Below, one piece after another: positions 1 through 64,000 of a stretch of 64,000 nucleotides of DNA. Origin of the DNA: Chaetoceros tenuissimus (Eukaryota; Bacillariophyta; Thalassiosirophyceae; Chaetocerotales; Chaetocerotaceae); NCBI GenBank assembly GCA_021927905.1, contig BLLK01000075.1:248001-312000 (forward strand), given 5' to 3'. Position numbers and translations under genes: made by a program. A model generated the notes under the pieces. The model did not search any database. It saw only the letters and a program-made list of their open reading frames with translations, and had not been told where the DNA came from. Numbering within the stretch: the first letter of the stretch is position 1; each line of letters begins with the position of its first letter.

Positions 1-1
1 T

Positions 2-3000
2 GGAGTGAAGGAAATGGTTTCTCTTCCAACTATGGACAACTCTTTGGACATATCTGTATTACCTGGTGGCCATGTGTGGGAGCTTAACGTTCGTTCTCTT
101 TCAAATAAAAAGAACGCTGCCATACTGAGACTTTTCTCTCAATCAACAACACCGTCATCTGCTGGGCAAAATGAAAAGGTGCTTCCTGCTTACTTCCCGC
201 CATCAAATAGGCGGAATATGAATAGAACTAGAAACTCAAACTTGAGCATTCATTCCGCATCGGCATTAGATACTGCATCTGCAATTTACAGTGGGAACAT
301 GGTCGCAACTGGTGGAGTTACAGGTTTGATCAAATCATATTTATTGGGAAAGAGAGGTATTTCATCGAGACCTCCAAGTATACCAAAGAGACAAAATCAA
401 GCGTATAGGTTATCAGAAAATCACGGTTGTGATATGGAAGGATTTTCAGTTCCAAGACAAGTCAAGAATAATATGTTACGCAAAGACTCTGCTCTAGTTT
501 CTTCCAGGTTGCCAAACTCAATTTTAAAACCTCCTTCAGCACCACTTTCAGAGCTAGCCAAGCAACATCTGCTTGTTGGTTCGGAATGTGATGGAATGCT
601 TGCATTGAATTCTGGAGGTCTTCACTACTTTGGAACCCAAGCTCCTATTCAGAAACTTCAATTATTGCTGCAAAATTCTCATTCAAGTACTATTGGAAGA
701 GATGAAAGTGTCAAATCCTTCTTTAAAAATTACGGTTTTGGAGAAGGTTGTGCAATGGCCTTATCACTTGCTATTAATCCGAATATATCTGACAGTACTC
801 GCAGCAAAGCAGTCCAATCAGCACTGAGTTTCGCTCATAGACCATCTTTGTCCCAAATGCTTCAAACTAGCAGTGGTGTATCAACAACTGCAGAATCAAA
901 TGGTTCAAACCCTTTCCTGCCTCAGAATATAAGTGCGAAGTTCGAAGGATACACATTTAAATCTTCATGTCTTCTTGAAGGTTTGACTTCACTTATTTCT
1001 CGTTTGATGCGTCCGATATGGTGTAAACCAGCAGTCGTAGTAAAGGAAGGAAGGATAATTCCACCAAGGCGTAAAGGGGGCTTGTCAGAGCAATTGCCGG
1101 CCAAAGTGGAATTGCTTCTTGACCAACATACTCTTGATGATCTTAGAAAGCCCCTTGTAGCATTGCAAATAATTATGAAAGACATATTTGGGCCTGCTGT
1201 GAAGAATGTTCCTGGAGCTCATGCTGGAGATGCAGATATGATGGACATGACTGATTCTCAGGGGTATTCTTCGGGATATGCCTCTGGTGGCCTTATCAAC
1301 CAGTCTCTTCAGTACCAAAACGATTCTAGATTTCAAAATAATTCGAGAGACCTCCAACCTACAGAAAAGGAAGTAGTTTCTGCTGCAGAGCAGATTGAAG
1401 AGAGGAACATCCACGCTTTGTACAGACTTGTATCAAGAACTGTTCAACTACTTTCACTTTTTGATCACCTTCGTCGAGCGCACTATTCACAATCTTTACC
1501 TGATGTAGAGTTTGGACTACTTCATGGTTTAACCTTCTCTCAACTTGTGACAATGAAGGCTGCACAAGATAGAATTGAAGCTCTACTGACAAATCTTTTC
1601 AGTTCTTCCACGAATGTCCATGAAGAGGGTTCATCAAATTCATCCGTGGAAACAGACAACCTATGCTCCCTTCTATCTCAACAGTGTTATCTATACTTTT
1701 CTGTTGCATCAAGACTTACATTTTTAGGCTTCAGAAATGCAGAGGTTGCTTTGTCAACCACTTCGATATCGAAACAAAATGAGCACACTCTTGCAGCTTC
1801 TAACTATCTACGAGAGGCATCGAAGCACTGGCACAGTTCTACGCACATCATTGGTCAATTGAAAGCAACACCTAAAGTATCCTCGACACAGTCTGCATTT
1901 GATCGCTTCAATGATATTGCAATGAAAGCAATCGAAAACGGAAGTCCACTTGCAAGAGCAATTTCTATTCTCATGGAATTACGCGACGTTGAAGCTGTTG
2001 TTGACATTTGTATCAATTGTTCACGCAATTTTGACTCGGACGTTGTGAAGACAAATAATATTTCTCAATCACAGGATGAGTTGATATCGAATGATATGCT
2101 TCCATGGGAAAAGTCTCTTTATCATCGCCATCTGCATGAATCTCAGCAAGTAGATCCTAAGATGAATATTGCATCTAACGAGCTAGAGTCTGATCTCTAC
2201 ATCCAAAGAGCTTGTCACGCGCTGCTATATTTTAGCTTAGGGCAACTTCTAGAATCTGTAGCACAGTATCCACAAGACAGCAATCTGGTTGAGAAAATGC
2301 TTTCTATCGCTACATCCTATTCAAACAATTTGCCATTCCTCCATGGTCTATTTGAGTATCTTGCCTCCTCTGGCCATGTCGATACATTACTCAGAATTGA
2401 CAGTCACTTACTAGAAAAATGGTTGTTGGATCATAGTAAGGACAGCCATTTGCTTTGGCGTTATTACACTGTTCATAATATTCACTGGATGGGTGGAGAA
2501 GTAGTTTGGAATAGAGCAATTTCAGCTTCTAACGATATTCCATTGGCTGAAAGACTTGAATGTTTGACTCGTGCGCAAGGTTCATATTCTATTGCACAAA
2601 AAGAGGCCAATACTGAGAAAGCTCTACTCCAAAGACGCATTGCTTCCGGGTCAGCGAAATCTAACGATTCTCTTCTCCAGAGATACGTAGATGTGCCAAG
2701 CTGGGATGAGTTGAATAATGCTGTTGCGCAAATAAGCGAGCAAATCGATGTAGCGAAAATCCAAACGAGATTATTGGCTACAATCTTATCTTCGTCCAAT
2801 GCTAAGAATGTGAACGAAGAACAACTCAACGAACTGAAGTTTTCCCTGGTTGATATTTCAAAGATGTACAACGACTTTGCTGGTCCACTTGGGCTCTACG
2901 ATATTTGCTTGGCTATTCTTCACACTTGTAAGCATGACGATTCTCCAACTATTACAAAATTGTGGAGGTCGATCTTTTGTGAAGAGCTTATACCATGTCG

Positions 3001-3667
3001 AACAACCAGTAACTCCGTCAAGACCTTTCTTTCAAATCTCCAAAAAGATAGTATACTCAAGGATGAAGAGATTGTTGTTTCCGCATCTTCTGTCTCGAAA
3101 GAGAATGGTGAAGTACTCATGTCTTTTGAGGACGGATCATGGATGTCAAATATTAAAGAAAGGCTAATCAGCCTAGGGAAAGAACTTCATGGGAAGGGTA
3201 GTGATTTCACTTTCCCTATTCATTTTATTGCAGAATGTCTAGAGGGAATTTATCATGCATACATCGACTCGAACAAATTGAAGTCTGACTTTTGGCCAAT
3301 TAGAGTATTGGCTGAGAGTGGTTGCTCCATGTTTGCCATTCTTGATGCTTACCATACAATATATACGAATAGCGGAGATGCATCCAACTCAAATTTGAAG
3401 ATGCAGCAATTGTCAAATATTGCACAGATTCTCAACATGTGGATTTCTGTTTGTACTCATAGCTCAGCTAGCATGAACGAGGTGAGCTTGAAAGATGTTG
3501 AGGTGAATAAAAGATTACTCGATAGATACTCGTCAAGTATTCTTGGGGAAATTGACAACTATAAGGCTACTATCGAGAGTTTTGTCGGCTGTGATGCTGA
3601 TAAGGTCGCAAGGTGCTACAATATGTTTGATGATATTGAAAATTCTTTGCGGAGAAGAACACCTTAG
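2..3667 (+). CDS. NUP155: Nuclear pore scaffold protein Nup155/Nup170, C-terminal part (5' partial)
   Basis: The frame is open to the left edge and its first in-window codons have no convincing start, so the N-terminal beta-propeller part lies mostly outside. About 1,221 codons are present; Nup155 is usually near 1,390 residues. Seen: a stretch with EGCAMALSLAI, then SRLMRPIW, which match the Nup155 segments with the same spacing (GEEACAMC-like and sRl.r.iW); a long all-helical C-terminal solenoid with ALYRLVSRTVQLLSLFDHL; and near the end LLDRYSSSILGEIDNYK, the typical Nup155 tail. Known for the family: Nup155 belongs to the inner ring of the nuclear pore and links membrane-proximal and channel nucleoporins. 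No intron is seen in this part. It is convergent with the next gene, 186 bp away. The family call is firm; residue-level alignment was done by eye. Confidence 0.85.
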   Translation, partial: GVKEMVSLPTMDNSLDISVLPGGHVWELNVRSLSNKKNAAILRLFSQSTTPSSAGQNEKVLPAYFPPSNRRNMNRTRNSNLSIHSASALDTASAIYSGNMVATGGVTGLIKSYLLGKRGISSRPPSIPKRQNQAYRLSENHGCDMEGFSVPRQVKNNMLRKDSALVSSRLPNSILKPPSAPLSELAKQHLLVGSECDGMLALNSGGLHYFGTQAPIQKLQLLLQNSHSSTIGRDESVKSFFKNYGFGEGCAMALSLAINPNISDSTRSKAVQSALSFAHRPSLSQMLQTSSGVSTTAESNGSNPFLPQNISAKFEGYTFKSSCLLEGLTSLISRLMRPIWCKPAVVVKEGRIIPPRRKGGLSEQLPAKVELLLDQHTLDDLRKPLVALQIIMKDIFGPAVKNVPGAHAGDADMMDMTDSQGYSSGYASGGLINQSLQYQNDSRFQNNSRDLQPTEKEVVSAAEQIEERNIHALYRLVSRTVQLLSLFDHLRRAHYSQSLPDVEFGLLHGLTFSQLVTMKAAQDRIEALLTNLFSSSTNVHEEGSSNSSVETDNLCSLLSQQCYLYFSVASRLTFLGFRNAEVALSTTSISKQNEHTLAASNYLREASKHWHSSTHIIGQLKATPKVSSTQSAFDRFNDIAMKAIENGSPLARAISILMELRDVEAVVDICINCSRNFDSDVVKTNNISQSQDELISNDMLPWEKSLYHRHLHESQQVDPKMNIASNELESDLYIQRACHALLYFSLGQLLESVAQYPQDSNLVEKMLSIATSYSNNLPFLHGLFEYLASSGHVDTLLRIDSHLLEKWLLDHSKDSHLLWRYYTVHNIHWMGGEVVWNRAISASNDIPLAERLECLTRAQGSYSIAQKEANTEKALLQRRIASGSAKSNDSLLQRYVDVPSWDELNNAVAQISEQIDVAKIQTRLLATILSSSNAKNVNEEQLNELKFSLVDISKMYNDFAGPLGLYDICLAILHTCKHDDSPTITKLWRSIFCEELIPCRTTSNSVKTFLSNLQKDSILKDEEIVVSASSVSKENGEVLMSFEDGSWMSNIKERLISLGKELHGKGSDFTFPIHFIAECLEGIYHAYIDSNKLKSDFWPIRVLAESGCSMFAILDAYHTIYTNSGDASNSNLKMQQLSNIAQILNMWISVCTHSSASMNEVSLKDVEVNKRLLDRYSSSILGEIDNYKATIESFVGCDADKVARCYNMFDDIENSLRRRTP

Positions 3668-3853
3668 TTTCACAAACGAAAACAAAAAAGAGTAAGAAAT
3701 AGAATGGCTAATATTATTATAAAGTTATCTAGCTAGCAAGTAAAACTGTTAATGCTTTACTCGATTTTGTTATTAAAGTTAAAGTAGAGATTGAGATATT
3801 GTGTTTCTATCTTTAGAAGTTACTGGATTGGTGCGAAGAACTGCCTTCGTTTT

Positions 3854-6800
3854 TTATTTGTCGTTTTTATTTGGTTGATTGAAACCCATGAGACTGATTG
3901 CTTCAATGTCTACATTGGAAGATGAATTGCCATCTTGAAATAGACTAATATCAAGACTACTCAACATTCCCTCAACCATAGCATCTGCATTACCAAAATA
4001 ATCATCAACGTTGTCTTCTTCATCTTCCACAAGATCAAAAAAGCGATGGCGGGAAGAAACAGTATTCGACCCCCGTGTTGAGAGATTGATATCACTTACT
4101 TCATTGAAGGGGGTTAGACTTTGTACTGGAATTGAGGAATCATTCATTAACCCACCCACATTGCCATTTCCAAAGACATTTTCATGTGGCGCAGAGAAAG
4201 AATTCATAATGGCATAAATGATTTCATCGGTGACTTGAATCTGCTCTCGACCAATCCGATTTTGTAAAATAAGCATGATACTATCACTTGAACATGGTGT
4301 GCGTCCATCAATACTAAATGAATGTGTACCAGCCCGCAAAATTTCAGCACGGCTGATGAAATGTTGATGTGATTGTAACAATCTTGGTTCTATCAATTTC
4401 AAATTTTCAAAGGTCGGTGATGACTGCAGATCTCTGAAAGCATGCGTAGGTAGGAACATTGTGAAGGTCAACGCAGCATTTTCAGAAGATTCAAGGACAT
4501 CGAGGATTTTCTTTGCAAACAATGATGCAGTTGTACTGTCATGGGAAGCATGTACTACTACCGAACCACCCTGAGTACGAATTGCATTATCTAGTACACT
4601 CTCTCGTCCAAGATAGGATGGTAAACCACCGAATAAACGATCAACGTCATTAAAAATACCGCAAAAAGTATTTCCAGAGTAAACTGAAAGAGAATCAGTC
4701 CATAGGTCAATGTTAGCCTTCAATTTTCCGGTAAGAGTTTCTAAAGTTGCTCTAGGTAAGTGATGCTCTGCTTCTATCCCTTCAATAATTATACCAAAAG
4801 TTTCGTATCTCTTCAAAATACCAAACATTGCAGTCAAGAATGAGTCAGGTCTACCAACATACCGATGTCGCATTGAGAGAAAGGTTTCTTCACTAAGAAT
4901 CACCGAATGACCATTACACTCCACTGCAACTCCGCGGTTACCATTCTGTAAAATAATCTCACGAGCGGAAATGTTTTCAGCTGAGTCGGATATTTCAACA
5001 TTGTTCGATTCTAACAATTTATGGACGTCTTGAGCTTGTGATAGGCAGAGATCTGCAAGAAATTGACCTGCTTCCTTTAAACTCTCAACGTTATTCATCA
5101 TTCCGTTCGAAGATTTACGACTTTCTGAAATTAGTTGGCGTTGCATGAAAGCTATTAGAAAGTCACGATCGTTCCAGCTAGGAATGAGTGGATCCATAAA
5201 CTCAGTTGACTCATAGGATGCTCTCGTAATCCATTTATAGATGATTGTCTTCAATGCTTTGGTACTGACGCATGATAGAGGATGGGATGAGTGAGGTATA
5301 GAAGTACTTGTTTGTAGAAGCTCCACAATCTTTTCATGACGTAAGATAGCAGCAGAAACACTTTGGACCGGAGGAAATTGTGCATGCTGGGCTGTAGCAA
5401 AATTGCTGTCGACATTTGAGGCATTCCCATTTATCTCAGGTAGAGCTGACTTGGTTTCATCAAAATCCAAGAAACCAACCATGCCATTTGCCATATTTTC
5501 CAAATCATCTTCAACAGTCGACTTGGAGCTATCAATTGCATTTTCAACGTGGTTAGGTGCGTCAGGAGTTTCCGCTCTTTCCCAGCCACGTGTGGCGGTT
5601 GAACTTGCTTCATTTTGGCTTTCAGCTATAAGTGCTTCAGCTTCCTCCTTTTTCCTCTGCTCCTGTCTTTTCTTCTCTGCTTCTTTCTTCAAAGCTTCTA
5701 GACGTTCTTGCTCCTTGGCTAATCTCTCCTTCTCAATCTTTTCTTTCTGTTTTCGTTCCTTTACCCGTTGCTCTTGTTGCCGTTTCTCTTCCGCAAGTCG
5801 CAACTTTTCTTTGGCTTCCTTCTCTTTTTGCTTTTGAGCGGCCTTCTTTTGTCTATCTGCCGCCTCCTTCAATTCTTTCTCTTTCTGTTGTTTCATCTTT
5901 TCTTCTCTTAGTTTCCGTTCCTCGGCATCTTTCTGTCGTTTGAGTTCCGCACGTTTCTGAGCTTCTTCTTCTTCCTTCTCCTTGCGAATCCTTTCTTGCT
6001 CCTGTTTCTGCTGCCTCTCGCGCTCCTTTTTCTTCTTTTTCTTATTTCGTTTCGAATTTGCAGCAGCTTCTTCCTGCTGAGCTTTTGCATTTTCTTCCTC
6101 TAGTTCAAGCAACAAAGCATCTGCTGCCGCATTTGCCTTTTCTTCCGCCGCTCTAATTCCTTTTTTCTTGCCTCTCTTTTTCTTCTTCTTTTTCTTATTG
6201 CTAGCTGATGAAGTAGTAGAGATGGCAGTAGAATTTTCTTCTTGGGCATGCAATGCAAGATTAGCTTCTTCCTCGGCATCATCTTGATCACTATCATCTT
6301 CATCCCAATAATCACCTCTTTCTTTTTGCTTCTTTATCTGAAGATTGATGAGTAAACGTGCACGTTGAACCTTTTTCCTATCACGAGAACAACGTGGTAT
6401 GCTAGCTTTATATTCAGTCACCATTTCAACAGCAGCATCAATGAGATCCTGTTCTACCAAAATAGAAAGTGCAGTGTCACCTTTTTTTGTTGTTACAGTA
6501 TGATCTGCGCCATGTCTCAAAAGCAACTCTACAGTATTTGGAAGTCCCTTGGTTGCAGCTTGTAACAATGCACTTAGAGTAGGATCTTCCTCTTCCGTCG
6601 GTGCTCCGTGGTCTAGTAACAATTCTACAACCTCATCATGTCCTTTGTAGGCTGCAATGCTAAGCGGAGACCAACCAGTATCTGTACATTTACATGGATC
6701 TGCACCAGCATCAAGTAGTGCTTCCACTGCAGATGCTTGTCCATGATTTGCAGCAGTCAAAAGTGGCGTTTCTCTCCACTTGTTGAGAGCATGAACATCT

Positions 6801-8027
6801 GCTCCTACTTCTAGCAATTGTTTGACTGCGGATAGATGTCCTTCTTTACTACCTGCACATGCTTTATGCAATGGTGTACTCAAATCCTCAATCACTCTAC
6901 AATTCATGGGAGCCTTTGCTTTCAACAACAAGGTGACAATTTCATCGTACCCCTATGAATCAAATATTGTGGTAAGATCAATACATCCTATAAAGTATAT
7001 AGTATCCAAAAATAGAGTTCCAATAAAAACATACCTTGTGCGCCGCAAACGTCAATGCACTCCATCCCGCTTCACTACACATACTCGGATCCGCTCCACT
7101 ATTCAACAAAGCTTCCACAGCAGCTTTATGTCCATTATTCGCCGCAATCAACAATGGCGTTTCTTTCCATTTATTACAAGCATTCCCATCTGCGCCCTTT
7201 TCCAAAAGCAAATTCAAAACATCCAAACTCCCATCACTCGCACTGGATGAACAAGCGGTATGAAGTGGAGTATACAAATCATCCTTGAATTGACAATTCA
7301 CACTCGCCCCTTGTTTCAAACAAGCATTCACTGCATCCGAATTTCCTTCTTCCACCGCACATTTCAAGTATAATTCCGCATCTTCAGGATCAATGCTAAT
7401 ACTACTATTTCTCACCGTCACGGATGCTCTTACAGTCAATGAATCATCATCAATATATCCATCCTGTTGAATTTTATCCGAAGTAATGAATTGCGACCAA
7501 CCCCAATCAATAGCTTTTGGACAAAGTTTAAACGTTTTATCAGGATTCCGTTTGGCATACCCCATATGCGATTCAGAAGGATGCTCTAAAGTCAATACGT
7601 AAGAAACACTTTTCCTCCATCCAAATGGCAATTCTTCCGCATCCGCCACTTGTAAAAACAAGCTCAAATGATGATTACTCGCACGTCCATTGCCATTGAC
7701 GTAAATAATTAATCTCCAACGATTCCCATGTGAATCAATGGTGGTTTGTGAATATTCCGCCTTTTTACACCCACTCTCACGCTTTTTCGAGTAATTTTCA
7801 ATTTTGTACACAAATTCACAAGTGGATTGTATCGATTGTGGCATCCATGTAATATTACTATTTGGTAAATCTTCTTCGGCATGATCGGTTCCATCATCAT
7901 CATGTAGATTGAGTGGAGTATCTGGAGTCTCCTCTTGTTTGGGTGTAGCTGTATGGAGTGATGTATTGGGTTGCATGTTTGTTTTATTGTTTCTACGATT
8001 GGTCAATGCTCTTCTCCAACTTTTCAT
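3854..8027 (-). CDS. MATH-ankyrin protein with degenerate PCIF1-like C-terminal region
   Basis: Two exons (8027-7035 and 6952-3854) joined in phase 0 across a GT-AG intron give about 1,363 residues. The join rebuilds an ankyrin repeat (AAHK followed by GYDEIVTLLL). Residues about 71-206 look like a MATH/TRAF fold (CEFVYKIENYS, WGWSQFI). Residues about 215-515 are ankyrin repeats (TPLHTACSS, ETPLLIAANNG, GWSPLSIAAYKGHDEVVELL). About 560-800 is a very Lys/Glu/Gln-rich coiled coil. About 1080-1225 resembles the core of the cap-specific adenosine methyltransferase PCIF1 (DVDRLFGG, then LTFTMFLPTHAF, then LLQSHQHF, then IMLILQNR), but the NPPF catalytic motif of that family is not seen; VHASHD stands in its place. 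An acidic tail follows. The MATH and ankyrin parts are clear; the PCIF1-like call is by eye and tentative. If right, it is probably a binding rather than a catalytic module. The start is the first ATG of the open frame. Confidence 0.8.
6953..7034 (-). other. Intron of the MATH-ankyrin gene (82 bp)
   Basis: On the minus strand the donor reads AAG|GTATGT and the acceptor TTCATAG|GGG. Splicing is in phase 0 and restores a full ankyrin repeat. The unspliced frame runs into a stop shortly after the donor. This sets the size expected for introns in this genome (70-82 bp). Confidence 0.85.
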
Positions 8028-9139
8028 TCTATTGCTGGATTCTGTCGTAGCTAGTCAGTTGTTGGTTCTTGAAAGTCTTTTCTTTTTTAGAAATAGCCCA
8101 ACTGATTTATGAATAGCAAATCTTGTTTCAAATAGGAAAGGAAATATAAAATGGAATAATTATGAATGCTAGTCTTTGCCTTTTTGCTCTTTGACTGATT
8201 CTCTATTGTAGCTAGTTGCAATACGAGAGTATCTGACTGTCTCTTTTTTGAATTCTTTCAAATGGAAAAAAAGAGTGAGACGAATTGAAATTAAATGAAA
8301 TAAATAGAATATCACATCATTGAATCATTGAAAGATCTTCCATTCATTGAACAACAGCGCATCTAATTAGACAGGCAACACTTGAGAGGCCATTTATGAT
8401 TTCATGTTGTGTAAAGGTGAACATCTCATGAGTTCTGTCTCTCGTTTTTTAAATCTATTCTTTTCCTTTCTCTTTTATTCTTTCCTTGCTTGTTTTCTTT
8501 TATATGATTCTCTCTCTCTCTCTCTCAATTTCAATAAAGTGCTTCAAAGAAATTGAAATTACAATAAGAGCCCTCAATCTTCATCCTCTCTACAAGCAGA
8601 GTCAAGACAAACCAAGAAGCCAGTCCACAAAATTCAAATTCTTACATTTTCAAAATATCTCGTCTCTCCTCTCCCTTATTAGCAAAGAAAGAATTGTATT
8701 GCTAGCCCTAATGATACACAAAAGGCTTTAATTCATCACCTCATTAGAGAAACTCTCCGTCTCTTCGGTGTTGGCTGAGGACTGAGAGGTGAGACGAGCC
8801 CACCAGGTCTCATCTACTAACTTTTGATGGATAAGAACAGTTAGAGTGACTGTAGAAATATAGAGTGACGCTGAGGAGAATGACAGAGTCTTGGTAATTG
8901 ACTAGGAAGTAAGATACGACTCATGGGGGGCTGTTGTAATTTCATTTCAAATGCAGTGTTTCCGCCAATGAAACAACAACACATCGGATGTTGGATGTTG
9001 CTTGCTTGTATTTCAGTGCGACATCGTATTCTATGTATTATTGCATTCCAGTCACTGAAATCGGCCTGGAGGTACTCATTCCATTCAGAAAAAGACACTG
9101 ACGAAGCTATCATAATATCTTACTACAATACTTTCCATC
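8028..9139. other. Gene-free stretch upstream of two divergent genes
   Basis: About 1.1 kb between the MATH-ankyrin gene (minus) and a small unknown gene (plus), so it should carry both promoters. Seen: a CT microsatellite at about 8510-8526 and pyrimidine-rich tracts around 8450-8490. The small open frames here look non-coding. No repeat family or RNA gene recognised. Confidence 0.5.
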
Positions 9140-9583
9140 ATGACTTGTTCGTCAATGACCAATCAACAATTTCTAATGGAAATACAATCCATTCAAAAAG
9201 AAATTATACAACTATCTTGTAAGGAATCACTCAATAGCATTCAACAAACGAAAATGAAATTGAAATTACTCAAGAAATCAATTACCAAAGATGGGGATGA
9301 AAAAACACGTAAATTAGTATACAAAGCTTATGCAAAGAAACTCAAACGGGTAGAAAAGGAATTAGGATTGAAGAAAGGTGATAGGGTATTGAATGATTTG
9401 GAAGATTATACCGTATCACAGCATGAAATTGGAGTACAAGAAATGGAAGGAGTGCCGCCTGTTGTTCCTTCTTTGAGTGAAGATACCGAATCCATGGAAG
9501 ATACTACAAGTTGTAAGAATTTGTTGGAACAAGAGAATGACGCCAGTGATTATGAATGTTTCAACATTTGTCAAATTAGTTGA
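9140..9583 (+). CDS. Small lysine-rich coiled-coil protein, unknown
   Basis: A 147-residue open frame from an ATG at 9140. The first 100 residues are rich in Lys, Leu, Glu and Gln with heptad-like spacing (TKMKLKLLKKS, AKKLKRVEKELGLKKG), suggesting a coiled coil. The last 40 are acidic and Ser-rich. No known domain is recognised and no signal peptide or membrane segment is visible. It is convergent with the first HSF gene, about 210 bp away. Composition looks more coding-like than other short frames nearby, but it could be a chance frame or one exon of a longer gene. Confidence 0.45.
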   Translation: MTCSSMTNQQFLMEIQSIQKEIIQLSCKESLNSIQQTKMKLKLLKKSITKDGDEKTRKLVYKAYAKKLKRVEKELGLKKGDRVLNDLEDYTVSQHEIGVQEMEGVPPVVPSLSEDTESMEDTTSCKNLLEQENDASDYECFNICQIS

Positions 9584-9794
9584 TTATGCAGGAGACTGGA
9601 AGTGGGAAAACAGAATGACGGAATTTTACATGTTACATGTTGTGGAGAATAATATATAGTGAATATATGTATCGATAAAAGTATATTATATGGAATGAAG
9701 GTTATTTTAGGATCGTATGAATCATAGAGTTCTTTGAGGTGACAGATAAGATATTCAATGTACAATAAACGGTCGGAGAGATTATTTTTATATA

Positions 9795-10616
9795 CTACCT
9801 ATGAGGAGTCATTATTCTATACGAACCATGCATAGGAAAAGGTGGACCCACTGTACTATAGTAAGGATGAACAAAAGATGCATTGGTAGCAGTAGTATAG
9901 TAGGAAGGAGGCCAGTAATATGCTGGGGTATAAAGGTATCCTCCGACGTTTGGATTCTTGGTGATACTAGCATTGGTAGGAGTCGGCGAAGAAGAGTTTG
10001 GCATCACTTCTGTCTGATTGTTCCTTTGATCCGTATTATTTTTTGTACTCGAAGGAGTCACTATGCGATTGGTATGATTCTTGGTTTTTGAATGTTGAGC
10101 CACTGTACGAGGACCATGTCTTGATTTACTCGAACGAACAGGGGTACTTTCAAACGCATAACGTCTTCGTTTTCTTCGATATGGTTTCTTTTTACTTTGT
10201 GGACATTTTTTGCTAACCATTTGAAGGCATAAATGCGGCTGATCTCTGATGAACAAAGGATGATAAAAGGCACCGGCATCAAAACCATGTTTGACTTGAT
10301 GAAAGCCCCACCTGTTGAGTTTTCGGATAAAGGAAGTTGGTGTTTTGCAAACTACCGACGTGCATCCCCTTGCTACAAGTATATCTGGATGAAGAATCAT
10401 GAAAGATCTTCCATGTTGGAGCCATCTCATCACATCGTATATGTTGGGATCAGAAAGGATCTGCATCAATTGCTGAGGAAATGTTCTTTCAATTGCTTGA
10501 CGAGAAGGTCCCGCCTTCTTCTGCTTTATAGGAGCTGGATCTGAGGCTTTTGTGATAATAGGGATATTATGTCCAGTAGGAGCAATGCCATGCGCTATGT
10601 AGGTGAGAGTAGGCAT
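9795..10616 (-). CDS. Heat-shock-factor family transcription factor (array copy 1)
   Basis: 273 residues from the ATG at 10616. The frame continues upstream to 10757 without an ATG; this start is preferred because paralogue 3 begins with the same kind of sequence (MPTxxY). Residues about 44-137 form the HSF DNA-binding domain: FPQQLMQILSD, SFMILHPDIL, then SFIRKLNRWGF as the recognition helix region, and GAFYHPLFIRD. Lys/Arg-rich SKKKPYRRKRRR follows and could be a nuclear signal. The C-terminus is Pro/Tyr/Ser-rich (GGYLYTPAYYWPPSYY), shared with the neighbours. HSFs bind GAA/TTC heat-shock elements; diatoms are known for a large HSF family, so this copy need not act in heat stress. No leucine-zipper oligomerisation region is obvious. 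Confidence 0.85.
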   Translation of the reverse strand: MPTLTYIAHGIAPTGHNIPIITKASDPAPIKQKKAGPSRQAIERTFPQQLMQILSDPNIYDVMRWLQHGRSFMILHPDILVARGCTSVVCKTPTSFIRKLNRWGFHQVKHGFDAGAFYHPLFIRDQPHLCLQMVSKKCPQSKKKPYRRKRRRYAFESTPVRSSKSRHGPRTVAQHSKTKNHTNRIVTPSSTKNNTDQRNNQTEVMPNSSSPTPTNASITKNPNVGGYLYTPAYYWPPSYYTTATNASFVHPYYSTVGPPFPMHGSYRIMTPHR

Positions 10617-10857
10617 GATTTCTACGTCGTGGTCGTCCGAGGACTTTTGCTGGTTGCTTGAAAATTGCGGACGAGTTGTTGCTTTTGCGATCTTTCCTAG
10701 ATTAGTGGTATTTACCAAAGCTATCTTCACAAGAGTCAACACGTTGAGAGAGAGCAATAGCTGCTTCTACTAAGGTGCATCGAAGATACCAGAATTGTTG
10801 TGACATTTTTCCTTTAGTATTTCGCTCATTAGATGGTTCGCCCTTGGTTCATGTTAA

Positions 10858-11874
10858 CCCTTTCCTAGACGGGAGATCGCCACTTTTTTGGCGATGAAAA
10901 AAAGAACACACACAACATTACCAAACACATCGTCCCTATTCCATCACTTCCAACAAATAAAATTACACCAAATTTCATCAGTAGTCTACTATATACCTAT
11001 TCAAATAGATGGTGCTCTCAGATTAAGATTTTGTGCATTTTATTTGATAATATATGCAGTATTGACTTGATGTAGGGTTCTCATTGAAATTATGGAGAAG
11101 ACGGTGAAGATATGTGTAAATCAAAGAAAATATTAATTCTATGGACATAAACAGCATATCAATAGGAAGCTGATAGTATGAAGAATGAATGGAAAACGAG
11201 AGAACCGGGACTTTTGAGCTTAATTGTAGCACAAAAACGTTGTAAAAATTCATGTTTGAATCTGAAGATTTTGTAGAAATGGACTTCTCTTGGAAAATGG
11301 TGTGAAATGATAAAAAATCAACGATTGAAAGCAATACAACAATTCACAGCCCTTCTCCAATGTATAAGTAAGGATTTTCTATGGTGGTTTGTTTGTGAAA
11401 CGCCATATGATGCTCAGATTCCTTGTATCCTGTGGATCGCCCCATTTCTAAAAATCGCAATTTTGGCGATGAATTTCATGATTTTTTGAATTTGGGCTAT
11501 TTCGGCTTCAAATCATTGATTCTCCCAGATCTCTCGGTTCCTATCCAATAAACAAAGCATATAGAAGCAGAATAAATCAACAGAAGAGTAGATTCCACTT
11601 TATAACAAAGAAATATAAAGATCAAACATAAAATAGCAACTTTTTGTATCGCGTTTTTCTAGGACATTTTGACACTACTGTCAATACGCATTGGAAAGTA
11701 ATGTTATAATAACTCAACAAAAAATTAAGTTTCGAACCTATAAAATGACAGGTACGTTACAAACAATATGTTTAGGAGTATAGAGTACTTGGAATTACTG
11801 AAATTGGCCATTTACAAGTTATTTCAAGATTTTTGCAAAAAATGCCACTTTTTGCCCCCTCGTCTAGGAAAGGG
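10858..11874. mobile_element. Non-autonomous piggyBac-like element flanked by TTAA
   Basis: Both ends carry TTAA (10854-10857 and 11875-11878). Immediately inside, the left end starts CCCTTTCCTAGACG and the right end is its exact reverse complement. TTAA duplication plus ends starting CCCT is the hallmark of the piggyBac superfamily. The 1,017-bp interior has no frame above about 100 residues and no transposase, so it would need a transposase in trans. Just inside the ends both sides have a GCCACTTTTT-like motif. It sits between HSF copies 1 and 2, in the intergenic block that is repeated beside the other HSF copies, so it arrived after the array formed. Confidence 0.8.
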
Positions 11875-11878
11875 TTAA

Positions 11879-12479
11879 TACATCTTCAAAAGGTCAGATG
11901 CAACAATGAAACGGTTTTCTACCCATTTCGTCAATAATCACAAAATCAAAAATAAATCATTTCTAGAAAGAATTATTTACAGAGAAAGCAAGCGAAGAAA
12001 GTACGTGATATATTTAGTCCATGATATACACATCAATTTTAACTTCACTCTCAAAGTAAAGCGAACGCAAAGAAGAAAAAGGCTGTTGCTGCGAAAAAGT
12101 AATTCTGTACATTTTGGACATTGTACTAATGAGGATGATATCGCTCTTATCATGCCTGAAACAAATGCAAAAAAGTTGCAACACGAGAGCAGAATGCACC
12201 AACTCATTTCAAACTAGTATACTTATAGAATTTACTCTCAAAAATACAAATGACACAAAATCACAATGTCGTTTCTACCCCGCGAATGTACACATTTATG
12301 CATCTTTTGTTCTACCACTGCACCAATTATTCAGTCTCCTAAACCCTAGTCCTAGACCTAAGAGATTTCATTCCCCGTCTCTCAAGTCGTACAATATTCA
12401 AACTAAGCCGTCTTCTGCTACATACAGCGCTCATCAATTCTTTACTCCAATAGACAAAGATCAGCCATCTTTCTTTCTT
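11879..12479. other. 3' flank of HSF copy 2, a duplicated block
   Basis: This block resembles 13780-14300 and part of 15180-15470: the palindromic repeat, then a region with CTCAAAGTAAAGC, TTGCTGCGAAAAAGTAATTC and TTTTGGACATTGTAC. It travels with the HSF genes as part of the tandem unit. The open frames inside look accidental. Confidence 0.6.
11907..11944. repeat. Short palindromic repeat, copy 1
   Basis: AATGAAACGG, TTTTCTA, then CCCATTTCGTC. It is part of a family with arms AAACGG and CCGTTT; this copy has one changed base in the right arm. Other copies are at 13793, 15190 and 21409. Confidence 0.6.
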
Positions 12480-13589
12480 CTAAGCAACGTTTTTTGAATC
12501 TCCTAAATTGCTTCCACTCATACTTTGATCTGCTGCTTTATCATGTGTGGTATTATTCTGATCAATATTTGGATAGGAAGCTCTTTTATCTATTCTGAAT
12601 GCTGATTGTCCATATGGTAGTCCATATGGCATGAAGACATGAGGAGTCATTCTTCTACTAGTATATGAACCATTCATAGAGAAAGGCGTTCCCATCGCAG
12701 CAGGCACTGTATGTGGATGAACAAAAGATGCATTGCTGGTAGTATTACAGGAAGAAGGCCAGTAATATACTGGAGTATACATATATCCTCCGACGCCCGA
12801 AATCTCGGCGACGCTACCATTGGTGGGAGTTGGCGAGGAAGAGTTTGAGGCCATGGCTGTCTGATGGTTCACATGATCAATAAAAGTAGGAGACACTATG
12901 CGAGGATGGGTATACTTTGTTTGTGAATGCTGAACCGCTGCGAAACTAGAACAATGAACAGGTGTCATTGCATATTCTAGTCTGCGACGTGCACTTTCTT
13001 TCTGGTTTCTTTGTTTGTCAAACATTTGAAGACAAAGATGTGGCTGATCTCTGATGAATAAATCATGATAAAAGGTACCAGAATCTGGACCCCTTTTGAC
13101 TCTACGAAAACCCCATCTGTTGAGTTTACTGATAAAGGAAGATATGTGCTTGTTCACCCTTTCTGCAAGTTTATTTGGCTTTAGGATCTTGAAAGATTTT
13201 CCATGAGGGAGCCATGTGATCACATCGGAAATGCTAGCATCAGAGAGAATCTGCATCAATTGCTGAGGAAATGTTTTACTTGCTTGATGAGTAGTAGCTG
13301 TGATCTCCTCTTCAGTATCTGGAGGCGAAGGCTCACGAGGACCATGTCTTGATACACTGGAAATAAGAGGGGTCTTTATAGTAGGAGCTTGAAGAACTGC
13401 TGAGGCTTTGGTGACAGGGATACTAGGTCCATTCAGAGCAGTGCTTACATAGCTCGGAGTAGGCATTTTTTCCACGGCACTATTTGGAGCTGAGACCTCG
13501 TCGATAACCACATTTGTATTACTACTAGTAGGGAGAGGTCGTCCACTGGGAGCGATGTGTATATAGTTCTGAGGAGTCTGATGATTCAT
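12480..13589 (-). CDS. Heat-shock-factor family transcription factor (array copy 2)
   Basis: 369 residues from an ATG at 13589; the longest and most complete of the three. The HSF DNA-binding domain is at about residues 105-197 (FPQQLMQILSDASISDVI, SFKILKPNKL, SFISKLNRWGFRRVKRG, GTFYHDLFIRD). The N-terminus contains two related segments (TPQNYIHIAPSGRP and MPTPSYVSTALNGP), each like the N-terminus of copy 3, suggesting an internal duplication. The C-terminus keeps the Tyr/Pro segment (GGYMYTPVYYWP) and goes on for about 60 residues beyond the end of copy 1. Same strand as copies 1 and 3. Confidence 0.88.
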   Translation of the reverse strand: MNHQTPQNYIHIAPSGRPLPTSSNTNVVIDEVSAPNSAVEKMPTPSYVSTALNGPSIPVTKASAVLQAPTIKTPLISSVSRHGPREPSPPDTEEEITATTHQASKTFPQQLMQILSDASISDVITWLPHGKSFKILKPNKLAERVNKHISSFISKLNRWGFRRVKRGPDSGTFYHDLFIRDQPHLCLQMFDKQRNQKESARRRLEYAMTPVHCSSFAAVQHSQTKYTHPRIVSPTFIDHVNHQTAMASNSSSPTPTNGSVAEISGVGGYMYTPVYYWPSSCNTTSNASFVHPHTVPAAMGTPFSMNGSYTSRRMTPHVFMPYGLPYGQSAFRIDKRASYPNIDQNNTTHDKAADQSMSGSNLGDSKNVA

Positions 13590-13625
13590 TGTTTCACGAC
13601 ACTTTTTGTTTGCTGGCTGGCTGCA

Positions 13626-13733
13626 AGAGTCAACAAGTGAAGATAGAGCAGTGGCTACTTCTACTATTCTTTGTTATGAGGTATGCTATTACCTTATTAT
13701 GGTAGTTTCATTTTTAGTTATGGTTGATGGTTG
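13626..13733. repeat. Conserved upstream block of HSF copy 2
   Basis: Almost the same sequence lies at 15034-15141 upstream of copy 3: GAAGATAGAGCAGTGGCT, then TTTGTTATGAGGTATGC and TTATGGTAGTTTCAT. It was duplicated with the gene and may include the promoter. No clear heat-shock element is seen in it. Confidence 0.6.
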
Positions 13734-13792
13734 TGATGGTGATGGTTGATGATTGCATCTTGCCATCTGCCTTTTATGAACAATGAAATGGT

Positions 13793-13832
13793 TTTCTAAC
13801 CGTTTCGTCGATCATCACAAATTCATTTTTGG
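13793..13832. repeat. Short palindromic repeat, copy 2
   Basis: CAATGAAATGG, TTTTCTAA, CCGTTTCGTCGATC. Same family as the copies at 11907, 15190 and 21409. Confidence 0.6.
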
Positions 13833-14301
13833 AAAGAATTATTCACATTAGAACATACGTGATATGTTCAGTCCATGATATGTACATTAGTATACATTTC
13901 ACGCTCAATGTAAAGCAAAAAGTAAAAGCAATGACTGCTGAAAAAGTGACTCTATGCATTTTGGGCATTGTACCATTGATTTGGAAATAACATCATTTGT
14001 CGTGCCAAAATGCAAAACAAAAAAATTGTATCACATGTAAACAAAATATACAAGCTCATTGCAAATAGTCTACTTATAGAATTACTCTCAAAAGTACATA
14101 TTACCACACAAAATCACAATGTCGTTTCTATCCGCTACTACACAAATTAGCATTTTTGTTCCACAATTGTGTAGCGCGTTGTAGTAATTATTCAGTCCCC
14201 TAACCCCTAGTCCCTACTATAGATTTGAACAGATTTGAGTCCCCATCTCTCAAGCCGTTCATGATTCAATCAATTATTTTCTCCAATGATGGATAAAATA
14301 A

Positions 14302-14940
14302 TCATTCTTTCATGGTAACATGGGAAGGAGGTCTGCAACTTCCTGGAATATACATATATCCTCCGATATTTGGATTGTTAGTGACGCTAGCAGTGATGGG
14401 AGTCGGCGAGGAAAAGTTTGAAACCATTGCTGTCCGATTGTTCATATGATCAGTAAAAGTAGGAGTCACTATGCGAGGATGAGTATACTTTGTTTGTGAA
14501 TTTTGAACCGCTGTTGAACTGGAATAAACAGGGGCATTAGCATCATCTTGTCTGCGACGTGCTTTCTCTCTTTGGGTTCTTCTTTGGTTGACAATTTGAT
14601 GGCAGAGATGTGGTTCATCTCTGATGAATAAAGGATGAAAAAAGGCACCGGCATCTTGACCCTTTCTGACTTGACGAAAGCCCCATAGATTCAGTTTACG
14701 TGTAAAGGAAGAATACTTGCATACTCCGGGATATTTCACTCTTTCTACAAGGTCATCTGGTTCAAGAATCTTGAAAGATTTTCCGTGAGGTAGCCATGTG
14801 ATGACATCGGAAATGCCTGCATCGGAAAGGATCTCCATCAATTGCTGTGGAAATTTTTTAGACGAAGCCTCTTTGATAGCATTGGTATGTCTAGGGAGAG
14901 GTCCATTAGGAGCAATGTGCATATAGTTCGGAGTAGGCAT
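14302..14940 (-). CDS. Heat-shock-factor family protein, C-terminally short (array copy 3)
   Basis: 212 residues from an ATG at 14940. The DNA-binding domain at about 28-122 is complete (FPQQLMEILSDAGISDVI, SFKILEPDDL, SFTRKLNLWGFRQVRKG, GAFFHPLFIRD), with a few extra residues (KYPGVCK) before the recognition region as compared with copy 2. The frame stops just after the GGYMY segment, so about 50-100 residues present in copies 1 and 2 are missing. It could be a DNA-binding-only competitor of its neighbours or a gene in decay. Confidence 0.8.
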   Translation of the reverse strand: MPTPNYMHIAPNGPLPRHTNAIKEASSKKFPQQLMEILSDAGISDVITWLPHGKSFKILEPDDLVERVKYPGVCKYSSFTRKLNLWGFRQVRKGQDAGAFFHPLFIRDEPHLCHQIVNQRRTQREKARRRQDDANAPVYSSSTAVQNSQTKYTHPRIVTPTFTDHMNNRTAMVSNFSSPTPITASVTNNPNIGGYMYIPGSCRPPSHVTMKE

Positions 14941-15033
14941 TGTTTCTAGCTAGCACGGACGACACGACTTTTTTTGGCTGGCTGGAAATTGGTAGAGATG
15001 CTTTCTAGCGATAAACACTGAAGCTGTCTTTAC

Positions 15034-15141
15034 AAGAGTCAACAGTGAAGATAGAGCAGTGGCTTCTTTTAGTATTCTTTGTTATGAGGTATGCTATTAC
15101 CTTATTATGGTAGTTTCATTTTTAGTTATGGTTGATGGTTG
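15034..15141. repeat. Conserved upstream block of HSF copy 3
   Basis: Near-identical partner of 13626-13733. It supports duplication of the whole gene with its 5' flank. Confidence 0.6.
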
Positions 15142-15189
15142 CTCTCTGTTCATCATGTGCATCCGTAATAAAACTGCCTTTTATGAAAA

Positions 15190-15240
15190 CAATGAAACGG
15201 CCTTCTACCCGTTTCGTCGATCTTCACAAATTCATTTTTG
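15190..15240. repeat. Short palindromic repeat, copy 3, and 3' flank without a gene
   Basis: CAATGAAACGG, CCTTCTA, CCCGTTTCGTCGATC. It begins a block (to about 15470) that matches the 3' flank of the other HSF copies, but no HSF gene lies on its right. It looks like the remains of a fourth unit. Confidence 0.55.
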
Positions 15241-15529
15241 CTTTTGTTGATGATATATTTTATACATATACATCAGAATAAACTTCACTCTCAAAGTAAA
15301 GCTAGAAGAAAAAAGTTGTTGCTGCGAAAAAGTAATTGAAATTCTACCCGTAGCAAACTAAGAATTTGTTTTGATCCCTTTTGTCTGTTTTCAATTATTT
15401 GTAAATTTTAATTATGCTAGTCTAAACTTTCAATCTACTCCAATCGCATAGATAAAGAATCAATCTCATTGCTATGTTACATTTTATATTTAATATTATA
15501 TAGTACTCAATACTCTGGAGAGTATGTTT

Positions 15530-16559
15530 TTAAAGTACTTGGTCCCGATTATGATTGATTCCATCGAGTTCCCCAGCAAATGCACTGTTTTCAAGCTTTC
15601 TCTTTTTCATATTTGCATATATGACATCTTTCTGCTCTTGAAACAATAAAGAAAGCTTGCACAACACTTGAACACTATCTTGCATATTTTTTGTACATGA
15701 CTTTTCTATCTTTTCTTTCATCGCTGCCTCTCCTATTCTCGATTCTTTGTTCGAATTTGATTCAATCGCTAAATGCTCAGGACTCTGTTCGAGACCACTG
15801 TCTTCTAATTCAGTATCAATTTCATTTTCGACAGTGAGGTTTTGCTGTTTTTGTATTTTTTTCGACCCGGTCTTTCTGTTGAATGTGGACTTTCTTCCTT
15901 TCGGTGGTGCAGCCCAAATAAAACCAATTTCATTCAGCATGTTTTTACGTTCTTCCGAGATGTCTCGACAACGTTGAGTTTTAACCCAATTGGCAAGGGG
16001 CTGGTTCGGGTCACTCCGTTTTACGTTGCAATGCCCATGCTTGGACTTGTACATTTTTAGCTCTTCGAATTTATCCAACCAAATACTATGGAACGAATCA
16101 GTCCAGGTGAAACCGATATCATTCAGCATGTTTATACGTTCTTCCGACAGTTTTAGTTGTTTATATGTTTGACGTTGAGTGTGAACCCATCTGCCAAGTG
16201 ACTGATTCTCCTCATATATTTTTGGTACATTACAATCTCCGTGTTTGGATTTGTAAAGTTTTAGCTGTTCAAATTTTTCATTCCAGAGGACAATATAATC
16301 TTTTGGCGGTGCTGTCCAGTTGAAACCGATATCATTGAGCATGTTTATACGGTCTTCCGACAGTTTTGACTGTTTAAATTTAGAACGTTGCGCAGCCAGA
16401 TACCCAATAGGCAAGTGGCTGATTCTTATCATATCTATATCATGGCACGTTGCAATGTCCGTATTCCTTCTTGTATTCAAGTAGTTCTTGAAATTTGTTG
16501 AGCCAAGTTATATTATACTTGGCTAATTGTTGAACAAAACTATTTTCGCCTGGCTTCAT
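15530..16559 (-). pseudogene. Helicase-associated-domain repeat protein, broken near its start
   Basis: The family's proper start (MKPG...ITWLNKFQELLEYK) is at 16559, matching the start of the second locus at 32927. After the first NVP segment there is an in-frame TGA (16440-16442), then a one-base frame change before AAQRSKFKQSKLSEDR. From there the frame is open to 15530. Three helicase-associated (HA) repeats are readable: LKLYKSKHGDCNVP, WVHTQRQTYKQ, ERINMLNDIGFTW and similar. The tail SVQVLCKLSLLFQEQ and VIYANMKKRKLE is shared with the other locus. HA repeats are small helical modules, very abundant in diatoms and of unclear role, probably nucleic-acid binding. A shorter product starting at an internal ATG is possible. 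Confidence 0.7.
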
Positions 16560-16620
16560 TTTTCAATATTTTTGCCGGATTGTTATTGTGTGATTATGTG
16601 ATAGATGATCTTGATCTCTA

Positions 16621-17103
16621 CCGTCCATATATCAATTGGTGGAAGGGAGGTTCCCCTTCTGAAGGGGGTACAGCCAAACCAGACACATCATTCGAAAGCT
16701 CTTACGACAGAGAATCCATTCATTCCATAAAATAAGGTGAAAAACAGACAGAAAAGAAGTTTCTGGCATAATTAAGCATATTTCATTGTCAGGTGTCTCT
16801 GGAGAATTAGCTTAACAAATTGGACACTTTTAAACAAGATTGTTAAGTGAGACGTCATCATCTTAGTGTCAACTCCAAAAGCACGACCAAGTCGAGATGA
16901 CACAAAATCAGAGCAAATTTTTTTCTCCTCAAATACGATTTTCGGCAGAAACCTATTCCAAAAAGCGAGAACATAGCGCTATAGAGAATTTGATTTTTTA
17001 TAGCGCTATGTTTTCGGTTTTCCCGAAATTTGTTTGTGGAAAATCGTATTTGAGCAGAAAAAGTGTCCCCCCTTTTTCCTTCCACCAATTGATATATGAA
17101 CGG
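16621..17103. mobile_element. MITE with TA target sites and a long internal hairpin
   Basis: The left end CCGTCCATATATCAATTGG and the right end, reverse-complemented (CCGTTCATATATCAATTGG), match over about 28 bp with one difference. Both are flanked by TA, as in Tc1/mariner-type elements. The 483-bp element has no coding capacity. It lies 30 bp left of the Mutator-like element. Confidence 0.65.
16928..17054. repeat. Long imperfect hairpin inside the MITE
   Basis: Outer arms CTCAAATACGATTTTC (16928-16943) and GAAAATCGTATTTGAG (17039-17054) are perfect complements. Inner arms ACATAGCGCTATA (16971-16983) and TATAGCGCTATGT (16999-17011) are too. The loop is about 15 bases. Confidence 0.75.
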
Positions 17104-17141
17104 TACGTAGTTTGCCCACAACGCGTCCTGCAACAATAAAA

Positions 17142-17211
17142 GAGGTGGTCTGGGGTGAGTGGGTCGACGGTGAGTGGGTTGGTGAGTGGGCTACTTGGAC
17201 GCATAACCTGT
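17142..17211 (+). repeat. Left terminal inverted repeat of the Mutator-like element
   Basis: 70 bp, identical to the reverse complement of 21339-21408. It contains the motif GTGAGTGGG three times at short spacing, possibly transposase-binding sites. Confidence 0.92.
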
Positions 17212-17384
17212 AATAATATAAGAAGGTAATAATATTCTTCTTCCAATTTCAATTTACGGTTTTAACAAGAATAAAAATTTGAATAGAGATTTATTTGTAA
17301 TATGAAACGGTGCTTTTTTTGTGTCTGTTCTTAAACATATTAATATTATATTCATTCAGAAACGGTGATTGGATACCAGTGAAA

Positions 17385-20300
17385 ATGAGCTCCCACTTAC
17401 AATTGAATAATGATGGCTGTGTTGCTGGTTTAAGTACCACTATTAAGCTTGTTGGATCTGATGCTATTCCAGCATCTAACATTTTTAAAGTTGAGCAGAA
17501 ATGGGTTGATAAAGCTCATTTAAAGTCTGCACTTGAATTTTATGCCTCAGCTACAGGATGGTCTGTTTGCAATCCTACTCCAACTCACTTTCGATGCAAC
17601 TGTTTCAGAAAGCCAGGACATAAAGACAAGTATCGTGATCACCAAACCCCACGCCAGGTTGATGGTGGCTCTCTACATAAAGGCTGCACCTTCCTAATTG
17701 CAATTAGATCTACCAAAAATGAACGAAGCAAAGATAAATCCAAACCTGTATTTGATGCTGGAGTCCCAATCATTATATCAAAAGTTATTCTTTCACATGG
17801 TGGAAGTTGTAACCCAAGCCCACAACAACAACTTGTCGCTCGAGCACGTAGTGGCAAATATGTAAAATCTATCAATGATTTAGCACTATATCAATTATGC
17901 ACAATGTCCAAGAATGGAGAAGGAAGATTGAAGACATCTTCCATAAAGTCTATCATTACACCATTTTGGCCATCAAATAAAAATATTTCCAAAGGAGATA
18001 TATACAACTTGCGTAGGAAAATCAAAAGGATTATCCCTCACATGGATCATCTAGACAATTTTGAGGCATTTCAGCAATATGCCAAAGTAAACAAGCTACA
18101 TAGTGGTTTAGATGATGTACCATTAAATGAGCACGAAAGCACAGAAATAGCAAAAGAATTATGGTTACAAATTATGTCTGAAAGGACAGATGAAGAATCC
18201 ATAGTGACTTTCAAAGAGTATATGGACCTCATGGTCCAAAAGGCTGATGGAAATTTTAAGTATGAACTTCTGTCTGATTCAAATGGTGTAATAACTGGCT
18301 GTGTATGGCAGACTGCTACTATGCGAGCTAATTTTGAGAGATATGGAAGTTTCATTTCTGTTGACGCCATGAAAAGAGGAATAAATAAATGGCTATGGCC
18401 ATACATTGCCATTACAATGTACAATGAGCTTGACATGGTGTGTGTCGGCTGTGAGTCAATTATTTGCACTGAAAGAATTGAAGCATATGAATCAGTTATC
18501 AATTTTTGCTTGGACAATTCTCCTGGTAGATCTCGGGAAGATATCTATGTTTTGACAGCAGATGGTATCATTACGCAGGATGTAGTCTCCAATGATTTCT
18601 CCCTCCCCAATTGTCATTTTATGGCAGATTGGCATCACTTATTTGAATCTCTACCAAAGCTTTTTGGTCCAAGCTATACCCTTATTTCTTCCAAAGTACG
18701 TGAGATGGTCACTGCAACAAGTAGTGAAAAATTTGAGCATGCTTACACCACCGCCATGGAAATATTAACAGCAACAGCATCTTTCAATCAACAACACGTA
18801 GACACACTGATTGATTTCAAATCAAAGAAAGAGTCATATTCTTCTTACATACTTTCAAAAACAAGAGGAACTCGTGGGAAACATGGGTCGTCCCTATCAG
18901 AATCAAATCATTCTAGTGTTCTGATACACTTGAACGATGGCGACAAGTACAAGAACAACTACTGTGAGGAGCCTATGACACTTGTAAAAGATCTTTTTTT
19001 ACGTGAGCAATTTCTTGTAAATAAATTCAATTCGGTATTATATGGTGAGAAGGTGAAGTTGGAGACAGAATTACATATATTGAGAAATGAAAATAGTGAG
19101 CAATGTCTTATCGATGCAGCAGGAAGTTTAAGTCTGAAATCATATCAGCGTTTCAAAATGAGAGTTGGAAGATTGAATGAGTATTGTTGTGAGTTTTTGG
19201 AGGATGATACAGCAAAAGTTTTTAGCAAAAAATTTGTAACTGCTCCAGCTCGCTTGTTACATAGGGGTCACACAGATGGAATCTACAGGTGCAGGAGTTG
19301 CGAGGCGTCAATTTCATATGAGGAAATGTGCGAACATGAGCTTCTAGCTAACAGTATGACTTTTCTACCCACTCTATTTGCACAATGGCACTTCCGAAGG
19401 GACACTGTAAAAGGGACAAAAATTGTTACTGATGATTCGAGTGCATACGCAGCCAATATAGATGTGGATAGTGCAAATGGGGATGATATAGATATGGATA
19501 GTGTTGTCGGGACAGAGATTGAGCACTGGGAAGAAGAGGAAGTAACTAATACATGTGAAACAAAAGCAACTGCACCCCTACCCAAAAAAGATATTACTGA
19601 CATTATGAAAGAGGTACCGCATCGATATGAGCACTGCAGTGATGATACAAAATATATGGTTGGCGCACTTGTGTTATGCATGGAAAAGTTGCTAAAGACA
19701 GATGGTCAATCTACTCTATTTGATTCTTCTGCACATGTTCACGATGATAATGTTCTTCAATATCTCACTTCTATAGTCCAAAGTCATGGGCAGCACAAGT
19801 TCACAAAGACTAATATGTTCACAAGACCAGACATGCCTAGTGAACTCATGATCCGAAAGCAATCAAAGAAGAGACTCATGTCAAGAAGAGAGCATATCAA
19901 GCGATCGTCAAAGAAAATAGTGTCACATCAAGTTGTGGTGAACACGAAAGAGGAATCAAGTTGTGGATATTGTTCTGGAAAAGGGCACAGATATACAAAT
20001 TGCGATATCAGAAAGGAACTTGCCGCAAAAGGAGCTGAATATATTGTGTCTCTTGAAGAAACCAAGAATGATGCATCACGACTTCGTAACAGATTGGAAT
20101 ATAATGCCATTCTACAATACTACGATGAAAAACAACATGGCACCATTGCAAGAAATGTATCTAATAAGTCCAGAGGAGTCTTCATTCATAATCTGTATTT
20201 ACAAAATTGCCAGCATCCTCTTGTTGGATATAGCTCCCTGTCTGATCTGGCGATAGAAGTGAGTTTTTTGGCTATCGGAAGTAAACAAGAGGAAATAAGC

Positions 20301-20636
20301 ACAAAGGAGAGGATGCTAATAGCTGGTGAGTCAATGAATACATTTATTTCGCAATCATGTGGAAGAAAGGTCAAATCATTTATATATGATGGTACTGCAT
20401 TTAAGGCCCCGCCGAATCGTCAGATACAGCAAAACTTATCGCAAAGCTTATCCCAAAACTTCATCCTTCAACCACAAGTATTTGGTCCACAATTAGGACA
20501 TCTCTCACAACCGCAATATCCTATGCCTATGCAGCCTATATATTTTACACAGCCATCTCAACATTATCTGCCATTATCCCAGCAATTTCAACATGATGTA
20601 ACAGAAGAAGAGCAGACGACAGAATTTAAAATGTAG
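17385..20636 (+). CDS. MULE-type transposase
   Basis: 1,083 residues from the first ATG at 17385. The frame is open 25 codons further upstream but has only a GTG there. N-terminal part: WVDKAHLKSALEFYASATGW followed by Cys/His residues (FRCNCFRK, GGSLHKGC), like the FAR1/WRKY-GCM1-type DNA-binding region of MULEs. Middle: the MULE catalytic core with D327 in FISVDAMKRG and D393 in LTADGIIT, then FMADWHHLFESLPKLFG. Residues 860-873 are a CCHC zinc knuckle (CGYCSGKGHRYTNC). The C-terminus is Gln/Pro-rich. No stop interrupts it, so it could be active. The catalytic Glu was not assigned. Confidence 0.85.
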   Translation: MSSHLQLNNDGCVAGLSTTIKLVGSDAIPASNIFKVEQKWVDKAHLKSALEFYASATGWSVCNPTPTHFRCNCFRKPGHKDKYRDHQTPRQVDGGSLHKGCTFLIAIRSTKNERSKDKSKPVFDAGVPIIISKVILSHGGSCNPSPQQQLVARARSGKYVKSINDLALYQLCTMSKNGEGRLKTSSIKSIITPFWPSNKNISKGDIYNLRRKIKRIIPHMDHLDNFEAFQQYAKVNKLHSGLDDVPLNEHESTEIAKELWLQIMSERTDEESIVTFKEYMDLMVQKADGNFKYELLSDSNGVITGCVWQTATMRANFERYGSFISVDAMKRGINKWLWPYIAITMYNELDMVCVGCESIICTERIEAYESVINFCLDNSPGRSREDIYVLTADGIITQDVVSNDFSLPNCHFMADWHHLFESLPKLFGPSYTLISSKVREMVTATSSEKFEHAYTTAMEILTATASFNQQHVDTLIDFKSKKESYSSYILSKTRGTRGKHGSSLSESNHSSVLIHLNDGDKYKNNYCEEPMTLVKDLFLREQFLVNKFNSVLYGEKVKLETELHILRNENSEQCLIDAAGSLSLKSYQRFKMRVGRLNEYCCEFLEDDTAKVFSKKFVTAPARLLHRGHTDGIYRCRSCEASISYEEMCEHELLANSMTFLPTLFAQWHFRRDTVKGTKIVTDDSSAYAANIDVDSANGDDIDMDSVVGTEIEHWEEEEVTNTCETKATAPLPKKDITDIMKEVPHRYEHCSDDTKYMVGALVLCMEKLLKTDGQSTLFDSSAHVHDDNVLQYLTSIVQSHGQHKFTKTNMFTRPDMPSELMIRKQSKKRLMSRREHIKRSSKKIVSHQVVVNTKEESSCGYCSGKGHRYTNCDIRKELAAKGAEYIVSLEETKNDASRLRNRLEYNAILQYYDEKQHGTIARNVSNKSRGVFIHNLYLQNCQHPLVGYSSLSDLAIEVSFLAIGSKQEEISTKERMLIAGESMNTFISQSCGRKVKSFIYDGTAFKAPPNRQIQQNLSQSLSQNFILQPQVFGPQLGHLSQPQYPMPMQPIYFTQPSQHYLPLSQQFQHDVTEEEQTTEFKM

Positions 20637-21338
20637 AAGAAGTAAATATAATATAAAGATATATGTTTGTATCCCTTGTGTATTGAATTCATTAGCCATA
20701 CGGATGGGTGGGAAGAGCATATTTTTGTCTAGGTAAAGTTCGCGACGGCATAGAGTAAACCACACCGCAACCTACCATCATAGACAATGCTAACTATTTC
20801 CCAATGACAATGAAATACAAATTTTTGAGGGTTGAAGAAAATGAAACAATAAACTCTTTTCAGCATCGCATATGTACACACATACAGATATATATTGTAA
20901 ACAATAGACACCCTTTCACAGTAGAAGTAAACCTGCATCCTACTACACCATATCAGATACTGACTGACTCTCCGTGACAAAATAACAGTTCTCCCTGTTA
21001 CACGTTCAGTACAGACTGGAAGCTATTCACTCTCATCATATGGTGCAGCAGGCCGCTAGGTACTCATGAAAGGTGGTTCAATAACAATCCCAATTATATA
21101 GATACATGCACTACATACATATTTTGATTATTTACCTATATCGGGCGGTGTTCGACTTCGTTTATTTGGTGCTCAACTTCGTTTGTGCTTTGATGAGAAT
21201 TTATGAAACACATAACTAATGCGAAAAGTGAGTGGAAGTGCTGGAAGTGCAGCAGAAGTTTGGCGGGCTCCAGTCTTACGAAATTTAAATTTAACATGAC
21301 TGACTCACTCTTGTTTGTTGTGTATTACCATATAAATC
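20637..21338. other. Non-coding right part of the Mutator-like element
   Basis: About 700 bp between the transposase stop and the right inverted repeat. No convincing frame on either strand, and no other element seen. Confidence 0.6.
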
Positions 21339-21408
21339 ACAGGTTATGCGTCCAAGTAGCCCACTCACCAACCCACTCACCGTCGACCCACTCACCCCAG
21401 ACCACCTC
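21339..21408 (-). repeat. Right terminal inverted repeat of the Mutator-like element
   Basis: Reverse complement of 17142-17211 with no mismatch. Followed directly by CAATAAAA. Confidence 0.92.
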
Positions 21409-21440
21409 CAATAAAACGGTTTCTACCCGTTTCGTCGATC
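21409..21440. repeat. Short palindromic repeat, copy 4, split by the transposon
   Basis: CAATAAAACGG, TTTCTA, CCCGTTTCGTCGATC. The first eight bases are the target duplication, so the transposon landed at the edge of this repeat. Confidence 0.6.
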
Positions 21441-21776
21441 TATCTCTTTTTGACATCAAATTCTGGCTAATTAGCCAAACACTTAAGCCCCTCTCAAGTG
21501 ATTGCCGAATTTCCAATCCAATCCAAAATTTGTTCTTTTCTGCTGACGTAATGGTGACGCCAAAGAATATAGGGTTATTGGTTTAAAATAAAATGATTCT
21601 TTAAACTAGGATTTAAACAGATTAGATAGTACATTTGTCCAAATTATTCTAAAGTAATAACCCTACAACCGTTAACGGCAATCAATGTTTTGGTGTCTTT
21701 GGTGTCTGTTCCAATCAGCTGCACTCCTCCATCCAGCATGTTTCTCATCACATAAAAAAGAATAGAACCAATTCCA

Positions 21777-23271
21777 ATGAAAAAGAACATGAAGACCCTC
21801 TTACTTGCAACAACCCTTCTTGCAAGCTCTTGCCATGCATTCTCAAACTCGTTTCTACACAAGAAAGCTCTAAAAAGTAGAACTGGCCCTTTTCCTATCC
21901 GCACAAGCTTGTACGGTACCTCCGATGCGAACAATTCTGCTGACCAAAATGACGCGCTGCAAAAAAGAACTTGTATTTTGAATTTCCTAACTCAGAGATC
22001 TATCCAATCCTTCATGTTTCTTTTAAAGGAAATGAAGGATCCACATAGTAACGCATGGTTGGCGAATTTTCTAGAAATGGATAAACGAGTGTTGTTGAGT
22101 TATCATGGAACTGGATGTCTTGACCTTGAGAGATTCAGCGAGTGGAATTGCTTCTTTGATGAACTTTTAGAACAGCCAGAGGATGTTGTGATTGTTGAGA
22201 TCCCTACTAGAGGAGGAGGGAATTGCCTAAGTAAAGACAATCCTTTTAGAGAAAAAGAGGTGAGTATATACTAGCTAGAGTTATGTATGCGTCATGTGTT
22301 TTACATATCTGACTTTACTTTTCTACACAGGAAGCTCAAGTTCGAGAAATCGAGATTGACATTGACCCTCCATCTATCGCAAATAGAATTCTATCTGTAA
22401 GAGATAAAATTTCCAAAGAATGGATTCAAGATATGGACCTTTTGATTTCTGTCAACTCCGATATCCTATCATCCTACGCTGAACGAAAGAAGGAAGCTCG
22501 TGGCACTGAGGATTGTGATACCGACAGTGATTATGAAAGAGGATGCTCTCTAGACCAAGAAAAGGAAGAAGTTGTTTTTGGTCAACGTACCAATCAGAGT
22601 TTTGAACGGGGTGCGATTTACTTCATCAACAACCATCAAAACTTTTCTGGAGGAAATGCAAGTCCTCTACGTTCATCTAGCTTTGACCTACTCTTTTTGC
22701 TTACAATGCAAGAGGCTATTCATAGGCTTCTTAGATCTTATAAAGATGCTGGTGAAGAGAAGAAAATTTCCTTTGCTTGGTTGAACGAGTTGTACAAGAA
22801 AAGTCTATCGAAATACTTTGATGGAAGTCATGTAGGTTTTGGTAGATCTGAAGAGTTTCTTGACGAAATTTTGAGTACTTCTCCAGCTCTCAAAACTGTA
22901 GGTGACAAAGTTGGTAAGTTCAAAGTCTTGTATTGCATAATCATATTCATATTATTCACTCACAAAATAATTTTGATATTACATTCTCAGATTTTATTGA
23001 TCCTCTTCTGGTTGTCGAAGATATCATATCCTTCCGTGAAGAGGTTGCACTTGAATGGAAAGACACACTCTTGAAGGTCGAACTGGACCACAATGATATG
23101 CGTACCGACATTTTCAGAAAACAAATGCTCAAATGGGGTCAACCTATGGATGCCAACAAAGACAAGAAAACATCAAAGGAAAGCAAAGATATTGAAGTGG
23201 AAGAAACTGTTCTCGAAGCAAAGCATAGTGGTAAGACTACAATCATTCTAGACGCAGGAGATTTCCAGTAG
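21777..23271 (+). CDS. Plastid-targeted protein of unknown function (three exons)
   Basis: Exons 21777-22259, 22331-22913 and 22991-23271 give 448 residues. Introns are 71 bp (GAG|GTGAGT to ACACAG|GAA, phase 0) and 77 bp (TTG|GTAAGT to TTCTCAG|ATT, phase 1). The first 20 or so residues are a signal peptide (TLLLATTLLASSCHAFSNSF). Cleavage before a Phe in CHA|F resembles the ASAFAP motif that sends proteins into the diatom plastid, and the Ser/Lys/Arg-rich stretch after it fits a transit peptide. The mature part is acidic, with VVIVEIPTRGGGNCL, DPPSIANRILSVRDKI and FEEMQ-free helical regions, but matches no domain I recognise. The body is co-linear across the splice sites, which supports a real gene. 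Convergent with the next gene, 286 bp away. Confidence 0.75.
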
Positions 23272-23557
23272 AAAGGATCATTTTAGACCTTGATATCATT
23301 TGTTGAAGAAAAATACAAAATTTTTGAAAGGAAAAATATTCACAGCAACGTCTTTTTGAATATGGCTGATGAATATTTCTTGTAGTCATTGTATTATTAT
23401 TTGTTGAAGAAATATATTGAAAGTATGCTTGTGTACGTCTCATACGGATAGAATAGGATTGCATTGTTTCATAAGTTGATAAGTACATGGTATAAGTTTA
23501 GTTTTATATTGAAACGTTAATTTCTCAACTTGACAAGTCTTTCAAGTCACGCATGTT

Positions 23558-25045
23558 TTAAATCAAGCGCTCTTCCACTGCGTTCTGGGCATCAGACAAG
23601 CGCAAATTATCATTTCCTTTCTCCACTGGATAAAAATAATCTATCATATATTCATTAAAAATTCCATCATAGTGTCTTGCATCTCCATTCTGTGTATGAT
23701 CTGCCGCCTCATATGTGATATCATACATATCCAACACTGGAATATCAAGTTCCTTCATCAATTCCATTTGCCCATCATGAAGCATTTTAGCTCGAGATGT
23801 TGAACAATATTTCACCCTTTCTATACCTCTTGCACCTACAACTCTATGAACATGCACTGCAGTCATTGATTTCCAGTACACTTTTGCACTTGTGAGACCT
23901 TGAACTGCTTCAATCAATTCTCTCACCGCCTTCAAGTGGTCATCGAAGTTAGGTTGTTCTTCCTCATTATTGGCGAGAAGATCCCATACGCCACTGCCAA
24001 TAATCACTGCATCATCTTTGCCATCGTCACCTTCGATGCCTTGTTCTTGCACCAACCATTTTGCAATCCCAATGAATTTGTCAACTGTACTTAATGATAG
24101 AGGCAATGCGGACGATAGAACAGGACCAACATTTACAATATTGCCAAAGTTTTCCCTCCGCGGAGTATCCATGAGATCTGGTCCTGGATATCCTCCCATA
24201 AACTGACGCATGAGAGAATTTCCCATGCCATAGATGGCACGATAAGATGCCATTTCCTCACCAAATGATGATGGCTTTGGACGGTCTCTAGCCATTGCAA
24301 TGGGTGGTAGAAAATTGTCTGGTATTTTTGCTTCCCATTTGCTATTGATAGCACCTCCATGATCCCAACTTTGTTTTATAGGTGGCATGTATGATCCCAA
24401 GCCGCATGTATACTGAAGAAAAACAGTGAATGTACCACCGGGCAAGATATCATTTTCTAATTTTTCAAGTTCAACTGGCAGTAGGGGTTGCACAAGTTCG
24501 AGGTAATACTGTCCATTTTCCAAATCTTTGATATGGGCTACTACCGCGTCTGGAGGCACATTACTCCGGCCTTCCACAGGAGACGGTGCAGAGTAAGTGA
24601 TGTAAAACTCATCTCCACCTTGATTCTTTTTCACTCCATTTTCATCAAACGTAGAAAGCACCACTGTATTTGTAGTGTCAAATGTAATTTTCACCTGAGC
24701 GGTTGCTTTACAATCTCGGTGTCTTTCTTCTATGACTACTTTAGGGTTACTGAACAATTCCGTTATGATTTGTTGAGGAGTCTCATCAATAATAGATGGA
24801 AGAACAATTTGAAGCCTATTCATTTTGTCAAATTGTGAGTCAATGATAGTAGGGAAATGAGACTTGGTGATCTCGTCCTCCTCTTTATTATTGTTGTCGA
24901 AATCCTCCGTCAGTGATCTTGCTTGTTTATTGAACAAAACAATACCATCATTGCAGTCATAGAAGGCAATGAAGGCAGACAAGGAAAGCAATACAAGTCC
25001 TGTTGCCCTCCGTGCCTTTTTCGATATCTTCATTTGCTTATTCAT
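23558..25045 (-). CDS. SGNH/PC-esterase-like type II membrane protein
   Basis: 495 residues from an ATG at 25045. A hydrophobic segment at about residues 15-29 (TGLVLLSLSAFIAFY) after a Lys-rich start suggests a type II Golgi or ER membrane anchor. Residues about 110-220 look like an Ig/filamin-type domain (CKATAQVKITFD, FTVFLQYTCGLGSY). The C-terminal half has SGNH landmarks: YGMGNSLMR in the place of GDS, VIIGSGVWDLL like the N/G-x-W block, and GDARHYDGIF as the Asp-His pair. This layout resembles the NXPE and PC-esterase group acting on surface glycans, by analogy only. The Asp of GDS is Asn here, while the paralogue next door has GDSTMR. Head-to-head with that paralogue. Confidence 0.65.
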   Translation of the reverse strand: MNKQMKISKKARRATGLVLLSLSAFIAFYDCNDGIVLFNKQARSLTEDFDNNNKEEDEITKSHFPTIIDSQFDKMNRLQIVLPSIIDETPQQIITELFSNPKVVIEERHRDCKATAQVKITFDTTNTVVLSTFDENGVKKNQGGDEFYITYSAPSPVEGRSNVPPDAVVAHIKDLENGQYYLELVQPLLPVELEKLENDILPGGTFTVFLQYTCGLGSYMPPIKQSWDHGGAINSKWEAKIPDNFLPPIAMARDRPKPSSFGEEMASYRAIYGMGNSLMRQFMGGYPGPDLMDTPRRENFGNIVNVGPVLSSALPLSLSTVDKFIGIAKWLVQEQGIEGDDGKDDAVIIGSGVWDLLANNEEEQPNFDDHLKAVRELIEAVQGLTSAKVYWKSMTAVHVHRVVGARGIERVKYCSTSRAKMLHDGQMELMKELDIPVLDMYDITYEAADHTQNGDARHYDGIFNEYMIDYFYPVEKGNDNLRLSDAQNAVEERLI

Positions 25046-25539
25046 TTAGGTTTCCTATTATGAGAGATTGTGCAGTACCGAATATGCAAATGTGATATTG
25101 TTTAATGCAATAGCTTCCCCCTTTTCTCGCTTTTACAGAAATGTTTATGGAAATGACCGTCAAAAAGAGAAAAATGACATTATTTGATCACGGTCATTGG
25201 GAAAGTCAAAGCTGAATTCTCCGAATATTAGTCTCACTATGCCTTTTTATGTTTCCTCATGTGTTTCAATTTTCGTTTGGGTCCAAAACTCAAACAACTG
25301 ACATACTCTATTTATTCTGCAAAATACTTAGATAATATATGCTTGATGTAAGATTACAGATGAGAGAATTAGATTCAATTTCATGTAATGTTGCATCTGT
25401 ACTATACTTTTCTTTTGGTAATCCTGCTATGTTTACGTACGTACCTAATCATAGACAAAATACTCCGAAGCAGAATAAAATGATGAAAATGACCGCATAC
25501 TAACATACATCTACATCAGGTAAACCAAATGAATGTATC

Positions 25540-26942
25540 ATGTATCACTATTCATTTACTATCTTCAAGAAGAATAAACTAATAGCAAACAGAATATTGT
25601 CGTCGTCGGAACAAGAAGATGCTAAGAACAAACTCAAAGAGCAGAACATTCACCATGTTATAAATAAAGGAGGACTTCAAATTGTTCTCCCGTTTGTTAT
25701 TGATGAGACTCCTCAAGAAATCTTGACGGAACTCTTTGGTAACCCAAAATCAGTCTTCCAAGAAAAACACCGAGATTGTAAAGCAACCTCTCAGGTGAAA
25801 ATTACTTTTGGCACAAATAAAGATGAGCCAGTGATATTCTCTACCTTTGATGCAAACGGTATGGAAAAGAAACAAGGAGGGGATGATGAGTTATACATCA
25901 CTTACTCTGGATCTAATGATGTCAATGCGCCAGATGCAATAGCTCATGTGAAAGATTTGCAAAATGGACAATATGAACTTGAATTTGTGCAGCCCTTTTT
26001 GCCATTCGAAGTCGAAAGGTTAGAACGCGACATCTTACCTGGTGGGATATTCACTGTTGTCCTACAGTATACATGTGGCTTGGGATCATACATGCCACCT
26101 ACGAAACAAAGTTGGGATCAAGGAGGTGCGATCAACAGCAAATGGGAAGCAAAAGTACCAGACAATTTTCTACCACCTATTGTAATGGCTAGAGATCGCC
26201 CAAAGCCACAATCGTTTGGTGAAGAATTGACATCTTATCGAGCCATCTATGCAATTGGAGATTCAACTATGAGAATGTTCATGGGAGGATATTATCCCGG
26301 ATTGGATAACATGATTACTCCGCGAAGGGAAAACTTTGGCAATATACATTCTTCTGAGGGTGGTTCTGTTGCTGGTGTAGGAATGCCTTTATCATCCAAC
26401 ACACTTGATAAATTCATCGGGATTGCGAAATGGTTGGTCAGAGAACAAGGCATCGAAGGTGATGACGGTAAAGATTATGCGCTGTTGATAGGTAGTGGCG
26501 TTTGGGATCTTTTAGCCAATAATGACGAAGATCAGCCTAATTTTTATGATCACTTGAAGGCTCTCAGAGAATTCATTAGTGTCGTGAAGGGTCTCACGAG
26601 TGCAAAAGTGTACTGGAAATCAATGACTGCTGTGCATGTTCATAGAGTTGTAGGTGCTAGAGGTATAGAAAGGGTGAAATATTGCTCAACATCTCGAGCT
26701 AAATGCTTCATGATGGTCAAATGAAGTTGATGAAAGAACTTGATATTCTAGTGTTGGATATGTATAATTTCACATATGAGGCAGCAAGTCAGACTGTTAC
26801 GAAAAATCCTTTAGGAGATGCACGACACTATGATGGAATTTTCAATGGATGGATGATGGATTATTTTTATCCAGCGAAGAAAGGAATGGCTGAGATGCAC
26901 TTGTCTGATTCTCAGCATGCAGTAGTAGAGCGCTTGGTTTGA
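25540..26942 (+). pseudogene. SGNH/PC-esterase-like paralogue with one frame change
   Basis: Homologous along its length to the gene at 23558-25045, in head-to-head orientation about 500 bp apart. Readable blocks: CKATSQVKITF, CGLGSYMPPTKQSWD, YAIGDSTMRMF (a full GDS motif), LLIGSGVWDLL. At about 26702 the run of A in GCTAAATG is one base shorter than in the paralogue (GCTAAAATG). The frame then ends after 394 residues, and the remaining 79 residues, with LGDARHYDGIF, continue in the next frame. No N-terminal membrane anchor is visible from the ATG at 25540; an upstream exon is possible. It is either a very recent pseudogene or a homopolymer error in the assembly. Confidence 0.7.
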
Positions 26943-27692
26943 GAGAATGAATGCTTTCACTTTATTGTGTCCATTCTTCAAGATGTACGAGAAATTGTAC
27001 TGCCATGTAATCGAAATTACTATTTTTTGTATGTCGCAGTATGCTGTGAGCTTAAGAATTCTACTTTGCGTTTTACTAATTCTATTTTATATCTAATTTA
27101 TCGCTAATTTCTCTTTTGCTTGGATCTTTTGAAGAATATACTATTCTTGTCAAACTTTCTCCTGTTCAATACTTTCTTGTAGCGTTGCAGTTAGTGAAGT
27201 CCAGTTAAAGCCGATGGTATTCAGCATATTGATACGTTCTTCTGCTAACTCCATATAAATTCTCTTCTTATCAATTTCTAATGCTGATGAAATTATGATC
27301 ATCAATAAAACCCTTCAAGACCGTTTCAATAGTTCACACCAGTATCCTTCATTTCTATTTCATTTCCAACAGCAAGTCTTACTTTCTTCGAATCTATTTC
27401 ATTTCTTATAGGAGTGACGTGATTGTATGTTCTCATCTGCTTGATATTCTGTCTGCTTTTACTTTCATCAGGTACAGGTTGGTTTTCACTTGCATTCTAT
27501 TTTCACTTGTTTCTCCATTCTTTGACTTGCGTTTTTTTCCTTTTTATCGTAGGTCCTTCTGTTTCGTGCGGTCTTAATTCCTTTTCCCTAGGAAGATTGG
27601 CTGTCTTCTGGCTGCCTGCTAGCTCAACAATGATCATTGCTGTACTACCACGGTGCAATAGCTCTGCCTCAGCATCATATTTACCGTGATTA
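26943..27692. other. Spacer with decayed gene pieces
   Basis: Between the SGNH paralogue and the TIR-TPR gene. It holds a helicase-associated-domain remnant (27090-27275) and a possible continuation of the TPR gene in another frame (27503-27727). Confidence 0.5.
27090..27275 (-). pseudogene. Helicase-associated-domain repeat remnant
   Basis: On the minus strand LAEERINMLNTIGFNWTS can be read, the end of an HA repeat. Further left, DNA around 27097-27130 (TTTCTCTTTTGCTTGGATC) matches the 3' end of the larger locus near 31310. No intact gene. Confidence 0.6.
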
Positions 27693-30146
27693 TCATGAAA
27701 TAACGCAAGGATAATATTGTTGCTCATGAAAATAATCTATATTCTGCCTACATTTGATAGTTAAAGGATGAAGAAATCCATATCCAGATGAATGCAACTT
27801 TCCTAGACATTCCCTTAACAATGACTTTGCTTTTTCGAATTTACGATGTCTACCATATAAACACGCAAGATCGTTCATTGCCGTCAAAGTATCAAGATGT
27901 TTTGGTCCTAAAATTCTTTCACGAACTGCTAGTAAATCCTTGTACAATGGCTCTGCTTCGTGAAATTTACGCCAATCAGAATACAATCCAGCAAGACGCT
28001 TCATTTCTTCAAAAGTATCTGGATGATCTGGTCCTTGAATTCTTTGATGCATTGCCAGTATATCCTTGTACAATGGCTCTGCATCATCATATTTACCTTG
28101 TTCATGATAAAATGACGCAAGTTGACCCATTGCTTTCAAAGTATCTGGATGATCTGGTCCTTGAATTCTTTGATGCATTGCCAGTATATCCTTGTACAAT
28201 GGCTCTGCCTTCTCATATTTACCTTGTTCAAAATAAAATGACGCAAGTTGACCCATTGCTTTCAAAGTATCTGGATGATCTGGTCCTAGAATTGTTGTAA
28301 TTTCTGCTAGTGAATTCTTGTACAATGACTCTGCCTTCTCATATTTACCTTGACTATAATAAAATGTCACAAGTTGACCCATTGCTTTCAAAGTATCTGG
28401 ATGATCTGGTCCTAGAATTGTTGTAATTTCTGCTAGTGAATCCTCGTGCGGCTCACGCTGCTTAAAATACAATGTTGTAAGAGTGTCAATTGTTTGCAGA
28501 GTATCAGGATGAGTTGATCCTAGAATCCGTTTACGCTTTGCTAAACATTCCTTGAGCAATGGCTCTGCTTCGAGCAATTTACGCCGCTTAAAATACAATG
28601 TTGCAAGATTGTTCATTGCTTCCAAAGTATCGGGATGATCTGGTCCTAGAATTGTTTTATATTTTTTTAGGCAATCCTTGAGCAATGGCTCTGCCTTGCT
28701 GTATTTACCTTCAGAACCATACAGTTCCGCAAGATTGTTCATTGACATCAAAGTATCAGGATGATCTGATCCTAGTTTTGTTTTACGATTTTCTAGTAAA
28801 TTCTTGTACAATTGATTTGTTTTGGAAGTTTGATATCGTCTACCATGAAACACCACAAGTTTGTTCTTTGTAACAAGAGTATCTGGATGATCCCGTCCCA
28901 GAACTTTTATGCGTTTTGTTAAACATTCCTTGTACAATGGCTCTGCTTCGTTGTATTTACCTTCAGCTGTATACCATCCAGCAAGATTGTTCATTGATTC
29001 CAAAGTATCGGGATGATCTGATCCTAGGATTGTTCCACGTTTTGTTAAACATTCCTTGTACAATGGCTCTGCTTCGTTGTGTTTACCTTGACTTTCATAC
29101 AGTTCCGCAAGATTGTTCATTGACATCAAAGTATCAGGATGATCCGATCCTAGTTTTGCCTCGCGCTTTGCTAGACATTCCTTGTACAATGGCTCTACTT
29201 TGTCGTATTTACCTTGATCCTTATAAAGTGTCCCTACTAAATTCATCAAGTCTGCCTCATCTTTGCTATCGTTCTCGACTTTTTCCAATTCTGACAATGC
29301 AACAATCAAAACCCAATCACGCAGCTGATCAAATACCATTGAGTTTATGTTTGCAAATCCAATTTCTTTCCTGATTAAATAATGAATGCGTTCTTTATCC
29401 TTTGGATTCCAAGATTGACTCTTTTCTGCATTTACAATACTCAGCATCTTGTTGATGATAATGGTAGGACCATGTTTGCATTCTTCAATGAAAGCTTGAC
29501 GCTCATTGTTACTCATTGCAATTTCAAACTTTGCATTCGTTACAGATGTACAATAAGCTTCGAAGATACACCATGCTCTCTTATAAGGAATAGGATCATT
29601 CCACGGAGCCATAACCATCACTGTATGACCAAGTTGGTCAATGGCATCCTTGAAAGTAGTAGCCCACCATTCATACGGCAATTCTGGACCCTTGTGCTGA
29701 TTATTAGACACTACATCAAACCAAACAATCTTGTCGGGTTCATCTTTGAAATGATCTTCAAGCGCACTCAGGACATCGAGGAATTTGTACTTCCATGCAT
29801 GAGAAATGAATACAGTAGCAGTCTTGACAACTCCATTGAGTTCAGCATTTGCTTTTGCCTTCTCGAGAATCATATCACAATACGAAAGCTCATAGTCTTG
29901 AGTAGCTGGAATCACAAATTGGTCACAAATATCTTTTGTAGTTAGGCCTTCCAGCGCTTCTTTCCCTCCACATTCATCAATGAACTCATTCAAGATATAT
30001 GAGAGCTTGATTCCATTCTTTGGGAATGGAATCGTTTTATGGTCGACTTCTTCCTTTTTTTGGTTGTGCAGAAGTGGTAGTAACATCAGCTGCTTGATCA
30101 GGATTTTCTCCTTCTTTGTGAGAAACTCTGTTTCTTCCATATGCAT
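27693..30146 (-). CDS. TIR-like domain fused to kinesin-light-chain-type TPR repeats
   Basis: 817 residues from an ATG at 30146. Residues about 108-235 look like a TIR-type fold: TATVFISHAWKYKF (strand A), IVWFDVVS, TFKDAIDQLG, VMVMAPW, then KRAWCIFEAY. The last has W192, C193 and E196 in the WCxxE arrangement where the catalytic Glu of NAD-cleaving TIR domains sits. Residues about 285-800 are roughly twelve 42-residue TPR units of kinesin-light-chain type (EAEPLYKECLTKR, LGSDHPDTLESMNNLA). Some adjacent units are almost identical in DNA (28130-28440), so the array is changing by recombination; one unit is shortened (KQREPHEDSLAEI). No NB-ARC or other nucleotide-binding domain is present. Cytosolic scaffold or sensor is a guess; NAD cleavage is untested. 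Confidence 0.75.
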   Translation of the reverse strand: MHMEETEFLTKKEKILIKQLMLLPLLHNQKKEEVDHKTIPFPKNGIKLSYILNEFIDECGGKEALEGLTTKDICDQFVIPATQDYELSYCDMILEKAKANAELNGVVKTATVFISHAWKYKFLDVLSALEDHFKDEPDKIVWFDVVSNNQHKGPELPYEWWATTFKDAIDQLGHTVMVMAPWNDPIPYKRAWCIFEAYCTSVTNAKFEIAMSNNERQAFIEECKHGPTIIINKMLSIVNAEKSQSWNPKDKERIHYLIRKEIGFANINSMVFDQLRDWVLIVALSELEKVENDSKDEADLMNLVGTLYKDQGKYDKVEPLYKECLAKREAKLGSDHPDTLMSMNNLAELYESQGKHNEAEPLYKECLTKRGTILGSDHPDTLESMNNLAGWYTAEGKYNEAEPLYKECLTKRIKVLGRDHPDTLVTKNKLVVFHGRRYQTSKTNQLYKNLLENRKTKLGSDHPDTLMSMNNLAELYGSEGKYSKAEPLLKDCLKKYKTILGPDHPDTLEAMNNLATLYFKRRKLLEAEPLLKECLAKRKRILGSTHPDTLQTIDTLTTLYFKQREPHEDSLAEITTILGPDHPDTLKAMGQLVTFYYSQGKYEKAESLYKNSLAEITTILGPDHPDTLKAMGQLASFYFEQGKYEKAEPLYKDILAMHQRIQGPDHPDTLKAMGQLASFYHEQGKYDDAEPLYKDILAMHQRIQGPDHPDTFEEMKRLAGLYSDWRKFHEAEPLYKDLLAVRERILGPKHLDTLTAMNDLACLYGRHRKFEKAKSLLRECLGKLHSSGYGFLHPLTIKCRQNIDYFHEQQYYPCVIS

Positions 30147-31302
30147 CTTCTACACTGAAGCAAGTACCCATCTTGAGAGATATCTATGTAAGTTCTTGTA
30201 CCTTTGGTATTTTTTTCCCCTTGTCAAGTGTATGTGTTTAGCGTGTAGCATTTAGCGTTTAGGGAACCTTTCAATAGTAAGGAGTAAAGCTTTCTTGGGT
30301 TTTTATTTATCATGTTTTTGTTTGGTCGTGTAGTACCACCGGAGGTTTTGAGCCACTGTTGGTCACCTTCGCGCAAAAATCGCTAAATAGAACACGACAT
30401 TGTACGTAGTTATAATTAACAAAAAATAGTACAATGGTATGTTATTTTAAAGTATTTTCAACTACAAATGCAACTCGAAGAGCATTTATCTATGTATAGA
30501 GAGACTTTGTATAGCTTTACTTTAGACATATCTGTATTCTCACTAGGACTATAAGCCACTCAGTATGGCTTAAATCGCCAAAAATGAGCCAAATGAGCTA
30601 CTTTTATGACTATGTATCTGAACTTTTTCATAAAGATTCAATCTAAACTAAACAATATATTTACGTATATACCTCTAATAGACATCAGTCATGGCTGAGT
30701 AGTATGATCTACAAGACTAAGAACTAAGACTCAATATGAGAGGTGCACTTTTCTAATAATTATCTATTTCAGTCTTGTTTTTTTGCAATTGACTGGCCCT
30801 GAACGCATCTGGATCACTAACCTGCAAATGGACTAATGAAAAATCTTCAGGATTTGGACCCTTGTATTTTCTTTAAAATTCAGATTGTTACATTGTTTAA
30901 GTTTCAATCAACCTTATTTATATATCTTTTATTGCTTTTGTTCAATGAATACTTGATTCAAGTACTATTTTCTTTATTCTGAGCATCATGAAATTGGTCA
31001 TGTTCGGGTCATTTTCATCACTATTATGCTTCATTTGGTGTGAAAATAAATAGCGCTAATGTTTTCAAAGATGATTTTTATTTCCTTTTATATAATCAAG
31101 AAGATATGCTTTAGTTATTAGAGATTACAAGATGTGAGCATTATGAAAACAGTTGTACATTGTGGCAAACTCTACCCATTCTGCAAAATAATTCGTAATG
31201 TACTTGGCGGAAGATGGTAATGGAAGATTAACTTTGTGTTAGACTAATTATATTTCATATGAAATTATTATTATTGTACAATTTATTATTTATACATACT
31301 TG
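30147..31302. other. Gene-free stretch
   Basis: About 1.15 kb upstream of the TIR-TPR gene and downstream of the decayed HA locus. No frame, RNA gene or paired repeat that I could support; AT-rich throughout. Confidence 0.5.
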
Positions 31303-32927
31303 CTAATTTCTCTTTGGCTTGGATCTTTTCAATGATGTCCTATCGTCAAGCTTTCTCTTCTTCATATTTGCATATATGACAGCTTTCTCCTTTTGAAACA
31401 TCACAGAGAGCCTGCACAAAACTTGAATTCTATCTTGCAAGCTTCTGCTTGTACTTGGCGTTTCCATCTTTTCTTCTGTTGCAGCCTCTATCCTTGAATC
31501 GTTCCAATTTGTTTCAATTGCTATCTGCTTATGCATATGGTTGATTTCACTGTCTCCTTGTGCAGTATCGTATCCATTTCCCACAGCGAGTTCAAGCTCT
31601 TCAAATTGATCATTCCAATTGTGATCGGAGAATTTTAATTTTTTCGGTTCGCTGCTCTTTTGTCGGAGCAGTCCAGTTGAAACCGATATCATTAAGCATA
31701 TTTATACGTTCTTCGGACAGTTTTGAAAGTTTATAGTGATAACGTTGTCTGTGTACCCAGCTCCCAAGTTGGTTCTCCTTATATCTTGATGGCACGTTGT
31801 AATCTCCATGCTTGGACTTGTAATGTCGGAGCTCTTCAAATTTATCATACCAAGTAATATCTTTTTGCTGTATAGGTACCATCCAATTAAATTTGATATC
31901 ATTGAGCATTTCGATATGGTCATCCGACAGTTTTGAATGTTTATATTGAGAACGTTGTCTTTGAACCCAATTTGCAAGTTTCTTGTCATATGTATATGAC
32001 ACGTTGTAATCTCCATGCTTGGACTTGTATAGTTTCAGCTGTTCAAATTTATCAGACCAAGTACTTTCTTTTCGCGTTGCAGTTGGTGCAGTCCAGTCAA
32101 AACTGATATCATTCAGCATATTTATTCATTCTTCTACTAGTTTTGAAAGTTTAAATTGAGCACATTGCCTTTGTACCCAATTGGCAAGTTGCTGATTCTC
32201 CTCATATACCCCTGGTACGTTGCAATCTCCATACTTAGACTTGTATTTTTTGATATCTTCAAATTTATTATGCCATCTAATACTAGCATCTATAATAAGA
32301 GCATCTCTACTATTATGTGGTACAGTCCAGTCAAAACCGATATCATTGAGAAAATTTATGCGTTCTTCTGAAAGTTTTGACTTTTTATATTGAGAGCGTT
32401 GTCTTTGCACCCAATAGAAAAGGTGTTGATTCTGCTTGTCGTCCCATTTTACATTACTATCTCCATGCTTGGACTTGTAAAGTTTCAGCTCTTTAAAATG
32501 ATCATGCCAAATCTTATCTTGTGGTGAGGTCCATTCAAAACCGATAGAATTCAGCATATGCATGCGTTCTTTCGACATCTTGACTTGTTTATATCTAATA
32601 CACCCAATTGGCAAGTGTCTGATTCTCAACATATATAGTTGGCACGTTGCAATCTCCATTCTTAAACTTGTATTGTTTCAATTGTTCAAATCGGTTAAAC
32701 CAAAAATCATCGTTTGACAGTAGGTTCCATTCAAAACCAATACTATGAAGCATATTGATTTGTTCATCCGACAGTTTTGATTGTTTATATGTAGTACGTT
32801 GAGTTTGAACCCAATAGGAAAGAGACTGATTCTTGTCATGTGTAGATGGCACATTGCAATCCCCGTATTCCTTTTTGTATTCAAGTAGTTGTTGAAATTT
32901 GTTGAGCCAATTAACATTATTCTTCAT
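31303..32927 (-). pseudogene. Helicase-associated-domain repeat protein, six repeats, decayed
   Basis: Begins with an ATG at 32927 (NWLNKFQQLLEYKKEYGDC), as in the locus at 15530-16559. About six HA repeats follow in order (for example LKLYKSKHGDSNV, WVQRQRSQYKKSKLSEE, INFLNDIGFDW), then the family tail RIQVLCRLSVMFQ and VIYANMKKRKLDD. The coding track is interrupted three times: a frame change near 32610 after LANWV, a nonsense codon near 32122 where EERIN would be expected (EE, stop, IN), and a frame change near 31650 before the tail. All pieces are co-linear on one strand, so this is one ancestral gene, not four. Introns would not explain the nonsense codon. Confidence 0.75.
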
Positions 32928-33606
32928 TTTGTACTAGGTATCCTTTCCAAGTATTTGTAATGCTTTTACATCGATAAAAACTTATCAAAATCATACAATA
33001 TGCTACTTTTGCTTCCAAAAATTATTGACACCTGTCAAAATGGCAAAAAAAGAAAAGATACATACATACACAATCAAGCCATTGTTTAGTTGACTAGGCA
33101 GCTAAGAGCTTTTCTAAAAACATCTCTTATCTATCTATACATAAGTCTGTTTGCATATACTTGAATCATAACTGACTTTGTATGTGTTTGCGTGTGATTT
33201 CATATCTCTCCATTGTTGTCTTTTGATATTGTGAAGATCCATAAAACAGTTATGACCGTTTCGAAAATAGGGTATCCTACCATTTCAATAATTAGAATAT
33301 CCCTTTAATGAATCTCCTTTGTTAAAATTAGTGGCTCAACGCACAGCAAACTTCTCAAGTGCAAACTGCAGATCCAACACAGCAACAGAAGTACGACTGA
33401 ACATACTGCTGATGAATCTAAATAGGAGAACTTTTTTCTTCTTCCTAAATAGTAACTAGTCTCTAGTCTATTCATCTTTTTGTTGTAAAAGAATCTTTAA
33501 ATCTCTTTCTTCTCTATTTTCAGAAAAGAGCCTCAACACATCTTGTGTCAACACATTCTATAAGTACTACCAACACGCACTAACAGCCAACACTACCATC
33601 AACAAT
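32928..33606. other. Divergent promoter region
   Basis: About 680 bp between the decayed HA locus and the syntaxin gene. No frame or repeat seen. The last 150 bp are rich in short pyrimidine tracts and should contain the syntaxin promoter and leader. Confidence 0.4.
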
Positions 33607-34683
33607 ATGAATGATCGACTAGGAGACCTTGGAGCGGATACCCCCTCATGGGCAATCGATTCCAATTCCAACGACATTGAAACCGGCAACAACTGGTCCT
33701 CGAATACAGCCAACCGAAGAGACTCCAATCCATTCGTCGATCTATCTGGCAACACACCTCCTAAAAAATCAAACAAAAAGTCAAATGATTGGCACGACCT
33801 CGATCTCAATCAAGAGACTGGAGATGATTTTCAAGACTTTTACTCCTCTCAAGAAAATCAAAAACAAATTGAATCGCAAACTTATATGGATGCCTTCTTT
33901 CGTGATATGCAATCTATTCAAAGTAGTATTCAAGAAATTAATCATGCCACTAAACGTATTGCAGAAATTAACGAAGAAGCCATCATGACTACGAGTGAAG
34001 CCAAGGAAAAAAGTATGTCGATGGAATTACGTCCGTTAATTGATCAAACGAATAAAAAAGCCAAAAAGACCAAAAATTTGTTGCAAGTTTTAAAACAAGA
34101 GACTGGAAAACTCTCCAAAGAAAAGAAACTTACCACGGCGGATCTAAGGGTACGAGATAATTTGTGTAATACCACCACGAGAAAATTTATCGATGAAATG
34201 AAATTGTATCAGAATGCACAACAAAAATACAAGACTGATTTGAAAAGTAAGAATGAACGTCAAATCAGAAATGTGAATCCTTCTGCGACCGATGAGGAAA
34301 TTGATCAAATTATGAGATCAGATGGAGGGAGAGAGCAATTGTTTCAACAGCAGATTTTGGCGGGTGGTGTGAATGATCAGATTAAACAAACTTATACCAA
34401 AGTTAGCACAAAGTATCAAGATGTAAAGTTGTTGGAACAGAGTGTAGCAGAGCTACATCAAATGTTTTTGGATTTTGCACTTTTGACAGAACAACAGGGA
34501 GAATTGATTGATCAGATTGAGTTTAATGTCAAGAATGCTGCGGATCATGTGGAAGATGCCAATGTGCAGGTTTATGAGGCGATTGAGATTAGTAAGGGGA
34601 TTCGAAAGAAGCAGTGTTGTATTTTGATTATTGTGATTGCAATTGTGATTGCAATTTTGTTTGGAATTGGGGTGTTGCCGTAA
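33607..34683 (+). CDS. Qa-SNARE (syntaxin family), C-terminally anchored
   Basis: 358 residues from an ATG at 33607. The first 85 are disordered (Ser/Asn/Asp-rich). About 90-215 is the three-helix Habc region (FFRDMQSIQSSIQEINHAT, RVRDNLCNTTTRKFIDEM). About 262-325 is the SNARE motif (LLEQSVAELHQMFLDFALL, then TEQQGELIDQIE with the zero-layer Gln), and 331-355 is a single tail anchor (CCILIIVIAIVIAILFGIG). This is the layout of plasma-membrane or secretory syntaxins (syntaxin 1/SYP1 type), which pair with partner SNAREs to fuse vesicles. The closest subtype cannot be fixed by eye. No intron. Confidence 0.88.
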   Translation: MNDRLGDLGADTPSWAIDSNSNDIETGNNWSSNTANRRDSNPFVDLSGNTPPKKSNKKSNDWHDLDLNQETGDDFQDFYSSQENQKQIESQTYMDAFFRDMQSIQSSIQEINHATKRIAEINEEAIMTTSEAKEKSMSMELRPLIDQTNKKAKKTKNLLQVLKQETGKLSKEKKLTTADLRVRDNLCNTTTRKFIDEMKLYQNAQQKYKTDLKSKNERQIRNVNPSATDEEIDQIMRSDGGREQLFQQQILAGGVNDQIKQTYTKVSTKYQDVKLLEQSVAELHQMFLDFALLTEQQGELIDQIEFNVKNAADHVEDANVQVYEAIEISKGIRKKQCCILIIVIAIVIAILFGIGVLP

Positions 34684-34684
34684 G

Positions 34685-34790
34685 GTGCGAGCTTTAGCGA
34701 GCACTGGCGACGAGCGACGCGAGGAGCTACGAACGGAGCGTAGCGGAGTGAGCAAGAGGAGCGTCAGCGACGATGCGAGCTTTAGCGAGC
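34685..34790. repeat. GC-rich stuttering repeat after the syntaxin gene
   Basis: Starting right after the stop codon, the sequence is full of GCGAGC, GAGCG and AGCGAG words, with a direct repeat TGCGAGCTTTAGCGAGC at both ends. Composition is very unlike its AT-rich surroundings. Confidence 0.7.
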
Positions 34791-34926
34791 GCTTTCTTTC
34801 TTTTCAATACGATACTACACAGTACTACACGACAGTGTCTTAGTATGTTTCACACACACACACCAGTACTACTACCATAGTACAACAAACAATCTATAGA
34901 TATAAAAACAATTTTTACACAACATC

Positions 34927-36420
34927 CTACCTGGTCTTGGCTTTTACCTTCATTTTCAAATGGATACTACCAACTTTGATGAGAGTTACCATGTTTTCTT
35001 TGAAAGTAATCAGACTTTTCCTAGAATTCATTTTTCCGATAGAAAGTTTCTTCAAAATACCCATGTCTATACTTTGTCCAATTTTCGAAAACCATCGACT
35101 CATCCATAGTCCAAGACATGTTCCAATCATTATCCATGTGGCGCTTTTCATAGTAGTAACATTTTTGTTATTATGTTGGCTGCATGACTCTTGAGATAGT
35201 GTTGCATGTTTGTGCTTGTCATTGCCTTCCTTTTTCATTTCTGTACTGTCTTTTTGCTCTTGCATCTCTTGGAAATCTTCACAGCCGCGCGTTCCTATTT
35301 TGACACCAAGGTCTAAGCTTTCTACAAACATACCTGTGATGCCACGAGAACAGTATAGCCAACGAAGTTCGTCCTCTGCGGATGCAAATTGGGATGTCAC
35401 GAATTCAATCTCTTCACGTGAAGTATAGGGATGTACTGCCAAGTTTAACTTTTGAGCTTGATTTATAAACTCTTTGCCTGCTGTTTCTGATATCACACAT
35501 TTCTTGTCAGGACCAATTCCAGAGAGGAATCCCAGCTTGTCAACTCTAGACCAGAAATCTGGTAGATGGCATTGTTTTGCATTTGCCAGCAAAACATAGG
35601 ACGGTTGCGCCATACCCTTTGAATGTAATTTCGAGCGCATTTCTCTCAAAGTTTCTATATCAAAGCATTGAATGACCAATGGAGGTACTTGATATTCATT
35701 CATTCTTTCGCATCCAAACTTTGTTTGATTTTTTGTATTGAAAAACATTTTATCCGCATATTCATTTCGATCCATCTCCTGCAAAAAGATGTCCACCAAT
35801 GATATATTTAACTGTTGAAGATAATATTGTGGATTCTTAAATTCAGCATAAATGCCTGATCGTTTGGTGCTGTTGTTTTTGACAATAATGTTGTGATTCC
35901 AATCATGTAACAAATTTACAATATCTTGAATCGTAGGAATGCTAAAGGTGAAATCAAAAAAAGTGGATCGTCCGCCTATTCTTTGCTTCACACGTAATGT
36001 CTGAACTTCTTCTAGAGTAAAGTCAAACACAAAATAACCACTTGTGTTTTTTCCATCCAGAGTAATGGTTCTATGACGTTCTGGATATAATAATGCTACA
36101 TTTGTAGTTGTATTCAAATCTATGCCATGGATTGACACGAGTTTATTATCTTTTGTAGCTACCAGATCAGCTTCTATGTAATCTGCACCTAGCTCCAAAG
36201 CTAATCTATATGCAGGTAAAGTGTGTTCAGGCAGAGAATCAGATGCTCCCCTGTGTGCAATAGTGATAAAGTGTGGTCTTTTCTTGCCTAATTGTGACGG
36301 GATTTTTGTTGTCATTGAAGAAGGAACTAATAGAGGGCATTGTCCAGCATATAGATTAGGCAGTCCATCAACTTTTGTTGTAAGAACAATGAAAACAATA
36401 GTAAAGAATTTACCTCTCAT
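34927..36420 (-). CDS. Glycerophosphodiester phosphodiesterase, membrane-anchored
   Basis: 497 residues from an ATG at 36420. The N-terminus is a signal peptide (FFTIVFIVLTT). The GDPD TIM-barrel domain begins at about residue 50: ITIAHRGASDSLPEHTLPAY with H56 and R57, YIEADLVATKD with E83 and D85, and SIHG with H98, the usual metal-binding and catalytic positions. It extends to about residue 380. A membrane segment lies near 425-445 (WIMIGTCLGLWM) and the tail is basic. Known reaction: hydrolysis of glycerophosphodiesters to glycerol-3-phosphate and an alcohol; in algae often linked to phosphate recycling. A secreted or vacuolar site is inferred. The 3' end shares DNA with the end of the next gene (36807), but read in another frame. 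Confidence 0.85.
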   Translation of the reverse strand: MRGKFFTIVFIVLTTKVDGLPNLYAGQCPLLVPSSMTTKIPSQLGKKRPHFITIAHRGASDSLPEHTLPAYRLALELGADYIEADLVATKDNKLVSIHGIDLNTTTNVALLYPERHRTITLDGKNTSGYFVFDFTLEEVQTLRVKQRIGGRSTFFDFTFSIPTIQDIVNLLHDWNHNIIVKNNSTKRSGIYAEFKNPQYYLQQLNISLVDIFLQEMDRNEYADKMFFNTKNQTKFGCERMNEYQVPPLVIQCFDIETLREMRSKLHSKGMAQPSYVLLANAKQCHLPDFWSRVDKLGFLSGIGPDKKCVISETAGKEFINQAQKLNLAVHPYTSREEIEFVTSQFASAEDELRWLYCSRGITGMFVESLDLGVKIGTRGCEDFQEMQEQKDSTEMKKEGNDKHKHATLSQESCSQHNNKNVTTMKSATWIMIGTCLGLWMSRWFSKIGQSIDMGILKKLSIGKMNSRKSLITFKENMVTLIKVGSIHLKMKVKAKTR

Positions 36421-36806
36421 ATTCGCAAAAAAATGATGAGAAGTCGATTATTATCTATACAACAAAAGCTTTTCAAAGGTAATATTGGCTTTTGGCTTGG
36501 TAAAGCAAAGTTTAATTAGAAAGAAGAACGGAAAGAAGAACAGCAGTGTTCAATTTTCCATATTAAGCTTTGTGATGCAGACCTTGGTCCGCATTAACGT
36601 TTGTTCAATGCGCTGTGGTCATATTAAGTCTGACCAATGACCAAAATCCTACTTATCTACTCTCAAAGATTGTCGTAGAAGCAGTTTTCACGACATTGTT
36701 TTTGTACAAGATGTAGTAGAAGAAGTACGTGTATTCGCAAATGCAATCAAAGCTTTCAAATGTTTCATTGAACTCGAAACCATAGATATAAATAAGAAAA
36801 TACAAT
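36421..36806. other. Spacer between GDPD and beta-lactamase-like genes
   Basis: 386 bp between two genes on the same strand. An open frame at 36653-36871 overlaps the 3' end of the next gene and is probably not a gene; it shows the shared tail sequence described there. Confidence 0.4.
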
Positions 36807-38102
36807 TTAGTCTTGATTTTCACTTTCACTTGGATACTCCCAACTTTTATCAGAGTTACTTTTGCTTCCACGAATTCTTTTGGACTTCTTCGACTTTGCC
36901 TTTTTCTTTTCCATTTTGTCGAAACTTACCATAGGATTCATAGCAAGAAAGGCTGGTTCTGAAGGATCTAAAGTCGCAAGGGCTTCCGAAGGGTCGTCAC
37001 TTCCACTAACTGTTGAATTCGAATTGAAATCTTGTACCACTGGCATTGGAATCATATCCACCAAGTCCGCTTGTTGAACAGATATCCTATCCAATACATC
37101 ATCTACACAAATAAACTGATTATAAGCTCCCCATGCACATCTGGTTGTTTCGCTAATTTGAAATCCAGGTAGATTTTGTAATTTGTACCAAAAGAAACCA
37201 TATTCTCCATTCTGGAGTAATCCAGTCGTATTCACGAACGGAGTAAGTGCTTGGTCAATATAAGTTGAAGAAATGACCTGAGAGTTATTGGATACTGCTC
37301 CCTTTTGCAATACAAGTTGACCAATTTTGGCCATTTGAAGTATGGTCAAGTACAAACTCGTAGACCAAGGTTCCGGTCCAGTTTCACATGGAATACCAAA
37401 AGGAAATGTCGGACCTTCTTTTGGATTATAAGGATTTGGGTAGGGATTTAATTTCCACTCAATATCAGAATCATCAATTCCCAAATGAGAAAGAATTCTT
37501 GAGCTGAATAATTCTCTTGGAGTTTGATTACTGACTTTCAAAATGACATGGCTCAAGAGTTTACCTGTTGGGATGTAATCAAAGACTCCCTTTTGAGAAG
37601 GAATAAATGCACCCTCTTGCAAGACTTCGGAAATATCACGACCTCCACAAGGTTTCAAATACGCCATCCACATTGGATTTGTAAATCCACTAATGCCACT
37701 TGTCATGGTGAGCATCTCTTGAATAGTAATGTTTCTGCGTTCATCTGCGTTAGAGACATTGGTCCATAGTTCTTCTTCTGGAAATATTTTTCCAAGAGTG
37801 GTGTCAAGATTGAGAAGACCATCATCCATCAAAATCCCAATCAAGAGTGAAATAATGGATTTTGTGACGGAAAATAGATTGGCTGGAATAGATGCGTCCA
37901 CATCTTCTCTTGTATAGGAAGCTACGACTTTGCCATGTTTAAGCACTAGCACTGTACGAATGTAAGGCTTTTTGCTAATGGATTCAAGCAACGTCTTATG
38001 TCCACTAGATTTGTTGATGTGTTTAACTTCTTTCAAATCTTGAGAAAGATCTAAAAGGTGACCGTTTGCTGATACCTGCGCAATACCGATCTCCCCTCTT
38101 CT
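36807..38102 (-). CDS. Beta-lactamase-like serine hydrolase, 5' end rearranged
   Basis: An open frame of about 430 codons without a good ATG near its beginning; the frame is bounded upstream by two adjacent TGA codons at 38103-38108. Class C beta-lactamase/PBP4-type landmarks: SVTK as the SxxK nucleophile motif, the long helix after it (SIISLLIGILMDDGLLNLD), TIQEMLTMTSGI, and FDYIPTGKLLSH in the place of the YxN block. In eukaryotes such enzymes are LACTB-like peptidases or esterases; substrate unknown. The upstream piece (38106-38381) carries a signal peptide and the same N-terminal segment (HLLDLSQDLKE, SSGH, TLLESIS), so the original secreted start has been separated from the body by a rearrangement. 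Splicing from that exon to the CAG at about 38060 cannot be excluded. Confidence 0.65.
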   Translation of the reverse strand, partial: RRGEIGIAQVSANGHLLDLSQDLKEVKHINKSSGHKTLLESISKKPYIRTVLVLKHGKVVASYTREDVDASIPANLFSVTKSIISLLIGILMDDGLLNLDTTLGKIFPEEELWTNVSNADERRNITIQEMLTMTSGISGFTNPMWMAYLKPCGGRDISEVLQEGAFIPSQKGVFDYIPTGKLLSHVILKVSNQTPRELFSSRILSHLGIDDSDIEWKLNPYPNPYNPKEGPTFPFGIPCETGPEPWSTSLYLTILQMAKIGQLVLQKGAVSNNSQVISSTYIDQALTPFVNTTGLLQNGEYGFFWYKLQNLPGFQISETTRCAWGAYNQFICVDDVLDRISVQQADLVDMIPMPVVQDFNSNSTVSGSDDPSEALATLDPSEPAFLAMNPMVSFDKMEKKKAKSKKSKRIRGSKSNSDKSWEYPSESENQD

Positions 38103-38105
38103 TCA

Positions 38106-38381
38106 TCATAGATAAGAAAACCTCTCAACTCCGTTGTAAAAGAGAGTCTTCTTGCCTTTGTACATCCTCACTCCAGGAATTAAGCGCCGCCCTGTGCGTA
38201 TATAAGGTTTTGTGCTAATAGATTCAAGTAAAGTATTATGCCCACTGGATTTTCCGATATGTTCTTTGGCTTCTTTCAAATCTTGGGAAAGATCTAAAAG
38301 GTGACTGTTTGCTGTTGCCAGCGCAACACTGATGCAAACAAGAAGGTAGAGGAAAAGAGTAAGACTCTTTTTGGAAATCAT
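38106..38381 (-). pseudogene. Chimera: signal peptide and N-terminus of the hydrolase joined to a leucine-rich-repeat gene start
   Basis: From an ATG at 38381: a signal peptide (LTLFLYLLVCISVALATA), then HLLDLSQDLKEAKEHIGKSS and LLESISTKPYIRT as in the neighbouring hydrolase. It then switches without a break to RRLIPGVRMYKGKKTLFYNG, which is the N-terminus of the leucine-rich-repeat genes at 46458 and 58234. The frame ends in two TGA codons and the same frame continues into the hydrolase. A third locus (57346-57900) has the same junction. Confidence 0.75.
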
Positions 38382-38604
38382 AGTGCGGAGCGTAGAAGGC
38401 TGTATATAGATTGAATCAAACAAAGAAGCATGTTATTTGTGAATAGAGACCACATGAATGTGGAATGTACTGTTCTGTTCTTGATTTCGAAAAGATTTTT
38501 TATTTGAGAAGTCAAGAGTCGAGTCAAGAGATACTCCGAACTCCGAAATAAGGCCTTTTTGTTTTTTTTTTTAACAAATGAAAATTCTTTTTCCATGCAA
38601 ATAC

Positions 38605-38745
38605 GTTCTTGTTCTGATTGATTTTGAAATTTCGAATTTCAGTCACACAACCAAAAGTCTCTTTGTCACTTCATTTCATTCTTTTTGGAAGTGTTGACTT
38701 GTTAGTCGAAATTTCGATTGTTGGAAGATGTTAATGTTTTCAGCA
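38605..38745 (+). repeat. Split direct repeat A1
   Basis: 141 bp beginning GTTCTTGTTCTGATTG and ending GTTTTCAGCA; identical to 45421-45561. Confidence 0.9.
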
Positions 38746-38788
38746 GAATAAAAGTAAAGAAAAGTCAAGCTAACATCTTCTTTTACCT

Positions 38789-39028
38789 GAGGAACTCAGA
38801 TCCTCGGTTATTCAACCAAACAGCAAACAATGGAACTCAGATCCTGATCAATCGATCAAACAGCAAAGTTAAAGGAACTCAGATCCTTGGTTATTCAACT
38901 AAACAGCAAACAATGGAACTCAAATCCTGATCAATCGATCAAACAGCAATATCAAAGGAACTCAGATCCTGGTTATTCAACCAAACAGCAAACAAGGGAA
39001 CTCAAATCCTGATCAATCGATCGAACAG
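38789..39028 (+). repeat. Tandem repeats in the retroelement leader
   Basis: Two alternating units of about 40 bp, one with GGTTATTCAACCAAACAGC and one with GATCAATCGATCAAACAGC, each starting GGAACTCAGATCC or nearly so; about three pairs. They lie before the gag-like frame. Confidence 0.8.
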
Positions 39029-39502
39029 CTCTTTAAAATTTGAATTAAGGAATTCAATGACTTAGTCTCTCAACAGAATAGAGAACAAAAGTTCCTAGAT
39101 CAATTGATCGAACAGTACCATGATTAACGTTACAAAATTTACAGAGAATAGTAATTCAGATTATTAGTTATTTAACAAGACAGTCTGAAATCAAGCAGTC
39201 GATTCGAAAGAAAGAAGGGGAAAATAGCCTCTTCCGTTACATCATTGACAAGACTATTCCTGTACAGCCTCGAAAGTATTAGAGTTTCGTGTGACAAAAT
39301 TTAGAAATGATTCAATGTACAGCTATGGACTAGCCAAAAAGATTGAAATTCTGACATCCCCTCATCCGACAGGGTCAGAAGAAAAAGAAGAGGAAAGAGT
39401 TCCTCCATCGCTTGCAAGAACGAAGGAAAACACCAGGTGATCCACATCCTATCACAATCTATTCAGATCAGAGAAAAAGATACCAAATCTTGATTCAGAA
39501 CA

Positions 39503-41665
39503 ATGACCGTCTTTTCGAAGTCTTACTCCACTAGAGAGTTTGTTTTTGACAGCAACTCCAACGATATTACCGTCCAGCTTTCCGAGGATGTAGATGATGC
39601 CTTTGACCTTGCTTCCCTAGTGAACGCTCTTCACGAGAACCCAGATCTCGAAATGGGTGAAGCTTGTGTAGCATTTCTGGATGAAATCACCGGCAACATC
39701 TGTTGCTCTCTTGCTCATTTTGTCGACCCGAAGGCTACTCCAGGACCGGAAGCTCTCATTGCAGTAGTCGAAGTCCGGGAGGAGAGGATTGCAGCGAAAG
39801 CTTTGAATCTCAAGAAGAAAGTGGACGCACCTATCTTCATCAAAGATTTCGAAGTAGCTGCCATTACCAAGGTACCCAACAAGGCCGATTTGCTAGCTGA
39901 ACTGATGAAAATGGGCCTTTCAACAAAAGAGGAAAATGGAGTGAGAGCGCCAACTGCTGTTCTCCTCCATCCAAAGATCTTTCAAAACCTTTTGAGCATC
40001 AGAGATTACCCGTTTGAGCCAATGGTATTCCTAGAAAAAGCATTGACCATGTTTGAGGAGGAACAGATCACTGTAGGCCCCACTGGTAGAAGAAGAAACT
40101 CAAATCAAATTCACAAATCTGTGAGAGATGTCCTAGTTTTTGCAGTATATGCTCTACTTCGTAGCAAGAACGGTCTGGACTTCAACATTGGCCTTGTCAC
40201 TTTGGAAGAGCCTAAAGCCAATGAGGCACAGATCAAAAAAATTTTGGAGGCTGCCTTACTTTCTTGCACTGAGGATGACCAAGCGGCATCAGAAGACGAA
40301 GGCGAGATGGAAACCGGGAGAAAGTCCTTTATGGAAGCTTTGGATGAGGCTGAGAAGGAGGATACATTGAACGAATTGTTGGATGATGCAGGCTCCAAAA
40401 GATCTTCCTTTGGCTCTGTCTCTCCCTCTTTGATGGGCAAAGCAAAAAGACAGCAAAGAGACCAAGATGCCAGTGAAGTAACCCTGCAAGCTAGCAAGAT
40501 GCTTTTAGAGGCCACCAAATCTTTGAACACACTCTCAGCAACCTTTCAGGAAGTTTCAGCTGTAAAAGCAATGACTTCGAACTCAACAAAAGGCTTCTTT
40601 GAAAAGGAAGAAAACCTCGGAATCAAAGAACAGTTTCTAATGTTACAAAGTCCAGATGGTATCGTTCCGGCGGAAGTCATTGATCCTGACACTGACTCAT
40701 TTATGAGAAAGCAACCTAACTCTCAGGCGGGTACAATCACAGGTTTCAATAGACACATCAAAGTAGAAATCCCAATGCTGACTTCGCTTAGAAGTTCTCT
40801 TGACACTAGCCCAGGCTTCCATGACAAGCATACTGGGATCTCGATTCTTGCATTCTCAGTTGATGAAGATCAAAGAAGTTCAACCATGTCAAGGAATATG
40901 TACAATATGCCGGATGCCATTGCAGCCCAAGCGTTCACTCATGAGGAACTTCGGGAGCATCTCGTGGACCCAAAGAAAGGAAAGCTGGACCAATCTTTCT
41001 ATTTGGAATTAATTTTCAAGGCTTTCAAGTTTTTCCTAGAGAAAGTTGCCGGTCAGGAAAGCCATTTGACAAAGTCCTTTTCAGACTTTGTTTCCAAGTT
41101 TCAAACAAGGATCGGATCCAACATTCATTTTCTCGTAAAGGAATATGGTATTAATATGCTGCACTCCATTTTGAAAGCAATTCATGGTATGATTGCTCCG
41201 TATGCGACCTCCTGCTTCATGGGGAGCCCAAGAAAATCTGTGCTGCAGTTTGATGATATCATTGATAGACTGGAATCGGGGACTTTCATGAATGTCTATG
41301 GAATGATCCCACTAGCTATGGATACCAAGAGAAAACAGGACAGTCAGAAACAGGACCATCAAAAGGGGAAGAAGAGAAAGAACTCTAACTCTGCACACGA
41401 GGATGGAAAAGCCAGGAAAGTATCCTCCCTTCCTGAGTTGAAGTGGAGCGATTGGAAGAGACTTGCAAACGCCAAGGAGTTGAGGAAGAAAAACCTCACT
41501 GTTCCAGAGATTAGAGGCAAACCGATGTGCCTTCGTATTTACTTTGAAGGAGAGTGCTCCGATGCAAAGTGTTGGGGTTTCAGATGTCATGATTGTGACT
41601 TGAGTGCATCAGAGAAACAAGTTGTGACTGACTTCAAGTCAAAGGCTGCTGCCCAACAAGGTTAG
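39503..41665 (+). CDS. Gag-like protein of the DIRS/PAT element
   Basis: A 720-residue frame from an ATG at 39503, with no similarity to host families that I know. It is Lys/Glu-rich in the second half, and the C-terminus has closely spaced Cys and His (CLRIYFEGECSDAKCW, then CHDC), suggesting a zinc-binding nucleic-acid site. Its place before the reverse transcriptase and the element's layout make it the gag-like structural protein. Fossil element part; no function claimed for the host. Confidence 0.7.
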   Translation: MTVFSKSYSTREFVFDSNSNDITVQLSEDVDDAFDLASLVNALHENPDLEMGEACVAFLDEITGNICCSLAHFVDPKATPGPEALIAVVEVREERIAAKALNLKKKVDAPIFIKDFEVAAITKVPNKADLLAELMKMGLSTKEENGVRAPTAVLLHPKIFQNLLSIRDYPFEPMVFLEKALTMFEEEQITVGPTGRRRNSNQIHKSVRDVLVFAVYALLRSKNGLDFNIGLVTLEEPKANEAQIKKILEAALLSCTEDDQAASEDEGEMETGRKSFMEALDEAEKEDTLNELLDDAGSKRSSFGSVSPSLMGKAKRQQRDQDASEVTLQASKMLLEATKSLNTLSATFQEVSAVKAMTSNSTKGFFEKEENLGIKEQFLMLQSPDGIVPAEVIDPDTDSFMRKQPNSQAGTITGFNRHIKVEIPMLTSLRSSLDTSPGFHDKHTGISILAFSVDEDQRSSTMSRNMYNMPDAIAAQAFTHEELREHLVDPKKGKLDQSFYLELIFKAFKFFLEKVAGQESHLTKSFSDFVSKFQTRIGSNIHFLVKEYGINMLHSILKAIHGMIAPYATSCFMGSPRKSVLQFDDIIDRLESGTFMNVYGMIPLAMDTKRKQDSQKQDHQKGKKRKNSNSAHEDGKARKVSSLPELKWSDWKRLANAKELRKKNLTVPEIRGKPMCLRIYFEGECSDAKCWGFRCHDCDLSASEKQVVTDFKSKAAAQQG

Positions 41666-41713
41666 TAAAAGAGAAAAAGAAAAAGAAAAGAAAAGAAAAA
41701 AAAAAACATCTGT

Positions 41714-44299
41714 ATGAATGAACATCTAATTTTGACTAAATTAAATATGAAATTTACAGATGCAGTTGACGAGTTGAATGAATCTTTCGGCATTATTGGT
41801 AAGTCTTGTGATGCGGAGAATCCAAGAAAGGGAACGAAAGAAAAACAAGAGTCGGAAGAAGCCTTTCCTGAAGATCTTAGCGACGATGAAAGGATGATCA
41901 GGTTAATTGAGAAAGTATTAGCGTCTCCTCCGGAAGAGTTTGTGTTGTCTCCTTTCAAGTTTGAGGATTCTAAAGAAGCCAGGGAGCATAATTCCAAGAT
42001 TTTGGAGAGTTTCAATTACGATTTCAAAAAATGTATGGATGAAATCGACATTTCAGTCATTCATCCAGGAAGTGAATTCCGGGATCCTGATTTATTGGAA
42101 CCAATCTTAAAAGATCATCCCGATTGGCCAGTCTTGAAGGCCATCATGAAGACAGGAGTGGACTTGGGACTAGATAAAGAACTAAAAAGGGACGAAGATA
42201 CTCGGAAGAAGGACTTTGAGGATGCCCTCAAAAAAGGGAACAGTGGGACAATGAGAGATCCCCTAGCAGCTAATACTGTGAAAGAAAATCAAGAGAAGGA
42301 AGTCACTTACAGAAGGGTGATCCCAATAACTCTGGAATGCGCTAGCAAACTCAAGAACGCTTCCATTTGTCCGTTGGGATGCGCGATACAATGGACGATT
42401 GATGAGGAAGGTCGGAAAAAGATAAAAATGAGGACGACCCACAACCTTTCCTTTGAGTGGCTCTCTGGACTCTCAGTGAATTCCATGGTGGAGAAAAAGC
42501 AGTTGGAAGAAATTCTCTATGGTCACTGTTTAATTCGTGTTATTCATATTATGCACAAAATGCGTTTAAAGCATCCGGAAATTGCTATTTTACTTTCGAA
42601 GTTCGATATTGACTCGGCCTTCAGGAGGATGCACAGTCAGCCGGATCAAGCCCCACTCTTTTTAACTGTCCTACATGATGAGGATGGAGATGGTGCGTAC
42701 CTTGATACGAGAATGCCATTTGGAGCAAATCAAGGTCCAGGAAAGTTCGGAAAAATTAGTGAAACTGTAACGGATCTTGCGAATCACCTTATGGTGAATG
42801 AATGTTGGACTCCTGCAAGACTGAAATCCTCATTTTCAAAAGATATTCCGCCAAAGAAAATCTTACCAAAATCAGTAAAATTTGGAAAAGCTATTCCTCT
42901 GTTGGTAGATATAAAGGATCATGACTCATACTGGGACGTATTTGTTGATGATCTCATCAACGTCACATTGGACCAGATGAACCTTGAAGGAAAAGCAAGA
43001 GAAGCAGCTGCGATCGCTTTGGAACTTCTCTTTCGCCCGAATTCAGATAACGAAGAAGTAAAAAGAAACACGATTTTAAGTTTGAAAAAGCTTTTGGCCG
43101 AAGGTGGACAGGAGGAAATTCGTGTGATTCTAGGTTGGCTCATCAATTCTAGGGAATGGAATATTAAAATCCCCCATGAAAAGGCAACACGATGGATGTC
43201 TGATATAGACGAGTTGATTGAGAAAGGATTGCATCGTCAAAAAGTAACGAGGAAAGACATTGAATCAGTACTTGGAAAGGCTAATGAAGCTTCATTCATT
43301 GTAAGAGAACTTAGATTCTTCTTCTCCCGCTTGAGATATCGGTTGAAGATTGCCATAAAATATAGAAGGGCCTTCTTACAACCTGGTGAAATTGAGGACC
43401 TTAGACTCATCAGAAATACCATTGAAATTCTCTCAGAAAAAGGCCGCTCCTTGAATCATGTCAGTATGACCATTCCTAGCTTGTTTCTGAAGCAAGACGC
43501 GAGTACTTCTGTAGGAATAGGTGGTTTCATGGACCTTGGATATGGTTGGAGAATCATTTTTCATCCGGAGATCCTGAAATTTTTTCACATCAACACCTTG
43601 GAGCATATGGCAGGAGTTGCGAATATCTGGATGGCGATAAAATTACTTAATATCAACGGCGACGGAAATGGAATGAAATTCCTAGACCAAAGCGATAATA
43701 TGACGGCAATTGCTTGGATGCTGAGGTCCACTTACTATGAGAAGGAGAATAGACCAGAGGCTATCCTGAGAGAGATCATGGCTAGACACTTAGCGACTCT
43801 TCTTTTTCAATCGGATACTGGCACGTATCTTCAGCATATAAAAGGGATCGATAACATCATTGCTGATATCTTATCAAGAAATAGAAATTTATCTAACAAC
43901 GACATTCACACTTTAATTTCACAGGAAGCAGAAGAGTTTCTCAACAAAACAAACTTCGAACTGAAGATGACGGACGTTCCGGAGGAGATTATCTCTTGGA
44001 TAGAATCTCTCGTGCTGAAAATGATGCATCTGAAGGGGTTACCAAGGGGACAACGGACAAAGATTGTGAATATTTTAGAAAATGGCGGGCTTTCACAACC
44101 CGAGCCGGACTTCCTCTTTTCCTCGATAACATCAGTAGAGAAGAACAGATTAAAATCTGTGGTGCTTTCGCGTACGAAATCAGACATAATCGGTTTGGCA
44201 AGAAGTCACTTAGTAAACTTAAAGGAGATACAGTCGAAACTACCCTCGACTCTGTTTGCAAGACCTTCGTCGCGAATGGGATTCCCAGTCCCCAAGTAG
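41714..44299 (+). CDS. Reverse transcriptase/RNase H of the DIRS/PAT element
   Basis: An 861-residue frame. Reverse-transcriptase landmarks: SKFDIDSAFRRMHSQ, RMPFGANQGPGKF and DVFVDDLINVT (the DD active-site pair). A DIRS-type RNase H region follows (LKQDASTSVGIGG, NTLEHMAGVAN, DQSDNMTAIAW). The 3' end overlaps the recombinase frame by about 300 bp, as is common in this family. Confidence 0.85.
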   Translation: MNEHLILTKLNMKFTDAVDELNESFGIIGKSCDAENPRKGTKEKQESEEAFPEDLSDDERMIRLIEKVLASPPEEFVLSPFKFEDSKEAREHNSKILESFNYDFKKCMDEIDISVIHPGSEFRDPDLLEPILKDHPDWPVLKAIMKTGVDLGLDKELKRDEDTRKKDFEDALKKGNSGTMRDPLAANTVKENQEKEVTYRRVIPITLECASKLKNASICPLGCAIQWTIDEEGRKKIKMRTTHNLSFEWLSGLSVNSMVEKKQLEEILYGHCLIRVIHIMHKMRLKHPEIAILLSKFDIDSAFRRMHSQPDQAPLFLTVLHDEDGDGAYLDTRMPFGANQGPGKFGKISETVTDLANHLMVNECWTPARLKSSFSKDIPPKKILPKSVKFGKAIPLLVDIKDHDSYWDVFVDDLINVTLDQMNLEGKAREAAAIALELLFRPNSDNEEVKRNTILSLKKLLAEGGQEEIRVILGWLINSREWNIKIPHEKATRWMSDIDELIEKGLHRQKVTRKDIESVLGKANEASFIVRELRFFFSRLRYRLKIAIKYRRAFLQPGEIEDLRLIRNTIEILSEKGRSLNHVSMTIPSLFLKQDASTSVGIGGFMDLGYGWRIIFHPEILKFFHINTLEHMAGVANIWMAIKLLNINGDGNGMKFLDQSDNMTAIAWMLRSTYYEKENRPEAILREIMARHLATLLFQSDTGTYLQHIKGIDNIIADILSRNRNLSNNDIHTLISQEAEEFLNKTNFELKMTDVPEEIISWIESLVLKMMHLKGLPRGQRTKIVNILENGGLSQPEPDFLFSSITSVEKNRLKSVVLSRTKSDIIGLARSHLVNLKEIQSKLPSTLFARPSSRMGFPVPK

Positions 44300-45093
44300 G
44301 TGTCAATGGTAAAAAAGGAATTCTAATTGATAGACAGATAAAAGGTTACAAGGACGAAGACGAACCAACGAAAAGGCAACCAGCTCTCCCAGTAAGATTC
44401 TTTTTATTCTTGAGTGGTTTACTTTGTTTCAATGAGAGAGAACGTGTTATAAGAGACTTAATCCTAATTGCATTCTTTTTCTTAATGAGATCATGTGAAT
44501 ATTCCGAAACTCCAAACAAGAAAAACAAAAGAACAAAACTTTTAGAGTTAAGGGATATTACTTTTATAGTAGGTGGTAGAGAAATCCCTTGGAATGGAAA
44601 TATAGACAATGCGAGTGAAGTATTAGTGACTTTCAGAAACCAGAAGAATGGCCAAAAGATGGAAACAATTTCACAATCGAAAACGGACCTTGACTTGTGT
44701 CCCTGCAAAGTGATGATCAGACTAGTTAAAAGACTTCGGAAATATAAGGAAACGAAGGGATCTACTCAGATAAACACTTATTATTTCAAAGGGAAAATAG
44801 GTTTAGTTCGAAATACGGATATTACAAACAAGTTGAAATCCACAGTCCGAACTATGGGAAAGGATGACTTGGGAATTGAATCTCACGAAGTAGGAACACA
44901 CTCTCTCAGAGCTTCTTTCGCTTTGATGATGGCTTTGATGAATATTCCAGATTCAAGGATTATGATCTTAGGTAGATGGAAATCAGAAGCTTTTAAGAAA
45001 TACATTCAACGTCAAATTATAAAGGTTAGGGATACCACTGCATATAAAGCCTTAAGATCTATCACTTCGAACTTCAGAATAAAAATGAGATAA
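43996..45093 (+). CDS. Tyrosine recombinase of the DIRS/PAT element
   Basis: The open frame is about 365 codons; the exact start is unclear because it overlaps the reverse-transcriptase frame and has no early ATG. Tyrosine-recombinase landmarks are present: Arg in FLMRSCEYSE, HSLRASFALM (H-x-L-R), GRWKSEAFKKYIQRQ with the Trp and the nucleophile Tyr. This enzyme would integrate the circular DNA copy. Confidence 0.85.
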   Translation: MDRISRAENDASEGVTKGTTDKDCEYFRKWRAFTTRAGLPLFLDNISREEQIKICGAFAYEIRHNRFGKKSLSKLKGDTVETTLDSVCKTFVANGIPSPQVGVNGKKGILIDRQIKGYKDEDEPTKRQPALPVRFFLFLSGLLCFNERERVIRDLILIAFFFLMRSCEYSETPNKKNKRTKLLELRDITFIVGGREIPWNGNIDNASEVLVTFRNQKNGQKMETISQSKTDLDLCPCKVMIRLVKRLRKYKETKGSTQINTYYFKGKIGLVRNTDITNKLKSTVRTMGKDDLGIESHEVGTHSLRASFALMMALMNIPDSRIMILGRWKSEAFKKYIQRQIIKVRDTTAYKALRSITSNFRIKMR

Positions 45094-45179
45094 AACAGAT
45101 ACACTCAAATTAATGGCAAAAATCTAAAGATAATCGTGTATCTCGACCTCCTTTGGAGATCTTGCTTTCACTCATTAGA

Positions 45180-45420
45180 TTGGTTTGACATCTTTGATTT
45201 TGCATTCAATGAGTCCATTTCATTTCTCGCATTTTCTTTCATTTGGATCTGACTTATTGAAATACAATATCATCTCCATGCCTTGCATGACATCACACCT
45301 TTACCTAAGTGGACGGGTCTCCGACCAGCAAGCGTAGGTTTATTCCTATGAAACATTATACTTACAACATCACTGTAAATATCGATATTGAAGGTATCAG
45401 AACTATTGTGGCTATAGTCA
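45180..45420 (+). repeat. Split direct repeat B1
   Basis: 241 bp beginning TTGGTTTGACATC and ending CTATAGTCA. Its two parts recur at 45577-45733 and 46105-46188. Confidence 0.88.
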
Positions 45421-45561
45421 GTTCTTGTTCTGATTGATTTTGAAATTTCGAATTTCAGTCACACAACCAAAAGTCTCTTTGTCACTTCATTTCATTCTTT
45501 TTGGAAGTGTTGACTTGTTAGTCGAAATTTCGATTGTTGGAAGATGTTAATGTTTTCAGCA
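45421..45561 (+). repeat. Split direct repeat A2
   Basis: Identical to A1 (38605-38745). Directly follows B1. Confidence 0.9.
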
Positions 45562-45576
45562 CCCACCCACCAACCC

Positions 45577-46188
45577 TTGGTTTGACATCTTTGATTTTGC
45601 ATTCAATGAGTCCATTTCATTTCTCACATTTTCTTTCATTTGGATCTGACTTATTGAAATACAATATCATCTCCATGCCTTGCATGACGTCACACCTTTA
45701 CCTAAGTGGACGGGTCTCCGACCAGCAAGCGTACAGCTGGTTTCACGGATCGAGTAGATATCGTAGAAAAACACCCGGAGTTGGTACAATTTGTACGTTG
45801 ACAGCTAAAAATACTGAAACGTCATCATGAGAAAAGCTAGGTGAAATACACGAAGAATTGCTATAAAATAAATAAACAAATTCAGTTGGATCCGTTTCAG
45901 ACCGAACTTCTTCAATAGGTGAGGATACTTAGTCTGATGGGGATCCAACTGAATTTTTATATTTAAGGTTTTACATTATGGTATGCATCATACTATAATT
46001 TGTACGGTTCATCGTAGGCAAAAAATATCCTAAAAGGCCTAAATGACTCCACCCGTATGTTTTTGCGTAGAATCTACGGCAGCATCAAAAATCGTGAAAC
46101 CAGCGGTTTATTCCTATGAAACATTATACTTACAACATCACTGTAAATATCGATATTGAAGGTATCAGAACTATTGTGGCTATAGTCA
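45577..46188 (+). repeat. Split direct repeat B2, with an inserted MITE
   Basis: Same sequence as B1 with about 1% difference, interrupted by 45734-46104. Its end at 46188 is the right end of the element. Confidence 0.88.
45734..46104. mobile_element. Small inverted-repeat element (MITE) nested in B2
   Basis: B1 reads straight through this point (GCGTA|GGTTTATT), so the 371 bp are an insertion. Ends are GCTGGTTTCACG and its reverse complement CGTGAAACCAGC. Inside are hairpin arms TTCAGTTGGATCC and GGATCCAACTGAA (about 45880 and 45940). No coding capacity and no clear target duplication. Confidence 0.75.
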
Positions 46189-46457
46189 TGTAGAAGAATG
46201 TGAAGAAATAATAAAGCAAATAAACTTTCAATATGTTTGTAAAAAGCATCTAGACTTCAAAATCTTGTACTATGCGCGATATCAAACTTCATCAGGAGTT
46301 AAAAATGCAGTTGAAAAAAGAAACAATGAAAAAGAATGTGTTTATTTTGTATTTAAGCAGCAGCTTTTGCTGGTTTTTATCTGTGTACAGATTTGCTTCA
46401 AGGTATTCTACAGGGCTGTTACCAAAGCTAGTTTTAAATTAGGTTTTGTTAAGTTTT

Positions 46458-47249
46458 TCAAATAATAGTCTCTCCCGTCATCTCTCCAATGTATCGTTTT
46501 ATCAACTTGTGTTGGTCTATATCTGCATAAGGATTTGCCTCGAGGTATTGCAAAGGGCTAATGCCAATTGAGTTGGGAACTTTGAAGTTACCAAGACCTT
46601 TGCGTCTGACTATTCCATATACGATATCTTCCATAGGATTATACGATGAGCATGCACGATGCAGTTCAAATTCCTCATTCCTGTTGATGTTTCTAATCCA
46701 ATCATTAGTTTCTTCGAAATAAATATTGCTTTCGTGTGGAGAAGTTTCAAGCAACTTTGTTGACGAAATAACACCTTGTCTCAGTTGAGTTTGTTGCGGT
46801 ACATGGAAGATGATCAACTCTTTACACCATGCAAATGCGTAACTTCCAATCCATCCACAGGATGGTGGAATGTAGATTGAAGTTAGAGATCTACAGCCAT
46901 AGAATGCCTCTTTTCCAATGAATTGCAAGTTTGTCGAAAGTCGAACATATGAGAGTCTCGTGAGACCACCGAAAGCTCTCTTTTCAATCCTTCGAACACT
47001 ATCTGACATAATGACTGTTTCCACTTTCTCACCATCTACAAAAGTCAATTCAGGAATCACTTCCACTCCGGGAAGAACGATGATGACCTCCCAATTTTCT
47101 CTCTCATGATTTAAATCAGCATACATATCATCATAATCTTCCCAAACAGGATTCCATAGTTTCTCTCCGTTGTAAAAGCAAGTCAATTTGCCTTTGTACA
47201 TTCGCACTCCTGGTATGAATCGCCGCCATTCTTCCGTTTGAACCCTCAT
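46458..47249 (-). CDS. BspA-like leucine-rich-repeat protein
   Basis: 263 residues from an ATG at 47249. The N-terminal family block is MRVQTEEWRRFIPGVRMYKG. Residues about 65-165 are LRR_5/BspA-type repeats (VEVIPELTF, VRRIEKRAFGGLTRLSYVRL, LQFIGKEAFYGCRSLTSIYI, IGSYAFAWCKELI). The C-terminus HRACSSYNPMEDIVYGIVRR and NPYADIDQHKLIKRYI is shared with the gene at 58234. No signal peptide or membrane segment. The family is expanded in diatoms, and BspA-type repeats usually bind other proteins; function unknown. Other copies nearby are broken or fused with a hydrolase gene. Confidence 0.82.
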   Translation of the reverse strand: MRVQTEEWRRFIPGVRMYKGKLTCFYNGEKLWNPVWEDYDDMYADLNHERENWEVIIVLPGVEVIPELTFVDGEKVETVIMSDSVRRIEKRAFGGLTRLSYVRLSTNLQFIGKEAFYGCRSLTSIYIPPSCGWIGSYAFAWCKELIIFHVPQQTQLRQGVISSTKLLETSPHESNIYFEETNDWIRNINRNEEFELHRACSSYNPMEDIVYGIVRRKGLGNFKVPNSIGISPLQYLEANPYADIDQHKLIKRYIGEMTGETII

Positions 47250-47929
47250 TGTAATGCACTATTAAGAGATTAAACTATACAAAGGGCACTAACTCGACTT
47301 AATGGTCTACTTGTGAACTAGGGAGATATGTAGTGCCCATAAGTAATGTGTGTCCATACTGTAAAGGCTTTTTATTCCTAAAGCTTCCATGATGTTCACA
47401 CAAATAAGAAAATTCTGTCGGTCGTCCGGATGCTTGATACTCCGAAGTCCGAAAATAAGGCCTTTTTGATTTTATTCTTTTTCTTATTATGCAAACACCG
47501 ATAAATACAAAGAAATCAATGCATCGTCTGACTTTTCCATATCGCTAGATTACAAGCTTGTATAAAGAAGGAACAGTATCACTATCACTGCCTAATACAG
47601 CGAGCCAAAACGTAGTTATCACTTGATGGAAATCGAATCGATTAACCGCTATTACAACCGTCACAAACTAATCTTACAAGTACTGTAGTTGAATAATCTA
47701 CAGTAGGACCTAATAGGACAATAGCTATTGGAATATATAGTTTCAAGGAGAAAAACACTAGATTATTTCGAGATGATTCAAATATGAATGAGAGTAAATC
47801 AAAGAGTAATATGTGCGATATCAAACATCATCAACATCATCAGGAGTTGAATGCATTTTATGTAACAATCAAGATTGAAGAAAAGAAAATAGATGAGATT
47901 TGTACCTGTACGTCTATGAGATTTGTACC

Positions 47930-48030
47930 TCTACGTCCCCTAAGTATCTTTCCATTGTAAAAGAGAGTCATTTTTCCTCTTTGTAAACCCACACTCTTGG
48001 AATGAATCGCCACCGTTCTTCTGTCTGCAT
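47930..48030 (-). pseudogene. 5' fragment of a leucine-rich-repeat gene
   Basis: From an ATG at 48030 MQTEERWRFIPRVWVYK is read, then after a frame change MTLFYNGKILRGRR. This matches the N-terminus of the genes at 46458 and 58234. Nothing of the repeat region follows. Confidence 0.65.
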
Positions 48031-48148
48031 CCTCAATTCTTTTGTAAAATTCAGATATAGACAAAGGAAATTGATGTTTCTTTTGTATCAATATAAAGAT
48101 TGAGTCTGCGTATCGCAGTATGATCTATGCATGTTTTGGATCAACGAG

Positions 48149-48358
48149 TTATAGATGCTCAACAACTATCATAAAAAAAGCGAAGGCGTGAGCTATATAA
48201 AACTTGAACAAAAATAGCACTTTTTCAACGTTGAACGCATCTTTTGAATCCTTCCACGTTATGTATTCATCTATGAGTCGCAAATGCTCAACAACTATCA
48301 TCCAAAAAGCGAAGGCGTGAACTAAAGAAAACTTGAACAAAAAACAGCACTTATAGTC
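48149..48358. repeat. Direct repeat, two copies about 138 bp apart
   Basis: Both copies contain CTCAACAACTATCAT, AAAGCGAAGGCGTGA, AACTTGAACAAAAA and end in AGCACTT. Confidence 0.7.
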
Positions 48359-48469
48359 GAGTTTGCTTCAGCTTCAATTTCTTACGTAGCCAGTGAGAGT
48401 GGGTGGGAGTAGGTTGTTAGATTGAATTGAAAAAGGGAAGGTGAGAACGAATTGCTCCTAAGTTCAGAG

Positions 48470-48583
48470 AAAAGTAGCACTTTTATCTCGAGAGCAAAAA
48501 GTAGCACTTTTTCAAATCACTTCTTTACAGACGTATGCATGTTTCCTTGGTGAACTAAAATTTGAGTTAAAAGTAGCACTTTT
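48470..48583. promoter_or_regulatory. Repeated palindromic motif upstream of the silaffin-like gene
   Basis: AAAAGTAGCACTTTT occurs at 48470-48484, 48497-48511 and 48569-48583, with variants near 48210 and 48342. Arms AAAAGT and ACTTTT are complementary around AGC. It lies 280-650 bp before the start codon at 48863. It could be a transcription-factor site or only a degenerate tandem repeat: flanks such as GCATCTTTTGAATC and CGTCTTTTGAATC also recur. Confidence 0.45.
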
Positions 48584-48862
48584 CCAATCACTGCATACGT
48601 CTTTTGAATCGTTTCATGGTTTTGGAATATCTCTAAATTGCCAATCTTCGTAAGTCGTTGGTACAGCTGACAGATGTCAATATTTGAAAGAGTCGTTTCA
48701 AATACCAATATAGAGAGAGAAATAGCCTCTTTTCAAGAACACTATTAGAAAACTTGAAGTTTATAATACATAACATCACAAATAAAAAGTGACATTCATC
48801 TTCATCCTATTTCATTCCTTCCATTCCTTTCTAACATAAATCAAAAGATTTATCTAACAAAC

Positions 48863-51800
48863 ATGAAAGCATTACGCGTTCTTGCTCTCATCGCAGCGAG
48901 TCTTCTTTCTGCTACGGCTCTTCCACCACCAAAGCCAAAGCCAAATGTAAAGGCTCCAAAGCCAGTTCCGAAGCCAGTTCCGAAGCCACCCGTTCTAAAG
49001 CCATATCATCGAGAGCCAGTTCCAAGGCCAGTTCCAAAGCCAAATGTAAAGGCACCACCACCAAAGTCAAAGCCAAATGTAAAGGCACCACCAGTTCCAA
49101 AGCCAGTTCCGAAGCCACCCGTTCCAAAGCCATATCATCGAGAGCCAGTTCCAAGGCCAGTTCCAAAGCCAAATGTAAAGGCACCACCAGTTCCACAACC
49201 AGTTCCAAAGCCAAATGTAAAAGCACCACCACCAAAGTCGAAGCCAAATACGAACGCAAAGTCACCTAAAGCACCATCATCAAAGCAGAAGCCAACTGCT
49301 AATAAAAGCTTCAAAGATTCTAAGTCAGGCAAATCTAGTTCTACAAAGGGCAGTAAATCTGGAAAGGCAACCTCTGCTCCTACTTTAAGCACCAGTCCTT
49401 CTGTTTCAGCCAATCCTTCAGCGGTCCCTACTACTAGTATGATGCCGACTGTGTCTGATGCGCCAACTACATCGAATAAGAAAGGCAAGTCTAGTAAAAG
49501 CACTAAGTCGGGAAAAGAACCCTCCAAAGGTCCTCCACCATCCAAACTCCCTCCTCCGTCCAAGTTGTGTAAATCTACAAAGTGTACATCTCCGAAGTCT
49601 AATTCATCAAAGAAGTCTTCACCAAAGTCTAATTCTTCGAAGAAGTCTTCACCAAAGTCGAGTTCTCCAAAGAAGTCTTCTTCTCTGAAGTCTAAGTCTA
49701 ATTCATCAAAGAAGTCTTCACCAAAGTCTAATTCTTCGAAGAAGTCTCAACCAAAGTCGAGTTCTCCAAAGAAGTCTTCTTCTCCAAAGTCTAAGTCTAC
49801 TAAAAGCTCAAAGTCAAACAAATCTGATTCCGGAAAAAGCAGTAAATCTGGAAAGGCAACCTCTGCTCCTACTTTAAGTACCAGTCCTTCTGTTTCAGTC
49901 AATCCTTCAGTAGACCCAACTACTAGTATGATGCCGACTGTGTCTGATGCGCCAACTACATCGAATAAGAAAGGCAAGTCTAGTAAAAGCACTAAGTCGG
50001 GAAAAGAACCCTCCAAGGGTCCTCCACCATCCAAACTCCCTCCTCCGTCCAAGTTGTGTAAATCTACAAAGTGTACATCTCCGAAGTCTAATTCATCAAA
50101 GAAGTCTTCACCAAAGTCTAATTCTTCGAAGAAGTCTCAACCAAAGTCGAGTTCTCCAAAGAAGTCTTCTTCTCCAAAGTCTAAGTCTACTAAAAGCTCA
50201 AAGTCAAACAAATCTGATTCCGGAAAAAGCAGTAAATCTGGAAAGGCAACCTCTGCTCCTACTTTAAGTACCAGTCCTTCTGTTTCAGTCAATCCTTCAG
50301 TAGACCCAACTACTAGTATGATGCCGACTGTGTCTGATGCGCCAACTACATCGAATAAGAAAGGCAAGTCTAGTAAAAGCACTAAGTCGGGAAAAGAACC
50401 CTCCAAGGGTCCTCCACCATCCAAACTCCCTCCTCCGTCCAAGTTGTGTAAATCTACAAAGTGTACATCTCCGAAGTCTAATTCATCAAAGAAGTCTTCA
50501 CCAAAGTCTAATTCTTCGAAGAAGTCTACTTCTCTGAAGTCAAGTTCTTCGAAGAAGTCTTCTTCACCAAAGTCTAATTCTTCGAAGAAGTCTTCACCAA
50601 AGTCGAGTTCTCCAAAGAAGTCTTCTTCTCTGAAGTCTAAGTCTAATTCATCAAAGAAGTCTTCACCAAAGTCTAATTCTTCGAAGAAGTCTTCACCAAA
50701 GTCGAGTTCTCCAAAGAAGTCTTCTTCTCTGAAGTCTAAGTCTAATTCATCAAAGAAGTCTTCACCAAATTCTAATTCTTCGAAGAAGTCTCAACCAAAG
50801 TCGAGTTCTCCAAAGAAGTCTTCTTCTCCAAAGTCTAAGTCTACTAAAAGCTCAAAGTCAAACAAATCTGATTCCGGAAAAAGCAGTAAATCTGGAAAGG
50901 CAACCTCTGCTCCTACTTTAAGTACCAGTCCTTCTGTTTCAGTCAATCCTTCAGTAGACCCAACTACTAGTATGATGCCGACTGTGTCTGATGCGCCAAC
51001 TACATCGAATAAGAAAGGCAAGTCTAGTAAAAGCACTAAGTCGGGAAAAGAACCCTCCAAAGGTCCTCCACCATCCAAACTCCCTCCTCCGTCCAAGTTG
51101 TGTAAATCTACAAAGTGTACATCTCCGAAGTCTAATTCTAATTCATCAAAGAAGTCTTCACCAAAGTCTAATTCTTCGAAGAAGTCTTCACCAAAGTCGA
51201 GTTCTCCAAAGAAGTCTTCTTCTCTGAAGTCTAAGTCTAATTCATCAAAGAAGTCTTCACCAAAGTCTAATTCTTCGAAGAAGTCTCAACCAAAGTCGAG
51301 TTCTCCAAAGAAGTCTTCTTCTCCAAAGTCTAAGTCTACTAAAAGCTCAAAGTCAAACAAATCTGATTCCGGAAAAAGCAGTAAATCTGGAAAGGCAACC
51401 TCTGCTCCTACTTTAAGTACCAGTCCTTCTGTTTCAGTCAATCCTTCAGTAGACCCAACTACTAGTATGATGCCGACTGTGTCTGATGCGCCAACTACAT
51501 CGAACAAGAAAGGAAAGTCCACTAAAAGCTCAAAGTCAAACAAATCTGGTTCCGGAAAAGGCAATAAATCTGGAAAGGCAACATCTTCTCCTACTGTTAC
51601 ATCTTCTCCTTCTCTTACTACAAGTCCTTCAGCGATCCCTACTACTAGTATGATGCCGACTGTGTCTGATGCGCCAACTACATCGAACAAGAAAGGCAAG
51701 TCCAGTAAAAGCTCCAAAAGTATTACGAGTCCGTCGAAAGGGAAACAAATCAAAAGCCCAAAAGGAAGTGATATGGTTCCTACTGGTTCTTCCAAAAGCT

Positions 51801-52906
51801 CTGAAGGAAGTGATAAGGTTGATTCTGGTAGTAAAGGTTCTAAGTCAGGAAAAGAACCATCTAAAGGTCCTAGTTGCGAATCTGTTAGATGCACAGTACC
51901 CAAATTAGCTCCAAATTTTTGTCAGAAGGGAGAAAGACCGAGAACTATTAAGGAAAAAGGTACATGTTGTACTATATATAGCTTTGAATGTGTACCTGTG
52001 TCTGAAGCGCCAACTACTTCGAACAAGAAAGGCAAGTCTAATAAAAGCAAAAACTCGGGAAAAGAACCTTCCAAAGGTCCTCCACCATCCAAACTCCCTC
52101 CTCCGTCAAAGCTGTGTAAATCTACCAAGTGTACATCTCCACCAACGATTGCACCAACGCCTGCTCCAACAAGACTGATACTGCCTGCTCCGTCCGCATC
52201 AAAGCTTCCAAAAGTTCCAAATTGCAAACTCATCACATGTAAAATGCTTGTGCCCCCACCCCAAGGGTTTTGTGAAAAGGGAGAAACTTTAAAGCGTATT
52301 ATAGAAGATGGTAAATGCTGTCCTAGCTATAAATGCATAACAGAGAAGCCTTCTTTCTCTTCTTCAAAGAAGTCCTCCTCTCCGAAGAAATCTCCAAAGA
52401 AGCCTTCACCAAAGTCTCAACAAAAGTCGAGTTCTCCAAAGAAGTCTTCTTCTACGAAGTCTAATTCTCAAAAGAAAGCTTCTTCACCGAAGGGTAAGCC
52501 TACTTCTCCAAAGAACAAGCCATCTACTCCTTCTTCAAAGCCTTTACCTCCAATTGCCACATCAAAGGGACACAATATTTTCGATCATGAAACTTTTGAC
52601 AAGCTATGTGTAGAAGCCAGATCTTACAAGTTCAGACTTCAGAACGGAAACATGAGAAGATGTTCCTACATCACCAAAAGGGATACCAAGGCTCGCCAAG
52701 ACATGTATTGCAAGGGTGAGACTGCTAAAGAATGTTGCAAAGCTTGTAAAGTCAAAAAGTGCGAAGATAAGAGCGATTTCAAATTCCAACTCAAGAATGG
52801 TAAATCAACCACTTGTTCATGGTTTAAGAAGGGCAAATCAGGCAGAAGAAAGGCAATGTACTGTCACGGAAAGGTGAAGAGAAAGTGTTGTGAGGCATGT
52901 GCGTAA
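48863..52906 (+). CDS. Silaffin-like secreted Ser/Lys/Pro-rich protein with Cys-rich C-terminus
   Basis: 1,347 residues from an ATG at 48863. A signal peptide (ALRVLALIAASLLSATA) leads to a Pro/Lys/Val repeat (PKPVPKPNVKAPPP). Five long repeats follow (near 49350, 49840, 50225, 50870 and 51375), each with a Ser/Thr/Pro segment (ATSAPTLSTSPSVS), a KxxK cluster (KGKSSKSTKSGKEPSKG), a Pro stretch with CKSTKC, and many SSKKSSPKS units. Two VWC-like Cys domains lie at about 1005-1046 and 1121-1160 (each ending in CC and a last Cys). The C-terminus (1249-1347) is two copies of a diatom module ending YC...CCxAC. Known: silaffins are secreted, Ser-phosphorylated, polyamine-modified and carry spaced-Lys clusters that direct them to silica. 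A biosilica role is inferred from this likeness only. Confidence 0.75.
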   Translation: MKALRVLALIAASLLSATALPPPKPKPNVKAPKPVPKPVPKPPVLKPYHREPVPRPVPKPNVKAPPPKSKPNVKAPPVPKPVPKPPVPKPYHREPVPRPVPKPNVKAPPVPQPVPKPNVKAPPPKSKPNTNAKSPKAPSSKQKPTANKSFKDSKSGKSSSTKGSKSGKATSAPTLSTSPSVSANPSAVPTTSMMPTVSDAPTTSNKKGKSSKSTKSGKEPSKGPPPSKLPPPSKLCKSTKCTSPKSNSSKKSSPKSNSSKKSSPKSSSPKKSSSLKSKSNSSKKSSPKSNSSKKSQPKSSSPKKSSSPKSKSTKSSKSNKSDSGKSSKSGKATSAPTLSTSPSVSVNPSVDPTTSMMPTVSDAPTTSNKKGKSSKSTKSGKEPSKGPPPSKLPPPSKLCKSTKCTSPKSNSSKKSSPKSNSSKKSQPKSSSPKKSSSPKSKSTKSSKSNKSDSGKSSKSGKATSAPTLSTSPSVSVNPSVDPTTSMMPTVSDAPTTSNKKGKSSKSTKSGKEPSKGPPPSKLPPPSKLCKSTKCTSPKSNSSKKSSPKSNSSKKSTSLKSSSSKKSSSPKSNSSKKSSPKSSSPKKSSSLKSKSNSSKKSSPKSNSSKKSSPKSSSPKKSSSLKSKSNSSKKSSPNSNSSKKSQPKSSSPKKSSSPKSKSTKSSKSNKSDSGKSSKSGKATSAPTLSTSPSVSVNPSVDPTTSMMPTVSDAPTTSNKKGKSSKSTKSGKEPSKGPPPSKLPPPSKLCKSTKCTSPKSNSNSSKKSSPKSNSSKKSSPKSSSPKKSSSLKSKSNSSKKSSPKSNSSKKSQPKSSSPKKSSSPKSKSTKSSKSNKSDSGKSSKSGKATSAPTLSTSPSVSVNPSVDPTTSMMPTVSDAPTTSNKKGKSTKSSKSNKSGSGKGNKSGKATSSPTVTSSPSLTTSPSAIPTTSMMPTVSDAPTTSNKKGKSSKSSKSITSPSKGKQIKSPKGSDMVPTGSSKSSEGSDKVDSGSKGSKSGKEPSKGPSCESVRCTVPKLAPNFCQKGERPRTIKEKGTCCTIYSFECVPVSEAPTTSNKKGKSNKSKNSGKEPSKGPPPSKLPPPSKLCKSTKCTSPPTIAPTPAPTRLILPAPSASKLPKVPNCKLITCKMLVPPPQGFCEKGETLKRIIEDGKCCPSYKCITEKPSFSSSKKSSSPKKSPKKPSPKSQQKSSSPKKSSSTKSNSQKKASSPKGKPTSPKNKPSTPSSKPLPPIATSKGHNIFDHETFDKLCVEARSYKFRLQNGNMRRCSYITKRDTKARQDMYCKGETAKECCKACKVKKCEDKSDFKFQLKNGKSTTCSWFKKGKSGRRKAMYCHGKVKRKCCEACA

Positions 52907-53008
52907 AAGACAAGCGATTATGAAGAAAAAAGAAAAATACTTACATGTTAAAAATCAAAGAAGCAATTTATATGTATATACCTTACTTCTTGTATCTGAT
53001 GTAACGCA

Positions 53009-56000
53009 ACTACATCGAATAAGAAAGGCAAGTCTAGTAAAAGCACTAAGTCGGGAAAAGAACCCTCCAAAGGTCCTCCACCATCCAAACTCCCTCCTCC
53101 GTCCAAGTTGTGTAAATCTACAAAGTGTACATCTCCGAAGTCTAATTCACCAAAGTCTAATTCTCCAAAGAAGTCTTCTTCTCTGAAGTCTAATTCATCA
53201 AAGAAGTCTTCACCAAATTCTAATTCTTCGAAGAAGTCTTCACCAAAGTCGAGTTCTCCAAAGAAGTCTTCTTCTCTGAAGTCTAAGTCTACTAAAAGCT
53301 CAAAGTCAAACAAATCTGATTCCGGAAAAAGCAGTAAATCTGGAAAGGCAACCTCTGCTCCTACTTTAAGTACCAGTCCTTCTGTTTCAGTCAATCCTTC
53401 AGTAGACCCAACTACTAGTATGATGCCGACTGTGTCTGATGCGCCAACTACATCGAATAAGAAAGGCAAGTCTAGTAAAAGCACTAAGTCGGGAAAAGAA
53501 CCCTCCAAAGGTCCTCCACCATCCAAACTCCCTCCTCCGTCCAAGTTGTGTAAATCTACAAAGTGTACATCTCCGAAGTCTAATTCTAATTCATCAAAGA
53601 AGTCTTCACCAAAGTCTAATTCTTCGAAGAAGTCTTCACCAAAGTCGAGTTCTCCAAAGAAGTCTTCTTCTCTGAAGTCTAAGTCTAATTCATCAAAGAA
53701 GTCTTCACCAAAGTCTAATTCTTCGAAGAAGTCTCAACCAAAGTCGAGTTCTCCAAAGAAGTCTTCTTCACCAAAGTCTAAGTCTACTAAAAGCTCAAAG
53801 TCAAACAAATCTGATTCCGGAAAAAGCAGTAAATCTGGAAAGGCAACCTCTGCTCCTACTTTAAGTACCAGTCCTTCTGTTTCAGTCAATCCTTCAGTAG
53901 ACCCAACTACTAGTATGATGCCGACTGTGTCTGATGCGCCAACTACATCGAATAAGAAAGGCAAGAAAAGCACTGTCGGGAAAAGAACCTCCAAGGGTCC
54001 TCCTCCACCATCCAAACTCCCTCCTCCGTCCAAGTTGCAAATCTACAAAGTGTACACTCGAAGTCTAATTCTCAAAGAAGTCTTCAACAAAGTCTAATTT
54101 CGAAGAAGTCTACTTCTCTGAAGTCAAGTTCTTCGAAGAAGTCTTCTTCACCAAAGTCTAATTCTTCGAAGAAGTCTTCACCAAAGTCGAGTTCTCCAAA
54201 GAAGTCTTCTTCTCTGAAGTCTAAGTCTAATTCATCAAAGAAGTCTTCACCAAAGTCTAATTCTTCGAAGAAGTCTTCACCAAAGTCGAGTTCTCCAAAG
54301 AAGTCTTCTTCTCTGAAGTCTAAGTCTAATTCATCAAAGAAGTCTTCACCAAATTCTAATTCTTCGAAGAAGTCTCAACCAAAGTCGAGTTCTCCAAAGA
54401 AGTCTTCTTCTCCAAAGTCTAAGTCTACTAAAAGCTCAAAGTCAAACAAATCTGATTCCGGAAAAAGCAGTAAATCTGGAAAGGCAACCTCTGCTCCTAC
54501 TTTAAGTACCAGTCCTTCTGTTTCAGTCAATCCTTCAGTAGACCCAACTACTAGTATGATGCCGACTGTGTCTGATGCGCCAACTACATCGAATAAGAAA
54601 GGCAAGTCTAGTAAAAGCACTAAGTCGGGAAAAGAACCCTCCAAAGGTCCTCCACCATCCAAACTCCCTCCTCCGTCCAAGTTGTGTAAATCTACAAAGT
54701 GTACATCTCCGAAGTCTAATTCTAATTCATCAAAGAAGTCTTCACCAAAGTCTAATTCTTCGAAGAAGTCTTCACCAAAGTCGAGTTCTCCAAAGAAGTC
54801 TTCTTCTCTGAAGTCTAAGTCTAATTCATCAAAGAAGTCTTCACCAAAGTCTAATTCTTCGAAGAAGTCTCAACCAAAGTCGAGTTCTCCAAAGAAGTCT
54901 TCTTCTCCAAAGTCTAAGTCTACTAAAAGCTCAAAGTCAAACAAATCTGATTCCGGAAAAAGCAGTAAATCTGGAAAGGCAACCTCTGCTCCTACTTTAA
55001 GTACCAGTCCTTCTGTTTCAGTCAATCCTTCAGTAGACCCAACTACTAGTATGATGCCGACTGTGTCTGATGCGCCAACTACATCGAACAAGAAAGGAAA
55101 GTCCACTAAAAGCTCAAAGTCAAACAAATCTGGTTCCGGAAAAGGCAATAAATCTGGAAAGGCAACATCTTCTCCTACTGTTACATCTTCTCCTTCTCTT
55201 ACTACAAGTCCTTCAGCGATCCCTACTACTAGTATGATGCCGACTGTGTCTGATGCGCCAACTACATCGAACAAGAAAGGCAAGTCCAGTAAAAGCTCCA
55301 AAAGTATTACGAGTCCGTCGAAAGGGAAACAAATCAAAAGCCCAAAAGGAAGTGATATGGTTCCTACTGGTTCTTCCAAAAGCTCTGAAGGAAGTGATAA
55401 GGTTGATTCTGGTAGTAAAGGTTCTAAGTCAGGAAAAGAACCATCTAAAGGTCCTAGTTGCGAATCTGTTAGATGCACAGTACCCAAATTAGCTCCAAAT
55501 TTTTGTCAGAAGGGAGAAAGACCGAGAACTATTAAGGAAAAAGGTACATGTTGTACTATATATAGCTTTGAATGTGTACCTGTGTCTGAAGCGCCAACTA
55601 CTTCGAACAAGAAAGGCAAGTCTAATAAAAGCAAAAACTCGGGAAAAGAACCTTCCAAAGGTCCTCCACCATCCAAACTCCCTCCTCCGTCAAAGCTGTG
55701 TAAATCTACCAAGTGTACATCTCCACCAACGATTGCACCAACGCCTGCTCCAACAAGACTGATACTGCCTGCTCCGTCCGCATCAAAGCTTCCAAAAGTT
55801 CCAAATTGCAAACTCATCACATGTAAAATGCTTGTGCCCCCACCCCAAGGGTTTTGTGAAAAGGGAGAAACTTTAAAGCGTATTATAGAAGATGGTAAAT
55901 GCTGTCCTAGCTATAAATGCATAACAGAGAAGCCTTCTTTCTCTTCTTCAAAGAAGTCCTCCTCTCCGAAGAAATCTCCAAAGAAGCCTTCACCAAAGTC

Positions 56001-56490
56001 TCAACAAAAGTCGAGTTCTCCAAAGAAGTCTTCTTCTACGAAGTCTAATTCTCAAAAGAAAGCTTCTTCACCGAAGGGTAAGCCTACTTCTCCAAAGAAC
56101 AAGCCATCTACTCCTTCTTCAAAGCCTTTACCTCCAATTGCCACATCAAAGGGACACAATATTTTCGATCATGAAACTTTTGACAAGCTATGTGTAGAAG
56201 CCAGATCTTACAAGTTCAGACTTGAGAACGGAAACATGAGAAGATGTTCCTACATCACCAAAAGGGATACCAAGGCTCGCCAAGACATGTATTGCAAGGG
56301 TGAGACTGCTAAAGAATGTTGCAAAGCTTGTAAAGTCAAAAAGTGCGAAGATAAGAGCGATTTCAAATTCCAACTCAAGAATGGTAAATCAACCACTTGT
56401 TCATGGTTTAAGAAGGGCAAATCAGGCAGAAGAAAGGCAATGTACTGTCACGGAAAGGTGAAGAGAAAGTGTTGTGAGGCATGTGCGTAA
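53009..56490 (+). pseudogene. 5'-truncated tandem copy of the silaffin-like gene
   Basis: Copy 1's 3' flank (52907-53008) runs directly into the middle of a repeat unit at 53009, so this copy has no signal peptide or start. The order of repeat units then parallels copy 1. Near 53965-54100 several small deletions shift the frame. From 54556 the frame is open again to 56490, and the Cys-rich C-terminus is the same as in copy 1 except for one residue seen (RLQNG versus RLENG). The 3' flank 56491-56592 repeats 52907-53008. It is either a very recent unequal crossover or an assembly artefact in a long repeat. Confidence 0.75.
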
Positions 56491-56630
56491 AAGACAAGCG
56501 ATTATGAAGAAAAAAGAAAAATACTTACATGTTAAAAATCAAAGAAGCAATTTATATGTATATACCTTACTTCTTGTATCTGATGTAACGTATGAATAGA
56601 AGGATTTACAAATTTGAAATGGATTTATAT

Positions 56631-56717
56631 GCGTTTAAGAAGGGCAAGTCACACAGAAGAAAGGCAAAGTACTGTAATGCAAAGGTGAAGCGAAAGTGTT
56701 GTGAGGCATGTGCGTGA
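56631..56717 (+). pseudogene. Relic of a third silaffin-like C-terminus
   Basis: 28 codons read AFKKGKSHRRKAKYC and then KVKRKCCEACA before a stop, matching the last residues of the copies ending at 52906 and 56490 with several changes. No further homology upstream, so it is an older remnant. Confidence 0.75.
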
Positions 56718-57224
56718 ACGATGTGAAGCAAGTTGAAGTAAGATAATATATGTAAAGTTATACCTACATTTCTTGACGTGTGATCGGATTCATAGATCGG
56801 ATTCAGAAACATAGATTTTGGATATTGATCAAAATGGATATGTTGTTTCTGAATGTCATTGAAGGAAATAGCTTGTTACCTGCATCATCTACAATTGAAC
56901 GACATTGAAAGAGCGATAATTTGTTGTTACTCCCCGGTATTGCTCATCTATTCTACAACACTTTTGAATTTTTTATTCATGACATTCATAGAGGCATATA
57001 CATCTTTTACAGTGCACGAGCACTGCATTAAATCTTATCTTCAAGAAAGAATAGCATGATTGTTTGTTTTTGGCAGATATCCACATCGCCTTTAAGGATT
57101 TTGTCAAGTAGTACCTCAACCTGAAAGCGACTCAACATTCTCACATTCATCAAAAGCAAAATCAGCTACATTTCCTATGACCCTCTTTCTTCCTCATTGG
57201 AAATGGCTGAGGTATTCTTCATTC
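56718..57224. other. Gene-free stretch
   Basis: About 500 bp after the silaffin relic. No convincing frame or repeat seen. Confidence 0.4.
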
Positions 57225-57345
57225 AGCCACACAATGCATACCCGATGTAGTTCACATTCTTGACCATTATTCAAGTTTTTGATCCATGTATTCACTTCTT
57301 GGTGCATGTCAAAAAATTCCTTCTCTGTCGTGGCTTCAATAACAT
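57225..57345 (-). pseudogene. 3' fragment of a leucine-rich-repeat gene
   Basis: The DNA matches the segment of the gene at 58234 around 58420-58500 (encoding the TWIKN...ELHRAC region), with several differences. It lies directly next to the hydrolase fragment. Confidence 0.55.
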
Positions 57346-57789
57346 CTTGGTGGTTTCAAATACGCCATCCAAACTAGATTCGAAATTCCACTAGTTCCAC
57401 TTGTCATGGTGAGCATCTCTTGAATAGTAATGTTTCTGCGTTCATCTGCACCGGAAACCTCGGTCCATAGTTCTTCTTTTGGAAATACATCTCCAAGAGT
57501 GGTGTCAAGATTGAGAAGACCATCATCTATCAAAATCCCAATCAAGAGTGAAATAATTGATTAGATTGGCTGGAATAGATGCGTCCACATCTTCTCTTGT
57601 ATAGGAAGCTACGACTTTGCCATGTTTAAGCACTAGCACTGTACGAATGTAAGGCTTTTTGCTAATGGATTCAAGCAACGTCTTATGTCCACTAGATTTG
57701 TTGATGTGTTTAACTTCTTTCAAATCTTGAGAAAGATCTAAAAGGTGACCGTTTGCTGATACCTGCGCAATACCGATCTCCCCTCTTCT
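57346..57789 (-). pseudogene. Fragment of the beta-lactamase-like hydrolase gene
   Basis: Nearly identical to 37640-38100: HLLDLSQDLKEVKHINKSS, LVLKHGKVVASY and, further on, TIQEMLTMTSGTSGI. A short deletion after SIPANL removes the SVTK nucleophile motif and shifts the frame. The C-terminal two-thirds of the gene are absent. It lies between two leucine-rich-repeat gene pieces. Confidence 0.8.
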
Positions 57790-57900
57790 TCATCATAGAT
57801 AAGAAAACCTCTCAACTCCGTTGTAAAAGAGAGTCTTCTTGCCTTTGTACATCCTCACTCCAGGAATTAAGCGCCGCCATTCTTCTGTCTGCACTCTCAT
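57790..57900 (-). pseudogene. 5' fragment of a leucine-rich-repeat gene fused to the hydrolase fragment
   Basis: From an ATG at 57900: MRVQTEEWRRLIPGVRMYKG, then KTLFYNGVERFSYL and two TGA codons; the same frame continues as hydrolase. The same junction occurs at 38070-38110, where the first codons are replaced by the hydrolase signal-peptide piece. Confidence 0.8.
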
Positions 57901-58233
57901 AGACTCAATAGACCTAGTGTTTTTTCTTGGTGTCCAAAAGATATGACCATATATCCATCCTATGATTAGGTAAATAGAAATCAAGGAAAGATTAGAGTCG
58001 AGTCCAGTCGTCAAAGGTGTCAGTTTATCAGTGTTCGGGTTCTCAAAATCTACTAACCGAACAGTGAAGAGAGAACTTAAAAAGTTTAGGAAAACTTGTG
58101 AATAGTCAATCTAATATAATTTGTTTGTTTTAAAAATAGAAAAGATTTTGAATATCTACCTATGTAAACTCCACATTCTATATTCATAGTAATTTTCTTA
58201 AAGTTAGTTTCGAATTAGATTTGAATTCATTTT

Positions 58234-59043
58234 TCAAACAGGCTCCCCCATCATCTCTGCAATGTATCGCTTTATCAGCTTGTGCTGGTCTATATCTGCG
58301 TACGGATTTGCTGCGAGATATTGTGCAGGAGTAATACCAAGTGCATTGGGAGCTTGAAAAGAACTGAGACCTTTCCGTCTTACTATTCCATAGACGATAT
58401 CCTCAATCGGGTTGAATGAAGAGCAAGCCCGATGCAGTTCATATTCCTCATTCATGTTTATGTTTTTAATCCAGGTATTCACTTCTTCTGCATTATAATC
58501 GTTATCGTGTCCATAAAATGGAGAAGCTTCAAACAGTTTGGTTCTTCTAATAACATCTTTTCCAAGTTCAAATACATTCCTACCAATAAGAGTGTGTTGA
58601 GGAACATGAAAGATGATAAACTCAGAACACCAGTTAAATGCCCAATTACAAATCTCTCGACACGATGGCGGAATGAAAATTGAAGTCAGAGAAACACAAG
58701 ATTGGAATGAATTTACACCAATAAACTCGAGAGTTTGCGAAAGCTTGACAAACTCAAGACTGATACAAGTACTGAAAGCCCCCCATTCAATTCTTCTGAC
58801 AGTATCACTCATGATTACCTTCTCGACATTCTTACAACTCCAGAAAGTCCAATCAGGAATCACTCTAACTCCTGGTAGCACTATAATGACTTTCCACGAA
58901 AGCCTCTCTTCTCGATTGTAGATGAGAGGATTTGTTCCATCTCCTTCCCTAAGTATCTCTCCATTGTAAAATAGAGTCTTCTTTCCTTTGTACATCCTCA
59001 CTCCGGGAATGAACCGCCGCCATTCTTCTGTCTGCACCCTCAT
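58234..59043 (-). CDS. BspA-like leucine-rich-repeat protein, paralogue
   Basis: 269 residues from an ATG at 59043, the same layout as the gene at 46458: MRVQTEEWRRFIPGVRMYKG, then LRR_5 repeats (VRVIPDWTFWSCKNVEKVIM, VRRIEWGAFSTCISLEFVKL, LEFIGVNSFQSCVSLTSIFI, ICNWAFNWCSEFIIF), and the C-terminal block ELHRACSSFNPIEDIVYGIV and ADIDQHKLIKRYIAEM. No signal peptide. It is the intact relative of the fragments at 57225-57900. Confidence 0.82.
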   Translation of the reverse strand: MRVQTEEWRRFIPGVRMYKGKKTLFYNGEILREGDGTNPLIYNREERLSWKVIIVLPGVRVIPDWTFWSCKNVEKVIMSDTVRRIEWGAFSTCISLEFVKLSQTLEFIGVNSFQSCVSLTSIFIPPSCREICNWAFNWCSEFIIFHVPQHTLIGRNVFELGKDVIRRTKLFEASPFYGHDNDYNAEEVNTWIKNINMNEEYELHRACSSFNPIEDIVYGIVRRKGLSSFQAPNALGITPAQYLAANPYADIDQHKLIKRYIAEMMGEPV

Positions 59044-59699
59044 ATTTTCAAACTAAATAGGTAATCGAGAGAGAGCTGCTATCAAATCTACAGTACATTC
59101 AAATCATGTCTGTTGTTAGTAGTGAACTTTGCATTGCATGTATATATCGTTGTCGACGCCAGGCTGGCGCCAAGATCAGAGTGAGGTCTGTCCGTCGAAA
59201 TTTTGTCGTCAAAAATCTAGTTTATGACTTTTCTCATGAAAATCTGTTCCGGAGTTTTTCATGAGAAGTGGCAAAATCCTCCACGATGGAAGCAAGTAAT
59301 TACACTGAAATGTTTCTCTGGATGCCAATATCAAAAGTAAAACTTGTTCAATTTTTTAGTTCGATACCTTCATCAATAACTATAACATCCATAGAATATG
59401 AATCCGAGTCGCAACTAAAAAATTGATCAAAAATTACCATATATATGGTCAATAGAAAATTGTCACAACTGAATCTATTCCATATATGTACTTTGTTTGA
59501 TACTTCAAAGCTTATTATTCCTTGTTTCTCTTTCAGAAATATTAATGTATAAATTTATGGTGTGAGTTGCTTCTGGAAGCATTTCAATTTTGTACTCAAA
59601 ACAAATAATACCTAATCGGATCAAGCTACGTAATATGCCGTAGATACTCTGATATGGATATTTATAATCGGCTAAATGACCTGATCGTGTCATGATCTA
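59044..59699. other. Gene-free stretch before the Ty3/gypsy element
   Basis: About 650 bp with no convincing gene. The left boundary of the retroelement, including its left long terminal repeat, may begin within this stretch but could not be fixed because the right repeat is outside the window. Confidence 0.4.
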
Positions 59700-59911
59700 G
59701 GCTATATTCTTATGATACAATAGCCCCTTCCGCGATAGAGTCTTGTTGAAGCAAAAGATACGGAGAAGCGTTGTGCTCTCTGTCGAGAAGCCAACGACCT
59801 CTTTTTAAGTAACTAATCTAATCACAATTAACTTACCCACTTAGATATCTTAGGCAGTGTTATATAACAGCCGGTGGATAGAATCCAACTACAACTACAA
59901 CTACAACTACA

Positions 59912-61207
59912 ATGAAGCTAGCGAAGGCCGCAAAGCACCTTAAGAAGCATACTGGCGAGAAGGAAGCTGGTATCACCGTGCAAATGAGGTTTGTTCCCCT
60001 CAAGTCTAAGGACGATGAAAAGGAACCAGAAACCGAAACCATTAGCGTAGCTATTGATGACAACGACCGTGTTGAGGGAGCCAACGAGCTCAAGTTAAAG
60101 GTCACAGTAATGACCAACCTCCACGGGCAAGGAGAGCAGTTCCTTGACAATCTCATCTCTTTGAGAAACGAGATCTTTGAATCCAAAGGCTGGGTCGACT
60201 ATCAATCACTGCGCCAAAGATTGGAGCATATTGCTAAATTCCTGAAAGGAATGGCGAGTAAGACTCTACACAAGGAGTTAAAGGACGCGAGAACCAAGTT
60301 CTTAAATCATTGTGGAGTAGATACTTCACTACCCAATGCCAACATCCATAAAACCAATGAGCAAGCCTTTGAGACATGGCTTAAGCGCCCTAACACCTTG
60401 GTGGATGGGGCATGGCTTGAAGTAGCTGACATAGCAAACGCAAATGCAGTAGAAGCTGCAAGAGTACAAGCGTTCCTCGAGTATGAACGCGCCATCATGT
60501 GGAACATCGGAAAGGTTCTATGGAAGGACCACGGCGAAGCCTACAAGAACCATTTTTACTATTTCATGCATCAAATCGTGAAGCTGTACGCAATGTCGGT
60601 GGAAGAATATGATTATACGATGAAGATGTACGCAGAGAGGCTTAAGCTGATGCAGCCTCCAAGCTTTAAAAAGTGTAAGACTTATGCAGAAGCAGACTGG
60701 ACGATCCAGGGAAAAGAAGTGGATGAAAGATGCATCCGTAGAGCAATCTTCCAAGGATTGCCTAAAAATTACCAAAAGAATTTGCGTAGTAACTACGAAC
60801 AAGATTGGTGCCAGATGGATGAGGCCACATTTGTATCTGCAATGGCGGATTGCGAGCTTGAAGACAGAGCTGAGCAAGAGGATAAGAAAGCTGAAGCTGA
60901 GAAGAACAAACAAATCAACAAGAAAAGAGGCAACTCTAACCAGCAAGGTGGAGGAAAGCATGGAAAACATAACGACGGAAAGAAATTCTGTAAGTGGTGC
61001 AAGAAAGCGAAGAGCAAGTTCTTCGACAATCATAATAGTGATGATTGTACCATGAAAGACAAATGGGAGAAACAAGGAAAGTTGGGGAACCAGAAGGAAC
61101 TCCACACCATTGAGTCCTTAGCGGCGACCCAAGAGAAACAAACTGCACTTCTTGACAAGCTCATCAAGAGAATTGACAGTGCTGACGACGATAACGGATC
61201 TGATTGA
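59912..61207 (+). CDS. Gag of the Ty3/gypsy element
   Basis: A 431-residue frame from an ATG at 59912. It is helical and Lys-rich with a zinc-knuckle-like FCKWCKKAK and NHNSDDC near residues 350-380. Its place before protease and reverse transcriptase supports the call. Fossil element part. Confidence 0.7.
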   Translation: MKLAKAAKHLKKHTGEKEAGITVQMRFVPLKSKDDEKEPETETISVAIDDNDRVEGANELKLKVTVMTNLHGQGEQFLDNLISLRNEIFESKGWVDYQSLRQRLEHIAKFLKGMASKTLHKELKDARTKFLNHCGVDTSLPNANIHKTNEQAFETWLKRPNTLVDGAWLEVADIANANAVEAARVQAFLEYERAIMWNIGKVLWKDHGEAYKNHFYYFMHQIVKLYAMSVEEYDYTMKMYAERLKLMQPPSFKKCKTYAEADWTIQGKEVDERCIRRAIFQGLPKNYQKNLRSNYEQDWCQMDEATFVSAMADCELEDRAEQEDKKAEAEKNKQINKKRGNSNQQGGGKHGKHNDGKKFCKWCKKAKSKFFDNHNSDDCTMKDKWEKQGKLGNQKELHTIESLAATQEKQTALLDKLIKRIDSADDDNGSD

Positions 61208-61381
61208 TTACACCAATCCGAATCGAAGTCAATACCGGACCATGTCCTTCCAGCCAGAAAGGTCGGTAAAAGTAGAATAACTAAAATAAAGAAAAGTTTA
61301 AAGAAGTTTTCCTTTTCTAGTAAATTCGATAGAAAGATTTCTAGACGTTTAAATAAACGTAAACTAACAAAATATAATCCC

Positions 61382-61846
61382 TTGGAAGCTCCAAGAGATG
61401 CTACAGCAGTCTCGTTAGCGACTGTCTATAACCCAAATGACAAACATGAAGAAGTAAAGTCAAATATGTTGATTCTATTTGATGAAGGCGCTTCTGGATC
61501 GATGATCAAAGAAGAGATCGTACAAGATTTCCTGGAAGATTTCGGGACCGAACAAAATGTTGAATACATGACTGGAGCAGGATCTCTAGCATGCAATAAA
61601 AGAATATCACTTCAAGTAACCTTCGATGAATTCGGTGGTGCAACAAGAATTCATCATGAATTTGATGTCGATCCTAACCCAGAAGGGATAGGATATGATA
61701 TGATCATTGGCAGAGACCTGCTAAATAAACTCAAAATCGACTTAAGACATAGCAATAAAACAATCAAATGGAACGATGTATTAGTTCCTATGAAAAGCTT
61801 CAGTGACATCTGGGAAGCCAAACATCCAACCAGACAAGAAATGTGA
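61382..61846 (+). CDS. Aspartic protease region of the Ty3/gypsy element
   Basis: A frame with MLILFDEGASGSMI in the place of the protease active site and GYDMIIGRDLLNKLKID as the second retropepsin landmark (hydrophobic-hydrophobic-GRD-hydrophobic). Part of pol; fossil. Confidence 0.6.
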   Translation: MEAPRDATAVSLATVYNPNDKHEEVKSNMLILFDEGASGSMIKEEIVQDFLEDFGTEQNVEYMTGAGSLACNKRISLQVTFDEFGGATRIHHEFDVDPNPEGIGYDMIIGRDLLNKLKIDLRHSNKTIKWNDVLVPMKSFSDIWEAKHPTRQEM

Positions 61847-61912
61847 GCTACATTTCTCAGATCAGTAGAGCCGAAGGCTACACAAGAAGAAACAGAACGC
61901 GTCACAAAGATT

Positions 61913-63301
61913 TTGGACGCAAATTATGAAAAAGCAAACCTAGAAGAAGTTGTAGCGAGTGCTACATCTTTAAATAGAGAACAGAAGCGGAAGCTTCTCA
62001 AAACCTTAAAGAAATTTGAGTCAATGTTCGATGGAACACTTGGACGTTGGAAAACGGATCCAGTAAAAATACAATTAAAAGAAGGAGCAAAAGCGGTTAA
62101 TTCCAGATGGTACCCAGTTCCAAAAATCAATAAAGAAACCTTTAAGAAAGAGCTAGAACTGCTTGTAAAAATAGGAGTACTAGAAGTAGTACATGAATCA
62201 GAATGGGGGACTCCCGTATTTATTATTCCAAAGAAGGAAGGAACTGTTAGATTTGTGACAGATTTCCGGAAGGTTAATGGACTAGTAGTTCGAAAGCCTT
62301 TTCCAATCCCAAGAATTGCGGATACCTTACAACAATTAGAGGGATTCACTTTTGCGACAGCATTGGATCTCAATATGGGATACTATACAATCCCACTTGC
62401 AGAATGTAGTAAAGATGTTACTACCATTGTTACTGAATTTGGTAAATTCAGATATACTTGTCTACCTATGGGAATGGTTGTCTCAGGTGACGTATTTCAG
62501 TCAAAGATTTATGACTTAATTGGCGACATTGAAGGTGTACGCACTTACATTGATGACATTCTTTGCATCGGAACAGGCACTTTCGATGAACACTTATCAC
62601 AACTGGAAGAGATCTTTCAGCGATTTGAAAATGCAGGACTGAAAGTCAATGCTTCAAAATGCAGCTTTGGATTACAGGAGATTCCTTATCTAGGCTACAT
62701 CATTTCAAAAGAGGGACTGAGACCAGACCCAAAGAAAGTACAGGGGATCGTTGATCTTCATAAACCTCAAACAGCGAAAGAGATGAAATCTCTTATCGGT
62801 ATGATACAATTTTACAGAGACATGTGGAGACGACGCTCTCATATCCTATCGCCACTCATCGATGCTGCAGCTGGTAAGAAAGGTAAAATGAAAATTACTT
62901 GGACAGAAGAAATGGATGATGCCTTCATCCAACTTAAACAAATGGTAACTGAAGAAGTCTTCTTAACCTACCCCGACTGGAGTAAACCATTCGATATACA
63001 TACCGACGCATCTGATAAACAGCTCGGTGCTGTAATAAGCCAAAATGGAAAGCCTATTGCATTCTTTAGTCGACGACTATCAAAATCGCAAAGAAATTAT
63101 ACCACAACTGAGAAAGAACTTCTCTCTATTGTTGAATGTTTGAAACAATTTCGAAATATTCTGTTTGGATATGAGATCAATGTCTACTCAGATCACAAAA
63201 ATTTAGTTTATGAAGCAACCTTGAGTGAATCTCAAAGAGTTATGCGTAGGAGTAGTTTGGACCTAATATTATACATATTGCCGGTGTTGACAACATCGTA
63301 G
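61913..63301 (+). CDS. Reverse transcriptase/RNase H region of the Ty3/gypsy element
   Basis: Landmarks: WGTPVFIIPKKEGTVRFVTD, ALDLNMGYYTIPL, CLPMGMVVSGDVFQ, RTYIDDILCIG (the DD pair), then the RNase H start FDIHTDASDKQLGAVIS and YTTTEKELLSIVE. The order is typical of Ty3/gypsy pol. Confidence 0.85.
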   Translation: MDANYEKANLEEVVASATSLNREQKRKLLKTLKKFESMFDGTLGRWKTDPVKIQLKEGAKAVNSRWYPVPKINKETFKKELELLVKIGVLEVVHESEWGTPVFIIPKKEGTVRFVTDFRKVNGLVVRKPFPIPRIADTLQQLEGFTFATALDLNMGYYTIPLAECSKDVTTIVTEFGKFRYTCLPMGMVVSGDVFQSKIYDLIGDIEGVRTYIDDILCIGTGTFDEHLSQLEEIFQRFENAGLKVNASKCSFGLQEIPYLGYIISKEGLRPDPKKVQGIVDLHKPQTAKEMKSLIGMIQFYRDMWRRRSHILSPLIDAAAGKKGKMKITWTEEMDDAFIQLKQMVTEEVFLTYPDWSKPFDIHTDASDKQLGAVISQNGKPIAFFSRRLSKSQRNYTTTEKELLSIVECLKQFRNILFGYEINVYSDHKNLVYEATLSESQRVMRRSSLDLILYILPVLTTS

Positions 63302-64000
63302 CTGATACACTTAGTCGCTTGAGAAGCAACAATGTTGAGGAGGACGAGATTGAGTCCACCGACACTAAAATACAAGAATTATTTGCAAACAGACGAGTAA
63401 GAAGTATTCAAGCTGATTTCCCATTGGAGAAGAAGTTACTCCGTGAAGAACAACAAAAGGAATTGAAGAAAAGAAATTCCAAAATAAAGAAACTTTTAGA
63501 TGAAAAGGATTCTGAATACAAAATCAAAGAACTTGATGGATTCGAGCTCATAATGTACAAGGACAAAGTATATGTTCCAGAAACCTTAAGAGAGAGCACT
63601 CTCCATTGGTATCATCATTACTTAAATCACCCTGGAGGAGATCGTCTAGGTAATACGATAAAAGAAACATGCTATTGGAAAGGACTTTCCAATCAAGCTA
63701 AAGATTTCGTAAAGACTTGTGAAGTCTGTCAACAATATAAAAAGAAGCGCAGATATGGAATTATACCTGCGAAAACAATAAAGGAATTAGTACCATGGAG
63801 GACGGTACATGTCGACCTGATCGGTCCATATTCAGTAACAGCTAAGCAGATACAGCCTGGCGGTGAAATCAAAGAAGTAGAGCTGAAGCTCACTTGTATG
63901 ACGATGTTAGATCCCGCAACCGGATGGTTCGAGATCGCACAAGTACCATATTATAGTATTGACGAAGTCAAAGAAGATAAAGATGATTTAATTGACAAAA
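63302..64000 (+). other. Integrase region of the Ty3/gypsy element, running off the edge
   Basis: Readable landmarks include HHYLNHPGG and CEVCQQ, the His and Cys pairs of the integrase zinc-binding domain, then TVHVDLIGPY with the first catalytic Asp and DPATGWFE with the second. The rest lies outside the window. Confidence 0.7.

Follow-up and report, generated by a model that had tools for sequence, protein, structure and literature searches.

Silaffins carry little recognisable sequence and are for that reason hard to trace between diatoms. The Scheffel screen for silaffin-like proteins, in the section that sets it out, asks for at least 18% Ser and at least 10% Lys per 100 amino acids together with an ER signal peptide (PMC3478156); repeated KXXK motifs (X = S or G) 1-6 residues apart and pentalysine clusters are given as silaffin-like traits in the corresponding section of PMC5501833, and these same sections of the two papers place PT repeats in some SFLPs of Thalassiosira pseudonana. 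Lys clusters figure likewise in the passage of PMC9650480 on cingulins, which names neither half-VWC modules nor paired C-terminal Cys modules for CinW and CinY; cingulin precursors bear RXL in the description given by PMC4557024. The corresponding part of the latter source describes pleuralins as wall proteins of modular build, their N-terminal part rich in Pro, with Cys-containing domains and a repeated 90-amino-acid PSCD domain. The SiMat7-like proteins, a T. pseudonana family with one member from the frustule organic matrix, combine eight conserved Cys with RXL and a transmembrane segment, as the relevant section of PMC5501833 has it. No title or abstract opening in the literature consulted names a silaffin-type chain joined to Cys modules of the kinds described below, which is not a claim of absence from print, and the main text of the Chaetoceros tenuissimus transcriptome paper (PMC12305248) mentions neither silaffin, frustule nor cell wall.

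The locus considered here lies in a 64,000-nucleotide stretch of C. tenuissimus contig BLLK01000075.1 (the window; the contig is C59 below). The gene is a single uninterrupted frame of 1347 amino acids at 48863-52906 (+), exactly where the initial annotation had drawn it; the remaining two plus-strand frames contain 35 and 113 stops over the same interval. The high Ser and Lys content that had been claimed for the protein is confirmed at 26.7% and 20.6%, and its net charge is +248. From the N terminus, a signal-peptide-like start and a Pro/Lys-rich segment lead into a repeat array, after which come two half-VWC-like modules and a paired C-terminal module; its 34 Cys belong to three kinds of element, with 24 in the modules of the C-terminal third and 10 in five short stubs. 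We read the gene as probably encoding, at odds slightly better than even (about 0.55), a soluble secreted, disulfide-networked silaffin-like wall-matrix protein, because most of its 100-residue windows pass the Ser/Lys thresholds of the Scheffel screen, it contains KXXK motifs and pentalysine clusters, its paralogs are built alike and its C-terminal module is under purifying selection. It may plausibly act in the silica wall.

The leader (residues 1-20; 48863..48922, +), a putative signal peptide, is proposed from its hydropathy, which shows a hydrophobic core (best 12-residue Kyte-Doolittle mean 2.46, at residues 6-17), and from the similar starts of the paralogs (MKALL/MKTLL/MKSLL among the three). 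Past residue 20 the 12-residue means are at most 1.28, so that there is no second strongly hydrophobic segment, in contrast to the transmembrane segment of the SiMat7-like proteins, a family compared by description and resembling the gene in its conserved Cys. The Pro/Lys-rich segment that follows (residues 21-140; 48923..49282, +; 40% Pro, 19% Lys) is unlike the corresponding region of the paralogs. In general plan it recalls the Pro-rich N-terminal part of pleuralins, from which the gene is set apart, by description, by repeats that are Lys/Ser-rich and by the C-terminal position of its Cys modules.

Of the 1248 windows of 100 amino acids in the protein, 981 pass the Ser/Lys screen. Among the 52 ATG-initiated ORFs of at least 100 amino acids in the window, it is passed by the gene and two ORFs of its tandem copy only; all three complete paralogs also pass. 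Scored as K[SG][SG]K, KXXK occurs 29 times (including KSSKSTKSGK, that is, KxxKxxKxxK), with five neighbouring pairs spaced 1-6 residues apart; two of the three paralogs lack such pairs. Pentalysine clusters, defined as five non-adjacent Lys within 12-14 amino acids, number 21, of 9 distinct sequences, and Lys clusters recur in all three complete paralogs, whose KSSKSSKGKGKGKSSKSSKSGK resembles the Lys-enriched KSGKGSSSKGSK-type clusters of CinW and CinY in the passage cited above (PMC9650480). The sole RXL, RVL at residue 5, falls within the leader, and the three paralogs have none. Thus the proposed silaffin class stands as regards composition, repeated KXXK and pentalysine clusters, which the gene shares, along with a signal-peptide-like leader, with silaffins and the T. 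pseudonana SFLPs as the consulted sections of PMC3478156 and PMC5501833 describe them, and fails as regards an RXL cleavage motif outside the leader. The gene also differs from silaffins and SFLPs in its 34 Cys of three element kinds, and from cingulin precursors, as described in PMC4557024, in lacking RXL beyond the leader.

The repeat array (49358..51730, +), delimited by repeat unit starts, DNA repeats and paralog units, has units beginning at residues 166, 329, 459, 677, 842 and 903: four of 130-218 amino acids (SGKATSAPT...PTTSMMPTVSDAPTTSNKKGKSSKSTKSGK with a Ser/Lys/Pro stretch behind it) and then some shorter ones. Ser makes up 36% and Lys 22% of residues 141-970; the repeat unit is also present in two paralogs and, more weakly, in the third. 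Four of the five two-Cys CKSTKC stubs lie in the array (49568..49585, 50057-50074, 50447-50464 and 51101-51118, all +). Over residues 21-978, 1000 composition shuffles yield 6.8 +/- 3.5 pentalysine clusters (maximum 20) and 5.4 +/- 2.2 KXXK (maximum 13), against 19 and 27 in the protein; the KXXK count is above every whole-segment shuffle in the gene and in all three paralogs. The array consists of copies, and two of five printed repeat units were therefore also tested one by one: KXXK gives p = 0.006 and 0.04, and pentalysine clusters (p = 0.04 and 0.08) just marginally exceed the expectation from composition within these units. The stretches richest in Lys consist of KK pairs (KKSSPKSNSSKKSS) in place of KXXK, which, like the marginal cluster excess within units, weighs against the silaffin-like reading. 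The repeated KxxKxxK spacing noted in the initial annotation is there, and the excess of Lys clusters and KXXK over composition is real but moderate; composition and copied repeats account for much of the clustering.

These same segments bear on a different reading, in which the protein is secreted and never enters silica, serving instead in the general extracellular matrix, in mucilage or in chain linking, where the Ser/Lys/Thr/Pro chain would be a glycosylated spacer and binding would fall to the Cys modules. The mucin-like look of the APT/PTTS segments and the absence of RXL outside the leader speak for it. Against it stand a Lys content of about 21% and a net charge of +248, which are unusual for a mucin, and the recurrence of Lys clusters in three paralogs with KXXK exceeding all shuffles in all four proteins. 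Together with the properties of the C-terminal module family given below, this leaves a mucilage or matrix function a real but rather unlikely explanation.

Two VWC-like domains had also been proposed. Two six-Cys modules with the order C-C-C-CC-C are indeed recognisable from their Cys pattern, at residues 1005-1043 (51875..51991, +) and 1121-1158 (52223..52336, +), with the fifth CKSTKC stub between them (52115-52132, +), and two of the three complete paralogs have half-VWC modules too; the stub aligns with the start of a complete six-Cys module in two of the paralogs. The resemblance to VWC is to its second half, falls below cut-off and comes through paralog copies only: neither gene copy matches Pfam VWC (PF00093), and five of nine aligned family copies, each of them a paralog copy, align to positions 31-57 of the 57-position model (31-56 in one case) at 12.0-15.1 bits, the cut-off being 27.6. 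A whole VWC domain above the Pfam cut-off is found in neither gene nor paralog copies. Five further Pfam families each match one half-VWC copy, at E 0.088 or worse, and the half-VWC profile has no PDB match below E 0.7.

The two-copy Cys module claimed for the C terminus has held up. Copies A (residues 1249-1295; 52607..52747, +) and B (residues 1300-1346; 52760..52900, +) have the same Cys gaps (17, 15, 7, 0, 2) and are 38% identical. They are preceded by a NIFDHETF lead-in (residues 1238-1245; 52574..52597, +), which is kept as NIFxH in the eight closest matches. In comparisons with three relatives, of which two lie on another contig and one 160 kb away, dN is 0.080-0.085 and dS 0.226-0.228 over 99 codons (dN/dS ~0.35-0.38), which is purifying selection. 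The paired module has 116 matches across the genome and no Pfam family matches it in the gene; a search with 26 members of the module family returns nothing convincing, weak matches only. It is thus a large family in the C. tenuissimus genome that Pfam does not recognise. Searches for relatives outside the genome gave no match in phage records and, with six exact peptide patterns, none in IMG/VR.

Distant members of the family end in CxxxCxxC, as ShK does. The ShK fold (PF01549) was nevertheless set aside: a single member out of 26 gives a match (E 0.0096), 11 other families are also weakly matched, the best score among the 26 belongs to zf_ZIC, an unrelated zinc finger (E 0.00063, two members), the gene's own module does not score above the Pfam cut-off for ShK, and none of the 20 listed ShK matches in the genome falls on C59. 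Two AlphaFold models, of the C-terminal pair as a single sequence (mean pLDDT 47.9) and of one module aligned with two more rows from the window (59.2), show strands and a helix at a confidence too poor for fold comparison. Against the PDB, the 26-member profile finds only three antibody chains (E 0.33 or worse); a single-sequence match to ribosomal eS25 (E 0.0037), absent with the profile, is read as an effect of Lys-rich composition.

Among 27 distinct module-bearing frames (drawn from the best 30 of the 116 matches, the paralogs and the window), 18 are without KXXK and 18 without a pentalysine cluster. KXXK is present in 9 of the 27 as against 4 of 197 other frames, and pentalysine clusters in 9 of 27 as against 10 of 197, counts that are biased, since the query was Lys-rich, only its 30 best matches were drawn on and close paralogs are among the frames, and that are kept out of the main evidence. 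The four control frames with KXXK comprise the tandem copy of the gene, another reading frame across the gene, and frames in L011 and L021 that lie upstream of the module. In the relatives examined the module's neighbours are often Pro/Ser spacers without Lys clusters, and Pfam finds a PT repeat in module-bearing L025 and, below cut-off, in L015. Because the module belongs to a 116-match family and often occurs without Lys clusters, its presence alone speaks for an extracellular protein and not for silica. The size of the family, its Pro/Ser spacers and the PT repeats are what a matrix or mucilage protein would also lead one to expect.

The gene belongs to a small family, and the silaffin-like reading draws further on its three complete paralogs: their leaders are similar, and they share the Lys/Ser repeats and the C-terminal module with the gene. 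On that reading, the chain would enter the secretory path and then the silica deposition vesicle; its modified lysines and phosphorylated serines would bind silica and help its condensation, and the half-VWC and C-terminal modules would form disulfides or protein contacts by which the chain is held within an insoluble organic network. Members of the family might tune this action through the copy number of Lys/Ser units and half-VWC modules. A bolder proposal, which we regard as distinctly doubtful, is a lineage-specific silica-matrix family whose members join a silaffin-type Lys/Ser chain to folded disulfide modules, namely half-VWC modules and a paired Cys module outside Pfam, one part binding silica and the other crosslinking into an insoluble organic scaffold. 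Such a family would link soluble silaffins with the insoluble matrix, and would yield a testable hypothesis for the passage of soluble silica-forming chains into that matrix; a conserved, alignable Cys module on silaffin-type chains would also make such proteins easier to find in other diatom genomes.

Small Cys-rich modules are widely used in binding and inhibition, and the repeats look fast-expanding (130-218-amino-acid units, a tandem gene copy); the protein might accordingly be secreted for some other main job, such as a protease-inhibitor-like or antimicrobial cationic one, its Lys/Ser repeats being an expanding linker. This is improbable: all four complete members retain the C-terminal module as well as the Lys/Ser part, and the Pfam search finds no inhibitor domain. 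Still more improbable is a functionless decaying repeat locus or an assembly artefact, since the gene is open through 1347 codons and its C-terminal module has the constrained dN/dS given above. What would favour decay or artefact is the surroundings: a truncated, frame-broken tandem copy and a module remnant directly downstream, and ORFs on both sides of the gene that, labelled by eye, look retrotransposon-like.

The five CKSTKC stubs, the paralogs and the truncated copy (at 53007-56490) had been omitted from the initial annotation. The assembly seems to be hybrid Nanopore/Illumina. The tandem copy (53007..56490, +), recognised by near-identity to the gene and by its junction, is 5'-truncated and without leader; it has one mismatch to the gene in 2393 bases compared (gene side 50593-52985), and its frame is broken at ~53960-54110 by a cluster of small indels, a break that may be sequencing error. 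Beyond it, at 56631..56714 (+; C59:304631-304714), a genome search with the C-terminal pair picks up a remnant of the module's last 28 residues, 82% identical.

The gene at 48863-52906 (+) is one open frame of 1347 codons, with 35 and 113 stops in the other two frames of the strand. The encoded protein starts with a hydrophobic leader (its first 20 residues), followed by a segment rich in Pro (40%) and Lys (19%), an array of repeat units beginning at residues 166, 329, 459, 677, 842 and 903, and two 6-Cys modules. A linker rich in Ser (31%) and Lys (28%) then leads to a C-terminal Cys module in two copies (A, residues 1249-1295; B, residues 1300-1346). That no stretch beyond the leader is as hydrophobic makes a membrane anchor unlikely. 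Searched whole against Pfam, the protein matches no family at E up to 10. The gene is best read as encoding a candidate wall-matrix protein, silaffin-like and secreted, in which the Cys modules would add disulfide or binding functions.

The Scheffel screen, as set out in the accessible part of PMC3478156, requires an ER signal peptide together with a content, per 100 aa, of at least 18% Ser and at least 10% Lys. Its Ser/Lys thresholds are passed by 981 of the protein's 1248 100-aa windows. The window holds 52 ATG ORFs that are 100 aa or longer, and of these the gene and two ORFs of its tandem copy are the only ones to pass. The gene also has both the KXXK and the pentalysine features of silaffin-like proteins described in the available text of PMC5501833 and PMC9650480, with 29 K[SG][SG]K motifs and 21 pentalysine clusters (9 distinct sequences). 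Over residues 21-978, 19 pentalysine clusters stand against 6.8 ± 3.5 (maximum 20) in composition shuffles, and 27 KXXK against 5.4 ± 2.2 (maximum 13). Because the units are copied, two were tested singly, giving p = 0.04 and 0.08 for pentalysine clusters and p = 0.006 and 0.04 for KXXK. Together these tests place the Lys spacing above chance, though composition alone would yield some clusters; the spaced-Lys clusters of the initial annotation are borne out. Three complete paralogs, with the corresponding segment shuffled, have 18 pentalysine clusters against 3.2 ± 2.4 (maximum 13), 9 against 2.4 ± 2.1 (maximum 12) and 8 against 0.3 ± 0.7 (maximum 5); their KXXK number 34, 12 and 6, respectively, against shuffle means of 3.4, 1.9 and 0.5. 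KXXK pairs 1-6 residues apart occur 5 times in the gene, 9 times in one paralog and not at all in the other two.

Precursors of several silica-associated proteins carry RXL, according to the accessible part of a review (PMC4557024), and, according to the available text of PMC5501833, all of its new KXXK proteins have the canonical protease cleavage site. In contrast, the sole RXL of this gene lies inside the leader, and the three complete paralogs have none. Thus, the silaffin-class assignment stands for Ser/Lys content, KXXK and pentalysine clusters but not for RXL: judged by composition and motif the gene is silaffin-like, at most a candidate silaffin.

The two domains originally called VWC-like are the 6-Cys modules, whose resemblance to the second half of a VWC domain comes through paralog copies. 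In an alignment of nine copies, two of them from the window and seven from the paralogs L054 and L055, seven columns are invariant (C, C, C, G, C, C, C). Five match Pfam VWC, all from paralogs and at 12.0-15.1 bits, below the cut-off of 27.6, covering positions 31-57 of a 57-position model (31-56 in one case); the two window copies have no match. A genome-wide VWC search found none, although an empty result is no proof of absence. A two-Cys stub, CKSTKC, occurs five times in the gene, and the last aligns with the start of a complete 6-Cys module in two paralogs, which suggests that the array may have grown from a unit containing the beginning of such a module. L054 (C59, near 140 kb) and L055 (C13, near 545 kb) resemble the gene in their leader and in the type of their Lys/Ser repeat. 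Both carry the C-terminal pair, and L054 has three, L055 four Cys modules of half-VWC or related type; L009 (C59, about 134 kb) has leader, repeats and C-terminal pair without half-VWC modules.

The two-copy C-terminal module is as first described: copies A and B have identical Cys gaps (17, 15, 7, 0, 2) and are 38% identical. Over the last 99 codons, dN of 0.080-0.085 against dS of 0.226-0.228 in comparison with three relatives indicates that the module is constrained. Neither copy matches a Pfam family, and among 26 relatives there are only weak, scattered matches, none convincing. With the pair as query, the genome (41.03 Mb, 68 contigs; window at C59:248001-312000, G+C 38.65%) yields 116 matches at E up to 10, eight of them below 1e-34 (two in the window); the remainder are 24-46% identical, except for an 82% remnant at 56631-56714. 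The family is large and Cys-rich, with a consensus of about CxDxxSxxFxLxNGxxRxCxWxTK...RxxxYC...CxxTCxxC. This module often occurs in proteins lacking Lys clusters, so the main rival to the silaffin-like wall-matrix reading is an extracellular matrix protein of a general type that would lie outside silica. In L007 (C14:197319-200669) the pair is joined to further repeats rich in Cys (YDPVKCG...CEYDNQC), which look Kazal-like to the eye but have no Kazal match in Pfam; in L008 (C14) the match lies in a short frame holding part of an L007-type repeat; neither has KXXK. The distant members that were read often adjoin Pro/Ser spacers, one scored as a Pfam PT repeat and one just under its cut-off. 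Four other loci (L010, L011, L020, L021) have short Lys-rich KGK/KSSK-type stretches close to the Cys module.

The 3' flank of the gene joins a 5'-truncated second copy (53007-56490, +) that lacks the leader and differs at one base in 2393 compared. Small indels clustered around 53960-54110 break its frame; they may be residual sequencing error, given what seems to be a hybrid Illumina and Nanopore assembly, as described for Chaetoceros tenuissimus NIES-3715 (41.0 Mb, 38.9% G+C and 85 scaffolds, the longest of 4.46 Mb, in the accessible part of PMC8613185).

Gene and tandem copy are flanked by two related ORFs, leucine-rich-repeat type by eye, at 46458-47249 (-) and 58234-59043 (-), with a third, degenerate-looking stretch near 57200-57900. 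ORFs at 39503-45093 (+) resemble a retrotransposon by eye; that at 44485-45093 (+) presumably encodes a tyrosine-recombinase-like protein. Three related ORFs at 9795-14940 (-) resemble, also by eye, heat-shock-factor-type DNA-binding proteins.
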